From: Bacteroidota bacterium
GTDB taxonomy: Bacteria > Bacteroidota > Rhodothermia > Rhodothermales > Bin80
Direction of reading: 5' to 3'
Length of the DNA: 46,082 bases
NCBI GenBank assembly: GCA_028875125.1
Contig: JAPPGC010000005.1
Location: 1 to 46,082 of the forward strand
The notes under the pieces are model-generated. The model was given only the letters and a program-made list of their open reading frames with translations. It ran no database searches and had not been told where the DNA came from. The stretch's first letter is position 1, and each line of letters opens with the position of its first letter. Position numbers and translations under genes: made by a program. Of this stretch, positions 1 through 46,082 are shown one piece after another.

Positions 1-195
1 AACCCAAAATGGCCATTTGTGCCCCCGAGTCAACCCGTACCTGTCGAAGTCAGGAATAATGGCAAAAGAATCATCTTTGTCCGTTACGTTTACGAGTGTG
101 ACAATCTTTGTGCGTGCCAAGCCCATTCTACCGATGAGTCACTTTGGTGTGCTGGCCGCTCACATCCCAATCCGCTAAGTCTGCTGCCGACGTGA
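1..195 (+). CDS. Possible 3' end of a gene cut by the window edge
   Basis: A reading frame is open from the first base for 64 codons and ends at TGA (193-195). The peptide is proline-rich at first, then has a cysteine-containing stretch (YECDNLCACQ). I do not recognise it and see no domain. An open frame of this length at a window edge can arise by chance, so this is a weak call. If real, it converges on the lipid operon that ends at 413. Confidence 0.2.
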   Translation, partial: NPKWPFVPPSQPVPVEVRNNGKRIIFVRYVYECDNLCACQAHSTDESLWCAGRSHPNPLSLLPT

Positions 196-223
196 GCGAC
201 CGGGATTGGACCAACTCAGGTGT

Positions 224-258
224 CCTAAGAAGGTTCTCATTCGGGCTTTCTTAGAACC
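224..258. other. Interlocked inverted repeats in the short gap before the lipid operon end
   Basis: Two inverted repeats overlap: CTAAGAA (224-230) with TTCTTAG (248-254), and GGTTCT (232-237) with AGAACC (253-258). Only one can form at a time. They lie between the edge ORF and the convergent gene ending at 413, so a terminator role is possible, but no T-tract follows directly on either strand. The rest of the gap 196-412 shows nothing I recognise. Confidence 0.2.
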
Positions 259-412
259 GTAGTGAACTTCGTAACTCACACGGCTCCTCACTGCGCGGTA
301 TTCTGGAATTGAATGAGGAAGAAACTACAAGCATGGGCTATCAAAGCTTAAAAACGATCTTCAGACCATCAGTATTATCTGAGTCAATTTGAACGGGTAG
401 CATCTCGTGTGT

Positions 413-1786
413 CTATGTCAGCCAACGCAAGCTGGCGACAAGCGACGCGAAGAGCCCAAGGATTGCGAAGATCGGATTGATCAGGTTGGCTCGGAGTGGA
501 GGACCATAGATTCGCGGAGTCAATAGAAGGAAGACTGCTGCCACGATACCAATAGCCAACAGTCCAAAACCGAGGTCAACCAAGAGCCCCATCGCTTCGG
601 AATCAGGTACCATCAAGTTTCCCAGATCTATTCCACGGCCGAAGACAATCAGCAGCGTTGGAACATAGACTATTATCCAGCCGAGCCCGACCGCGCCCAT
701 TAGGCGGACCAATCGGTTTCCTCGCTCGGGCTGAAGAGTCACTCGCGAGACACCATACAATGTGAGTTGTGCAGCAAATGTTGTTGCGAAGGGAATCACA
801 AACCACCCTTGCTCGGCAATAACGTGGACAAACAACCAGAGCAATGCGCCACCAGCAATTGAGAGCATAGTGTAAACAGTGTGTGATCGGCGCTTGCCGG
901 AACGCGGCCACACCAGCGTATGGATAGCAAAGAATCCGAAGGGGGCGATCAGCCACTGCCAACCACCCAATAAAAAGGCACCATAGCCGAAGAGCGCGCA
1001 ACCGACCAATGCGCTGTCATCAAGTTTGCTTCGATGACGCCAAGCCAGTGTGAAAGTGACAAAGGCAATGGCAACCAGCACACGAATGAGGAGTGCTTGG
1101 GGATCTTCATCAAGATAGAGGCGCAGAAAAGCGTATGTACCAAGAGGGATGAACAGGTTGTCCAGCCCGCGCCACGACACGAGTTCCAGCATCATCACCA
1201 AGAGCGCGAGGATCGTTGCAATGAGAACGACCTCTACACGCCCCGTGTCCGTCAAAAGCAAGAGAGGTAAATGAGCACTGAAAAATGTCACGAGGAAAAA
1301 CGCCAGAGACCCCTCGACACTCTTGATGCCCTCCGAAGTCTGGTACTGCGTTTGCCCGTAACGGATGCCTATCACGGCTGCGGCAGCATCCGCCAAGGCC
1401 AACGTCAGGATCGGAACCACATAAAGCAACCACTCTCCTTGGCTGATCAGGAAAAGGATCGTGACCGAAATCGCAAAGTAAATCTCCCCCAGACCCTCCC
1501 GATCTACTCCACCCAAGACGGTTCCAATGCCTCCGCGCAAAGAGGGAATCAGTCGGGTAGCGACCAGGGTGGCACACGCGAGCCCTCCCAGAATGATCAT
1601 CGGCCAGGCACCATCCAACATCCACGGCAACGGTAGTACGACCAGCCCCATGCCGACATGGACCCCTTTGCGAAGGATCTCGGGGTGAAAACGCTTTTTC
1701 TTTTCCACTGCTTTGAGACCAACCAAGAGCACGGCAAGAGCACCGAGTATGACCGCAATGGAAATGAAGTTGGACGCGTGTGTCAT
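413..1786 (-). CDS. Phytol/dolichol-kinase-like integral membrane protein (predicted CTP-dependent prenol kinase)
   Basis: This 457-residue protein is almost all membrane segments. The N-terminal half matches the dolichol kinase / phytol kinase (VTE5) / CDP-alcohol-type family: an early RKGVHVGMGL motif near residues 39-48, then LALADAAAAVIGIRYG near 128-143, closely followed by KSVEGSLAFFLVTF. These are the family's conserved cytidine-nucleotide-binding loops. Known members use CTP to phosphorylate a long-chain prenol. The C-terminal half (about residues 240-457) adds further hydrophobic helices, making the protein longer than a typical phytol kinase (roughly 200-300 residues); it could be a second domain. 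The ATG at 1786 shares one base with the TGA of the preceding DUF3419 gene, so it is the last gene of the seven-gene operon. Substrate unknown; a prenol, a fatty alcohol or a diradylglycerol are the likely options given the neighbours. Family is fairly certain, substrate is inference. Confidence 0.75.
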   Translation of the reverse strand: MTHASNFISIAVILGALAVLLVGLKAVEKKKRFHPEILRKGVHVGMGLVVLPLPWMLDGAWPMIILGGLACATLVATRLIPSLRGGIGTVLGGVDREGLGEIYFAISVTILFLISQGEWLLYVVPILTLALADAAAAVIGIRYGQTQYQTSEGIKSVEGSLAFFLVTFFSAHLPLLLLTDTGRVEVVLIATILALLVMMLELVSWRGLDNLFIPLGTYAFLRLYLDEDPQALLIRVLVAIAFVTFTLAWRHRSKLDDSALVGCALFGYGAFLLGGWQWLIAPFGFFAIHTLVWPRSGKRRSHTVYTMLSIAGGALLWLFVHVIAEQGWFVIPFATTFAAQLTLYGVSRVTLQPERGNRLVRLMGAVGLGWIIVYVPTLLIVFGRGIDLGNLMVPDSEAMGLLVDLGFGLLAIGIVAAVFLLLTPRIYGPPLRANLINPIFAILGLFASLVASLRWLT

Positions 1787-2928
1787 CAGTGCGAGGCCTC
1801 CCTATCAAGAGACACAAGGCGGCCAGCCCCACCTGCCACGGTCTCAACAACGAAACGGCTGTAGAAAAACGCCTTGTCGTGAAGATGGAGTCGCTCAGCA
1901 AGCTCGCGGTTCGGAATGAGTTCGCTGGCCAATTCCGGTGGCCGGCTGCGGGGCACCAGCATATTCCAGTATGCGAGTCGGGCTCCATCCCGGGAATGCG
2001 CAGTAAGTTTCGAGAGCAACTCATGGAAATAGTCGTCGGACATGTACTCGAATATGTCGCTCAGATTATGGCAATCGACAAGCAACTTAGGTTCGGCGTC
2101 GAGTAATTCCTCAATTGACAGGCAGTGCCATTCAAGCCGGTCCAGATTCTCTCTGATGATGTCAAAATTTTCTCTTCTGAGGGCGTGTGGGAGAGCTGTG
2201 GTGTGACGTCCAGTGAGAATCCACTGAAGATAGGGGTTGGCGGCAGGGTCAAGCTCGGTCAGGGCGTGTCTTGCGCGCGCGAGGATGCGTTCGGAGACTG
2301 ATCCCTCTACATACCGGAAAAACTCCGGGTCTCGCCCCATCCGACCCATCACAAAGCGGGAAAAGAAGAGTCGAAAGAGGAGTTCCCAGCGCAGGTTGGC
2401 CCAATGGCGAGTGTAAAAGTGGCGGCGTTCGTCTGCGGTACCTCCTGCAAGGAGTTGCTCAACCCGGTGCCGAGGATGAATCCAGGGTAATACTTTCCTG
2501 CGAAACACCGCGAAGTAGTCCTCAAATTTGCCAGCGTTACCAATCCCGGCCTGGACTAATTGCGGGCGGGCATCCCAGAAATCCCGCGCTCCACCTTCAA
2601 GGGCACCGCGGCACCTCCGGTAAAGGGCTTCCCGATCGCCGCATTCCCGAGAGCCGATCAGTTGAAGAAGCTCCTCGTGGCTCAGTACCCGATAGGCTGC
2701 AACGCGCAGCGCAAGACAGGCCAGCTGGGCCGGATTCATATCTACGGCAATGACACGCGCAGGCTTGCAGGAAAGGAGCGAGAGCGAGTTCTCTCCCGCC
2801 GAGGCGACCGAGAGGCAAACGTCCCCTTCGCCAACATTGAGCGCCTCCAGAAGAATGTCGGCATCCTCCCAGCACTGCGCATAGCGGACAAATGAAAAAT
2901 CGGCACGGGCCGCGGCTTCAGTACTCAT
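1786..2928 (-). CDS. DUF3419 / BtaA-like S-adenosylmethionine 3-amino-3-carboxypropyl transferase
   Basis: A 380-residue soluble protein of the DUF3419 family, whose characterised member BtaA moves the 3-amino-3-carboxypropyl group of SAM onto diacylglycerol, the first step of betaine-lipid synthesis. Visible family marks: the start region FVRYAQCWEDADILLEAL (about residues 14-31), the SAM-binding loop LSVASAGENSLSLL (39-52) followed by VIAVDMNPAQ, and near the C-terminus NLSDIFEYMSDDYFHELL, with YWNMLVPRSRP. No N-methyltransferase partner (BtaB) is present, so the product would be an unmethylated homoserine-type headgroup, or the acceptor is not diacylglycerol at all. It overlaps the phosphotransferase gene upstream by ATGA (2925-2928) and abuts the prenol-kinase-like gene downstream. 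Family assignment is strong; the acceptor is unknown. Confidence 0.8.
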   Translation of the reverse strand: MSTEAAARADFSFVRYAQCWEDADILLEALNVGEGDVCLSVASAGENSLSLLSCKPARVIAVDMNPAQLACLALRVAAYRVLSHEELLQLIGSRECGDREALYRRCRGALEGGARDFWDARPQLVQAGIGNAGKFEDYFAVFRRKVLPWIHPRHRVEQLLAGGTADERRHFYTRHWANLRWELLFRLFFSRFVMGRMGRDPEFFRYVEGSVSERILARARHALTELDPAANPYLQWILTGRHTTALPHALRRENFDIIRENLDRLEWHCLSIEELLDAEPKLLVDCHNLSDIFEYMSDDYFHELLSKLTAHSRDGARLAYWNMLVPRSRPPELASELIPNRELAERLHLHDKAFFYSRFVVETVAGGAGRLVSLDREASH

Positions 2929-5663
2929 GTGTCAGTCCCATGTCCCGGTTGCACGGTGAGTCCACCGGAATCTGAATCTGGTTCGGGGTCCGATGCAATA
3001 TCCAGACGCACAGTGCCTCGTGCACCGTCCATTTCAATCCAGTCACCAGTCCCAACCCGAGTCGTGATCCCGGCGAGCGAGACTATGGCAGGGATCCCCA
3101 TTTCGCGGGCCACGATCGCCGAGTGTGAGAGGAGGCTACCGCGCTCAACCAGTATGCCAGCGGCGGCGGGAAAAAGCATGATCCACCCAGGATCAGTACG
3201 CTCCGCGACTAGAATCTCCCCCTGTTGCAACTTGGCCCCTCTTGGATCACGGATTACACGTACCCGGCCCCGTACGATGCCCGGGCAGCAGCCGATGCCT
3301 CGGAGTCCGCTGGCATCCAAATCTTCATCATCTCCAGTCTGACCTGCTACCTGTGGTTCGTAGCTATTGGCAATATAAGGTGAACCGAAAGTCTCGAAGC
3401 GGTCAGCCGGGATATCAAGCGTGGCATAATGCTCGAATGCGGAGCGACGGACCGCTGCCAAACCACGAAGATCCTGGCATGATGCAGCTCCTTCCGTGTA
3501 GGACACGATTTCCTCGAGCTCGAGATAAAAGATGTCACGCGGATCATCAAGGACCCCCTCAGCAAAGAATCTCTGCCCGACCTCAAGGAAGATTCGCCGT
3601 ATACGACCGAATAAGCGGGTACGCTCGAACCTTAGATTTTCACGATCACGTACGCGCCTGCGGGCGTTACGGAGTACCCAGGCGAAAACGGAGCGTCGCA
3701 GAATATTCCTTCCCAAGGCTTGACGTACCCTCTGCTCCGCATTCTCGCGCACATCCGACGAGATGCCAGCTTCGAACACCTGGCCGCGCGAGAGCCTGGC
3801 TGCCGCCTGCCCGACGGAGCGTACCAGGGGCTCAGGATCATCAAATAGTGTAGTTGATTCGAGCTTGAGCTCGTCAAGACATCGATCACCAAAAGTGTCA
3901 AGGTAATCGTCGTAGAGCCGTGCCAACTCTTCTTGACCATGTAAAGCTTGAACGGCCACCGTCGTTCCGCTATGGCAAAGGGTATCAATCAAATCTTCAT
4001 GGCGCGCTACCAACGTAGCCATCTCAACGATGCGCTTTGCGGGTTCGGCGCTGATCATACCTCCCTGATTACATACCAGATTGTTTTGCAGGGAACTTTG
4101 GTCGTCCTCCTCCCCAGCGCACCATTTGGACGTAAGGCGACCCAGGACTCCGAAGAAAATCATGGCAAAGAAGTCATTGATCAGCGGCGCATCCCAGCGT
4201 GTCAAGAGGGATTGCTCAAGCTTACGATAATCAGCGACCAACTGATCAAGTCGCCTGAACTTAAGTGGTGGATCCGGCGGAAGGAGCGCTGCGTTGAGGC
4301 GCTCGTAGAATCGGTCGATCATACGGGGCAGACGCATTTGGTTGACAACCATTCCTGCCATGGTGCGGGTCAGTCTAAACAGGTCAACAAGGCGTGCCGA
4401 CCGGGTTGCATTGGATGTCGCCTTGGTAATCTCGTCGGGAAGGCTCTCCCGAACACCCATCATCTGCTCCATGAAGCGGCGGTTGGACATGTAGCCCGGG
4501 AGTAGCGCAATGACGCGGTACCAGTTCAGGAGGTTATAGTAAATTCTGCCGCGGATCAGACCGAGCATGCGCCGAAATGTAAGATCGTTGGCCTCAATAG
4601 TAGCCTTGGGTACGCCCAGGAGGCGACAGAATTCACGGTACACGCCCTCATAAGCGTGCAGCGCAAAGCTAAACGTGAGTGGAGTTGTAATTCCACTATA
4701 ACTCTCTACAATGTTCGAATTGTCCCAGATAGCATGGATTCCATCCGGATCCGGGGTGGCCGCAAGAGAGGTGATTGGTCGCGACTGAAGCAGGAAGGAT
4801 TCGTCGCCGCACATTGACCATTCGATGTCTTGGGGTCGGCCGAAATGCAGCTCTGTGCAACGTGCGAGCTCAGCTACCCGCGCAACCTGCTCGTCGGTAA
4901 GTGCCGGTTCAGAAGCGACAGGCTCAACAACCTCTTGCGCTAAAACGCCCTCGTGGGTATTCGGGGCCGGCCGGTGTTCTAGCGTTTTGGCCACGATATT
5001 CCGATCAAGGATCGTTCCATCGAAATGAACACGCCAAGTATCAGCATCAGCATCCCCGCCGACCAATGCTGTCCCCAAACCGCGCAGCCCAGACACGACG
5101 GCCACGGAGCGGCGTCCGGTTACCGGATCTGCACTGAATGCAACCCCTGAGACCTCACTGTCTACCATCGTCTGCACCAATACAGCAGGTGCCCGTGGTA
5201 ACCCTTGAAGCTTATTCTCCCTCCTGTAGGCCAACAGGCGTTCATTGAAGCCGGATCTCCATACGTCTACAATCCGGGCTGGCAAATTCTCGCGAGTGAC
5301 AAATAGAAAGCTGTCGAACTGGCCGGCAAAGGAGTGCTCCACACTGTCTTCCTGTACTCCTGACGAGCGTACGGCGACATAGCGGGGCTCCTCATCCAGT
5401 GCCGCAAACTGCTCCTTCACCTCCTTCATGAGGTCAGGCGTCGGCAAGACCTCATCAAAGAGAGTCTGGATCTCGTTCTGGTCTACGGCCTGAAGCAGAG
5501 TCTGTTGCTGCTCCAGTGAGAGACTGGCTTCAAAGGCATCCGGAACAATTACAAACCATGTCGGGATCTTCAGTCCTGTGCTGGCCAGCGTAGCCAGTGC
5601 TGCAGCCTTGCCGCCCATTTGGCTGAGATCAACCCCATCCAGATGCGAGAGCACGTAGGTCAT
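2925..5663 (-). CDS. PEP-synthase-like / rifampin-phosphotransferase-like ATP-dependent phosphotransferase
   Basis: A 912-residue protein. The N-terminal part (about 1-320) is the ATP-grasp domain of PEP synthase/PPDK, with GGKAAALATL near residue 17 and VAVRSSGVQEDSVEHSFAGQ near 95-115. The C-terminal end holds the swivelling phosphohistidine domain: GSLLSHSAIVAREMGIPAI, catalytic His near residue 847. The PEP/pyruvate-binding TIM barrel of true PEP synthase is absent; instead a ~500-residue middle region of unknown fold lies between them. This order (ATP-grasp, substrate domain, His domain) is that of rifampin phosphotransferase, which transfers the beta-phosphate of ATP to an alcohol and releases AMP and Pi. 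By analogy it may phosphorylate a hydroxyl of the operon's lipid intermediate. The start was set at the ATG at 5663, in ATGA overlap with the UbiA stop; an ATG at 5735 would add 24 residues inside ubiA. Family sure, substrate unknown. Confidence 0.75.
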   Translation of the reverse strand: MTYVLSHLDGVDLSQMGGKAAALATLASTGLKIPTWFVIVPDAFEASLSLEQQQTLLQAVDQNEIQTLFDEVLPTPDLMKEVKEQFAALDEEPRYVAVRSSGVQEDSVEHSFAGQFDSFLFVTRENLPARIVDVWRSGFNERLLAYRRENKLQGLPRAPAVLVQTMVDSEVSGVAFSADPVTGRRSVAVVSGLRGLGTALVGGDADADTWRVHFDGTILDRNIVAKTLEHRPAPNTHEGVLAQEVVEPVASEPALTDEQVARVAELARCTELHFGRPQDIEWSMCGDESFLLQSRPITSLAATPDPDGIHAIWDNSNIVESYSGITTPLTFSFALHAYEGVYREFCRLLGVPKATIEANDLTFRRMLGLIRGRIYYNLLNWYRVIALLPGYMSNRRFMEQMMGVRESLPDEITKATSNATRSARLVDLFRLTRTMAGMVVNQMRLPRMIDRFYERLNAALLPPDPPLKFRRLDQLVADYRKLEQSLLTRWDAPLINDFFAMIFFGVLGRLTSKWCAGEEDDQSSLQNNLVCNQGGMISAEPAKRIVEMATLVARHEDLIDTLCHSGTTVAVQALHGQEELARLYDDYLDTFGDRCLDELKLESTTLFDDPEPLVRSVGQAAARLSRGQVFEAGISSDVRENAEQRVRQALGRNILRRSVFAWVLRNARRRVRDRENLRFERTRLFGRIRRIFLEVGQRFFAEGVLDDPRDIFYLELEEIVSYTEGAASCQDLRGLAAVRRSAFEHYATLDIPADRFETFGSPYIANSYEPQVAGQTGDDEDLDASGLRGIGCCPGIVRGRVRVIRDPRGAKLQQGEILVAERTDPGWIMLFPAAAGILVERGSLLSHSAIVAREMGIPAIVSLAGITTRVGTGDWIEMDGARGTVRLDIASDPEPDSDSGGLTVQPGHGTDT

Positions 5664-6592
5664 CCCAGTTCCCTCAAGAACAGCGGAACTGGCCCAAGGC
5701 TCAAATAGAACACCAGTGTCCAGACCCCAGACCAATTCTCAATCCATTTGCCCGCTCCTTTGGTCTGACGACGCAAAAAATAGGTTCCGACGAATACTGC
5801 ACCGCCGAGGGCTAGGCAGAGAATGATTACCAAGGGCAGCAAAAAATCAATTCTGCGCACAGCAATGCAGGCGCAAACAAGTGTGAGTCCCATGACCAGC
5901 CACCATGTACCCAATGCCCTCCGCCGTCCCCACACAACCGAATAGGTAGGGACCCCCTCCTCCTCATCCTCTGGACTGCGAATCTTACGGCCAATTTCGA
6001 TCACCATGCCATTAAAGAGGCTGGCCAAGAGAAACCAGAAAAGTCCGGCTGGAGAATGGCCCTGAAAGGCAAGCCAGTCGGTGCTCGTTGCATAAAGATC
6101 CACAAGCGGCATGATGGCCATATGGGTAACCATGTACGTGAGATGTTTACCGCGCAGCCATTCTCCCAAAAAGAATTCCTTGCCCATCAATGCCTGGTAA
6201 GTCCAAGTAATCAGCAGCAGAATAAGAAGTCGCGCATCGAGCCACAGTGCCAGACCCACCTGCACTATGGCACCCAGTACGAAGAGTCCGGCCAAGTCGC
6301 GCAAGGTCACCAGACCTCGCGGGACAGGACGATACGGGCGATAACGTGTGTCCTCGTCATTATCTTTAAATTCGTCCGCTATGCGCAGCTGTAGAAAAAA
6401 GATCAGACAAGAGCCGAATGCAACCACCACAGACAAAAGGTTGGGCCATCCTGCAGAAGATCGCAGCATCCAAGCGAAGGCGACCGCGCTGAAGCTGAAG
6501 GCGAAAATCAGTGGCCCGTGCTGGGCCAGCGGGAAACGCTCTTTTTGATACACCCACCAGCGCCGAATACCTCGATCGCGGTCGGGATTCAT
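5660..6592 (-). CDS. UbiA-family membrane prenyltransferase
   Basis: A 310-residue polytopic protein. The first Asp-rich motif of UbiA enzymes appears as RIADEFKDNDEDTRYRPYRP (residues 70-89) followed by VPRGLVTL; the second is the polar stretch IEIGRKIRSPEDEEEGVPTY (198-217). Both lie between hydrophobic helices, as expected for the Mg-diphosphate site. UbiA enzymes move a prenyl group from a prenyl diphosphate onto an aromatic ring, a quinone precursor or, in archaeal-type lipid synthesis, a glycerol phosphate. The usual Asn of the first motif (NDxxDxxxD) is replaced here (ADEFKDNDED), so this is a divergent subfamily and the acceptor cannot be read from sequence. ATGA overlaps at both ends (6589-6592 and 5660-5663) tie it to the HMG-CoA reductase homologue and the phosphotransferase. 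No prenyl diphosphate synthase is present in the window. Confidence 0.8.
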   Translation of the reverse strand: MNPDRDRGIRRWWVYQKERFPLAQHGPLIFAFSFSAVAFAWMLRSSAGWPNLLSVVVAFGSCLIFFLQLRIADEFKDNDEDTRYRPYRPVPRGLVTLRDLAGLFVLGAIVQVGLALWLDARLLILLLITWTYQALMGKEFFLGEWLRGKHLTYMVTHMAIMPLVDLYATSTDWLAFQGHSPAGLFWFLLASLFNGMVIEIGRKIRSPEDEEEGVPTYSVVWGRRRALGTWWLVMGLTLVCACIAVRRIDFLLPLVIILCLALGGAVFVGTYFLRRQTKGAGKWIENWSGVWTLVFYLSLGPVPLFLRELG

Positions 6593-7881
6593 GACTTTTT
6601 CTTCACTGGCCCCCGCGCCAGTGTCTGATGTGCACTAGTGAAGCCATGCGATGACATTGCAGCGGAGATGGACAGCTCACCCGCCAGAACGAGTGCGGCG
6701 CATACCTCGGCAAGCGCAGAGGCATTGCCCGGCCCGGAAAGCTTGAGAATGTCGAGGCAGGCACTTTGGCTCGGCAGACCCGTTCCCCCTCCAACCGTAC
6801 CCACGATGAGATTGGGAAGTGTTACAGATGCGTACAGGCAATCGCCGTCCGTACGCTCCATTCGGGTTACACCTACAGCGGATTCAGCTACACACGCGGC
6901 ATCCTGACCGCAGGCAATGAATAGCGCTGCCATTGCATTGGCATAATGTCCCTGCAGTCCGATGTTGCCGCTCATGACCCCGCCGACGACCCCGACCTGA
7001 TATAAATCAACCATCCGGCTGGCAGTTGTTTTCAGGTGACCTTTGAGAATTTCGGGTGTGAGCGTCACTTCGGCTGTGACCCTCTTTCCACGCACATTCT
7101 GGAAGGACATATACGACGCCTTCTTATCTCCTGAGTGATTACCCTCCACAAACCAGTACGCGGGCTGAACCGGGGTCTGGTCAAGGATAAAACGGCACAC
7201 GGCATCGGTTGCAATCGTGACCATGTTTTGCCCAGAAGCATCACCGGTGACGAATTCAAAAATTAGGTAGATATGATTTCCTTCTACGTTGAAACAAGTC
7301 CGGATAAGCCGGCCATGTCGCGTAGTGGATGCGGCGATGTCCTTGAACGTGTCCGCGTGCTCACTGGCCCATGCCATAAACTTGCCGATCTCAACCAGAC
7401 TATTAAAGACGAAGACAGGAGCCCGGGTCACGCCCTCCCATATCGTCGCCGCGGTACAGCCGCCAGCCTTCGTGATGGCCTGCGCTCCCCGGCCGTAAGA
7501 CGCTACCAGAGCAGCTTCTGACGTAGCGAGCGGCACATAATAATCTCCATTAGCAAACAGTCCGCGTACCCGCAGCGGTCCGGCTAATCCAATGGGGAGT
7601 TTCACGGTGCCGATAAAATTTTCGATATTTTTACTGTACGAATTCATCTGCTCGCGCGTCATGGCATCAAGTAATTGATGCCTAACGGACACGTCCACAT
7701 CAAGGATGTCCCAGCGTCGATCCACTTCTTCCGGAGAAATCGTCTCAGGTTTGTCTCCCCGGGGGATGCTTGGTGGGATGTCCTCTAGCGAGGGTGTAAG
7801 ACCTTGCTCTACTTCCTGTTGAGTACGTTCGGCGAAAAGGCGCTGGAAGAAGCCCCGAACACCGCGAAGATCAGCTGACAT
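6589..7881 (-). CDS. Class I hydroxymethylglutaryl-CoA reductase homologue
   Basis: A 430-residue protein, the size of archaeal/class I HMG-CoA reductase catalytic domains without membrane anchor. All four catalytic residues can be placed: Glu122 (ATSEAALVAS), Lys253 or 254 (GDKKASYMSF), Asp327 (GQDAACVAES) and His418 near the C-terminus (TSAHQTLARG). The substrate loop ENFIGTVKLPIGLAGPL (87-103) and GTVGGGTGLPSQ (361-372) are also typical. The enzyme family reduces a CoA thioester by two hydride steps to an alcohol (HMG-CoA to mevalonate). The cofactor-loop motif, DAMGMNM in most class I enzymes, reads DASGQNM here. Its place between an acyl ligase and a UbiA enzyme means it either feeds mevalonate to isoprenoid synthesis or reduces a different acyl thioester inside this pathway; the sequence alone does not choose. 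It overlaps the ligase gene by 11 nt and ubiA by ATGA. Confidence 0.85.
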   Translation of the reverse strand: MSADLRGVRGFFQRLFAERTQQEVEQGLTPSLEDIPPSIPRGDKPETISPEEVDRRWDILDVDVSVRHQLLDAMTREQMNSYSKNIENFIGTVKLPIGLAGPLRVRGLFANGDYYVPLATSEAALVASYGRGAQAITKAGGCTAATIWEGVTRAPVFVFNSLVEIGKFMAWASEHADTFKDIAASTTRHGRLIRTCFNVEGNHIYLIFEFVTGDASGQNMVTIATDAVCRFILDQTPVQPAYWFVEGNHSGDKKASYMSFQNVRGKRVTAEVTLTPEILKGHLKTTASRMVDLYQVGVVGGVMSGNIGLQGHYANAMAALFIACGQDAACVAESAVGVTRMERTDGDCLYASVTLPNLIVGTVGGGTGLPSQSACLDILKLSGPGNASALAEVCAALVLAGELSISAAMSSHGFTSAHQTLARGPVKKKS

Positions 7882-9478
7882 GGCGTTTTAGTTGTTTTTT
7901 GAGTAAAGGATAGTCTACTTTTGCGTTGTGACGACGATCAACCGGGATTCGGGGAATGCAGACGACCCTGTCCAGGTGTGCCCAGGAAAGTGTTGTAAGT
8001 GTTTTATGTTCCGCATCCGCGGGGACCACAGGTTTCATCTGAACAGCAAGCAGGCGTTCTCCATTGAGACATGCAAGAGCACTCCGCTCAATCCAAGTCA
8101 ATTGGCTTGCCGCGCATTCCACAGCGAAGGGGTAGACTGTGCCCCGTTCGTCCCGAATAACAGCACCTGCACGCCCTAGAAGCCAGAGTCGGCCTTTTGT
8201 ATCAAGATAGCCAGCGTCACCGGTTCGGTGCCAGATCTCATCGTCAACCCGGAATTTGGTCTCCTCATCGCCGACTCCGTTCAGGTAGCCAGTGAGGACG
8301 TGAGGACCATTCACAACGATTTCGCCCCGGCGCATTGGAGGAAGTTCAAGCTTGGCAAATTCTTGTGCATTCATGGTTGGCAGGGGTTCTCCCCATCTGT
8401 TACCCACAATGCGAAGCCTGATTTGATTCACCGGCTTTCCAACTAGAAGCCCCTTCCCGGCATACATGGCAGCGCGATCGCGATCACTTGCCTCATCCCA
8501 ATCAAGGTGTGAGATGGGTTCGGCTTCGGTAGAACCATAGACTACGATCACGTGACCCTTGGGCATGGCCGCACGAAGCTCCTGCAGAAGGCGGGGAAAG
8601 ACGGGAGCACCGCCCGTATAGAGCCTCCGAAGTGAACTAAGGTATACCTCTTGGTTCTCGCTTTCCCTCCCCGCTATCATACGAGCCCCCTCGAGCAACC
8701 TGTTGTATAGCGCCGGGGATCCCACAGTCCGGGTAACCTGGTGATGCTGAAGCTGAGCGAGCACCGGACCAGGTTCAATAAAGCCGGGTTTCCGGAGATC
8801 GCACTTAGGGATGACAGAGGTCACACCGGAGGCCAGGTTGGCCAGCACGAAGATTGGCAGGGTAGGCAGGTCAACTTCACTGGGCTCCAGATCAATTGAA
8901 GCCGCCAAAACCTCATGCTGCGCCCGCAGAAAACCGTGGCTGCGGACAGCTGCCTTCGGAGTACCAGTGCTCCCGCTAGTAAAGGTGAGCAAAGCATCAT
9001 GGGATGACGAGCAAATCGTGATGGAGTCCAATGGGCTGAGGCGCTCAAGCTTGGACCAGCGAATTGCGGAGGGAGCCCATGCCGTAGTCACCAGATGACA
9101 TTCAATCCGTCGCAAACTCGTACTGAGAAATCGCAAGAAATGCGCCCGCGCCGGGCCCAGGAAAGCCTTGGGACGGGCAATTTCACAACACTGCTCAATG
9201 TGCCTGCGTCCGGCCGAAGGATCCAGTACGGTGGCCACCAAACCAAGACGGAAAATACCGAGCAGCGCCACATAAAGTTCGATCGAGATCGGCTGGAAGA
9301 GAAGGATCCTATCCCCCCGGGTCAACCCGGACATGCGGAGCAATGCCGCGGCTTTGGCTGACCGCTCGGCAAGTTGAGCAAATGTCACCGAGCGGGTGCC
9401 CTTACCAGCCCCCTCAATGATAGCAGGCTGATCTGGTCGTTCGGCGGCCTGCTCAGTCAGGATGTGGCAGATGTTCAT
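7871..9478 (-). CDS. AMP-forming acyl ligase, OleC-like
   Basis: A 535-residue ANL-superfamily adenylating enzyme. The P-loop-like motif TFTSGSTGTPKA lies at residues 165-176, VYGSTEAEPIS in the middle (A5-type motif), RTGDAGYLD before the C-terminal domain, and the catalytic lysine in NAKVDY near residue 520. The stretch LPTLPIFVLANLASGVTSVI, followed by VGSPALYNRLLEGAR, resembles OleC, the beta-lactone synthetase of olefin biosynthesis, more than ordinary acyl-CoA synthetases; this is from memory of family sequences. It would activate a carboxylic acid as an acyl-adenylate, giving a CoA ester or a beta-lactone. The start was set at the ATG at 9478, 4 nt after the GNAT stop; an ATG at 9625 would add 49 residues of shadow sequence inside the GNAT gene. 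No OleA, OleB or OleD partner is present, so olefin synthesis is unlikely. Confidence 0.8.
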   Translation of the reverse strand: MNICHILTEQAAERPDQPAIIEGAGKGTRSVTFAQLAERSAKAAALLRMSGLTRGDRILLFQPISIELYVALLGIFRLGLVATVLDPSAGRRHIEQCCEIARPKAFLGPARAHFLRFLSTSLRRIECHLVTTAWAPSAIRWSKLERLSPLDSITICSSSHDALLTFTSGSTGTPKAAVRSHGFLRAQHEVLAASIDLEPSEVDLPTLPIFVLANLASGVTSVIPKCDLRKPGFIEPGPVLAQLQHHQVTRTVGSPALYNRLLEGARMIAGRESENQEVYLSSLRRLYTGGAPVFPRLLQELRAAMPKGHVIVVYGSTEAEPISHLDWDEASDRDRAAMYAGKGLLVGKPVNQIRLRIVGNRWGEPLPTMNAQEFAKLELPPMRRGEIVVNGPHVLTGYLNGVGDEETKFRVDDEIWHRTGDAGYLDTKGRLWLLGRAGAVIRDERGTVYPFAVECAASQLTWIERSALACLNGERLLAVQMKPVVPADAEHKTLTTLSWAHLDRVVCIPRIPVDRRHNAKVDYPLLKKQLKRHVS

Positions 9479-9482
9479 TCTC

Positions 9483-10472
9483 TTACAACACCTTCTCGTA
9501 GAGCGTATAGCGACGGATTGTAGTGCCGTAGTGACTTGATATGCGTCGGGACAGATTAGTCTCCTGCATGAGTGCGTGAATGGCGCGCTCAAACCCGAGA
9601 CTTCGTGCCGCTCGCTGAACCTCATCCATCAAAACCCCACCAAGCCCACTCCCACCGTACTCCGGATGCACCGCCATAGACTTAACGATGACCGTGCGCA
9701 TAGGCGCACCCCTTGCCGGTTCCAACAGGTCTGGAATCGCAAATATGAAGCCTACGAGACGCTTATCATGCTCTATGAGAAGGACTAATTCAGGGATTAA
9801 ATGTGCACGGATTGGCGCGTAAGATGTCAGAAATTCCTCGAGTTTAATTGGGCTGTACAGGAAATTCCCGGCGAATGCCACTAGCGACAGTTCATGGATG
9901 GCTGTCAGTTCATCTTGGAAGCGTGCCATGTCGAATTTCCGCATTGTAATACCGTTGCGCTCAAATTCGGCTCGACGCCTGTTAGAGCGTGGGTCAACTT
10001 GGCTGAGGTCGGCGTTTAGCGAAGAGGTATAAGTCGCCAGCGGGACGAATCCTGCCTCGGTGAAATGGCGTGGCCACTCATCGGGATTGTCTGGCTCCAA
10101 GAAGAATGTCGGTTCGGTCCCACGATCTGTCAGGAGCCTGTAGCGATGCCATGTGGACTTGTCCATCGGACCGATTACCCGCTCATGTCCTTTCGCCCGA
10201 TGTCGATCTGAGGCGTACTCTAACAGTTCTTTGCCTACATGGGCATTGGCAGCCGCGTAGTGACCGACAAGACCGTCCAGTACTGGCGCACCGCTAGGGT
10301 CATCCCTCTCCCACAGCGAACAACGGGCAACCAGTACACCTGCCGTGTCATGTAACGCCAAGTGGCAAGATGGACTAGTGAGCTGGTAAACTTGAGCTTG
10401 CAACGGCTCCACCAAACCCTCCTGCAATAACGCCAGATCTTCAACACATTCGACTGTGGCGAGGGAATTCAT
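9483..10472 (-). CDS. GNAT-superfamily acyltransferase-like protein
   Basis: A 329-residue protein, first gene of the seven-gene operon. The C-terminal half carries the acetyl-CoA-binding signature of GNAT enzymes: VIVKSMAVHPEYGGSGLG then GVLMDEVQRAARSLGF, around residues 252-290. The N-terminal half (1-140) resembles a second, degenerate GNAT-type fold, with an ERVIGPMDKSTWHRYRL stretch. Members of this family acylate amines, but no substrate can be read here. A possible role is modification of the amino group left by the BtaA-like enzyme, purely by analogy with ornithine-lipid N-acylation. Start at the ATG at 10472; the next gene begins 4 nt after its stop. Confidence 0.7.
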   Translation of the reverse strand: MNSLATVECVEDLALLQEGLVEPLQAQVYQLTSPSCHLALHDTAGVLVARCSLWERDDPSGAPVLDGLVGHYAAANAHVGKELLEYASDRHRAKGHERVIGPMDKSTWHRYRLLTDRGTEPTFFLEPDNPDEWPRHFTEAGFVPLATYTSSLNADLSQVDPRSNRRRAEFERNGITMRKFDMARFQDELTAIHELSLVAFAGNFLYSPIKLEEFLTSYAPIRAHLIPELVLLIEHDKRLVGFIFAIPDLLEPARGAPMRTVIVKSMAVHPEYGGSGLGGVLMDEVQRAARSLGFERAIHALMQETNLSRRISSHYGTTIRRYTLYEKVL

Positions 10473-10905
10473 AACTTCGTCAATTTCCAGATTTACTACA
10501 GGGGGCCGGGCTACATTGCCGGGAAAATGAGGAGAAACTTAAATTGTGGAATTGGCTCCTGCTCTCGGGTCATTCTCTGGGGATACCTTAATCCTACGTC
10601 CTTTGTCGATTCACGGGGACGAAAATAAGCATAAAAGCTAATCAGTTCCAGTTTTTTTACCTAGACCAGAAAATAAACTACTGTCACCAGATCTACACTG
10701 ATACGGACCCCTTCGTTACGCTGCGTGGCAAACCCCAACTCAGAGACCACTGATGTGCGGATCCCAGGTCGTACCCCAATGACTAGGCATCGCCCTTCTA
10801 TATCCGTAACCCCTCTACGCGGCGTCCCCTACAGACTGTACTCAAGTGGACTGGCTTAGCTTGTTGGCAGCGTGCGGCGTTTTAGCCAGCGGTATCCTCC
10901 CTGGG
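10473..10905. other. 433-bp gap upstream of the lipid operon; no gene seen
   Basis: I see no convincing reading frame, tRNA or repeat. A seven-T run lies at 10652-10658. The operon promoter should be in the first ~150 bases (10473-10620, read on the minus strand). A weak -7-like TAAGTTTC occurs on the minus strand near 10535-10545, short of the Bacteroidota consensus TAnnTTTG, so I do not call it as a promoter. Confidence 0.3.
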
Positions 10906-11640
10906 CTACCGTAATCGAAAGGCTACGCCAGCCATGATCGCGTACGTCCGGTTTCCTGTGTCGTCCGACAGCTCCAACACATCGTCGTCCACCTTTATAA
11001 TTGACGACAGGCCGCGGTTATATACAAAATCTAACGTTAGCGATCAGGACGGAGACACCGTGAAGGCCAAGCCCGCACCGGCCATTACGCCAAAGTCAAA
11101 CGTCTTAAATACGTCTTCTTCGCATTCTTCCGACTCATCATCGTCGACCATTACTGTCTCATCGGTAAACGGGTCGATATAGGAGGCCCTAAACCGATTA
11201 CTAACCCTGCAATTGAGCACAAAAGAAAATGCCGGACCCGCAGCCAAGTGGGGCGACAGCGGCCCCTCCAGTGGCGGACTGAATCTCAGCAGCAGGGGAA
11301 ATTCGAGATAGTCCATATCAGTAGTAAATTCGAGGTAGAAATCATCTTCGTCCACCTCCCCAGACGCGCCCTTTTGCACATAGGCCGCACCAATCTGCAG
11401 TCCCAAGAGGTCCGTAAGCGGCGAAACGACCGATGCCCGAACGGCCACGCCGGTCCGATAGCCAATGTCAAAGCCAGCGTCTTCTAGCTCTTTAACGTCA
11501 TCCCCGCCCCAGGTAGCGAAGCTTCCACCGGCATGAACGGAAACGGTGGCCTGCCCCCGTGCAACTGTAGCCCCAATCAGGCTAGCTGAAAACACAAGCA
11601 CAAGAAGAACGGGAAACTTGAAAGGAGGTTCTGTCCTCAT
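10906..11640 (-). pseudogene. PorT-like outer-membrane beta-barrel gene interrupted by an in-frame TGA
   Basis: The first 198 codons give a signal peptide (about residues 1-29, ending ...VARGQA) followed by alternating polar/hydrophobic strands of a small outer-membrane barrel (GIGYRTGVAVRASV-like strands, YLEFPLLLRFSP, PHLAAGPAFSFVL). The frame meets TGA at 11044-11046 just inside a strand (AFTVSPS). The same frame then runs on without further stop for 45 more codons (SLTLDFVYNRGLSSI ... YAIMAGVAFRLR, stop TAG at 10906-10908) and reads as the missing last barrel strands. So the full gene is about 244 residues with one nonsense codon. Either the gene is recently dead, the TGA is read through, or the base is an assembly error. 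A barrel lacking its last strands would not be recognised by BamA. Single gene, no operon partner visible. Confidence 0.7.
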
Positions 11641-11722
11641 TTGTATGGAGTAATAAGATTTAGGTGAGAATGTGATTTTCCTATGTTTGCAAATATCGTG
11701 CCGATGTTTTCAAGACAAATTG

Positions 11723-11772
11723 AGTATTCCAAACGAAGTGAGCCACTGAATACGATTGAAGTGAGCCACCAA
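11723..11772. repeat. 23-bp-period direct repeat resembling an IS21-family end
   Basis: GAAGTGAGCCAC occurs at 11735-11746 and again at 11758-11769, exactly 23 bp apart; on the minus strand it reads GTGGCTCACTTC. Stacked ~20-bp repeats with a GTGGCTCA-type core are what I remember from the ends of IS21-family elements. No istA/istB genes are present, so this would be a solo end left by a lost element. It sits in the 254-bp gap between the broken barrel gene and the sialidase-like gene, where nothing else is seen. Confidence 0.4.
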
Positions 11773-11894
11773 TCCAGAGGACCAGCTTTGACACTAGCTC
11801 GTATCCTGACTAGAAGTACCTCTCGAATGATGATAGTTTTCCCACTCTGTTGTCCCAAGTCACGATAGATCCTGCGCACCACGCAGGTTCATAG

Positions 11895-13157
11895 CTATAC
11901 ACCCACCAAAAGCTTCGCGACGGCCGTGCGGACGGACGGAGGAGTTCCGGCTTCGGTCCAGGCAATGTATACGGCATTGCCGTTCCGGGTAATACGAGGA
12001 ACGCCGCTAGCCCGTGAAGCCGAGGTTGCGGCCACCACAGAAGAGGCATCGGGCGTGCCATCGGGGTAAACGCGGCGAACGCGGATCTCAGCTCGGTCGT
12101 CGGTATTCTCAATCCAACTGACCAGAGCTGAACCATCCTGCAACAAGATAGTGTCGAGGCGCCCGATGGGGGAGCCATCGTCGACCTGAACGGGAGCGCC
12201 GAACGACAGTCCTTCGTCGGCGGAAAAGCTGAGCTTGATGCGGCGTTTGTCCTGAGCGGCTGTAAACCAGGCAAGGGCAATCTGATCACCCGCTGCTGCT
12301 AGGGCTGGGCCGTTAACCGGGCATCCCAGAATGTGCCATCGATCTTCGTGCACTGTCTGTGGTGTCGACCAAGTGCCGTTCTGCCACCTGACAACCGCAA
12401 TATCACGTATTTCTTCGTCTGACCGATCTCTGTAAGCCACAACAAGTCCGTTGGTAGTACGGGCTGCCGAGGTCTGGCAGCATTCACAAATGCGTTCATC
12501 AAGTAGGGTTTCGTCATAAAGCGTGCCGGCATGATTGAGTGTAGCAGCGCGTAGTGTCATCGCCCCCCTCGGTCCATGACCGTCATGACCTCCCCCAGTT
12601 TCACGTCCGTCGAGCCAAGCAGCAAAGAGCCGGCCATCGCTCGCGGGCAGCATTGACACGAAGCCGTGTTCGGTCTGTGTGCCATCCGTATGAGGAATCA
12701 CAGACGGACTCCACGTTTGGCCGCCATCGAGGGATTGGGTCACATGAACATCGTAGGCATACGTTGCTTCTGCACTTTTAACTAGATAGTGCGCTGCTAG
12801 CGTACCGTCATCAAGCGAAATCAGCGAAGGAAAGTCGGCCCAATTAACGAACCAGTCCTCTCCTTGAGCGATGGTTTTCGGCGTTGACCATCCGTCGTGT
12901 TCCAGTCGTGAGAAAAGCAAAACATGCCCTCCTTCTGCATGAGGCTCCACCCAACTTAGCAGCACGACCCCTTCATTGGTGGTATGCACTGTGGGCGTAG
13001 TACTTCCAGGACCGGCGGGCGAGGGGATGTCCTGAAACGAGATCGGAGCAATCGTTGCCGTGTCCAGGGTTTGCTGTGTACTTTCTGAAGGCGTGCAGCC
13101 GTTGATTACAACGAGCACTGCGGCGAACGGGAAGAGTAAAAACCGAATCGACCTCAT
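11895..13157 (-). CDS. Sialidase-fold (BNR/Asp-box) lipoprotein
   Basis: A 420-residue protein. The N-terminus is a lipoprotein signal peptide with lipobox VINGC (Cys21), so it should be anchored in the outer or inner membrane. The body has the Asp-box turns of a six-bladed sialidase-type propeller: SLDGGQTWSPS and SADEGLSFGAP, with other degenerate copies, and a conspicuous CECCQT stretch near residues 225-230. Sialidases also need an arginine triad and Asp/Tyr/Glu catalytic residues; I cannot assign these, so enzymatic activity is uncertain and it may only bind a glycan. No carbohydrate-operon partner is adjacent. Family (sialidase-like fold) likely, function unknown. Confidence 0.65.
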   Translation of the reverse strand: MRSIRFLLFPFAAVLVVINGCTPSESTQQTLDTATIAPISFQDIPSPAGPGSTTPTVHTTNEGVVLLSWVEPHAEGGHVLLFSRLEHDGWSTPKTIAQGEDWFVNWADFPSLISLDDGTLAAHYLVKSAEATYAYDVHVTQSLDGGQTWSPSVIPHTDGTQTEHGFVSMLPASDGRLFAAWLDGRETGGGHDGHGPRGAMTLRAATLNHAGTLYDETLLDERICECCQTSAARTTNGLVVAYRDRSDEEIRDIAVVRWQNGTWSTPQTVHEDRWHILGCPVNGPALAAAGDQIALAWFTAAQDKRRIKLSFSADEGLSFGAPVQVDDGSPIGRLDTILLQDGSALVSWIENTDDRAEIRVRRVYPDGTPDASSVVAATSASRASGVPRITRNGNAVYIAWTEAGTPPSVRTAVAKLLVGV

Positions 13158-13396
13158 GGATAAAAGTATGGCTTGAAGAACGCATGGACCTCCCTAGACC
13201 GCCTAATCAGGATTGTCCTGAGAAGGTTTATCTCTCTCTATTCCTTCGTGGCCAGCGACAAACCTCTTACAGTTGCAGGAATCAATAGTTTTGTCACAGG
13301 ACATGTTTACTTACAAAATCAAATGAAGCTATTGATATAGTGTGTCAGACAATAGAATCATATCCGAATGGATGGTCATCACTGGCCAAAGGGGCC
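13158..13396. other. Gap with a 56-bp inverted-repeat structure
   Basis: ATCAATAG (13281-13288) and CTATTGAT (13329-13336) form 8-bp inverted arms, with an inner pair TTTTGT (13289-13294) / ACAAAA (13313-13318). The gap is AT-rich compared with the genes. It could be a regulatory palindrome for the sialidase-like gene or part of a mobile-element scar; no gene is seen. Confidence 0.25.
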
Positions 13397-13684
13397 TCAG
13401 TCTGCAGGAACGATGATCGTCATCCTTGAAGGAATTAAGTGTCCTGTAACTTCCGTTATCTCGTCAGGAGGTGCGTGGCGAACGGCTGCATTCGTAACAA
13501 ACTGCACGCCGGGTGAATGTCCTGGCACTTGTTTCGGGTCCGGTGCGATCAGTGCGGCGTGATGTTTTGCCAGCCTTAGAATATCTGAATGGAGCATCGG
13601 AAGACCTCTAAGGCTGCGGCGCCGGGTTTCAAAGCAATTCGAGGACCCGGCTGACCAAAGTTTGCAACTCCTGGAGGTGTGCAA
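13397..13684 (-). CDS. Unrecognised small ORF in a decayed region
   Basis: An open frame of 95 codons; an internal ATG at 13597 would give 66 residues starting MLHSDILRLAKHHAAL. I recognise no family. It lies among gene fragments (see 13702-13878) and may itself be a remnant or chance frame. Confidence 0.2.
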   Translation of the reverse strand: MHTSRSCKLWSAGSSNCFETRRRSLRGLPMLHSDILRLAKHHAALIAPDPKQVPGHSPGVQFVTNAAVRHAPPDEITEVTGHLIPSRMTIIVPAD

Positions 13685-13701
13685 AGTACTCGTCTTTGCA
13701 A

Positions 13702-13878
13702 TTACATCACCTTCGTTTTGCGCAGCAGCTTGATGTCGTCCCGGGTCAGCTCGTGGGGTAACTTATCTACGAGCTTCATGGCGGTGCCGATTAGTCAAGT
13801 TGGCAAAAAGACAAGCACGTTGAAGCCATACCGAGGAAGCCTTTCTACGGAATATGCAACCCCTGCCATGATCGACAT
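13702..13878 (-). pseudogene. Decayed gene fragment with in-frame TGA
   Basis: Reading minus from the ATG at 13878: MSIMAGVAYSVERLPRYGFN, then VLVFLPT, TGA at 13797-13795, and in the same frame LIGTAMKLVDKLPHELTRDD, IKLLRKTKVM and TAA (13702-13704). Both sides read like protein, with a hydrophobic run around the stop and a charged C-terminal tail. The LTRDDIKLLRK ending reminds me of polysaccharide-flippase C-termini, but this is weak. There is no upstream coding sequence in frame before the aldolase gene, so it is a fragment rather than a gene with one mutation. Confidence 0.35.
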
Positions 13879-13889
13879 GAACTCCGCAC

Positions 13890-14945
13890 TCACGCGACTG
13901 TGATCTTCGGGTTCAGGTAAACATCCTGGATTGCATTCAGGAGTCGACATCCCTCTTCCAAGGGTACCTGAAAAGCCTTACGGCCTGCTATAAGCCCCGT
14001 GCCACCACCCCGCTTGTTGATCACGGCCGCACGAACAGCTTGAGCTATATCGTTATCCCCCTTGGCACCCCCCGAATGGATTAAGCCTACACTCCCAGCA
14101 TAGCTGGCCAAAACCTGATACCTCGTGAGGTCAATGGGATGCGATGATGACAATTCACTGTAAACTCGCTCATCCATACGACCATACTCTATTCCCAGAG
14201 CCTTCGCCCCGCCCGTCCACAATGGTTGCTTCTGCTTAACTAAATCAGCCTGCACAGTAGCCGCCTGATGATTGGCTTCGGCAGTCAGGTCAGCCGAAAA
14301 TATCATGTCCTTTCCCCCCTCTTGAAGAGCCTTTGGATGTAAGTAGCTGAACAAAACTGTCGCCATGCCCAAGCTGTGGGCCTCAGCGAACAGAGCGGAT
14401 ACCAATTGCAACTCATGGCGAGCTCCTTGCCCTCCGAAATACACCGTGGCTGCGACAGCTACACAGCCCATCTGTGCAGCTTCGCGCACACGAGCGAAGA
14501 GAATGTTTTCGTAGCGTGCGGGCCAAGTAAACTGATTGTCGTGATTCAGCTTAAGCGCCAGCGGGACCCTCCGTCGAGGCATTCTGGCTATCGCTCCCAA
14601 GACCCCATATGTGCTGACAAGACCGCTGCTGCCCCCCTGCTCCGCCAGTTGAAGGATGGCGACCGGATCCAAATAAATCGGATTGGGAGCGAACACCATA
14701 CCGGCCGTATGGGCAATCCCGTGGTCTACAGGAAGCAGGCTCAGGTATCCTGTACCTCCCAGTCGACCAGCACCGTATAGCGTCTGCAGTGCAGCCAACA
14801 CCCGGGGAGATCGATCCGAGTTGTTTGAAATGGATTCCAAACGCTGCAAACCAGAAGCCTTAATGAGCGATTCCGGCACATGCGCGCAACGATGCTGAAG
14901 CAAGCTATCTGCCTCAGCTCCAAGAACTGCCGCAATGTCCGTCAT
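13890..14945 (-). CDS. Class I (DhnA/FbaB-type) aldolase, probably acting in inositol catabolism
   Basis: A 351-residue protein of the archaeal/bacterial class I fructose-bisphosphate aldolase family, which forms a Schiff base on lysine. Visible marks: LSLLPVDHGIAHTAG (about 72-86), VPLALKLNHDNQFTWPARY, VAVAATVYFG, LIHSGGAKGDNDIAQAV and the phosphate-binding GLIAGRKAFQ near the C-terminus. The start is set at ATG 14945, only one base after the iolG stop; an ATG at 14978 would add 11 residues inside iolG. The tight coupling to iolG suggests that it cleaves 2-deoxy-5-keto-gluconate 6-phosphate (the IolJ step) to dihydroxyacetone phosphate and malonate semialdehyde. Plain glycolytic fructose-bisphosphate cleavage is the alternative. 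Family sure, inositol role inferred. Confidence 0.8.
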   Translation of the reverse strand: MTDIAAVLGAEADSLLQHRCAHVPESLIKASGLQRLESISNNSDRSPRVLAALQTLYGAGRLGGTGYLSLLPVDHGIAHTAGMVFAPNPIYLDPVAILQLAEQGGSSGLVSTYGVLGAIARMPRRRVPLALKLNHDNQFTWPARYENILFARVREAAQMGCVAVAATVYFGGQGARHELQLVSALFAEAHSLGMATVLFSYLHPKALQEGGKDMIFSADLTAEANHQAATVQADLVKQKQPLWTGGAKALGIEYGRMDERVYSELSSSHPIDLTRYQVLASYAGSVGLIHSGGAKGDNDIAQAVRAAVINKRGGGTGLIAGRKAFQVPLEEGCRLLNAIQDVYLNPKITVA

Positions 14946-14946
14946 T

Positions 14947-15972
14947 TCAAGTTGTGGAAGCGATCTCCGCAATCTCAACGGGCCGTCCAGCTTTCAGGGA
15001 AAGCTTGGCGGCTAATCCAATAACAACTGGCATCCTGGCCTCTTTTCCCGAAAGTGGGGACGGCTTACCATCCAGAACAGCCTCGGTAAAAGCCAGCAAT
15101 TCCTCAATGTACGCCCCCTTATACCTTTCTAGAAAAAAGTGGTACGGTACATCTCTGCGGACGCTTTCTTCAGTCGACAGGGTTACAGTGTTAGGATAAG
15201 CGTTATCGACACGAATACTCCCCTTACTTCCAAAAACTTCTACGCGCTGATCATAGCCAAATGCCGATGACCGACCATTCTCAATGGTTAACAATGTGCC
15301 ATCCCCATATTGCAACACAATGGCCGCAGTATCTACATCTCCGATCGCACCGATAGCCGGATCTACCCTGACCGCCGCGGCGGCATAAACCGTCCTTACG
15401 TCATGCCCCATCAAGAAACAGGACATGTCGAAATCATGAATGGTCATATCGAGGAATAGCCCTCCCGAAGTGCGCAGAAACTCTATCGGTGGCGGCGCAG
15501 GATCCCGACTGGCTATGTGCACGGAATATGGTGTGCCGATCTCTCCGTCATCTATAGCCCTGCGAATACGTTGATAACCGGGATCAAAACGTTTCTGAAA
15601 ACCTACTTGGAATAGAACACCTGCTGACTCCACAGCCTCCAGAGCACTGTCTATGCGCTCCAGTGTTAAGTCGATGGGCTTTTCACAAAAAATATGCTTA
15701 CCTGCACCAGCAGCAGCTTCGATGATCTCGGTGTGAGTTGTGCTTGACGTACAGATTGCGACTGCGTCCACATCACTGCGATCCAGAATACTTGACACGG
15801 ATGTACCATAATCGTCAATTCCACATGCGGACGCACAGTCTTGTGCGAGTTCTTCTTGTAGATCAACTACCGACACAAGTCTTGCACGTGGCACATGATG
15901 TACAATGTGCTCCGCGTGCATCTTGCCTATACGACCTGCCCCAAGAACAGCTACTCGCAGAAGTTCCTTCAT
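14947..15972 (-). CDS. iolG: Inositol 2-dehydrogenase
   Basis: A 341-residue GFO/IDH/MocA oxidoreductase. NAD-binding Rossmann motif GAGRIG at residues 11-16; catalytic EKP at 97-99 (Lys98); Asp175 and His179 in LFLDMTIHDFDM, matching the Lys-Asp-His triad of Bacillus IolG in order and spacing. It oxidises myo-inositol to 2-keto-myo-inositol (scyllo-inosose) with NAD+ in the cytoplasm. Length fits the family. It is followed directly by the aldolase gene, and the rest of the inositol genes lie upstream on the same strand. Scyllo-inositol dehydrogenase (IolX/IolW type) is the main alternative. The 156 bp before its start may carry its own promoter. Confidence 0.85.
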   Translation of the reverse strand: MKELLRVAVLGAGRIGKMHAEHIVHHVPRARLVSVVDLQEELAQDCASACGIDDYGTSVSSILDRSDVDAVAICTSSTTHTEIIEAAAGAGKHIFCEKPIDLTLERIDSALEAVESAGVLFQVGFQKRFDPGYQRIRRAIDDGEIGTPYSVHIASRDPAPPPIEFLRTSGGLFLDMTIHDFDMSCFLMGHDVRTVYAAAAVRVDPAIGAIGDVDTAAIVLQYGDGTLLTIENGRSSAFGYDQRVEVFGSKGSIRVDNAYPNTVTLSTEESVRRDVPYHFFLERYKGAYIEELLAFTEAVLDGKPSPLSGKEARMPVVIGLAAKLSLKAGRPVEIAEIASTT

Positions 15973-16128
15973 GTTATTTCACAGCCAAATTTGATTGATT
16001 ACAAAACGCCCGAACATTATCAAATCGAACACTTTACGGGCGAAAGCAACTGGATTGTTCCCTGCGCACAGATACGACAGCTTGCATTGAAATTACCTAC
16101 CATTCTACTGTACGCTTTGCAGCGAGAA

Positions 16129-19100
16129 TTATAACGCGTCAAGCTTTTTGACGATCGCAGAAAGCTCCTCCCGAAGCTGTGCAAGGCGATCATACGCATC
16201 CTGACCAGGACGATAGTCTCCCCGGGAAACAAAACTAGACAAATACCCCAGTTGATCTATGAGCATAGGCTGAGGATAACTGTCCCCTGTCTCCGTCTCG
16301 AGCAATGCGTGTAATCCTTTGAGTGTCTCCGCGTGCGCCGGACTTTCCGAGGTTTCCATCAGCGATTCGATACGCTGAACTGCATCCGCCGCATCGACAC
16401 GAACCTGCGTCAGCTCCAAGCCAAAATCGAATTGTGCCTCGAGGTCGCTCACGCTAACATTGTCGGCAGCTACTCGCGGATCCATTAAAAGCTTGCCTTC
16501 CTGAGAGAATGTGTCTCCGTCTACATTCAGGCGCAAAGTATACATTCCGGGGGGAAGCACTGGGCCGGAAAAACTGCCTCCGCCCGGCATTTCGAACCCA
16601 TTATGACGCAGATTCCACGTGTATCTATGCATTCCTGATCCACGTTCCAAGACCGCCCCAGCAGGACGCCGCGAAACCGGACCTCGCATTCCCTGAACAG
16701 CCGCCGATTCGGGTTGTAACTCTTCAGCTTCAATTTTTCGAACCACCGTACCTTTTTCATTTGCAATCTCCAGGGAGACCTCGCCAACCTGCTCTTCCTT
16801 GAAGTAATAGTCTATGGTCATCCCTGGTCTGGGATATGTAGGTGCAGCAATACCGCCACCCCAACCATATCTCATCCTGTATGCATCACGTATCGGAAAG
16901 AGATGGACCTCAGAGTTGGTGATTTCAGGGGCCATGTGGTGCAATACGGTGATGTTATCCAAAATCCAGAACCCACGTCCCATGGTCGAAACAACCAGGT
17001 CCCCGCGGTGAACTTTCAGGTCGGTGACCGGAGTTACAGGCAAACCCCGCTGAAATCCTTCCCAGGTGATACCGTCATTTAGGGACACGAATAGTCCAAA
17101 CTCTGTTCCCGCATAGAGCAATCCTTCTCTGTCAGGATCTTCACGAATCACGCGTGTCGGGAAATCCTCGGGAATTCCATTATAACCATCTGTCAATAGG
17201 GTCCAAGTAGCTCCAAAATCCGTTGTCCGATAAATGTACGGTCGAAAATCCCCGAGTAAATACCGATATCCCGCTATATAGGCCTTGCCGGCCGCGTGTG
17301 GCGAAGGATCAATCGTTTGAATACGGCCCTCCGGGGGCATTCCAGGTGGCGTAACCTCTGTCCACGTCTCTCCACCATCTTGTGTAACGTGTACTGGGCC
17401 ATCATTTGCTCCCGTCCAGATCACGTTTGCTTCCACAGGAGACACCTCAATCACATACAGCGTACTGTAGTGCTCTTCCCCTGTAATGTCACGGGTAATT
17501 GGACCTCCACTGACTACTTGACGCTCGGGCCTGAAAGCGGTCAGGTCGCCACTGATCGTCTCCCATGTGCGTCCCTCATCTGTGGTGCGGTGGACGAATT
17601 GCGATCCATGGTATATCACGTTAGCATCATGCGGGGAAATTTCAATAGGAACAACACGCTGGAATCGATACGGTAACTCGCGTGGATTGACACCATACAT
17701 GTTGATCCCACCAACATAGTAGGACTGCTCCTGGCCTGTTGCACGATTGTACCGACTGAATCTGCCCTTGCAATTACTGTAAACAATTGTGGCATCTATT
17801 GGACTTGGGACAGAGGGACCGGTCTCGCAGCCTCCAATGGCTTCCCAGTATGCCGTCGGACCACCCGGACGTGAGTCTGGAGGCAGACTTGGAACAGCAA
17901 CCGTAGTGTTGTCCTGCTGACCTGCATAAGCCCAGTAAGGAAACCGCTCATCTACGTCAACCTGATAAAGCTCCGCCGTGGGCTGATTGTGCTGGGTTGA
18001 CCACGTTCGTCCACCGTCTCTCGTGACATTCGCCCCGCCATCATTCGACTGTACAATAATTCGTGAATCGTCTGGGTTGATCCACATATCATGGTTATCA
18101 CCATGCGGGGTGCCGACGCGTGACCATTCTTTCCCACCACTGACGGAGCGCCAAAGTGCGAGGTTGTTTACCCATACTATATCGGCATCTGACGGATCTG
18201 CATCCACGTTGGTGTAATAGAATGGACGTGTCATGAGGTAGCCCTCCGTACTTACCACATGCCAGATAGCCCCATTGTCATTAGATCTGTAGAGGCCTTC
18301 TTCTTCCGGGACGGCTTCTACCAGTGCGTACACCCGACTTGGATCTGCCGGACTTACTGCGAAATCAATTTTACCAATGAGGCCTTGCGGCAAGCCCTCT
18401 GTACTCTTGGACCAGGTCTGACCTGCATCGCGCGAAACATACACTCCATTCTCGCTTCCATCATCCCCACTTATAATCGTCCACGGTTTGCGCTCGGCAC
18501 GCCAGAGCGCAGCGTACACGACCGCTGGATTACCCGGTGCAAGCTCAATATCCACCGCCCCCGTATTCTCTGATACATACAGTACATGCTCCCAGCTCTC
18601 ACCCCCGTCAACTGACTTGAACACACCGCGTTGTGGATTAGGCCCAAATGGATTGCCAAGTGCCGCCACATACACCACCTGTGGATTGGTTGGGTGCACG
18701 ACCACGGAACCAATCTGGCCGGCCTCCCGAAGTCCAATATGCTGCCAGGACTCGCCTGCATCGGTCGACCTATACATGCCCCGACCAATAATCACATTGC
18801 TGCGAATACCGTCTGACCCCGTCCCTACATATACAATGTTAGGATCGGCGTCCGCTACATCAATAGATCCTATGGAACCTGTCTCAAAGTACCCGTCAGA
18901 AATATTTTCCCAACTCACGCCATAATCTGTTGTCTTCCAGACTCCACCGCCAGTTGCCCCCATATAAAACGTGCCGGGATCCGCCCTATGCCCAGTGACT
19001 GTTGTTACGCGTCCCCCGCGTGATGGACCTATGTAGCGAAATTCCAAGTCCTTGAGCAACTCTCCAGTCTGCGCCTCTGCCGCAGCACAGAAGAACATAC

Positions 19101-19143
19101 TAACGAACACTAATAACCGAGTCACTGTGAATCTATCAATCAT
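16129..19143 (-). CDS. Secreted VPS10/sortilin-type Asp-box propeller protein
   Basis: A 1004-residue protein with a Sec signal peptide (about residues 1-24, ending CAAAEAQ). The body is a large propeller with many Asp-box turns: TTDYGVSWE, STDAGESWQ, SVDGGESWE, SRDAGQTWS, TRDGGRTWS, TTDEGRTWE, TQDGGETWT and TTDFGATWT. It matches the family often annotated in Bacteroidota as sortilin/glycosyl hydrolase BNR protein. From about residue 780 on it loses the repeats, with a Gly/Pro-rich Ig-like part (SFSGPVLPPGMYTLRLNVDG) and a helical C-terminal tail. No T9SS sorting tail is seen, so it is probably periplasmic or released. It sits between mmsA and iolG on the same strand with 129- and 156-bp gaps. 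Function unknown; the family is not proven to hydrolyse glycans. Confidence 0.75.
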   Translation of the reverse strand: MIDRFTVTRLLVFVSMFFCAAAEAQTGELLKDLEFRYIGPSRGGRVTTVTGHRADPGTFYMGATGGGVWKTTDYGVSWENISDGYFETGSIGSIDVADADPNIVYVGTGSDGIRSNVIIGRGMYRSTDAGESWQHIGLREAGQIGSVVVHPTNPQVVYVAALGNPFGPNPQRGVFKSVDGGESWEHVLYVSENTGAVDIELAPGNPAVVYAALWRAERKPWTIISGDDGSENGVYVSRDAGQTWSKSTEGLPQGLIGKIDFAVSPADPSRVYALVEAVPEEEGLYRSNDNGAIWHVVSTEGYLMTRPFYYTNVDADPSDADIVWVNNLALWRSVSGGKEWSRVGTPHGDNHDMWINPDDSRIIVQSNDGGANVTRDGGRTWSTQHNQPTAELYQVDVDERFPYWAYAGQQDNTTVAVPSLPPDSRPGGPTAYWEAIGGCETGPSVPSPIDATIVYSNCKGRFSRYNRATGQEQSYYVGGINMYGVNPRELPYRFQRVVPIEISPHDANVIYHGSQFVHRTTDEGRTWETISGDLTAFRPERQVVSGGPITRDITGEEHYSTLYVIEVSPVEANVIWTGANDGPVHVTQDGGETWTEVTPPGMPPEGRIQTIDPSPHAAGKAYIAGYRYLLGDFRPYIYRTTDFGATWTLLTDGYNGIPEDFPTRVIREDPDREGLLYAGTEFGLFVSLNDGITWEGFQRGLPVTPVTDLKVHRGDLVVSTMGRGFWILDNITVLHHMAPEITNSEVHLFPIRDAYRMRYGWGGGIAAPTYPRPGMTIDYYFKEEQVGEVSLEIANEKGTVVRKIEAEELQPESAAVQGMRGPVSRRPAGAVLERGSGMHRYTWNLRHNGFEMPGGGSFSGPVLPPGMYTLRLNVDGDTFSQEGKLLMDPRVAADNVSVSDLEAQFDFGLELTQVRVDAADAVQRIESLMETSESPAHAETLKGLHALLETETGDSYPQPMLIDQLGYLSSFVSRGDYRPGQDAYDRLAQLREELSAIVKKLDAL

Positions 19144-19272
19144 TATTTCTCATCTGGTTGTTAAGCAGCAAAGCCGAGAACGTTTATGTCAGACAATATT
19201 GCCCAACATCGGAAAATCCGTTGAAGACCGTGCTTTCACGTTACTAGGTGGGACTTATAGTATCTGGCAAGA

Positions 19273-20751
19273 TTAGAACTTTCTACTCCAGCCACTCGGC
19301 CATCGCTCCACTACTACCTTAGTCTGTGTATAGAATTCGACCCCATGCCTGCCCTGGGCATGAAGCGATCCAAAAAAACTGTCCTTCCAACCACTGAAAG
19401 GATAAAAGGCCATCGGGGCAGCAACGCCCAGGTTGATCCCAATGTTACCGGCATTAGCCGCATAGCGGAATTGGCGCGCCGCCGCTCCACTACTGGTGAA
19501 CAGGCAGGCCATATTGCCATAGTTCTGGGAGTTAATCAACTCAATTGCACCGTCCAGATCATCCGTGTGCATTAGTCCAAATACCGGCCCGAACACCTCT
19601 GTCTGGGCAAATGTGCTGGCCGAATCCACATTGTCAATGAGTGTCGGGAAAATCCAATTGCCGTTCCGGAAGCCATCTACCACTTTACCGCGACCATCCA
19701 CCAATACATTCGCGCCCTCCCGCTCACTTACGTCCACCAGACCTTCGATGTAGGATTGACTCTCCGGAGTGATTACCGGGCCCATTTCTGAATCTTCATC
19801 CAATCCATACCCAACCCTGCGCGTACGGGCGGCTTCAATCATGGCTTCTGTAAATACGCCCTTTGCTCCGCCGACCGTCACCGCAAGGCTGTTCGCGAGA
19901 CAGCGCTGGCCCGCACAGCCAAAGGCTGAATCCGCTACAATCGTGGAAGTCATGTCCATGACGGCATCTTCAAGCACAACTGCTATGTTCTTGGCCCCAC
20001 CCTGGCACTGAGCCCGCTTACCCTTCGCAGCAGATTGCGCGTACACATAGCGGGCAACCGCCGTGGAACCCACGAAACTAACAGCCTGCGTGCCCGGATG
20101 CTCAATTAAAGCGTCTACCGCCTCTTTACCTCCGTGCACCAATTGCACTACACCTGCAGGCAAACCCACTTCATCTAGTAGACGTACCAGCCAGGCACTC
20201 GTCTGGGGTACTTTTTCGCTCGGCTTAAAGATGAAACAGTTGCCGGTTGCAACGGCGTAAGGCAAAAACCACAAAGGAATCATGCCCGGAAAATTGAAGG
20301 GTGTGATCGCAACCACTACGCCTAACGGCTGGCGGATCATGTGTTCGTCAATCCCACTAGCAATGTCCTCATTATTGTAACCCTGCATCAGGATCGGAGC
20401 ACCACATGCAACTTCAACGTTCTCTATACCACGTCGCAGCTCCCCCCTACTCTCATTGATTGTCTTGCCACATTCCTCAGTAATTGAACGGGCAATCTCC
20501 TCGAAATAATACTCAAGCTTTTCCCTGAAGGCGAACAGATAACGGATCCGATCGGTAACCGGCGTCGCGCGCCATTGCCTGAATGCGGCCCGCCCTGCAC
20601 TTACGGCTGCGCCAACATCGGTGTACGAAGCCATAGGGACATTTGCCATGGTGGCTCCGGTGGCTGGATTAATGACCTTCAGGGCCTCTCCAGACTTGGA
20701 GGGACTCCATTTTCCTCCTATATAGTGATCTAATTCAATTACGTTACTCAT
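19273..20751 (-). CDS. mmsA: CoA-acylating methylmalonate/malonate-semialdehyde dehydrogenase
   Basis: A 492-residue aldehyde dehydrogenase of the MmsA/IolA family. PFNFPGM at 151-157 (oxyanion/CoA region), KPSEKVPQT in the cofactor site, and the catalytic cysteine Cys284 in AGQRCLA, the typical MmsA context. As IolA it turns malonate semialdehyde, the end product of inositol ring breakdown, into acetyl-CoA with release of CO2. The gene overlaps the ABC ATPase gene by ATGA (20748-20751), so it is co-transcribed with uptake genes and iolD. Valine catabolism is the usual alternative role; the location argues for inositol. Confidence 0.9.
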
Positions 20752-21509
20752 TGTTGTTCAGCAGTGTTTGTCATCCGACCCGACATCATATTGATCACCT
20801 CGTCTCGAGTGACCTCATCCCGCTTAAAATTACCATAACTGCGTCCGCGGTGCAATATCGTGTATCGATCAGCAATTTCAAAAGCATGATATACATTATG
20901 CGTAATGAGAATCACGCCTACGCCGCGATCGCGTGCCTCCGCCACATCTCGCAGTACATTTGCCGATTCTTTTACTCCGAGTGCAGAGGTCGGCTCGTCA
21001 AGGATCAGAATCCGGGCACCGAAGTGTATTGCCCGAGCGATTGCAACGCTCTGGCGCTCACCACCACTCAGCGTTCCGACCGGTTGACTTGTTGTTCGCA
21101 GATCTATGCCAAGCCTGCTGCAGCCGGCACGCGTGATCCGGTCCGCTTTGGCCATATCTAGTCTTCGCAGTACCCCCCAACCTCGTGTAGGCTCGTTACC
21201 TAGGACAAAATTGCGGCTAATACCTAGATGGGGGACCATAGCAAGGTCCTGATACACAGTGGCAATACCCATTTTCAGGGCCTCTCTCGGCGAAGCGAAC
21301 AAGACCTCGTTGCCCTCAATGAATATCCGCCCCTGAGTGGGACGATGTACACCGGAGAGGCATTTAATCAGCGTTGACTTACCTGCCCCATTGTCCCCCA
21401 GAAGTCCCAGAACTTCCCCTGCGCGCAACTCCATCGTAATATCCTGCAGCGCAATGACCCGGCCAAAAACTTTGCCAAGTTGATGGGTTCGTAAGAGCGG
21501 AGCACTCAT
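20748..21509 (-). CDS. Sugar/inositol ABC transporter ATP-binding protein
   Basis: A 253-residue single nucleotide-binding domain with Walker [10 protein letters not shown], signature LSGGERQS, Walker [13 protein letters not shown] and switch His in LITHN. Only one ABC domain is present, like FrcA, rather than the two fused domains of RbsA/XylG. The ATG at 21509 overlaps the permease stop by ATGA; an upstream ATG at 21536 would add nine residues. It energises the permease encoded just upstream. Confidence 0.9.
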
Positions 21510-22534
21510 TCCTGCAACGCCTTTCGGCGAATCCAATGATTAACTAATACGGCAATGAGCAACATCACACCAAGAAACACCTGGAACCAATCGGCATCCA
21601 CACCCGCAAAGACAATCCCCTGCCGTACCATCCCAAAGATCAACGCCCCTATCGCAGCTCCAATGGCTGATCCATACCCCCCGGTTAGTAATGTACCCCC
21701 AATCACAACGACAATAATCGCAAAAAACTCCCGCAGTTCACCGCGAAGGACATCTGCCCCACTGAAAGTTACGGCCTGAATAATGCCCACCAAGGAGGCC
21801 GCCAGTGCTGTCATTATGAACATTGTAACCTTTACACGCCGCACTGGAACACCTACACTGCCCGCAGATTTAGCATCTCCCCCGGTGCCAAATATCCAAT
21901 TACCAAACCGCGTTTTAAGGAGTACCCAAGTGGCGACCGCGGTAATCAGTATCCACCAGAGAATTGATATCGGCCAGTCGGCCCCTCCAAGCGTCAATTC
22001 ACTCGCGAATAATGCCTCTGCCGAATTAAATCCGTTCGCTTCCTGGAGCCCACCCAATTGAGTTCGACCTGTAATAAGTCGCGTCAATGCAATTGTCGCG
22101 CCCCTGAAGGCGAAAAGTGTTGCCAATGTCACAATAAAGGACGGTAACCCGGTCCGTACCACAAGTACCCCATTAAAGAAGCCTGCCAGTCCAGCAAATA
22201 TGAAGACTGCGACTACGGCAAGCCATATATTCCAGCCCAAGTGCACACTGAGCACAACAAGAAGCATTCCACTGGCACCAATCATCGAACCGACAGAGAG
22301 ATCAAACTCGCCAGCGATCATCAGCAGAGCTACAACTGATGCCAGGATGCCCAACTCTGCTGCCACCTCCAGATAGGTTGCCGTACCTCTAAGTGAGAGA
22401 AAGCCCTGATCACCAGCCACCAAAGCAAACAACATCCACACAACCAACGCACCCCCCAGCGCGCCTACCTCCGGGCGTGAAAGAAGTCGACGGATCGGAT
22501 GTACCTTGCGCAATCGCTCATCCCGGGAAGCCAT
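21506..22534 (-). CDS. Sugar/inositol ABC transporter permease (RbsC-like)
   Basis: A 342-residue membrane protein with about 8-10 hydrophobic helices, of the ribose/xylose/inositol permease family. The family marks [16 protein letters not shown] and [21 protein letters not shown] are present. The N-terminus starts with a short positively charged cytoplasmic stretch ([16 protein letters not shown]). It begins 2 nt after the binding-protein gene and overlaps the ATPase gene. The inositol locus suggests myo-inositol as substrate, but the sequence cannot separate it from a pentose. Confidence 0.9.
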
Positions 22535-22536
22535 AC

Positions 22537-23496
22537 TCAGCGTGTACCCCGTGCGGTCAATTCTTTTAATCGCCCCACATTGTTCTTCGTGATGAAGCCT
22601 GGTCCTGTCTGCAGGTATTCGTGGGCCAACAGGTTTTCGTTACGGTGGTAGAGCGCCAGGAGTACGACGGGCAGATAACCCTGCATATACTGCTGTTGAT
22701 CAATTGCAAACAGGATCGTGCCAGACTCAATCGCGTCGAGTATTTCGGGGGAGGTGTCAAAGGTCACGAAAATGATTTCCGGGTTATCAATCTCTTCCAG
22801 CGCACGCAGGCATGGCAGCGCACCGGTCGGCCCCAGGGTCATTAGCGCATCAATGGAAGGATCACTGCGGAGCGCTGCCAGTATCCGCTGTGTGGACTCT
22901 GTGGGATCCCCCAGCTCCACTGCCAGCATTTGTACGCTGCTCCCCTGGCTTTCCAGCGCCTCAGAAAATCCTCGGCAACGTTCGTCAAGTGCGAGGTTAC
23001 CCACCTCCTGATTGATACACAACGCATTCGTTATCCCTTCAGCAGCTAATCTCAGCCCTCCCTGATATCCTGCCTCATATTCAGACTGGCCTACATGCAG
23101 CAGACTTCCCAGCCGCGAAGAATGCTCACCGCCAGAATTAATGCTCACGACAGGAATACCCGCCTCGCGGGCTGACGTCAGCCCTGCCTCCAATGCGTCC
23201 GCATCGGGGATGCTAACCACAAGCCCGTTCGGCCGAGAGGCCAGTGCGGCATCAATAAGCTGGGACATCGTCACCAAGTCAAAAGATTCAGGAGCCTGGT
23301 ACAGTACCCTTGTTCCGGTATGTTGCGCAGCATCCAGTGCTCCCCTCTGAACCACACTCCAGAAGGGATCTGAAGCCTGCCCGTGTGTTACAAACACAAA
23401 TCGCAGCGTCGGAGTATCGGTACCAGCGTCATCGGACGCACATCCGCCACCGACAACCCCCAACACGATCAACCAACAAATCAATAACCAGCGCAT
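22537..23496 (-). CDS. Sugar/inositol-binding lipoprotein of the ABC transporter
   Basis: A 319-residue periplasmic binding protein (Peripla_BP_4, ribose-binding fold). The signal peptide ends in lipobox VGGGC (Cys19). Mature part begins with the typical [23 protein letters not shown] and includes [11 protein letters not shown] and [24 protein letters not shown], characteristic of the sugar-binding family. It lies 5 nt after iolD and 2 nt before the permease, so all are one unit. Inositol binding is inferred from context. Confidence 0.85.
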
Positions 23497-23501
23497 TTGG
23501 A

Positions 23502-25385
23502 TTAGTCCCTAGAAAAGTGATGGCGTTCCTTTACACGCATGGGCTCCCAGTTCACCCTGGCCTCCTGGACAGCCGGCATTGTGCTGACTTCCGCGGGCGG
23601 TACATCCCACCAAGCCTCGTATCCAGATACATCTACGTAGCGATCATTTCGAACATAAATGACGGTGGTCCCCTTCTTTCTGCCTGCTTCCTTGAGCGCA
23701 CTACCAACATCACCAATCTCCTCGCACCTGATGACATGAGCGCCAAGGGAAGCTGCATTTGCGGCAAGGTCAACCGGCAGTGTTCTGACATCTTCATCAG
23801 AATCTCCTGGCAAGATACCGTTTTCGGGGAATACGTACCTGGTTCCGAAGCCCTCTTGCCCTAACGAACGGCTAAGTCCACCAATGCTCTTAAACCCGTC
23901 ATTGTCGAATAACACAATCGTCAGATCGAAGCCTTCCTGGATTGCTGTAACAAGATCACTGGACAGCATCAGGTAACTGCCATCTCCGACAAGGACGTAC
24001 ACCGGTCGATCTGGTGCAGCCATTTTTATACCTAGGCCGCCGGCTATTTCGTAGCCCATTGTACTGAAACCATACTCCATATGATACTGCTTAGGATGTC
24101 TGGCACGCCAAAGCTTATGTAGATCTCCCGGGAGACTTCCTGCTGCACACACCATGACTGCTTCTGGATCACCCGACTCATTAATGACTCCGACAATTTC
24201 ACCTTGACTAGGTAATGGCTTATTGCGGATAGCATATATTCGGTCAACTTCCGCAGACCAGGCCCCCACAAGTGCTTTGCACTCAGATTGGTACTCGTGT
24301 GAGGTCGTCCAGCCTGAAAGTGCATCATTCAACTCCTCCAGTGTCGCCTTTGCATCCCCCGTCAGGGGCAGTGCGCCGTGCTTGAAGGCGTCAAACTCTG
24401 CTACATTTATGTTTACGAAACGTACATCTTCATGCTCAAACAACGTTTTACTTGCAGTTGTGAAATCGCTGTAGCGCGTACCAATACCGATAACTAAATC
24501 AGCACTCTTAGCGATACGATTGGCGGCAAGCGTGCCTGTGACCCCGACTGCTCCGAGGTTGTATGGATCACCGTGCAAGACACTACCCTTGCCTGCGTGA
24601 GTTTCACACACAGGGATTCCTGTATGCTCAGAAAAGCTTCGCAGCAACTCTTCTGCTTCACTGTAAAGAACTCCTCCCCCCGCTATAATGAGCGGCCGCT
24701 GACTCCTCCTGATCCATTCTGTTGCCTGAGCCAGGGCCTCTCGGTCGGGACGATTGCGATGGACCTTCCAAGTACGCTTCCTGAATAGCTCCTCAGGATA
24801 ATCGTAAGCCTCGGTCTGAACATCCTGCGGCAGTGCAAGGGTCACTGCCCCGGTTTCGGACGGACTGGTGAGGACACGCATTGCCTCCGGCAACGCAGTA
24901 ATGAGTTGATCTGGACGATTAATGCGATCCCAGTAACGACTGACCGGCTTAAAGCAGTCATTCACGCTAATATCCTGTGAATGCTCGCTCTCAAGTTGCT
25001 GCAGGACGGGAGCCACATTACGACGGGCAAAGATATCACCCGGCAAAAGCAGTACTGGCAAACGGTTCACAGTAGCTACCGCCGCTCCCGTGACCATGTT
25101 CGTTGCCCCTGGACCAATCGACGTGGTGCAGGCAAATGTTTGCAGACGGTTTTTCATTTTGGCAAATGCTGCCGCCGTATGCACCATCGCCTGTTCGTTT
25201 CTGGACTGGTAGTATCTAAAGTCTTTATTCTCCTGAAGAGCCTGACCGATCCCATTGACGTTTCCATGACCGAAGATCCCCGAACAACCGGCAAAAAACC
25301 GCTGCTCAAAATCGTCACGCGTCACAAACTGATTCTTCAAATATGCTACGACCGCTTGTGCCATCGTACAACGGATTGTCCTCAT
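23502..25385 (-). CDS. iolD: 3D-(3,5/4)-trihydroxycyclohexane-1,2-dione hydrolase
   Basis: A 627-residue thiamine-diphosphate enzyme with the three-domain order of acetolactate-synthase-like proteins. The start MRTIRCTMAQAVVAYL is the usual IolD start; the catalytic Glu is Glu64 (SRNEQAMVHTAAAFAK); the diphosphate-binding motif GDGSYLMLSSDL followed by FDNDGF lies in the C-terminal third. IolD opens the cyclohexane ring of trihydroxycyclohexanedione to 5-deoxy-glucuronate. Length fits the family (about 620-640). It is the first gene of the uptake/catabolism operon. The substrate of IolD is made by IolE, which is not in this window. Confidence 0.9.
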   Translation of the reverse strand: MRTIRCTMAQAVVAYLKNQFVTRDDFEQRFFAGCSGIFGHGNVNGIGQALQENKDFRYYQSRNEQAMVHTAAAFAKMKNRLQTFACTTSIGPGATNMVTGAAVATVNRLPVLLLPGDIFARRNVAPVLQQLESEHSQDISVNDCFKPVSRYWDRINRPDQLITALPEAMRVLTSPSETGAVTLALPQDVQTEAYDYPEELFRKRTWKVHRNRPDREALAQATEWIRRSQRPLIIAGGGVLYSEAEELLRSFSEHTGIPVCETHAGKGSVLHGDPYNLGAVGVTGTLAANRIAKSADLVIGIGTRYSDFTTASKTLFEHEDVRFVNINVAEFDAFKHGALPLTGDAKATLEELNDALSGWTTSHEYQSECKALVGAWSAEVDRIYAIRNKPLPSQGEIVGVINESGDPEAVMVCAAGSLPGDLHKLWRARHPKQYHMEYGFSTMGYEIAGGLGIKMAAPDRPVYVLVGDGSYLMLSSDLVTAIQEGFDLTIVLFDNDGFKSIGGLSRSLGQEGFGTRYVFPENGILPGDSDEDVRTLPVDLAANAASLGAHVIRCEEIGDVGSALKEAGRKKGTTVIYVRNDRYVDVSGYEAWWDVPPAEVSTMPAVQEARVNWEPMRVKERHHFSRD

Positions 25386-25605
25386 CTAAATCACCGATAA
25401 TTGATGCTTTGCTGTTTGCACATGGGATATAAAGTTACGACTGTTTTTCTGTTCATGGATCCGACCTGTATAACTCCGTCAGCCTCTCCGCACACAACTC
25501 CGAGATCCAGCTTGCCCAACAAGGACATGCAAGGATTGGCAAAGCTGGCTACTCTGGAGTATGGAAGATTACCTCAAGCCACTGGCGGCCACCAATAACC
25601 GTTGA
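25386..25605. other. Upstream region of iolD; no gene seen
   Basis: The iolD promoter should lie here, read on the minus strand. No IolR-type operator or clear Bacteroidota promoter could be picked out. A short plus-strand frame from an ATG at 25455 runs to 25598 and is not recognisable. Confidence 0.25.
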
Positions 25606-25806
25606 AAGTACTTATCGGTCGTCAATCTATTCTTTCTGAAGGTAAGCATTACCCCGCAGCCACATAAAAAGACGGGCAAAATCCGCTGCTGGGATTATGG
25701 CAACAAACAGCAGTTCGTGAATATCGTTTATTCCATTTTGGAGGACTTGATCTTTGCCCGAAGGTTTCCCGAAACGGGTACCCCGCTGAAAGATGAAGAA
25801 CAATGA
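25606..25806 (+). pseudogene. Fragment of an unidentified gene (3' part only)
   Basis: The plus-strand frame is open for 66 codons and ends at TGA (25804-25806), with no ATG, GTG or TTG start of its own. It reads like real protein: KIRCWDYGNKQQFVNIVYSI and then LEDLIFARRFPETGTPLKDE. I do not recognise the family. It probably is the tail of a gene whose 5' part has been deleted. Confidence 0.3.
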
Positions 25807-25891
25807 TCCCATATCAATGTGAAAAAGCTGCATGAGGCATCGAGAGTACAATTTCTGGCCTCGGAATGCTCTTGCACCTGAAAACCCCACG

Positions 25892-27058
25892 ATGATGTCC
25901 AGAAGCAATTATTCAATCGGACGAAATGCAGTCACTGCGCTGATGATCGCAGGCCTGGTTCTCAATACCTCAGCCTGTGACCCGGTAATGGAACCCACGG
26001 AAATACCCGTAGGAGTGATCCTGCCACTCTCGGGCACGCTGAGCCCGCTCGCGCAGAGTGTCATGAATGGCATGGATCTGGCGCTGGAAGAGATCAATGC
26101 CAGGGAGTCATTTCGTCTTCGTTTCATTGTGGAGGACGGAAAGAGTAACGTTGATAGCGCCTTGGCCGCATACACTAGACTTGCGGACCAGCACAAGGTA
26201 CCAGCTATTATTGGACCTGCATCTTCAACCGAGACAGAACGTGCGATCCCGCTAATCAACAATAAGAAAATAGCTACCCTCAGTGCGACTGCAGCCCGCA
26301 GCGGCCTGGGCGCTCAGAGTGAATTCCTGTTTCTCTCGTCGCTCTCCGTCGGCCGTACGGTACCCGAAGGTGTGCGTATCTCGAAAAAACATCTGGGCTA
26401 CAAGAGTGTCGCGACGCTTGTCAATAAGGTGGATGCATTTTCCAACAGCAGCAATGATTTCATAACACAGGAGCTGGGGACGCACAGTGATGTGACCATA
26501 GTTCATGCGGCTTCGTACCGGCTTCCTCAGGGACAGAGTTTTGGAGATATTACGGCTCAACTGACAGCGATTCAGAATGCTGTCCCCACACCTGATGCCA
26601 TCTTTCTATCTGCGTTGCCGGAAGGAAGAATCGGCACACTCATTGCCGCTCACCGGCTGGGACTTCGCATACCATTCATCGTCAACTTTATTTCGATAGA
26701 AGCCATTCATGCCGTGAATGAAGCGGAACCCGGTGCCGCTGAGGGTACCATCACATTTCAGGTGTGGTTGCCAAATTCTGTAGTCGCGGAAAGTCGAGAG
26801 TTTGTAGATAACTACCGCAGTAAATTCGGCGAGGAGCCAGGAGACTTTGCTGCCCGCGGCTACGCTGCCGTAACCATTCTGGGAGAGGCGTTGAACCGGG
26901 CTTCAGCGTATGATGCGACTTCGATCAGGGATGCCTTGGCCGAAATAAGAGATTTCCCCTCCATTTTCGGACCATTTTCCTTCGATGAGAATGGGGACGC
27001 TGTTACCAGCCCGGTCATCGCCCGAGTGCAGAATAATAAGTTTGAGGTCCTGGACTAG
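25892..27058 (+). CDS. Branched-chain-amino-acid-type (Peripla_BP_6) binding lipoprotein
   Basis: About 388 residues. The signal peptide (from MMSRSNYSIGRN...) ends in lipobox NTSAC, giving a lipid-anchored periplasmic protein. The mature part has the marks of the LivJ/receptor-type binding family: VGVILPLSGTLSPLAQSVMN, then GMDLALEEINA, VPAIIGPASSTETERAIPLI, and FGEEPGDFAARGYAAVTIL near the C-terminus. No permease or ATPase genes of the Liv type are adjacent, so it is an orphan and may be a sensor or serve a distant transporter. Two tandem ATGs (25892 and 25895) can start it; an ATG at 25832 would put 20 unlikely residues before the signal peptide. Confidence 0.8.
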   Translation: MMSRSNYSIGRNAVTALMIAGLVLNTSACDPVMEPTEIPVGVILPLSGTLSPLAQSVMNGMDLALEEINARESFRLRFIVEDGKSNVDSALAAYTRLADQHKVPAIIGPASSTETERAIPLINNKKIATLSATAARSGLGAQSEFLFLSSLSVGRTVPEGVRISKKHLGYKSVATLVNKVDAFSNSSNDFITQELGTHSDVTIVHAASYRLPQGQSFGDITAQLTAIQNAVPTPDAIFLSALPEGRIGTLIAAHRLGLRIPFIVNFISIEAIHAVNEAEPGAAEGTITFQVWLPNSVVAESREFVDNYRSKFGEEPGDFAARGYAAVTILGEALNRASAYDATSIRDALAEIRDFPSIFGPFSFDENGDAVTSPVIARVQNNKFEVLD

Positions 27059-27233
27059 TAAGGTCTGCATGCACAATTTCGAGACATATTCCCTATCTTT
27101 CGCTCGCGGGAACCACAAACAATAGTATTTCACCCTGACACGTTACCACTTGCGAGTCCTGTTACGCGTGCATATACATGACAATCACAGCTGCACCTGA
27201 CAAGCAATAGGCCAAGACCTCCTTACTCGTCTT

Positions 27234-28316
27234 ATTAATAACCCCACGCTACACACAACCATTCTTGCCGGACTTCTGGTTTGTCTGGTCGTTGGCTGCA
27301 ACTCCAGATCTGCAGTTGATCAGGTTCTGACTCCGACTCACGTGGATTTCGGAGACCTCTTTGTGCGAGAGAGCACAGTTCAGCTTGATAACACGGTGCT
27401 GCTCGGTTCGATGTGGTACCTATTTGTTAATTCTGAAGGTAAACTCCTGGTACTTGATACCCAGAGTCTAGGCGTACACCTGTTTTCCCCTGACGGAATA
27501 TTGGTTTGGACAATGACAATCACCGACTGCAATCCCGAAGCAAACTTCAATTTCAGCCCACACGCTTCATTTCTGGACGATTCTCGTGTTGCCGTTTTAA
27601 TTGACAAGGGGGCGATCGTTTTAGGTCAGAATGGGGAGTGCGACCAGACTATCACTAATGCAGATATGGCGACCAATACGTGGGGGCTATGCTCGTACCG
27701 GGATTCAATATTTGCCATGCCGCGCTATATCCAGAACAGCACGTTCATTCGAGCCTATAGTTCAGATTTTACACTCGTTGATCAGTTTCCACTCCCGGCG
27801 CCCAAGTTCCAAAGACGGGCATCCATTATGTTGACGAACCCGGGATTCGCTATGGGATGTTTTGATGACGATGTCTGGTGGGTATTTTCAGAAAACTTTG
27901 ACGCCACTCCTCGACTATCCCGTACAGGACTGACCCGATTTAAGCCGGACTTTTTTGTGGAGCGGACTCGGGATTATCCAGAGTTTGGGTTAGCGGGGGA
28001 GTTCAACTTTACCGAGATGGTTATAAAAGCTGAAGCCGAGGCAACAAGGGTGATGGGCATATTCGCACTTGATAACGAGACACGCATGATCATGTACAAT
28101 TCCATTGATCCTAGCAATGAGGAACTGGATAACGGGGCCATCATTGCCAGTCACAGTGATCAATTTCCAGTTGTCAGTACGCAGTTTGAGGAGACTCCAG
28201 AGGCCATAGGGAACGGAAGATTGTATTTCGTGGGTGATCTTGAAGATGAATCCTTTGAAGAAATCCTCAACCCTACGATCATCAGCTACCGATTTGTCCC
28301 GCCATCGGGAGAGTAA
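27234..28316 (+). CDS. Beta-propeller-like lipoprotein lacking a standard start codon
   Basis: The frame downstream of the GTG at 27342 lacks any export signal, but the same frame upstream encodes a clean lipoprotein signal: LHTTILAGLLVCLVVGC, with the lipobox Cys at 27297-27299. Between the upstream stop (27198-27200) and this signal there is no ATG, GTG or TTG; candidates are ATT at 27234 or ACG at 27246, where an ATG would be expected. I therefore start it at 27234 with low certainty. The mature part (about 330 residues) has repeated strand-turn patterns such as EGKLLVLDTQSLGVHLFSPD and FLDDSRVAVLIDKGAIVLG, as in six-bladed NHL/propeller proteins. Function unknown. Confidence 0.55.
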   Translation: MNNPTLHTTILAGLLVCLVVGCNSRSAVDQVLTPTHVDFGDLFVRESTVQLDNTVLLGSMWYLFVNSEGKLLVLDTQSLGVHLFSPDGILVWTMTITDCNPEANFNFSPHASFLDDSRVAVLIDKGAIVLGQNGECDQTITNADMATNTWGLCSYRDSIFAMPRYIQNSTFIRAYSSDFTLVDQFPLPAPKFQRRASIMLTNPGFAMGCFDDDVWWVFSENFDATPRLSRTGLTRFKPDFFVERTRDYPEFGLAGEFNFTEMVIKAEAEATRVMGIFALDNETRMIMYNSIDPSNEELDNGAIIASHSDQFPVVSTQFEETPEAIGNGRLYFVGDLEDESFEEILNPTIISYRFVPPSGE

Positions 28317-28332
28317 TGAATCACTGATTCAT
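28316..28332. terminator. Short perfect hairpin at the end of the propeller lipoprotein gene
   Basis: ATGAATC (28316-28322), loop ACT, GATTCAT (28326-28332) form a 7-bp perfect stem that starts on the stop codon of the lipoprotein gene. No T-run follows, so intrinsic termination is uncertain. Confidence 0.3.
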
Positions 28333-28459
28333 GTAGACGTTAATGGAAGGCCTTGGTCGATTCGGCGTGCTGCAAGACGATAGGTCTCATGTAGGATACC
28401 AACCTATGACAGCCGACACATTTCACCTTAGCGGTTTGAAGTTCTTCCACACCTAGCCC

Positions 28460-31400
28460 TCAGATCGTATCAGTCCGGGTTTTCATTCGAGCAACTATAC
28501 TGTACAATACTGGGACTATGAAAAGGGTAAGTATGGTTGCACTGGTTAAGCCACCAACTATGGCAATAGCCAGTGGCGCACGCAACTCTGCTCCCTGACC
28601 GAAACCCAACGCCAAGGGCAAGAGACCAAGAACTGTCGTGATCGTGGTCATAAGAATCGGTCGTACACGATCACGCCCCGCCGCCAGGATAGCCTCGCGT
28701 ATCGGCATACCCGCGGCACGCCTCTGATTAATGAAATCAGTCTTTATGATTGCATCATTAACCACAATTCCAACAAGTACCACAGCCCCCATAAGGCTCA
28801 TCAGGTTAATGGACTGGCCTGTAAGGCCGAGCACAAAAGAGACCCCTGCTGCCGCCAGAGGCACAGATACCAGGATGATTAGCGGTTGAACCAGGTTTTC
28901 AAACTGAGCTGCCAAAATCAGGTATACAAGCAACAAGCTTAATGCAAGACTGAGACCTACCCCGAACAGACTTTGCTGAAACACCTCAGCTGCGCCCCCT
29001 ACACGACTGCGTACGGTGATTGGCAGGACACTTCTAGTTACCTCGTTCACTGCGCCTATTGCCCTTCCAAGGTCATATCCTTGCGCCACATCAGCTGTCA
29101 ATCGAATAACAGAAGCCTGCTCTACTCGAATGAGAGCAGCCGGTAATGGTAATGATGTCGCGGTAACAAACTCTCCGATGGGCATCAATCCATCGCGTGT
29201 CCGGATCTGTTCAGCCAAGAGCCGCTCAATAGAATCAATATGACGCGACCGTATCACAATAGGCACTTCCTCGTTCACGGTCTTGAGTGTGGTCGCCTCA
29301 CTTCCGCGTGCGCCGGCCTCCAGGTATACCGTCAACGCTCCTGCGGTAACTCCAAAACGGTTCATTACATCACGCTTGAAGCCAAGTTGGTACGTAGGTA
29401 CCGACGCCGCATCCGTACGACGCACATTGGCCAGTTCCGGTCTTACCTCCAACAGTTGTTGAACGCGCGCTACGACATTTTCTGCATCACGCCGCTCTTC
29501 GCTCACAAGATCGATTAGTATATCGGCGTCACTCGTGGTCAGCAGTTGCTCAAGTTGGGTTTCTACACGCTGAACCTTGATCGAGACATCGTCGGGCAGA
29601 TCAAGTGACTGTACATCTGATAATATTTTATCGGCGCGCTGCCCCGGCGGTAACAATAAGGTAACGTCACCTTCATAGGACGGGCGTGGATCCAGGTCTA
29701 AACGAGCTTGATCGCGTTCCCCTAGGTCCGCAAGCACTCTTTCAGCCCATCCTCTAGACTTTGCCTGGGACTCAATGTCTGATGCACGCGCTGCAACCAT
29801 TGCTAGGTCAGCATCTGTAGGTAGCGTAATCCGCACATCAATGCGCCCCTGCTCCGTCTTCGGGATCACTTCGCGAGGCAGGTTCGTGATTAACAATCCG
29901 GCGCCCATGAGCACCAGAGCACAAAGCATCACTACCGTCAAACGATGATCCAAACTCCAAGAAAGGGCACGTTCATAACCTGATAAGAGTCTCGCTCCAA
30001 AACGAGACTCGCGCTCCCCTCGGACAGCGGTTTTCTTTTCACGCGATACTATGAGTGGGACAACAGTAAGTGCCACGAGCAATGAAGCCAGCAGCGAACA
30101 CACAACTGCCAGCGACTGATCCCGGAAGAGGCGTCCCGCCAATCCCTCTACCAGCGTGATCGGCAAAAAGACGGCAATCGTGGTCAGCGTGCTTGCCGTT
30201 ATAGCCCCTGCAACCTCGGATACACCATTGCGGGCAGCTTCCAACGGCCCCTGCCCCTGCTCCCGCAAGCGGGAAATATTCTCAATAACAACAATGGCAT
30301 TATCAACAAGCATACCCGCACCCAGCGCAAGGCCACTCAGCGAGATCAGGTTGAAAGTGACCTCCAGTGGCTCAAATAACACCAATGTCACCGCTACCGA
30401 AAGCGGTACTGCAATCGCAGCCGCCAAAAGAACACGCGCACGCTTCAGGAAAACAAGCAAAACCACGATTGCCAGGATGCCTCCCAACATCACGGCCTGC
30501 GTAACCCCGCCGATCGCTGCTCTGATGAACGTGCTCTCATCCACAACTACATCCAGGGTGATCCGCTCATGTTCTTCTTCCAGTTCAGTCAGAACTGTTC
30601 GAATTTCTTCTACTGCCCGAACAACATTCGCGTCCGCCTTACGCTCAACAAGCAATAGAAGTGTTTCTGCACCATCTAGACGAACCAGTCCACGACGGTC
30701 CATAACTCCGTCGCGTACCTCAGCAATATCCCGCAATCGAAGGGGCGCATTGTTCCGTACGGAAATGACCGTTTCTGCAATATCTTCGGCGTCCTTGAAC
30801 TCCCCGCTAACTTCAACGGGATATCTGAACGGCCCCCGCCGAATTACCCCGCCCTGCGCCGCTACGTTTGCCCCCTGCAACCGGCCTGCAATCTGATTTA
30901 GGCTGATCCCGTACGCCAGGATCTGGTTGGGATCAACATCAATTTCGATTTGACGTTCAAATCCGCCGGTCACCTGAACGCGCGCGACATCACCAAGCTG
31001 CTCCAGTCGCCGTGCAATAATGTCTCGACCAACACGCTTGAGCTCCACCAGATCGTCTGATCGCCCCCCTTGCAGTTCTTGCGCATAACGCAGTGCAATG
31101 ATCATTATAGGGCGATCACCTGGATTAAGGTGTAGTACAGCCGGCCTGGATGCTTCACGCGGGAAAGTGTCACCTATGCGATCCAGATTTTCTCGGACAT
31201 CCAGTAACGCTAGATCCAAGTCTGTATTCCACCCGAACTGCATATGTACAAGACTCCCGCCAAGAAGCGTACGTGAAGTCACGCGCGTGAGCCCCGCCGT
31301 GCCGGCAACAGCTTGTTCCACTTGCTCGGTTACAGCCCGCTCAACTCTTTCCGGGGGCACATCAGGGTAACTAGTCCATACTACAAGCCCCGGATATCGC

Positions 31401-31522
31401 AGGTCAGGGAGCAAAGCAACCGGCAACCTTACGTAGGCTACGGCCGCCAACACTATCAGCAGCATGTAGAATGCCGTGACTGCTACCGGACGATTAAGGC
31501 AGGCTGCAATAAAGGTTTTCAT
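28460..31522 (-). CDS. RND efflux permease (AcrB/MdtC-like), first of two
   Basis: A 1020-residue inner-membrane transporter, full family length. N-terminus FIAACLNRPVAVTAFYMLLI is helix 1; the proton-relay region reads ALGAGMLVDNAIVVIENISR in TM4, and the second-half counterpart is VGIVVNDAIIKTDFINQRRA. Two large periplasmic loops lie between TM1/TM2 and TM7/TM8. It works as a trimer with a periplasmic adaptor and an outer-membrane channel, exporting drugs or lipophilic compounds by proton antiport. The adaptor gene ends 32 nt upstream; no TolC-like channel gene is in the window. Confidence 0.9.
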   Translation of the reverse strand: MKTFIAACLNRPVAVTAFYMLLIVLAAVAYVRLPVALLPDLRYPGLVVWTSYPDVPPERVERAVTEQVEQAVAGTAGLTRVTSRTLLGGSLVHMQFGWNTDLDLALLDVRENLDRIGDTFPREASRPAVLHLNPGDRPIMIIALRYAQELQGGRSDDLVELKRVGRDIIARRLEQLGDVARVQVTGGFERQIEIDVDPNQILAYGISLNQIAGRLQGANVAAQGGVIRRGPFRYPVEVSGEFKDAEDIAETVISVRNNAPLRLRDIAEVRDGVMDRRGLVRLDGAETLLLLVERKADANVVRAVEEIRTVLTELEEEHERITLDVVVDESTFIRAAIGGVTQAVMLGGILAIVVLLVFLKRARVLLAAAIAVPLSVAVTLVLFEPLEVTFNLISLSGLALGAGMLVDNAIVVIENISRLREQGQGPLEAARNGVSEVAGAITASTLTTIAVFLPITLVEGLAGRLFRDQSLAVVCSLLASLLVALTVVPLIVSREKKTAVRGERESRFGARLLSGYERALSWSLDHRLTVVMLCALVLMGAGLLITNLPREVIPKTEQGRIDVRITLPTDADLAMVAARASDIESQAKSRGWAERVLADLGERDQARLDLDPRPSYEGDVTLLLPPGQRADKILSDVQSLDLPDDVSIKVQRVETQLEQLLTTSDADILIDLVSEERRDAENVVARVQQLLEVRPELANVRRTDAASVPTYQLGFKRDVMNRFGVTAGALTVYLEAGARGSEATTLKTVNEEVPIVIRSRHIDSIERLLAEQIRTRDGLMPIGEFVTATSLPLPAALIRVEQASVIRLTADVAQGYDLGRAIGAVNEVTRSVLPITVRSRVGGAAEVFQQSLFGVGLSLALSLLLVYLILAAQFENLVQPLIILVSVPLAAAGVSFVLGLTGQSINLMSLMGAVVLVGIVVNDAIIKTDFINQRRAAGMPIREAILAAGRDRVRPILMTTITTVLGLLPLALGFGQGAELRAPLAIAIVGGLTSATILTLFIVPVLYSIVARMKTRTDTI

Positions 31523-31554
31523 GTCTCACCAGAGATCACCCAGCAACTCAATTC

Positions 31555-33015
31555 CTACTTCAACCCCAATTCTACTACAGCGGTTACCTCTACAGGAACG
31601 TCATGAGCCAGCGCATAATTACCCATGACGATTAGTGAGTCGCCCGGCTCAACAATACTCGGCGGATCACCACCAATGATTTCCGTGAAATCGCCGGAGC
31701 GCTCGCCTACGATCACATACATCCAGTAGGATCTACCTCCTACAACTAGGAAAACAACATCTCTGCCCTGCCGAACGACTACAGCGTCAGATGGAACTAC
31801 CATTCGATCCTGTAAACGGTTTTTTTCCAGAGCTATATCCGCATAAAGGCCCGATACGAGCCGCCCACCGGGATTCTGCAATGCTACAGTGACGCGCCCG
31901 ACCCCGGTCCCTGGTTCAATGGAGGGATTGACTGCATGCACGTAGCCCTGGAACGGTTCATCGCTGTAGCTCGGTATACTCACGTTAGCCGATACTCCTC
32001 TAAGAATATGCACCAAGTCACCCTCCAGGACATCCACCTTCACTTTCATTCGATTATCGTCGATCAACGTAAGCAGTGTCGTACCAGCCCCGATGTTCTG
32101 CCCCGCTTCCACCACAAGGTCTGCTATTCGTCCTGTGAATGGGGCCACAACGCGTGTACGCTCCACTTGTAGGCGGGCCCGCTCAACCTGCAGTTCGGTC
32201 TGCGTCAGATTCTTGGTCACTGCTGCAACATCCTCGCGTTGATTACCCACGAGTAGATTCATGGCTTCAAAACGACGGCGAGCATTATCCAGTTCTGTCT
32301 GCAGGAGATTCCCAGCTGCAAATGCTTCCTGTGCGGTCTTCAGCTGGGCTCTGGCTTCTGCTAGTTTAGTGGTGTCGGCTTCGGTCAGTTCCCCGGCATT
32401 GCTGAGTTGTACCGAAAAAACCGACAATGCCTGGAGCCGGGCTGCTTCAGCTTCCCTAAGCCGAATGAGGGGTTCGCGATCATCCAGTCGCAGCAGCACC
32501 TGACCTGCCTGTACACGCTGCCCTTCTTCTACGGGTCGTTCAAGAATGAGGCCACCGATCTCTGCACTTATCTCGGCTTTTCTCCACGGTGCCAAGTGTC
32601 CCGTCGCTTCTGCGCGAAGCGGGAACTCCCCCCGCTCTATTACCATGACTTCAACTGGAGCACGTGCAGCTTCTGGCTCTTCAGTTAGTTGCCGATCGTC
32701 CTCCGAATCCTCCCCGGTTATGTAAGGCCATATTCCGTACAGGATCAACCCTGCCGTAGCCAACGCTAAAATCAAACCGAATACCTGCCAAGGACGAATC
32801 TTTACTGAATGAGCGCGATTTACTGGCCGTAAAATGATTTTTTTTCGGTCTATTCCGAGTCTATAATCCGAATGTCTCTTGCAGCAAGAAGCTTGCCAAA
32901 GTGAACGAACTACACGATAGGCAAGGCAACTTCCCCTCCGGGGCGTTCGCTGAACTATGCTGCCGAAATATAGTTCAGCTTTACCGTGTCGATTGGAATG
33001 TTGTCCGCCAAACAC
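31555..33015 (-). CDS. RND periplasmic adaptor (HlyD/AcrA family)
   Basis: The conserved part has one N-terminal membrane helix (VFGLILALATAGLILYG), a lipoyl half (EEGQRVQAGQVLLRLDD), a coiled-coil hairpin of about 100 residues, the second lipoyl half (VVAPFTGRIADLVVEAGQNI) and a beta-barrel. It joins the inner-membrane permease to an outer-membrane channel. The only ATG in frame (33015) would add 70 residues of unlikely sequence (Arg/Cys-rich) and come within 16 bp of the start of the divergent second permease. TTG at 32775 lies inside the membrane helix; ATT/ATC at 32835/32838 fit best by protein alignment. The real 5' end is thus open, and the stretch 32840-33030 is probably the divergent promoter region. 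Confidence 0.8.
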   Translation of the reverse strand: MFGGQHSNRHGKAELYFGSIVQRTPRRGSCLAYRVVRSLWQASCCKRHSDYRLGIDRKKIILRPVNRAHSVKIRPWQVFGLILALATAGLILYGIWPYITGEDSEDDRQLTEEPEAARAPVEVMVIERGEFPLRAEATGHLAPWRKAEISAEIGGLILERPVEEGQRVQAGQVLLRLDDREPLIRLREAEAARLQALSVFSVQLSNAGELTEADTTKLAEARAQLKTAQEAFAAGNLLQTELDNARRRFEAMNLLVGNQREDVAAVTKNLTQTELQVERARLQVERTRVVAPFTGRIADLVVEAGQNIGAGTTLLTLIDDNRMKVKVDVLEGDLVHILRGVSANVSIPSYSDEPFQGYVHAVNPSIEPGTGVGRVTVALQNPGGRLVSGLYADIALEKNRLQDRMVVPSDAVVVRQGRDVVFLVVGGRSYWMYVIVGERSGDFTEIIGGDPPSIVEPGDSLIVMGNYALAHDVPVEVTAVVELGLK

Positions 33016-33031
33016 TATTCACGCAACTATT

Positions 33032-36000
33032 ATGTTCACTAAAGGAGCCGGGCTCCTGAAAAGGCCCATCTCAGTGATATCCTGGTGTGTTGCGCTAGTT
33101 CTTGCCGGCACCTGGGCTGCAATTGATATTCCAATTGAATACTCACCGAACACCGAGTTGCCCCGCGTGAGAGTTTCGGCAATTTGGCCCGGTGCATCCC
33201 CCCGGCAGGTCGAGCGGTACGTGACCGCCCCGATTGAACGTGAAATCCAGACCGTTCCCGGTATTGCCGAAATCGGTAGCATTTCCTCCGAGGGACGCTC
33301 ACATGTCCAGATCCTGGTGGATGAGGATGTTGACCTGAGCACTTTTGCCACCCAGATTGGTGAGCGTCTAACCCTGCTCAGAGACCAATTGCCTGATGAT
33401 GTATCACCTCGGTTGACTAAGCAGATCCCGGAGGCTTTTCGTGACGTACAGGGCTTCATGACACTAAGGTTAATCGGTCCCTACAACCCGGATGAACTTA
33501 GAAAACTGGCCGATGAACAGCTCAAACCTCAATTCGAAAGTCTGCCCGGTGTTGATCTGGTTGAGGTTACCGGCGGAAGTGAACGGGAGCTCCTGATTAC
33601 CCTGGATCCGGCCCGACTGGATGCCTATGGAATTGATTATTCCGAGGTGAGGGGACAAATAGATTCGGCTTTACGGGATCATGTTTTCGGACGCATGGAT
33701 GCCAAAGGCCGGGGACACCTGATGATTAGCCGCCCTGAACTTGATGTAAGCCTTCTGTCCGCCATCATAGTCAGCCGAAGTAATCCAGAGAAACTCCCGA
33801 TTCGCCTTGATCAAGTTGCTGACTTGAATCTGGGCCCGGCCCCACGCCAGAGTATCCGGCGTATTGACGGGCTTAATGCAGTGGCGTTGGATCTGGAACG
33901 GACCCGGGGTTCGCATATGATCAATGTCGCCAAGACCGTCAATAATCGAATTGAGGATATCCGGGACTCCCTGCCGGAAGGTGCGCGGCTGATGATCGTC
34001 ATGGATCGCACCGAGGACGTCCGCGAACTGCTAGATGATTTAGCACTACGCGGCGGTATCGGTCTAATCCTGGTCACATTCGTGCTGCTCTTTATGCTAA
34101 AGAGCGTAAGAGCTACTGCTATTGTGTTATTCAGTGTCGCTCTGGCACTGACACCTGCGCTGGCCCTGTTCAGGTTTTTCGACCTTTCCCTGAACGTAAT
34201 TACGCTGGCCGGCCTAGTGCTTGTCTTCGGCCTATTGGTGGACAACAGTGTTGTCATTGTTGAACAACTGCTCCTGCAGCAGCAAAAGTTAATGGCACGC
34301 GGAATTCAGGGGCTTGAGTTGCAAATAGTTCGCACACAAGCCGCCCTGAAGGCAGTATGGCTGCCGCTAATGGGAGGCACTTTAAGTACCATGGCCGTCA
34401 TGCTTCCCCTAGTTTACCTGAGCGGGGATTTGCGTGACTTGTTTCTGCCCTTTGGAGTTCTGGTAAGCCTTACCCTTCTTATCTCGTTGGCAAGCGCAGT
34501 CATCTTCGTGCCGGTAGTTGTGCGCTTTCTGCCTCCCAAAAGTGAAAAGCCGGAACACCGCTGGCTTAGACGAGCAGTTGCCTCACCTTACCGCCTGGTT
34601 GCCAGATTTCCGAAATCCACTCTGATCACACTGTTTCTTGTGCTCGGCGTCCCCATATGGACACTGCCCATGCAAATCAACGAGCCCCGGCGAGGATGGT
34701 CAAGTGAGGTTAAGGGACGTTTCGCCAACGTGTATAACGCTACCTTGGGAGCCCAAACAATCCAGAGAGCACGCGAATGGCTAGATCCACTCACAGGAGG
34801 AGTCCTGCGACCTTTTTTCAGGAACACATCATTCTACAAACCCTGGCGTTACCGTGAACGAGAATCCATCCGTGTTACCCTGACATTTCCAAAGGGAAAC
34901 ACGATTGAGCGGAGCGACTCGCTGATTGTGGATTTTGAGCAGATGGCCCTTGCGGAGGCGAGCGTTTATCGAACCGATGTACGGATCAGCGAGGACTATG
35001 CGCGATTGGAAATCGAATTCAAGAAAGGTGCACTCCTGGAACCTGGCCCCTATATCCTGCAAAGACGTCTCGTAGGCCGGGCCATCCTCCTCGGCGGATT
35101 ATCAGTGTACGTGTCAGGGATAATCCCGCAGACTAGTTATTCCAGTGGGGGTGGCGGTGGATCCGGTGGCGCACGGGTTAGCATGTATGGTCCAAACTAC
35201 GAGGACCTTGATGCCCTGGCAAATCAGTTTGCAGCCTTTGTTAAGCGAAGAAGTCGCCGTGTCCAAACCGTAGACTTGAATGGCACCCGAAATTCATGGG
35301 TTGCGACCCAGGCTCGCCATGTCCTTCAGCTTGAATGGTCCGGTGATGCTACTGCAAGAACCGGTACAGATGCCAGGTGGATTTATTATCGATTGAGACC
35401 CTACTTCGAGACCAACCGCGCATCCTGGAGGGCCGATATAGCTGGTGATACTCGAGTACCTATCCGGATTATTCTTGAGAAAGCTCCCGAGATGGACATT
35501 GACCGCATCATTCAGCGTCCACTCTTGGTCGCTGACAGCTCGGCCCTGAGGTTAGCAGGTGTGGCAAACTACAATATCACTCAAAGGCCTGCGGAGATTG
35601 AGCGTGAGGACCAGCAGTATGTACGTCATGTGTCCGTTGATTTTCGGGGCCCGTTTGACATGAGACGGAAGTTTATGGAGGATGCAGTCGCGGCTTTCTC
35701 TGTACCGCCTGGATATCGACTTGACTACGGGAATAATTTCTTCTTCACTGATGAAACCAAGCGTGCTTTCAGTTGGGTTTTTGTTGCAACCATTATCCTT
35801 GTATTCCTAGTTACGGCATCAGTGTTTGAGTCATGGCGTCTGCCCCTGGTGGTCATGCTCAGTGTTCCGCTAGCCGCAGTAGGCGTTTGTATGGGCTTCA
35901 TCTTCACTGGAACCAGCTTTGTTGAGGGGGCTTTTATCGGGATCGCTCTCCTGATTGGCATCGCTGTTAACGACAGTATTCTATTGACAGATCGTTTTCG

Positions 36001-36295
36001 GCAATTGCGAGTGGACCGTCCATACGGGAATCCTTCCATACTGGCGCGTCTGGCCGTTCGCGAACGATTACGTCCAATGTGGACCACAACATTGACTAGC
36101 TGTGCCGCCATGCTGCCACTACTGGTCTTCCCCGATAATGACGATTTTTGGACCGGTTTGGCAGTCACGGTCACAGGTGGTCTTTTCGCATCCACACTGC
36201 TTGCCCCGTTTGCCTCAGTGGCTATGCTGTCGCTCTTCAGGCGTAAGCCGCTGTCAGAGAAGCTGAACCCGTCTACCATTGAAACCCTGGCCTGA
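33032..36295 (+). CDS. RND efflux permease, second of two
   Basis: A 1087-residue RND transporter. Start at ATG 33032 gives the usual MFTKGAGLLKRPISVISW N-terminus; an ATG at 32957 would add 25 non-typical residues. TM4 reads LVFGLLVDNSVVIVEQ and the second-half counterpart IGIALLIGIAVNDSILLTDR. The periplasmic loop has a Gly-rich insert SSGGGGGSGG at about residue 705. It is transcribed away from the adaptor and first permease. It is a different subfamily from the 28460-31522 permease (low similarity outside motifs), so the pair may form a heteromeric pump like MdtBC or two pumps sharing one adaptor. Confidence 0.9.
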   Translation: MFTKGAGLLKRPISVISWCVALVLAGTWAAIDIPIEYSPNTELPRVRVSAIWPGASPRQVERYVTAPIEREIQTVPGIAEIGSISSEGRSHVQILVDEDVDLSTFATQIGERLTLLRDQLPDDVSPRLTKQIPEAFRDVQGFMTLRLIGPYNPDELRKLADEQLKPQFESLPGVDLVEVTGGSERELLITLDPARLDAYGIDYSEVRGQIDSALRDHVFGRMDAKGRGHLMISRPELDVSLLSAIIVSRSNPEKLPIRLDQVADLNLGPAPRQSIRRIDGLNAVALDLERTRGSHMINVAKTVNNRIEDIRDSLPEGARLMIVMDRTEDVRELLDDLALRGGIGLILVTFVLLFMLKSVRATAIVLFSVALALTPALALFRFFDLSLNVITLAGLVLVFGLLVDNSVVIVEQLLLQQQKLMARGIQGLELQIVRTQAALKAVWLPLMGGTLSTMAVMLPLVYLSGDLRDLFLPFGVLVSLTLLISLASAVIFVPVVVRFLPPKSEKPEHRWLRRAVASPYRLVARFPKSTLITLFLVLGVPIWTLPMQINEPRRGWSSEVKGRFANVYNATLGAQTIQRAREWLDPLTGGVLRPFFRNTSFYKPWRYRERESIRVTLTFPKGNTIERSDSLIVDFEQMALAEASVYRTDVRISEDYARLEIEFKKGALLEPGPYILQRRLVGRAILLGGLSVYVSGIIPQTSYSSGGGGGSGGARVSMYGPNYEDLDALANQFAAFVKRRSRRVQTVDLNGTRNSWVATQARHVLQLEWSGDATARTGTDARWIYYRLRPYFETNRASWRADIAGDTRVPIRIILEKAPEMDIDRIIQRPLLVADSSALRLAGVANYNITQRPAEIEREDQQYVRHVSVDFRGPFDMRRKFMEDAVAAFSVPPGYRLDYGNNFFFTDETKRAFSWVFVATIILVFLVTASVFESWRLPLVVMLSVPLAAVGVCMGFIFTGTSFVEGAFIGIALLIGIAVNDSILLTDRFRQLRVDRPYGNPSILARLAVRERLRPMWTTTLTSCAAMLPLLVFPDNDDFWTGLAVTVTGGLFASTLLAPFASVAMLSLFRRKPLSEKLNPSTIETLA

Positions 36296-36495
36296 GCGTC
36301 ATTCTGGGGGCATTGCAAATGGCTTGTCTGATGTCGTAAAGGATTTCACAGCATAAGCGGGCGAGGTGTCACACCGATATTTCTGAAAGATTTAGGCATC
36401 AGGTCGTATTTCGGGAATCAATATACCTGTACATCCCATCACACCAAACACCCGACCCGGAGACGGGTTCGCGGAACTGCCATCGCTACTCAGTT

Positions 36496-36648
36496 TCAGC
36501 CCGTGAGTGACACTGTAGGCTCCTTGCGCTGGATCTGTTGTATTTCCCGTAGACGTACCGTCACTAATCCTCCAATCGCAGGACCAAGATTATCCGTTGA
36601 TTGATCTACGTCATCTACTACTCCGTAATCTGCGTCGGCGACGCACAT
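36496..36648 (-). CDS. Possible 50-residue ORF coupled to the end of iolC
   Basis: The ATG at 36648 overlaps the iolC stop as TAATG, and the frame runs 50 codons to TGA (36496-36498). The peptide starts MCVADADYGVVDDVDQSTDN and is acidic then basic. I recognise no family. The other minus frame here (about 36393-36595) also reads like protein without a start (GAYSVTHGLKLSSDG). The gap 36299-36647 may therefore hold the remains of another gene rather than this small one. Confidence 0.2.
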   Translation of the reverse strand: MCVADADYGVVDDVDQSTDNLGPAIGGLVTVRLREIQQIQRKEPTVSLTG

Positions 36649-37640
36649 TACACATTCATCATCGCAGTTGCTTCTTCAAACGTAGGCATGAAGTTGGCAC
36701 ATCCATGCCGGGTAACCACAATCGCGCCACAAGCATTGCCAAGTCGAGCCGCGTCGTAGTATGTCCAACCAGCAACAACGCCATAAATGAATCCCGCGGC
36801 AAAAGCGTCTCCGGCCCCAAGAATATTGTGTACTTCAACTGGGAACCCAGGAACACTAACTGGGGATTTCCCCCGCTCATGAATACGTACACCTTCGGCC
36901 CCACATTTCTCCACGATAAGCTCAACGCCCCAATTAAACAGTGTCTGGACGGCCGAATCCACATCCCCGCTCACATGCGCGTCTGATACCTGTTGATGTG
37001 TTAATTCTATCTGGTCGGGGTCCTCGAGGACTGCGGCGTTAATCTCGTCCTGGGTGCCAAGCAAAATATCAACGTTGGCAAGAACATTCCTTACAGTAAC
37101 CCCGAATGCACGGGGATCATGCCACTGATCCGGACGAAAATCAAGATCAAAAACTACAGGTACATCGTAACGGGCAGCACGCTCTACTGCAAATAGCGTC
37201 GCACTTCGACTGGATTCCCGGGCAAGATTAGTACCTGCAAATTCAAAGATTTTCGCCCGATCTATCGGAGTGGCCAATACATCTTCTATACTCAGCGCAT
37301 TGTCGGCGCAGTTGTCTCTGTAGTATACCAGAGGGAAACGATCGGGAGGTTCGATACCCAAGATGACTGCACTTGTCCGCCGGTCAGGCTTGCGCGAGAT
37401 GTACTTCGTCTCCACGCTCTCATTCTGGAGAAAGTTCAATACAAAATCTCCAACTGGATCCTGTCCAACCGCGGTGAGCAGCGCGGTTCGCATTCCGAGT
37501 CGACTCGCACCTACACATACATTGGTGGGAGATCCTCCCACATAAGCAGAAAAACTGGTGATCTGCGGGAATGGCGCCCCGATATCGTCCGAATACAGAT
37601 CAATGGACGAACGACCCATCGCAATCAAATCATAGTGCAT
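36648..37640 (-). CDS. iolC: 5-dehydro-2-deoxygluconokinase
   Basis: A 330-residue PfkB-family sugar kinase. The start MHYDLIAMGRSSIDLYSDDI and the block FSAYVGGSPTNVCVGASRLG fit IolC; the PfkB signature GAGDAFAAGF has the catalytic base Asp278. It phosphorylates 2-deoxy-5-keto-gluconate with ATP, the step before the aldolase. It stands apart from the rest of the inositol genes by about 11 kb and is on the same strand. Fructokinase or KDG kinase are alternatives, but the N-terminal block favours IolC. Confidence 0.8.
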   Translation of the reverse strand: MHYDLIAMGRSSIDLYSDDIGAPFPQITSFSAYVGGSPTNVCVGASRLGMRTALLTAVGQDPVGDFVLNFLQNESVETKYISRKPDRRTSAVILGIEPPDRFPLVYYRDNCADNALSIEDVLATPIDRAKIFEFAGTNLARESSRSATLFAVERAARYDVPVVFDLDFRPDQWHDPRAFGVTVRNVLANVDILLGTQDEINAAVLEDPDQIELTHQQVSDAHVSGDVDSAVQTLFNWGVELIVEKCGAEGVRIHERGKSPVSVPGFPVEVHNILGAGDAFAAGFIYGVVAGWTYYDAARLGNACGAIVVTRHGCANFMPTFEEATAMMNV

Positions 37641-37673
37641 GAGGAAGGTTCGAACTGGAGAAAAATCGGGGGA

Positions 37674-37820
37674 TTATAGCCAGTACAAGAATACAACAGA
37701 AATTCTCAGCAAGGTTGCCATCGCTACATGACCATCAATAGGATACCTGTGCAGCATATTAAACATGTTGACAGCGCCATCCGCGAGCGCCATCATCCCA
37801 ACGCAGAAGAAAGTCACCGG
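37674..37820 (-). pseudogene. Fragment of a membrane protein upstream of iolC
   Basis: From ATG 37796 the minus frame reads MMALADGAVNMFNMLHRYPI, then DGHVAMATLLRISVVFLYWL and TAA at 37674. In the next frame just upstream (about 37820-37900) lies another hydrophobic stretch, GIDLASMLIIAAILSGSG, as if one frameshift splits a membrane protein. No family recognised. The whole stretch 37641-37950 is otherwise empty and must hold the iolC promoter. Confidence 0.3.
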
Positions 37821-37950
37821 ATCCAGACAGAATAGCTGCAATGATCAGCATGCTTGCTAAGTCGATGCCCCGATGAAACTGACTTCCCCCTTTTGTGAAA
37901 TTTCTAAGCACTACGTGTAAAAATGTAGTTGTCGCTAAACAAATGGGCTG

Positions 37951-38952
37951 CTAGCCAGCCGCGTTCATATCAACCATGGCTTTAATACAACCTTGGGCAC
38001 CGTCAAGTGATTTAATTCGATCTGGAACTTCGGTGAATGGAATCCGATCAGTGATGAACCAACTTGGATCTATAGTGCCGTCTTCCAACATTGACATAAC
38101 CGCACAAAAATCATGGTGCGTGCCATTGCGACTGGCTCGCAAAGTTAATTCTCTTCGATGAAAATCTGGATCATCAAACTCGAAGTTTCCGACATACAAC
38201 CCTACAAATACCAGCGTCCCGCCAGGGGCAACCAACTGGTAACTTTGATGCACAGCTGCGCGGTTGCCAGTCGCTTCAATCACAGTGACCGGTAAATCTC
38301 CATCGAAAGCCTCCCTGACCACAATCTCAGGATTTTCACCAGGAGCCAGTGCACGCTCAGTCAGTCGAAGCCCCGACTGCCTGCGACCTTCCCGAATATC
38401 CATAACTGCAAGATCTGCCCCCAGAGCATTCGCAATTAATGCGCAGGCAAGTCCAATCGGCCCCTGCCCCACAACCAGAACCTGATCCCGTTCACTGATA
38501 CGTGCGCGTTTTACTGCATGATAGCCCACCACAAGAGGTTCAACCAGTGCAAGGATAGCAGGTGGAAGTGACGTACTGGGATGGAGGCTGAAGGCCGGCA
38601 ACCTCAAAAGCCTAGTGAACGCACCATCCTGATGAATCCCGAGCACACTAAGCTCATAGCAGCAATTTGTATCCCCACGTTTACAGGCCTGGCAGTCTGC
38701 ACAAAACATGTACGGATTCACCGCACAATACGTGCCTTGAGCGAGGTCGCCAGCGGACTCGACTATCTGAACGGATATTTCATGGCCAAGCCTTCTCGGA
38801 TACGTGAAGAACGGCTGACATCCCCTGATCGCCTGATAGTCTGTACCACAGATCCCCACCTGCTGCACACGAACCAGGACGCCCTCACCGTCCGGCTCCT
38901 TTATGTCCTCCCAGGCCCATTTCCCTGGTGCGTGCAATACAAGCGCCCGCAT
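37951..38952 (-). CDS. Zinc-dependent medium-chain alcohol/polyol dehydrogenase
   Basis: A 333-residue MDR enzyme. Catalytic zinc ligands Cys35 (GICGTD), His57-Glu58 (GHEIS) and Glu138; structural zinc cysteines 84, 87, 90 and 97-98 (FCADCQACKRGDTNCC); Rossmann motif VVGQGPIGLACALIANALGA. It resembles L-galactonate/L-gulonate 5-dehydrogenase and other polyol dehydrogenases (RspB-type) that oxidise a secondary hydroxyl with NAD+. It starts 5 nt after the DAHP synthase stop, so the two are co-transcribed. A role in polyol or cyclitol metabolism fits the nearby inositol genes, but substrate is unknown. Confidence 0.8.
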   Translation of the reverse strand: MRALVLHAPGKWAWEDIKEPDGEGVLVRVQQVGICGTDYQAIRGCQPFFTYPRRLGHEISVQIVESAGDLAQGTYCAVNPYMFCADCQACKRGDTNCCYELSVLGIHQDGAFTRLLRLPAFSLHPSTSLPPAILALVEPLVVGYHAVKRARISERDQVLVVGQGPIGLACALIANALGADLAVMDIREGRRQSGLRLTERALAPGENPEIVVREAFDGDLPVTVIEATGNRAAVHQSYQLVAPGGTLVFVGLYVGNFEFDDPDFHRRELTLRASRNGTHHDFCAVMSMLEDGTIDPSWFITDRIPFTEVPDRIKSLDGAQGCIKAMVDMNAAG

Positions 38953-38957
38953 ACCTG

Positions 38958-40316
38958 CTAGAGTTGCTCCAATGTTTGGTACTTCTGGGCAATACGAAGT
39001 GCCATTTCAAGGGATTGGTGCGCATTCAGCCGGGGATCTACCGTCGAACGATACCGTAGGTTAAGGTCTGCCTCGCCAACATCGCTAGCGCCTCCAACAC
39101 ATTCGGTGACATCTTCCCCAGTGAGCTCAAAATGCACGCCTCCCAGAACGGATTGCATGCCCGCATGGATTTCAAACGCGGCTTCCAGTTCCACCAGGAT
39201 ATTATCAAAGCGCCGCGTTTTCATACCACCGGAGGCCGTCTCGGTATTCCCATGCATTGGATCGCAACACCACAGAGCATTCAGTCCTGCACGCTGTGTA
39301 GCATCAATAAGTCCTGGCAATGTACTTTCTATTTTGGCAACCCCCATCCGTGTGATGATGACTATGCGGCCACGATCATTAAGGGGATTCAGGTTGCGAA
39401 GAAGTGACAACAGATCGCTAGGCGCCATGTCGGCGCCGATTTTAATACCGACTGGATTGCGTATCCCGCGCATATACTCAATGTGTGCGCTTCCTTTGAA
39501 TAATGTTCGCTTACCAATCCACGGCAAATGCGTGGACAGATTATAAATGTTATCGGAACGGGGGACTTCGCGCGTGAACACTTCCTCGTATGGCAAATGA
39601 AGTGCCTCGTGGCTGGTATAAAAGTCCACCCGGTTCAACCCACCGATAGGATAATCCGCGACTGTTTCTGCAAAGCGCAGCGCCTCACGAATCTTACTGA
39701 TGATGGCTTGGTAACTCTTGATGTGCGGCGATTGTTGAGCAAAACCAAGATCCCAGTGGTCCGCGTTATGTATATCTGCAAAGTTACCATCGGCTAGCGA
39801 CCGCACAAAATTCAGTTGGATGGCCGAGTGATGGTAGGCCTTCATCAGACGCTCAGGATCTGGAATTCTTGCCTCTGGAGTGAATTCTCGAGCATTGATA
39901 TTATCGCCTCTGTACGACGGAAGCGACACGTCATTGCGCGTCTCAAACAATTTACTCCGGGGTTTAGCATACTGCCCAGCAAAACGCCCAACCCTTACAA
40001 CCGGCATCTTTAGGCCATAAATAAGCACTACGCTCATCTGGAGCAGGATCTTGAGGCGGTTCTTAATAATCTCCTCCTCGCAATCCTCAAAGCTCTCCGC
40101 GCAGTCTCCACCCTGAAGCAAAAAACGCTGACCTGCGGCAGCTTCACTCAACTGATCGCGTAATGCCTCAATCTCCCAAGACGTAACCAGTGGTGGCTGC
40201 TGCCTAATCGCATTAAGGACTGTTTGGAGATGCTCCTCATCCGTATAGTCCACCTGTTGAGCGATTTCTTTTGTACGCCAAGAGATCGGACTCCAGTCTG
40301 GTCGTGTGTTCTCCAT
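38958..40316 (-). CDS. Class II 3-deoxy-7-phosphoheptulonate (DAHP) synthase
   Basis: A 452-residue class II (plant/Mycobacterium-type) enzyme. Metal and PEP site motifs: FLLQGGDCAESF (Cys72), RVGRFAGQYAKPRS, CCDPMHGNT, and GGVHFELTGEDVTECVGG near the C-terminus. It condenses PEP with erythrose 4-phosphate, the first step of the shikimate pathway. Length fits the family. Class II enzymes can be housekeeping or belong to secondary-metabolite loci. Here it is coupled to an alcohol dehydrogenase rather than other shikimate genes. The divergent lipoprotein gene starts 104 bp away. Confidence 0.9.
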   Translation of the reverse strand: MENTRPDWSPISWRTKEIAQQVDYTDEEHLQTVLNAIRQQPPLVTSWEIEALRDQLSEAAAGQRFLLQGGDCAESFEDCEEEIIKNRLKILLQMSVVLIYGLKMPVVRVGRFAGQYAKPRSKLFETRNDVSLPSYRGDNINAREFTPEARIPDPERLMKAYHHSAIQLNFVRSLADGNFADIHNADHWDLGFAQQSPHIKSYQAIISKIREALRFAETVADYPIGGLNRVDFYTSHEALHLPYEEVFTREVPRSDNIYNLSTHLPWIGKRTLFKGSAHIEYMRGIRNPVGIKIGADMAPSDLLSLLRNLNPLNDRGRIVIITRMGVAKIESTLPGLIDATQRAGLNALWCCDPMHGNTETASGGMKTRRFDNILVELEAAFEIHAGMQSVLGGVHFELTGEDVTECVGGASDVGEADLNLRYRSTVDPRLNAHQSLEMALRIAQKYQTLEQL

Positions 40317-40420
40317 AATTGGTTAAACCTGAAAACGCGGTACTACGAAACACGCCCTGCATCGTTTCTATGGCAACGATATTGTAAGAATTACGTAGAC
40401 AGTAAAAAAGGGTTAGTTCA

Positions 40421-41347
40421 ATGAGACAATATAGGCTGCTGATCTTTGGTTTCGTTCTCGTCTTCATCATCTCCGCTTGTGACTCTGGAGGTTCCGACAA
40501 CACTTCTCCAGAAACAGGTGCAGTCATTCTGACACTCAATAGTTTAAGTCCGCTCCCGGGGGATTACCACCTGGAGGGCTGGGTTGTAACCTCGGATCTG
40601 GCCACGCTTTCACTTGGAAAATTTACTATAGGTTCGGGTGGTAAACTTTTTAACCTGGCTGGTGAAGAGTTAGCCACTCGCAGACTTGACACCCAATTTC
40701 CGCTTGACAGTGCCCGCATTGCCTACATCACGATTGAGCCACCTGGCGATGTTGACGATTCTCCCTCTATGACTCGACTGATGGGGGGCCTGTTCATTGA
40801 AGGGAGTGCAGAACTGCGCACAACCGATGTAGAAGGCATTGAGGATGCCTTGGTTCTGGCACGCGGAAACTACATCATAGAAACACCAACCAATGGGCCT
40901 AATTCGTCTGAACATAGCGGCATATGGTTTGTGAATCTAACCGGTGGCCCTCCCGCACGTGGGCTGCGTATAACAACCCCCATTCCCGGCTGGAAGCACC
41001 AGGGGTGGGTGGACATAGATGGGATTCCACTCAATATGGGAGTGATCTCACACCACAGCCAGCCCGACGATTCGAATATCTACAGTGGTTCCCAACCTGG
41101 GTATAATTACCCTGGCGAAGACTTTCTAGTAAATGCCCCTCCCTCCCTCACATTCCCTCTCAGCCTTGCAGGTACGCGGGTAACCGTCTCACTTGAGCCT
41201 GACCCCGACCCCGATCCAGAGCGATCACAATTGATCCTGTTCGAAGCGACTGTCCCTGAAACGCCTGAGTCAATTGGTACGACCTACGACATGACCAATC
41301 TGGTTGATACATGGCCTACTGGGAGGATGGTCATAGTCCAGCAGTGA
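40421..41347 (+). CDS. Lipoprotein of unknown function
   Basis: A 308-residue protein with a lipoprotein signal peptide ending in lipobox IISAC (Cys20), followed by an acidic Ser/Gly linker (DSGGSDNTSPE). The body has paired repeats beginning LPGDYHLEGWVVTSDLA and IPGWKHQGWVDIDGIPLNMG, which look like two copies of a small beta-domain (anti-sigma/CHRD-like guess not supported). A Pro-Asp tract (DPDPDPE) lies near residue 264. No family recognised and no partner gene. It diverges from the DAHP synthase gene. Confidence 0.65.
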   Translation: MRQYRLLIFGFVLVFIISACDSGGSDNTSPETGAVILTLNSLSPLPGDYHLEGWVVTSDLATLSLGKFTIGSGGKLFNLAGEELATRRLDTQFPLDSARIAYITIEPPGDVDDSPSMTRLMGGLFIEGSAELRTTDVEGIEDALVLARGNYIIETPTNGPNSSEHSGIWFVNLTGGPPARGLRITTPIPGWKHQGWVDIDGIPLNMGVISHHSQPDDSNIYSGSQPGYNYPGEDFLVNAPPSLTFPLSLAGTRVTVSLEPDPDPDPERSQLILFEATVPETPESIGTTYDMTNLVDTWPTGRMVIVQQ

Positions 41348-41378
41348 TTTTCTGTCTTCAGGCAATACTTGACGCATT

Positions 41379-41396
41379 GCCCCTCAGGAAAGGGGC
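41379..41396 (+). terminator. Hairpin downstream of the unknown lipoprotein gene
   Basis: GCCCCT (41379-41384), loop CAGGAA, AGGGGC (41391-41396), a GC-rich 6-bp stem 32 bp after the stop codon. A five-T run follows about 9 nt later (41405-41409). It is a plausible but imperfect terminator. Confidence 0.4.
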
Positions 41397-41607
41397 CTTG
41401 GAAGTTTTTGGGTAAGGTTTTTCTGCAGCGGTACTGCCCCACTGATCATGATTATATTCTGGGGGCGGTCTTGACTTGTATTGATAGTAAAACTTCGGTT
41501 GAACGGGTCCCATGTAGAGCCACTAAACTCATTGATTTTCTGAATTTCACGGATCTTTGCTTTCTAGAGCTTCATTGAAATTTCTCTGCGCTTACCTGTT
41601 TATCCCG

Positions 41608-41878
41608 CTAATTTGACGGCGTAGAAAGGTCCACTTTAGTCGGATTATGCGAATCATCGGCATGGGTTAACCGTTTTTGAGTCGACAGGTACTTTGCCTT
41701 CAGGGAGGTCACTGTTTGGTAAATTTCGTTCACGATCCGCGTAGAGTTAGCACCCCAATCCCACGGCTTCTGTGTTTCAGAAAATCCAATTCGGTACGCT
41801 AGTGCTGGATGGTCCTTCACACACCCCTTCAAACACCAACAACAACTTCGTGAACCCTTTGGGTAAAACTCTATAGTT
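41608..41878 (-). other. Protein-like open frame in the gap before the protease; rest of gap empty
   Basis: The minus frame ending at TAG 41608 reads HPALAYRIGFSETQKPWDWG, then ANSTRIVNEIYQTVTSLKAK and a charged tail. Its only ATG is inside the protease gene (42249), so it has no sensible start here. It may be a remnant of a gene. The remaining gap 41397-41607 and 41879-42016 shows nothing else; the protease promoter should lie within it. Confidence 0.2.
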
Positions 41879-42016
41879 GTGCTCCACACAGGGAAACAAT
41901 TCGTGTTAGCAGGAGAATACAAAACTGCATATCTTCCCAACAATACAAAATCTCGGGGCCCCTGTCCCATTGATTGTGGCCTGAAGAAACGATGCCGCGC
42001 AGGGCAGATTAGCCCG

Positions 42017-45000
42017 ATGAATATACTACCTCTCCCATGGAGCCCGCAGGCCCGCCTGTTTTCCTGTTTTTTACTCTGGGTTCTTATTGGTCTTTGGACT
42101 GTGCCATTTGGCCGGGCCCAAGAGACGCCCGTATACGAGTCGCACGTCGTGGTCGTGCAGGTTGAGCCGGGTGTAGCCATCTTCGACGGAGCCGCCATGA
42201 CGGGGCTCGAGGTCTTTGACCGTACAGCCGACAGGTATGGCGTACACACGATAGAGCGCGTGTATCCATTTCTGGATCACGTGCAGCCCACCCCCAAGAC
42301 CCGGCAGAATCTCGTGGCCCTTCGTCATACCTACTACGTCCGGTACAGCGCGGGCGATGATCCCGAGCGGGTGGCGAAGGCGCTGGCCTCGGCACCTGGC
42401 GTGATCTATGCCGAGCCCGTGATCATTAATCGCCTTTTGGAATCGGAGGTTAGGGCAGAGCCCAATGATTCATTGTTCAACAATCAGACTTACCTGCGTC
42501 AATTGCGTCTCCCGGAAGCCTGGGACATCGTCAAGGGAGAAGACATGAGCCCGCCGGTTGTAATCGCAATTGTGGATAACGGCACCGATTGGCGGCACGA
42601 AGACCTTCTGGCCAACGTATGGACCAATGCAGATGAGATTCCAGACAACGGAATAGATGACGATAACAACGGCTTAATTGATGATGTGCACGGGGCGAAC
42701 TTCTGCAACAATGATGACACCAATAACGATCCATTCGATCCAGAGAGGAGTTGGCACGGCACTCGCGTAGCCGGTACAGCCGGTGGCGTAACCGATAATG
42801 GCATTGGGATGGCCGGTGCGGCCTGGAATGCCCAGCTCATGCATATCTGCGGCCGTTACGAGGGCATTGTCTATGCAGCCGCCAACGGTGCCGACATCAT
42901 AAATGTAAGCTGGGGCGGGAGATCCGTCGAACCGTGGGCTTTCGTTACTCGATCCCTAGATCTCGCCACTGATATGGGTGCGCTGGTGGTAGCAGCAACA
43001 GATAATGCCAATCGCAACAGTGATCTGTACCGATTTTACCCAGGTAGCTACCCTCGCGTACTGTCCGTTGGTGCGACGGCCAAGGACTCGCGGATACGGG
43101 CGAATTTTTCGAACTATGGCAAGATGGTGAACGTCTTTGCCCCTGGCGTAGGCATCATTACTACCGAGGTCAACAATGGATACACGCTTTCAAGAAGCGG
43201 AACATCATTTTCGACTCCTCTGGTCAGTGGTGTGGCGGCCTTGGTAAAGACCCGGTATCCTGACATTTCACCAGACGCATTGCGGGAACAAATCCGACTT
43301 GCGAGCAAGTTCAGAGACGCAAAGGATCCGGGTCAAGCAGGACAACTAGGGAATGCGTACGTAGATGCCGAGGCGTCCTTGAAAATGCCCGTTTTTCCGG
43401 CTGTACGCCTGACGCAGTGGACATGGGGCGACACGGATGGCGACGGCATGATCATGTCGGGGGAAGAGGTAACGATCAAGGCTGTGTTCGTCAACCACCT
43501 GGCGGATGCACAAGAACTGAGCATAGGACTGAGGGGGGCTGAATCATATCCGTACATTGATCTATCGAATGCGGAGCAAATGGTAGGCCGTCTGGCTAGT
43601 GGCAACTCCACAGAGGTGACATTGCGGTTCGTGGTTGCCAACGATGCGCCCTCCTCCCGCGTGATACGACTCTATACACGAATTCGCGACGGTACGTTCA
43701 TCGATGAGCCGGACCAGTTATCTTTTGGAATCAACGCTAGGATCGAGTTATATCACGCCGCACTCAGTGCGTTCTACACTTCCACTGGCGGCCCCAGTTG
43801 GCGCAATAGTTACAACTGGGATTTCACTACAGTTCCCAATCCGTGGCAGTTGAATCGGTGGTATGGCGTCCAGGTCAGGCACGGTATTCTGAGTGGACTC
43901 TTTTTTTGTAGAAACAATTTGACGGGAACGCTGCCAGGTGAATTGGGCAACTTGCACGGGTTAATGGATCTGCTGCTATGCAACGACTCACTTACCGGGG
44001 AGATCCCCCCTGAACTGGGCAACCTGACGCAGTTGCATTCGCTTGACCTGTACCGCAATTCGCTTACCGGGGAAATCCCCCATGAATTAGGTTACCTGTC
44101 GCAATTGCAATCCTTGAACCTGGAAAGCAACTCGCTCACTGGGGAAATCCCCGGCGAGTTGGGTAATCTCAAGCGATTGCGAAGGCTAGACCTGAGCGCC
44201 AATTCACTGTCCGGGGAAATCTCCCGGGAATTGGGTAATCTCTCGCAGTTGCAACACATGTCGCTCTGGGGCAATGCCCTCTCCGGGGAGATCCCCCATG
44301 AACTGGGCAACCTGACGCAATTGCAATGGCTTGAGCTGAGTAACAATTCACTCACTGGGGTAATTCCCAGCGAGTTGAGTAGTCTCATGCAACTGCGAAC
44401 GCTGGGGCTGGGTGGCAATTCACTCTCCGGGGAGATCCCCAGTGAATTGGGCAACATGATGCAGTTGGGTTGGCTGAATCTGGGCGTCAATTCACTATCC
44501 GGGGAAATCCCCCATGAACTAGGTAACCTCACGCAGTTGCACTACCTGCTTCTAAACAACAATTCGTTCACCGGGGAAATTCCCTATGAATTGACAAACC
44601 TGACGCAATTGCTAAGGCTGGACCTGGATGGCAATTCACTCACTGGGGAAATTTCCGATGAATTAGATAACCTCTCGAAGTTGGAAAGGTTGGAGCTGAG
44701 CAACAATTCGCTAACGGGGAAAATTCCCCACGAATTGGGCAACCTGACGCGATTGGAGTGGCTGGCCCTGTATTCCAATTCGCTTACTGGGGAACTTCCT
44801 AGCGAGTTGGGTAACCTGACACAGTTGAGAGGGCCGGTTCTGAACGACAATTCGCTAACGGGGGAAATTCCCCATGAACTGGGAAACCTCTCGCAATTGC
44901 AATGGCTTTATCTGAGCGACAATTTGCTCACCGGTGAAATTCCCAGCGAACTGGGTAGACTCTCGCAATTGACACGGCTGTACCTTAACGATAACGCCTT

Positions 45001-45721
45001 TACGGGCAGGCTACCGAGGAGTCTCATGCAACTGACGAATCTGGAGTCTCTGTCCTTTAGTGGCCAGGACCTTTGCGCACCGGGAGATGATGCGTTTCAG
45101 ATGTGGCTCGGTAGTATCCGGAATAAAAGCGGTCCAACCTGCCCTGGAGTCCATTTTACAGATAGCGTGGCGGATCAATCATTTCCGCGTGCGCAGCCCA
45201 TTGTTCCTGTTGTCTTGCCCGAAGCTGCAGGGGCGTCACCGATTAACTATGCGCTGACACCCACATTGCCGACCGGGTTAGCCTTTGACCAAGGCAACCG
45301 CACCCTTAGTGGATCGCCGACGGAGGTCACGCCGGCCACGCCCTATACGTACAAGGCCACCGATACGAACGGATCCACAGACAGTTTGTCCTTTAGCATA
45401 GAGGTGTATTCTCCGGTCAGTGCCGAGCACGAATCATTGCCGGAAGAATTCGCCCTGCACGGCAACTTTCCTAATCCCTTTCAGCATACCACGCAGCTGC
45501 TGATGGATCTTCCGTGGCCCACCCGTGTGACGGTTGAGGTGATAGATGTGATAGGGCGCCGCGTACTGACGACGCCTTCGACTGATTTGACAGCCGGATG
45601 GCAACGCAGCGTAAACCTGAGCATGGCTGCGCTGCCCTCGGGGCTGTATCTGTACAGGGTGCATGTGTCAATACCGGGTGGCCGCGTTGTACACGCGGGA
45701 CGCTTCGTGCATGTCCAGTAA
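42017..45721 (+). CDS. Secreted subtilisin-like (S8) protease with leucine-rich repeats and a T9SS sorting tail
   Basis: A 1234-residue multidomain protein. Start at ATG 42017 gives a Sec signal peptide (MNILPLPWSPQARLFSCFLL..., cut near ...GRAQ); an ATG at 41879 would add 46 residues before it. Domains: propeptide with inhibitor-like fold (about 30-140); S8 catalytic domain with Asp187 (IVDNGTDW), His247 (WHGTRVAG) and Ser397 (SGTSFSTP), the normal subtilase spacing; a beta-domain (about 455-570); a linker NSYNWDFTTVPNPWQLNRWY resembling the LRR N-cap; 16 plant-type LRRs of 24 residues (636-1019); an Ig-like He_PIG domain (about 1075-1130); and a T9SS type A C-terminal domain starting FALHGNFPNPF (about 1139-1234). 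It is probably exported to the cell surface by T9SS. The LRR array would bind a protein or glycan partner and target proteolysis. It appears complete. Confidence 0.9.
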   Translation: MNILPLPWSPQARLFSCFLLWVLIGLWTVPFGRAQETPVYESHVVVVQVEPGVAIFDGAAMTGLEVFDRTADRYGVHTIERVYPFLDHVQPTPKTRQNLVALRHTYYVRYSAGDDPERVAKALASAPGVIYAEPVIINRLLESEVRAEPNDSLFNNQTYLRQLRLPEAWDIVKGEDMSPPVVIAIVDNGTDWRHEDLLANVWTNADEIPDNGIDDDNNGLIDDVHGANFCNNDDTNNDPFDPERSWHGTRVAGTAGGVTDNGIGMAGAAWNAQLMHICGRYEGIVYAAANGADIINVSWGGRSVEPWAFVTRSLDLATDMGALVVAATDNANRNSDLYRFYPGSYPRVLSVGATAKDSRIRANFSNYGKMVNVFAPGVGIITTEVNNGYTLSRSGTSFSTPLVSGVAALVKTRYPDISPDALREQIRLASKFRDAKDPGQAGQLGNAYVDAEASLKMPVFPAVRLTQWTWGDTDGDGMIMSGEEVTIKAVFVNHLADAQELSIGLRGAESYPYIDLSNAEQMVGRLASGNSTEVTLRFVVANDAPSSRVIRLYTRIRDGTFIDEPDQLSFGINARIELYHAALSAFYTSTGGPSWRNSYNWDFTTVPNPWQLNRWYGVQVRHGILSGLFFCRNNLTGTLPGELGNLHGLMDLLLCNDSLTGEIPPELGNLTQLHSLDLYRNSLTGEIPHELGYLSQLQSLNLESNSLTGEIPGELGNLKRLRRLDLSANSLSGEISRELGNLSQLQHMSLWGNALSGEIPHELGNLTQLQWLELSNNSLTGVIPSELSSLMQLRTLGLGGNSLSGEIPSELGNMMQLGWLNLGVNSLSGEIPHELGNLTQLHYLLLNNNSFTGEIPYELTNLTQLLRLDLDGNSLTGEISDELDNLSKLERLELSNNSLTGKIPHELGNLTRLEWLALYSNSLTGELPSELGNLTQLRGPVLNDNSLTGEIPHELGNLSQLQWLYLSDNLLTGEIPSELGRLSQLTRLYLNDNAFTGRLPRSLMQLTNLESLSFSGQDLCAPGDDAFQMWLGSIRNKSGPTCPGVHFTDSVADQSFPRAQPIVPVVLPEAAGASPINYALTPTLPTGLAFDQGNRTLSGSPTEVTPATPYTYKATDTNGSTDSLSFSIEVYSPVSAEHESLPEEFALHGNFPNPFQHTTQLLMDLPWPTRVTVEVIDVIGRRVLTTPSTDLTAGWQRSVNLSMAALPSGLYLYRVHVSIPGGRVVHAGRFVHVQ
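43922..45073 (+). repeat. 72-bp tandem repeat array (16 units) encoding plant-type LRRs
   Basis: Sixteen in-frame units of exactly 72 bp encode TGEIPxELGNLTQLxxLxLx-NSL-type repeats. DNA identity between units is high around the GGGGAAATCCCC-like GEIP codons, so the array can grow or shrink by recombination. Units at both ends (GTLPGELGNL and TGRLPRSLMQL) are more divergent, as capping repeats usually are. Confidence 0.9.
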
Positions 45722-46036
45722 AGGATCCGAGTCGGGACTACTTGAAACGGATTTCTGGGCTTGCCGCAGTTGAATTATGTGGTTGCGCCTGTTAGGAAGG
45801 TGTGTAAGAGGCGTTCGACCCGTCGCTCCGGTCTGTATTCCGGCTCGTAAATTTTCCGATGACGGCAACTCAGACTCGCCAGTACCACCAAACCCAAGAT
45901 TGGTAACCAAAATCATTCGGGAAACCACTTGACTCCAATTATTAAAAATGGTTTTGCAAAAAGCCCAAACCTCCAGAGTATTGCTTTGTAGTTTTATGTG
46001 CATACGCTCAGGAAGCTACACCGCTGCATTATCTAG
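45722..46036. other. Gap after the protease; no gene seen
   Basis: A minus-strand frame (45668-46003) is open but overlaps the protease end and does not read like protein. No tRNA or clear hairpin terminator is seen after the protease stop. Confidence 0.3.
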
Positions 46037-46082
46037 CGACAGTTAAAATTACGGTATGACGACAATTAAAATTAGGGTATGG
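46037..46082. repeat. Tandem 23-bp repeat at the window edge, resembling an IS21-family terminus
   Basis: CGACAGTTAAAATTACGGTA (46037 onward) and CGACAATTAAAATTAGGGTA (46060 onward) are two units with a 23-bp period, identical at 20 of 23 positions. Stacked repeats of this length with a GACA-TTAAAATTA core are typical of IS21-family ends. The window stops here, so the element body, if any, lies beyond 46082. Confidence 0.45.

What the first reader, a model, noticed from the sequence alone, without database searches (positions are those of the whole stretch)
42017..45721. T9SS-exported subtilase fused to 16 plant-type LRRs
Seen: intact catalytic triad, sixteen 24-residue LRRs encoded by 72-bp near-identical units, Ig-like domain and T9SS tail in one protein. 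Known: LRRs bind partners; subtilases cleave proteins. Inference: the LRR array could steer the protease to a host, prey or algal surface, and repeat number may vary between strains.
Basis: partly seen in the sequence, partly recalled or inferred. Interest (0 to 1): 0.55.

Follow-up and report, generated by a model that had tools for sequence, protein, structure and literature searches.

The report
Secreted protease family with hypervariable LRRs
A poorly known bacterial lineage carries a small, shuffling family of protein-cutting enzymes, probably secreted, whose recognition part is a row of leucine-rich repeats that changes length in whole units and varies mainly at the positions that would touch a partner, which looks like a bacterial recognition repertoire for an unknown target.

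Summary
The protein is real: signal peptide, S8 subtilase with intact triad, plant-type LRR array (16 units counting caps), He_PIG Ig domain, type A T9SS tail. The repeats are not 'near-identical' (mean 68% DNA identity). New: it belongs to a multi-copy family, 5 intact copies and 1 broken in its genome, with the protease-LRR joint in 13 of 16 genomes of its family. LRR number changes in whole 24-residue steps (43 of 45 measurable genes, 4-25). Variation peaks at the x positions of the LxxLxLxxN strand. In a single-contig genome four copies have near-identical proteases (silent divergence 0.03-0.04) but unlike arrays, and closest units differ at those positions mainly by amino-acid changes (84 vs 9 silent; elsewhere 79 vs 89; p=4e-13). 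Against a close relative, two syntenic genes break sharply (16 vs 13, 13 vs 20 units), one does not (13 vs 13), and three sites differ by presence. Best reading: a protease whose LRR array is a diversifying recognition module, working like, but not belonging to, fungal NLR repeats. pN/pS exceeds 1 significantly only in the young arrays (1 of 7 sets), and arrays without protease look similar, so the signature is the array's. Target, host and secretion are untested.

The parts
42017..45721 (+). whole gene: S8 protease with LRR array, Ig domain and T9SS tail (1234 aa)
42017..42121 (+). signal peptide (hydrophobic run; cleavage probably after GRAQ, residue 35)
   Evidence: read by eye from the translation; no signal-peptide program was available
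42188..42442 (+). N-terminal propeptide-like region
   Evidence: weak Peptidase_S8_N match, 26.2 bits, below its cut-off of 30.5
42557..43336 (+). subtilase (S8) catalytic domain with Asp, His, Ser and oxyanion Asn
43712..43924 (+). N-terminal LRR cap
   Evidence: matches between family members; helix and strand pattern of the model
43925..45076 (+). 16 LRR units of 24 residues (72 bp), cap units included; most variable at unit positions 6, 8, 10, 11 in the phase LxxLxxLxLxxN
45164..45406 (+). Ig-like domain (He_PIG)
45467..45664 (+). T9SS type A C-terminal sorting domain
   Evidence: TIGR04183 over cut-off; PF18962 below cut-off
41937..46026 (.). segment about 82% identical to the syntenic segment of the close relative G004 (71% in the array), against 96.4% for 35169-41936
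46037..46082 (.). two copies of a 23-bp motif at the contig end, the end of a high-copy repeat, probably an insertion sequence

Best explanation
This gene is one copy of a multi-copy family of proteases, predicted to be exported by the T9SS, in which a conserved catalytic domain and sorting tail carry a diversifying LRR recognition array. The proposed process has three parts. (1) The gene spreads and is lost as a unit; copies differ between species in place and number. (2) Inside the array, 24-residue units are gained and lost whole while the outermost units tend to stay anchored; recombination between copies probably helps. (3) Selection favours amino-acid changes at the exposed positions of the inner beta-strand that would contact a ligand. 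The likely function is to bind a protein or glycoprotein on another cell or in a host matrix and bring the protease to it, with diversity tracking a changing or varied target. Shown: architecture, copy number, whole-unit length changes, position of variation, excess of amino-acid-changing over silent differences in the young arrays of one genome, synteny breaks, presence/absence sites. Inferred: secretion, proteolytic activity, binding, target, recombination mechanism.
For: Family: own-genome search, 39-genome search, S8 tree of 52 rows. Whole-unit changes: 43 of 45 measurable genes give integer counts, 4-25; two give 3.2 and 9.2; 5 of 50 rows not measurable. Position of variation: 3.05-3.69 bits at positions 6, 8, 10, 11 over 54 own units and 2.39-2.94 bits over 65 units of G011, nearly unchanged with phase-based units. 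The repeating strand of the model covers unit positions 6-8; concave LxxLxLxxN x residues as the usual binding face: PMC3138743, passages. Selection: 32 disjoint closest unit pairs of G011, hypervariable codons 83.8 amino-acid-changing vs 9.2 silent differences, pN/pS 2.37 (Fisher p=0.003); other codons 78.8 vs 89.2; contrast p=4e-13. Bootstrap over all G011 unit pairs: pN/pS 3.0, 95% 2.1-4.8. The contrast between hypervariable and other codons holds in 7 of 7 sets tested, p 0.008 or less, the window alone at 2e-4 (sets overlap). Four G011 copies: silent divergence before the array 0.029-0.043, aligned hypervariable residues 10-33% identical, pN/pS there 2.0-4.9 in 6 of 6 pairs. Synteny breaks at C20/G004 C44 and C110/G004 C97. 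Presence/absence at three sites. Export machinery: SprA 1688 bits, PorV 302 bits, both over cut-off, 0 of 14 control genomes.
Against: One of three syntenic pairs with both genes complete (C100/G004 C45) keeps 13 units one-to-one, 86% identical even at hypervariable positions. pN above pS is significant in only 1 of 7 closest-pair sets (G011); the others give 1.39 (own, p=0.10), 1.28 (window, p=0.56), 1.79 (p=0.22), 13 vs 0 changes (p=0.10), 1.39 (p=0.17) and 1.06 (p=1.0). Over all pairs the own-genome ratio is 1.01 (0.88-1.20) and the window's 1.25 (1.00-1.63). Between aligned arrays outside G011 the ratio exceeds 1 in 7 of 17 pairs and is 0.70 for the window against its syntenic partner; alignment of non-matching units and near-saturated silent sites weaken these tests. 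21 arrays not classed as S8-LRR give a median ratio of 0.96 against 1.04 in 31 that are (above 1 in 6 of 21 and 17 of 31), so the pattern is not tied to the protease. Unit-to-unit variation at contact positions is expected in any LRR protein. In two LRR-bearing rows (own C110 and G008 C69) the oxyanion Asn column holds Asp. No binding, protease, secretion or strain-level data.
Confidence: 0.58

Rival explanations
1. Nutritional protease: the LRR array is a substrate-docking module for abundant extracellular proteins, and copies differ because they dock different substrates (ordinary functional divergence, no arms race).
For: Asp, His and Ser are kept in all LRR-bearing rows examined; several copies per genome; one pair of arrays conserved between species; pN/pS near 1 in the older arrays.
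Against: Four copies in G011 have nearly identical proteases but arrays whose closest units differ mainly by amino-acid changes at contact positions; sharp breaks at two syntenic genes.
Confidence: 0.2
2. Adhesin or surface display: the LRR-Ig-tail part is the business end (host or neighbour adhesion) and the protease is a secondary or processing part.
For: G011 has two adjacent proteins with the same LRR type, Ig and tail but another N-terminus and no S8 domain; the own genome has further LRR proteins without S8.
Against: The catalytic triad is kept in all LRR-bearing rows, and amino-acid differences in the part before the array are restrained (pN/pS 0.24-0.60 over 23 pairs).
Confidence: 0.2
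3. Antigenic variation or escape: the array itself is bound by a phage, predator or host receptor and varies to avoid it.
For: Copy turnover and whole-unit length changes would fit a surface antigen; some positions off the strand also vary (positions 2 and 17 at 2.5 and 2.3 bits in the own units).
Against: Variation is highest at strand positions 6, 8, 10, 11, which LRR proteins use to bind.
Confidence: 0.1
4. Targeted mutagenesis by a diversity-generating retroelement produces the pattern.
For: In G011 the third base of hypervariable codons is mostly fixed (G in 60 of 65 at position 6, C in 63 of 65 at position 10) while the first two bases vary.
Against: No reverse-transcriptase match (RVT_1) in G000 or G004; one in G011, some 400 kb from the nearest of the four copies. 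The adjacent AAT codon of Asn12 is constant in 64 of 65 units, whereas adenine-directed mutation (mechanism recalled) should hit it.
Confidence: 0.03
5. Assembly artefact: short-read assembly joined the wrong copies or miscounted repeats.
For: The own genome is in 129 contigs and several copies lie near contig ends.
Against: Longest exact repeat in the window gene 21 bp; longest match to the other own copies 44 bp. The DNA just upstream of the break matches none of the other own S8-LRR loci. The G011 copies lie in a one-contig genome.
Confidence: 0.05

Closest known systems
Fungal NLR receptors with repeat-number polymorphism and positively selected repeat positions (Podospora WD, ANK, TPR repeats; PMC4986451, passages seen)
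   Same: An effector part plus a repeat array that varies in unit number and has positively selected positions mostly on the concave, binding face.
   Different: Here the repeats are LRRs and the effector is a bacterial protease predicted to be secreted; internal identity (59-73% amino acid in 15 arrays) is below the 85% used there for high internal conservation. That paper found no LRR motifs in fungal NLRs.
Parachlamydiaceae NEX/PEX families (F-box, RING/U-box or BTB plus LRR; PMC4209131, passages seen)
   Same: Bacterial multigene families with a conserved N-terminal domain and LRR or TPR units that vary between 1 and 39.
   Different: There purifying selection dominated and recombination was not convincing; the partner domains are ubiquitin-related. 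Here the partner is an S8 protease with a T9SS tail, and contact positions show excess amino-acid change in the young arrays.
Lamprey/hagfish variable lymphocyte receptors (recalled; one mention seen in PMC3138743)
   Same: LRR array varying at the strand x positions and in unit number.
   Different: VLRs are assembled somatically from gene cassettes (recalled); nothing here shows somatic or programmed assembly.
Plant LRR receptor kinase ectodomains (FLS2, ERL1, MIK2, GSO1)
   Same: Same 24-residue LxGxIP repeat class and solenoid fold.
   Different: No kinase or transmembrane part; coupled to a protease and a bacterial export tail.
Eukaryote-like repeat proteins of sponge symbionts (PMC8163846, passages seen)
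   Same: LRR-containing proteins thought to act in host association.
   Different: The passages seen treat them as classes and do not describe this architecture. A sponge origin of this genome is not shown by any search.

Membership tests
S8 subtilase | Peptidase_S8 domain over cut-off | tested here: met
   146.8 bits, cut-off 21.8
S8 subtilase | Asp, His, Ser triad | tested here: met
   window has all three; of 52 aligned rows Asp in 50 (the other two are S8 rows without LRR), His in 52, Ser in 52
S8 subtilase | proteolytic activity | not testable with these tools
   needs expression
T9SS type A cargo | C-terminal sorting domain | tested here: met
   TIGR04183 24.3 bits, cut-off 23; PF18962 19.6 bits is under its cut-off of 27
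T9SS type A cargo | genome encodes the translocon | tested here: met
   SprA and PorV over cut-off; other components not searched
T9SS type A cargo | export depends on T9SS | not testable with these tools
   needs a mutant
Plant-type LRR solenoid | 24-residue LxGxIP units folding as a beta-solenoid | tested here: met
   (array pLDDT mostly 93-98)
Xanthomonas LRR type III effectors (XopAE, XopAC) | NCBIfam score over cut-off | tested here: not met
   160 bits against 600 and 133 against 450; the best stretches lie in the LRR part
Diversity-generating retroelement target | reverse transcriptase in the genome | tested here: not met
   RVT_1: none in G000
High-internal-conservation repeats (as in fungal NLRs) | repeat identity over 85% | tested here: not met
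   mean amino-acid identity 0.61 in the window array, 0.59-0.73 in 15 arrays
High-internal-conservation repeats (as in fungal NLRs) | repeat-number polymorphism within a species | not tested
   one genome per species was available; between species numbers differ
Sponge-symbiont eukaryote-like protein | host association | tested here: inconclusive
   relatives are MAGs named Rhodothermaceae/Rhodothermales; no call gave a habitat; paper searches did not find the isolates

The most novel reading that the evidence does not exclude
The family is a bacterial, secreted, catalytically armed recognition repertoire: arrays are rebuilt by recombination among copies fast enough to differ between strains or even within a population, and the diversity decides which partner cells are bound and cut, for example in host acceptance or kin discrimination.
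Probability: 0.2. Interest if true: 0.85.

Novelty: new variant of a known kind. Interest (0 to 1): 0.6.

Why it matters
Diversifying repeat arrays tied to an effector are known as recognition systems in fungi, plants and jawless vertebrates. A bacterial protease family with the same marks would give a test of how symbionts or neighbours recognise each other. The close pair of species here already marks two loci where arrays turned over and one where they did not, and the single-contig genome with four sister copies is ready for binding comparisons.

Tried and rejected
Diversity-generating retroelement: considered because third codon bases at hypervariable positions are mostly fixed in G011; set aside for lack of a reverse transcriptase in the own genome and a constant neighbouring AAT codon. 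Three of the five ORFs listed at the G011 reverse-transcriptase locus gave no Pfam match at 0.001; not followed.

A signature specific to the protease fusion: tested against 21 arrays not classed as S8-LRR and not found. Those 21 include some cut or broken S8-LRR genes that my motif test did not class as S8 (L104, L127, L083 115-2421, the L062 fragment).

First estimate of array length from the tail (4-31 units) was inflated by duplicated Ig domains in some copies; replaced by the cap-to-cap count. Dropped before that count: five loci that duplicate other rows (L050, L051, L054, L055, L056) and ORFs whose S8 match covered under 380 residues or that lacked the LRR cap.

Recombination between copies in G011: informative sites before the array support conflicting groupings, in line with recombination but not formally tested; the long one-sided run after the array is probably a misaligned duplicated Ig domain and was not used.

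Target-site duplications at empty sites: none seen, junctions too diverged.

Paper searches for hypervariable or recombining bacterial LRR families and S8-LRR fusions, sponge/Rhodothermales LRR proteins and high-internal-conservation repeats: no listing showed this family. I saw listings and the starts of abstracts only, except passages of four papers. Searches looked for the isolates and did not find them. Rfam: no family at gathering score in 40000-46082.
Full report
WHAT IS THERE. The gene runs from 42017 to 45721 on the + strand. Pfam finds an S8 subtilase domain (146.8 bits), plant-type LRRs and a He_PIG Ig domain. NCBIfam finds the T9SS type A sorting domain just over its cut-off (24.3 against 23), while Pfam's version is under its own (19.6 against 27). 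A signal peptide is visible in the translation. In the 24-residue register the array has 16 units counting the cap units, 13 of which match a strict pattern.

FOLD. An AlphaFold2 model of residues 566-1234, from 8 aligned sequences, has mean pLDDT 83.7, mostly 93-98 in the array but low around the Ig domain and tail. By my register count its repeating strand falls on unit positions 6-8. Nearest solved structures by sequence and fold are plant LRR receptor ectodomains (GSO1, FLS2, ERL1, MIK2). In LRR proteins the x residues of LxxLxLxxN lie on the concave, usually ligand-binding face (PMC3138743, passages).

A FAMILY, NOT A SINGLE GENE. In the own genome the protein matches four further S8-LRR genes with open frames (C13, one at C78, C100, C110) and a broken one beside the C78 gene, plus an S8 gene without LRR (C90) and LRR proteins without S8. 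All 39 genomes match some part of the protein. The joint between the region before the array and the LRR cap is found in 13 of the 16 genomes of family f1 (not in G005, G013, G014) and in two of family f15 (G112, G113); none of the other genomes among the 114 searched shows it in the matches listed, and weaker matches were not listed. Ten S8 relatives held as loci, nine from other families and one from G013, show no LRR unit in the same frame. In the S8 tree (52 rows) two named Rhodothermales records (OX638293, OX638295), probably the same genomes as G112 and G113, fall beside the window's clade inside f1 (7 rows, 97/93), which suggests transfer between families.

LENGTH CHANGES IN WHOLE UNITS. 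Measured cap to cap, 45 of 50 gene rows could be counted; 43 are integers in 24-residue units, from 4 to 25, and two give 3.2 and 9.2. The five uncounted rows are cut or broken or lack the cap motif.

WHERE UNITS VARY. Over 54 own units (strict pattern) entropy is 3.69, 3.65, 3.42 and 3.05 bits at positions 6, 8, 10 and 11, at most 0.5 at the structural leucines and zero at Asn12; over 65 G011 units it is 2.94, 2.81, 2.69 and 2.39. The fifth x position of the strand, 5, is lower (2.29 and 1.60), and in the own units positions 2 and 17 reach 2.52 and 2.25. The strict pattern constrains the leucine positions but not the four; units taken by phase alone give nearly the same picture.

SELECTION. 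Pairing each unit with its closest relative, each used once, the four G011 genes give 32 pairs: at the four positions 83.8 amino-acid-changing against 9.2 silent differences (pN/pS 2.37, p=0.003), elsewhere 78.8 against 89.2 (contrast p=4e-13). Over all pairs the G011 ratio is 3.0, bootstrap 2.1-4.8. Six further sets were run: the contrast with other positions is clear in all (p 0.008 or less), but pN above pS is not significant in any: own genes together 1.39 (p=0.10), window alone 1.28 (p=0.56), G010 C62 1.79 (p=0.22), G009 C41 13 changes against none silent (p=0.10), G015 C192 1.39 (p=0.17), G008 C22 1.06 (p=1.0). Over all pairs the own-genome ratio is 1.01 (0.88-1.20) and the window's 1.25 (1.00-1.63; pN at or below pS in 26 of 1000 bootstraps). 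Silent sites are much more diverged there, so those tests are weak. Pairs were chosen by similarity and counts rounded, so the p-values are rough. Control: 21 arrays not classed as S8-LRR (some of them cut or broken S8-LRR genes) give a median ratio of 0.96 against 1.04 for 31 S8-LRR arrays; above 1 in 6 of 21 and 17 of 31. The mark belongs to LRR arrays of these genomes in general and is strong only where arrays are young; one protease-less G011 array has a ratio of 3.96.

ONE GENOME, FOUR COPIES. G011 is a single contig. Its four S8-LRR genes lie at about 155, 320, 397 and 2367 kb. Before the array they differ at 3-4% of silent sites, but aligned hypervariable residues are only 10-33% identical, with pN/pS 2.0-4.9 there, and unit numbers are 16, 15, 22 and 20 for L090-L093. 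Even closest units of different copies differ at 12-15% of silent sites outside the four positions, so the arrays are more diverged than the protease beside them. The first unit stays linked to its side (L090 with L093, L091 with L092), while inner units find no collinear partner. Two further G011 proteins carry the same LRR type, Ig and tail without the protease.

LOCUS BY LOCUS AGAINST A CLOSE RELATIVE. DNA beside the window gene is 96.4% identical to G004 up to 41936, and the DAHP synthase next door is 99% identical in protein. From 41937 through the gene identity is about 82%, dropping to 71% in part of the array; the part before the array is 80% identical in protein, aligned hypervariable residues 31%, and the unit number is 16 against 13. 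At C110/G004 C97 flanks are 94.4% and the gene 79-84%, with 13 against 20 units and only the last units matching in order. At C100/G004 C45 there is no break over 18.5 kb and all 10 compared units pair one-to-one. C13 is syntenic with G004 C4, but the G004 contig edge cuts that gene. The C78 pair has no counterpart at that place in G004 or G008; the G004 C20 gene is missing from the own C36, where the flanks meet; the window gene is missing from its place in G008. Assembly error is unlikely at the window's break: the longest exact repeat inside the gene is 21 bp and the longest match to the other own copies 44 bp, and the DNA upstream of the break matches none of those copies.

EXPORT. SprA (1688 bits) and PorV (302 bits) are present over cut-off and ring in 0 of 14 control genomes. 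Other T9SS parts were not searched and export was not tested.

INTERPRETATION. The economical reading is a protease with a recognition array under diversification. It works like the repeat arrays of fungal NLRs, where unit number varies and positively selected positions lie mostly on the concave face (PMC4986451, passages), but it is not a member of that group: different repeat, different effector, lower internal identity. The nearest bacterial precedent found is the Parachlamydiaceae NEX/PEX families with 1-39 repeat units, where purifying selection dominated (PMC4209131, passages). Sponge symbionts are enriched in such repeat proteins (PMC8163846, passages), and related MAGs have names that I recall from sponge projects, but no call gives the habitat.

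VERDICT. A sound observation with one wrong detail. The fused architecture alone would be a modest curiosity; the diversifying multi-copy family is of real interest. Its function remains inference.

Noticed in passing
window 46037-46082: A 23-bp motif in two copies ends the contig; of 21 exact copies of its core in the own genome 10 lie within 3 bases of a contig start, and those on C20 and C121 at contig ends. Probably the end of a high-copy insertion sequence that breaks the assembly.
   Followed up: partly
L090 12000-13001 and L091 (reverse complement) 6123-7124: In G011 two S8-LRR loci about 240 kb apart share a 1-kb stretch, 99.4% identical and inverted, that encodes a DnaJ-like protein.
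   Followed up: partly
L062 361-3824 (G000 C78): A broken S8-LRR copy (one stop, two ORFs) lies directly upstream of an intact one.
   Followed up: no
window 40421-41347: A 308-aa protein with a signal-like N-terminus (weak RskA_C match below cut-off) lies next to the DAHP synthase also in G004, G008 and G009, but was not found in the fetched neighbourhoods of six other genomes of the genus.
   Followed up: partly
G112 and G113 (family f15): Open frames of 2000-3000 aa with several LRR-cap-like matches each, possibly very large LRR proteins.
   Followed up: no
window 31555-33015: The RND adaptor gene of the window is matched in G004 and G008 by stretches that hold 1 and 3 stop codons.
   Followed up: no
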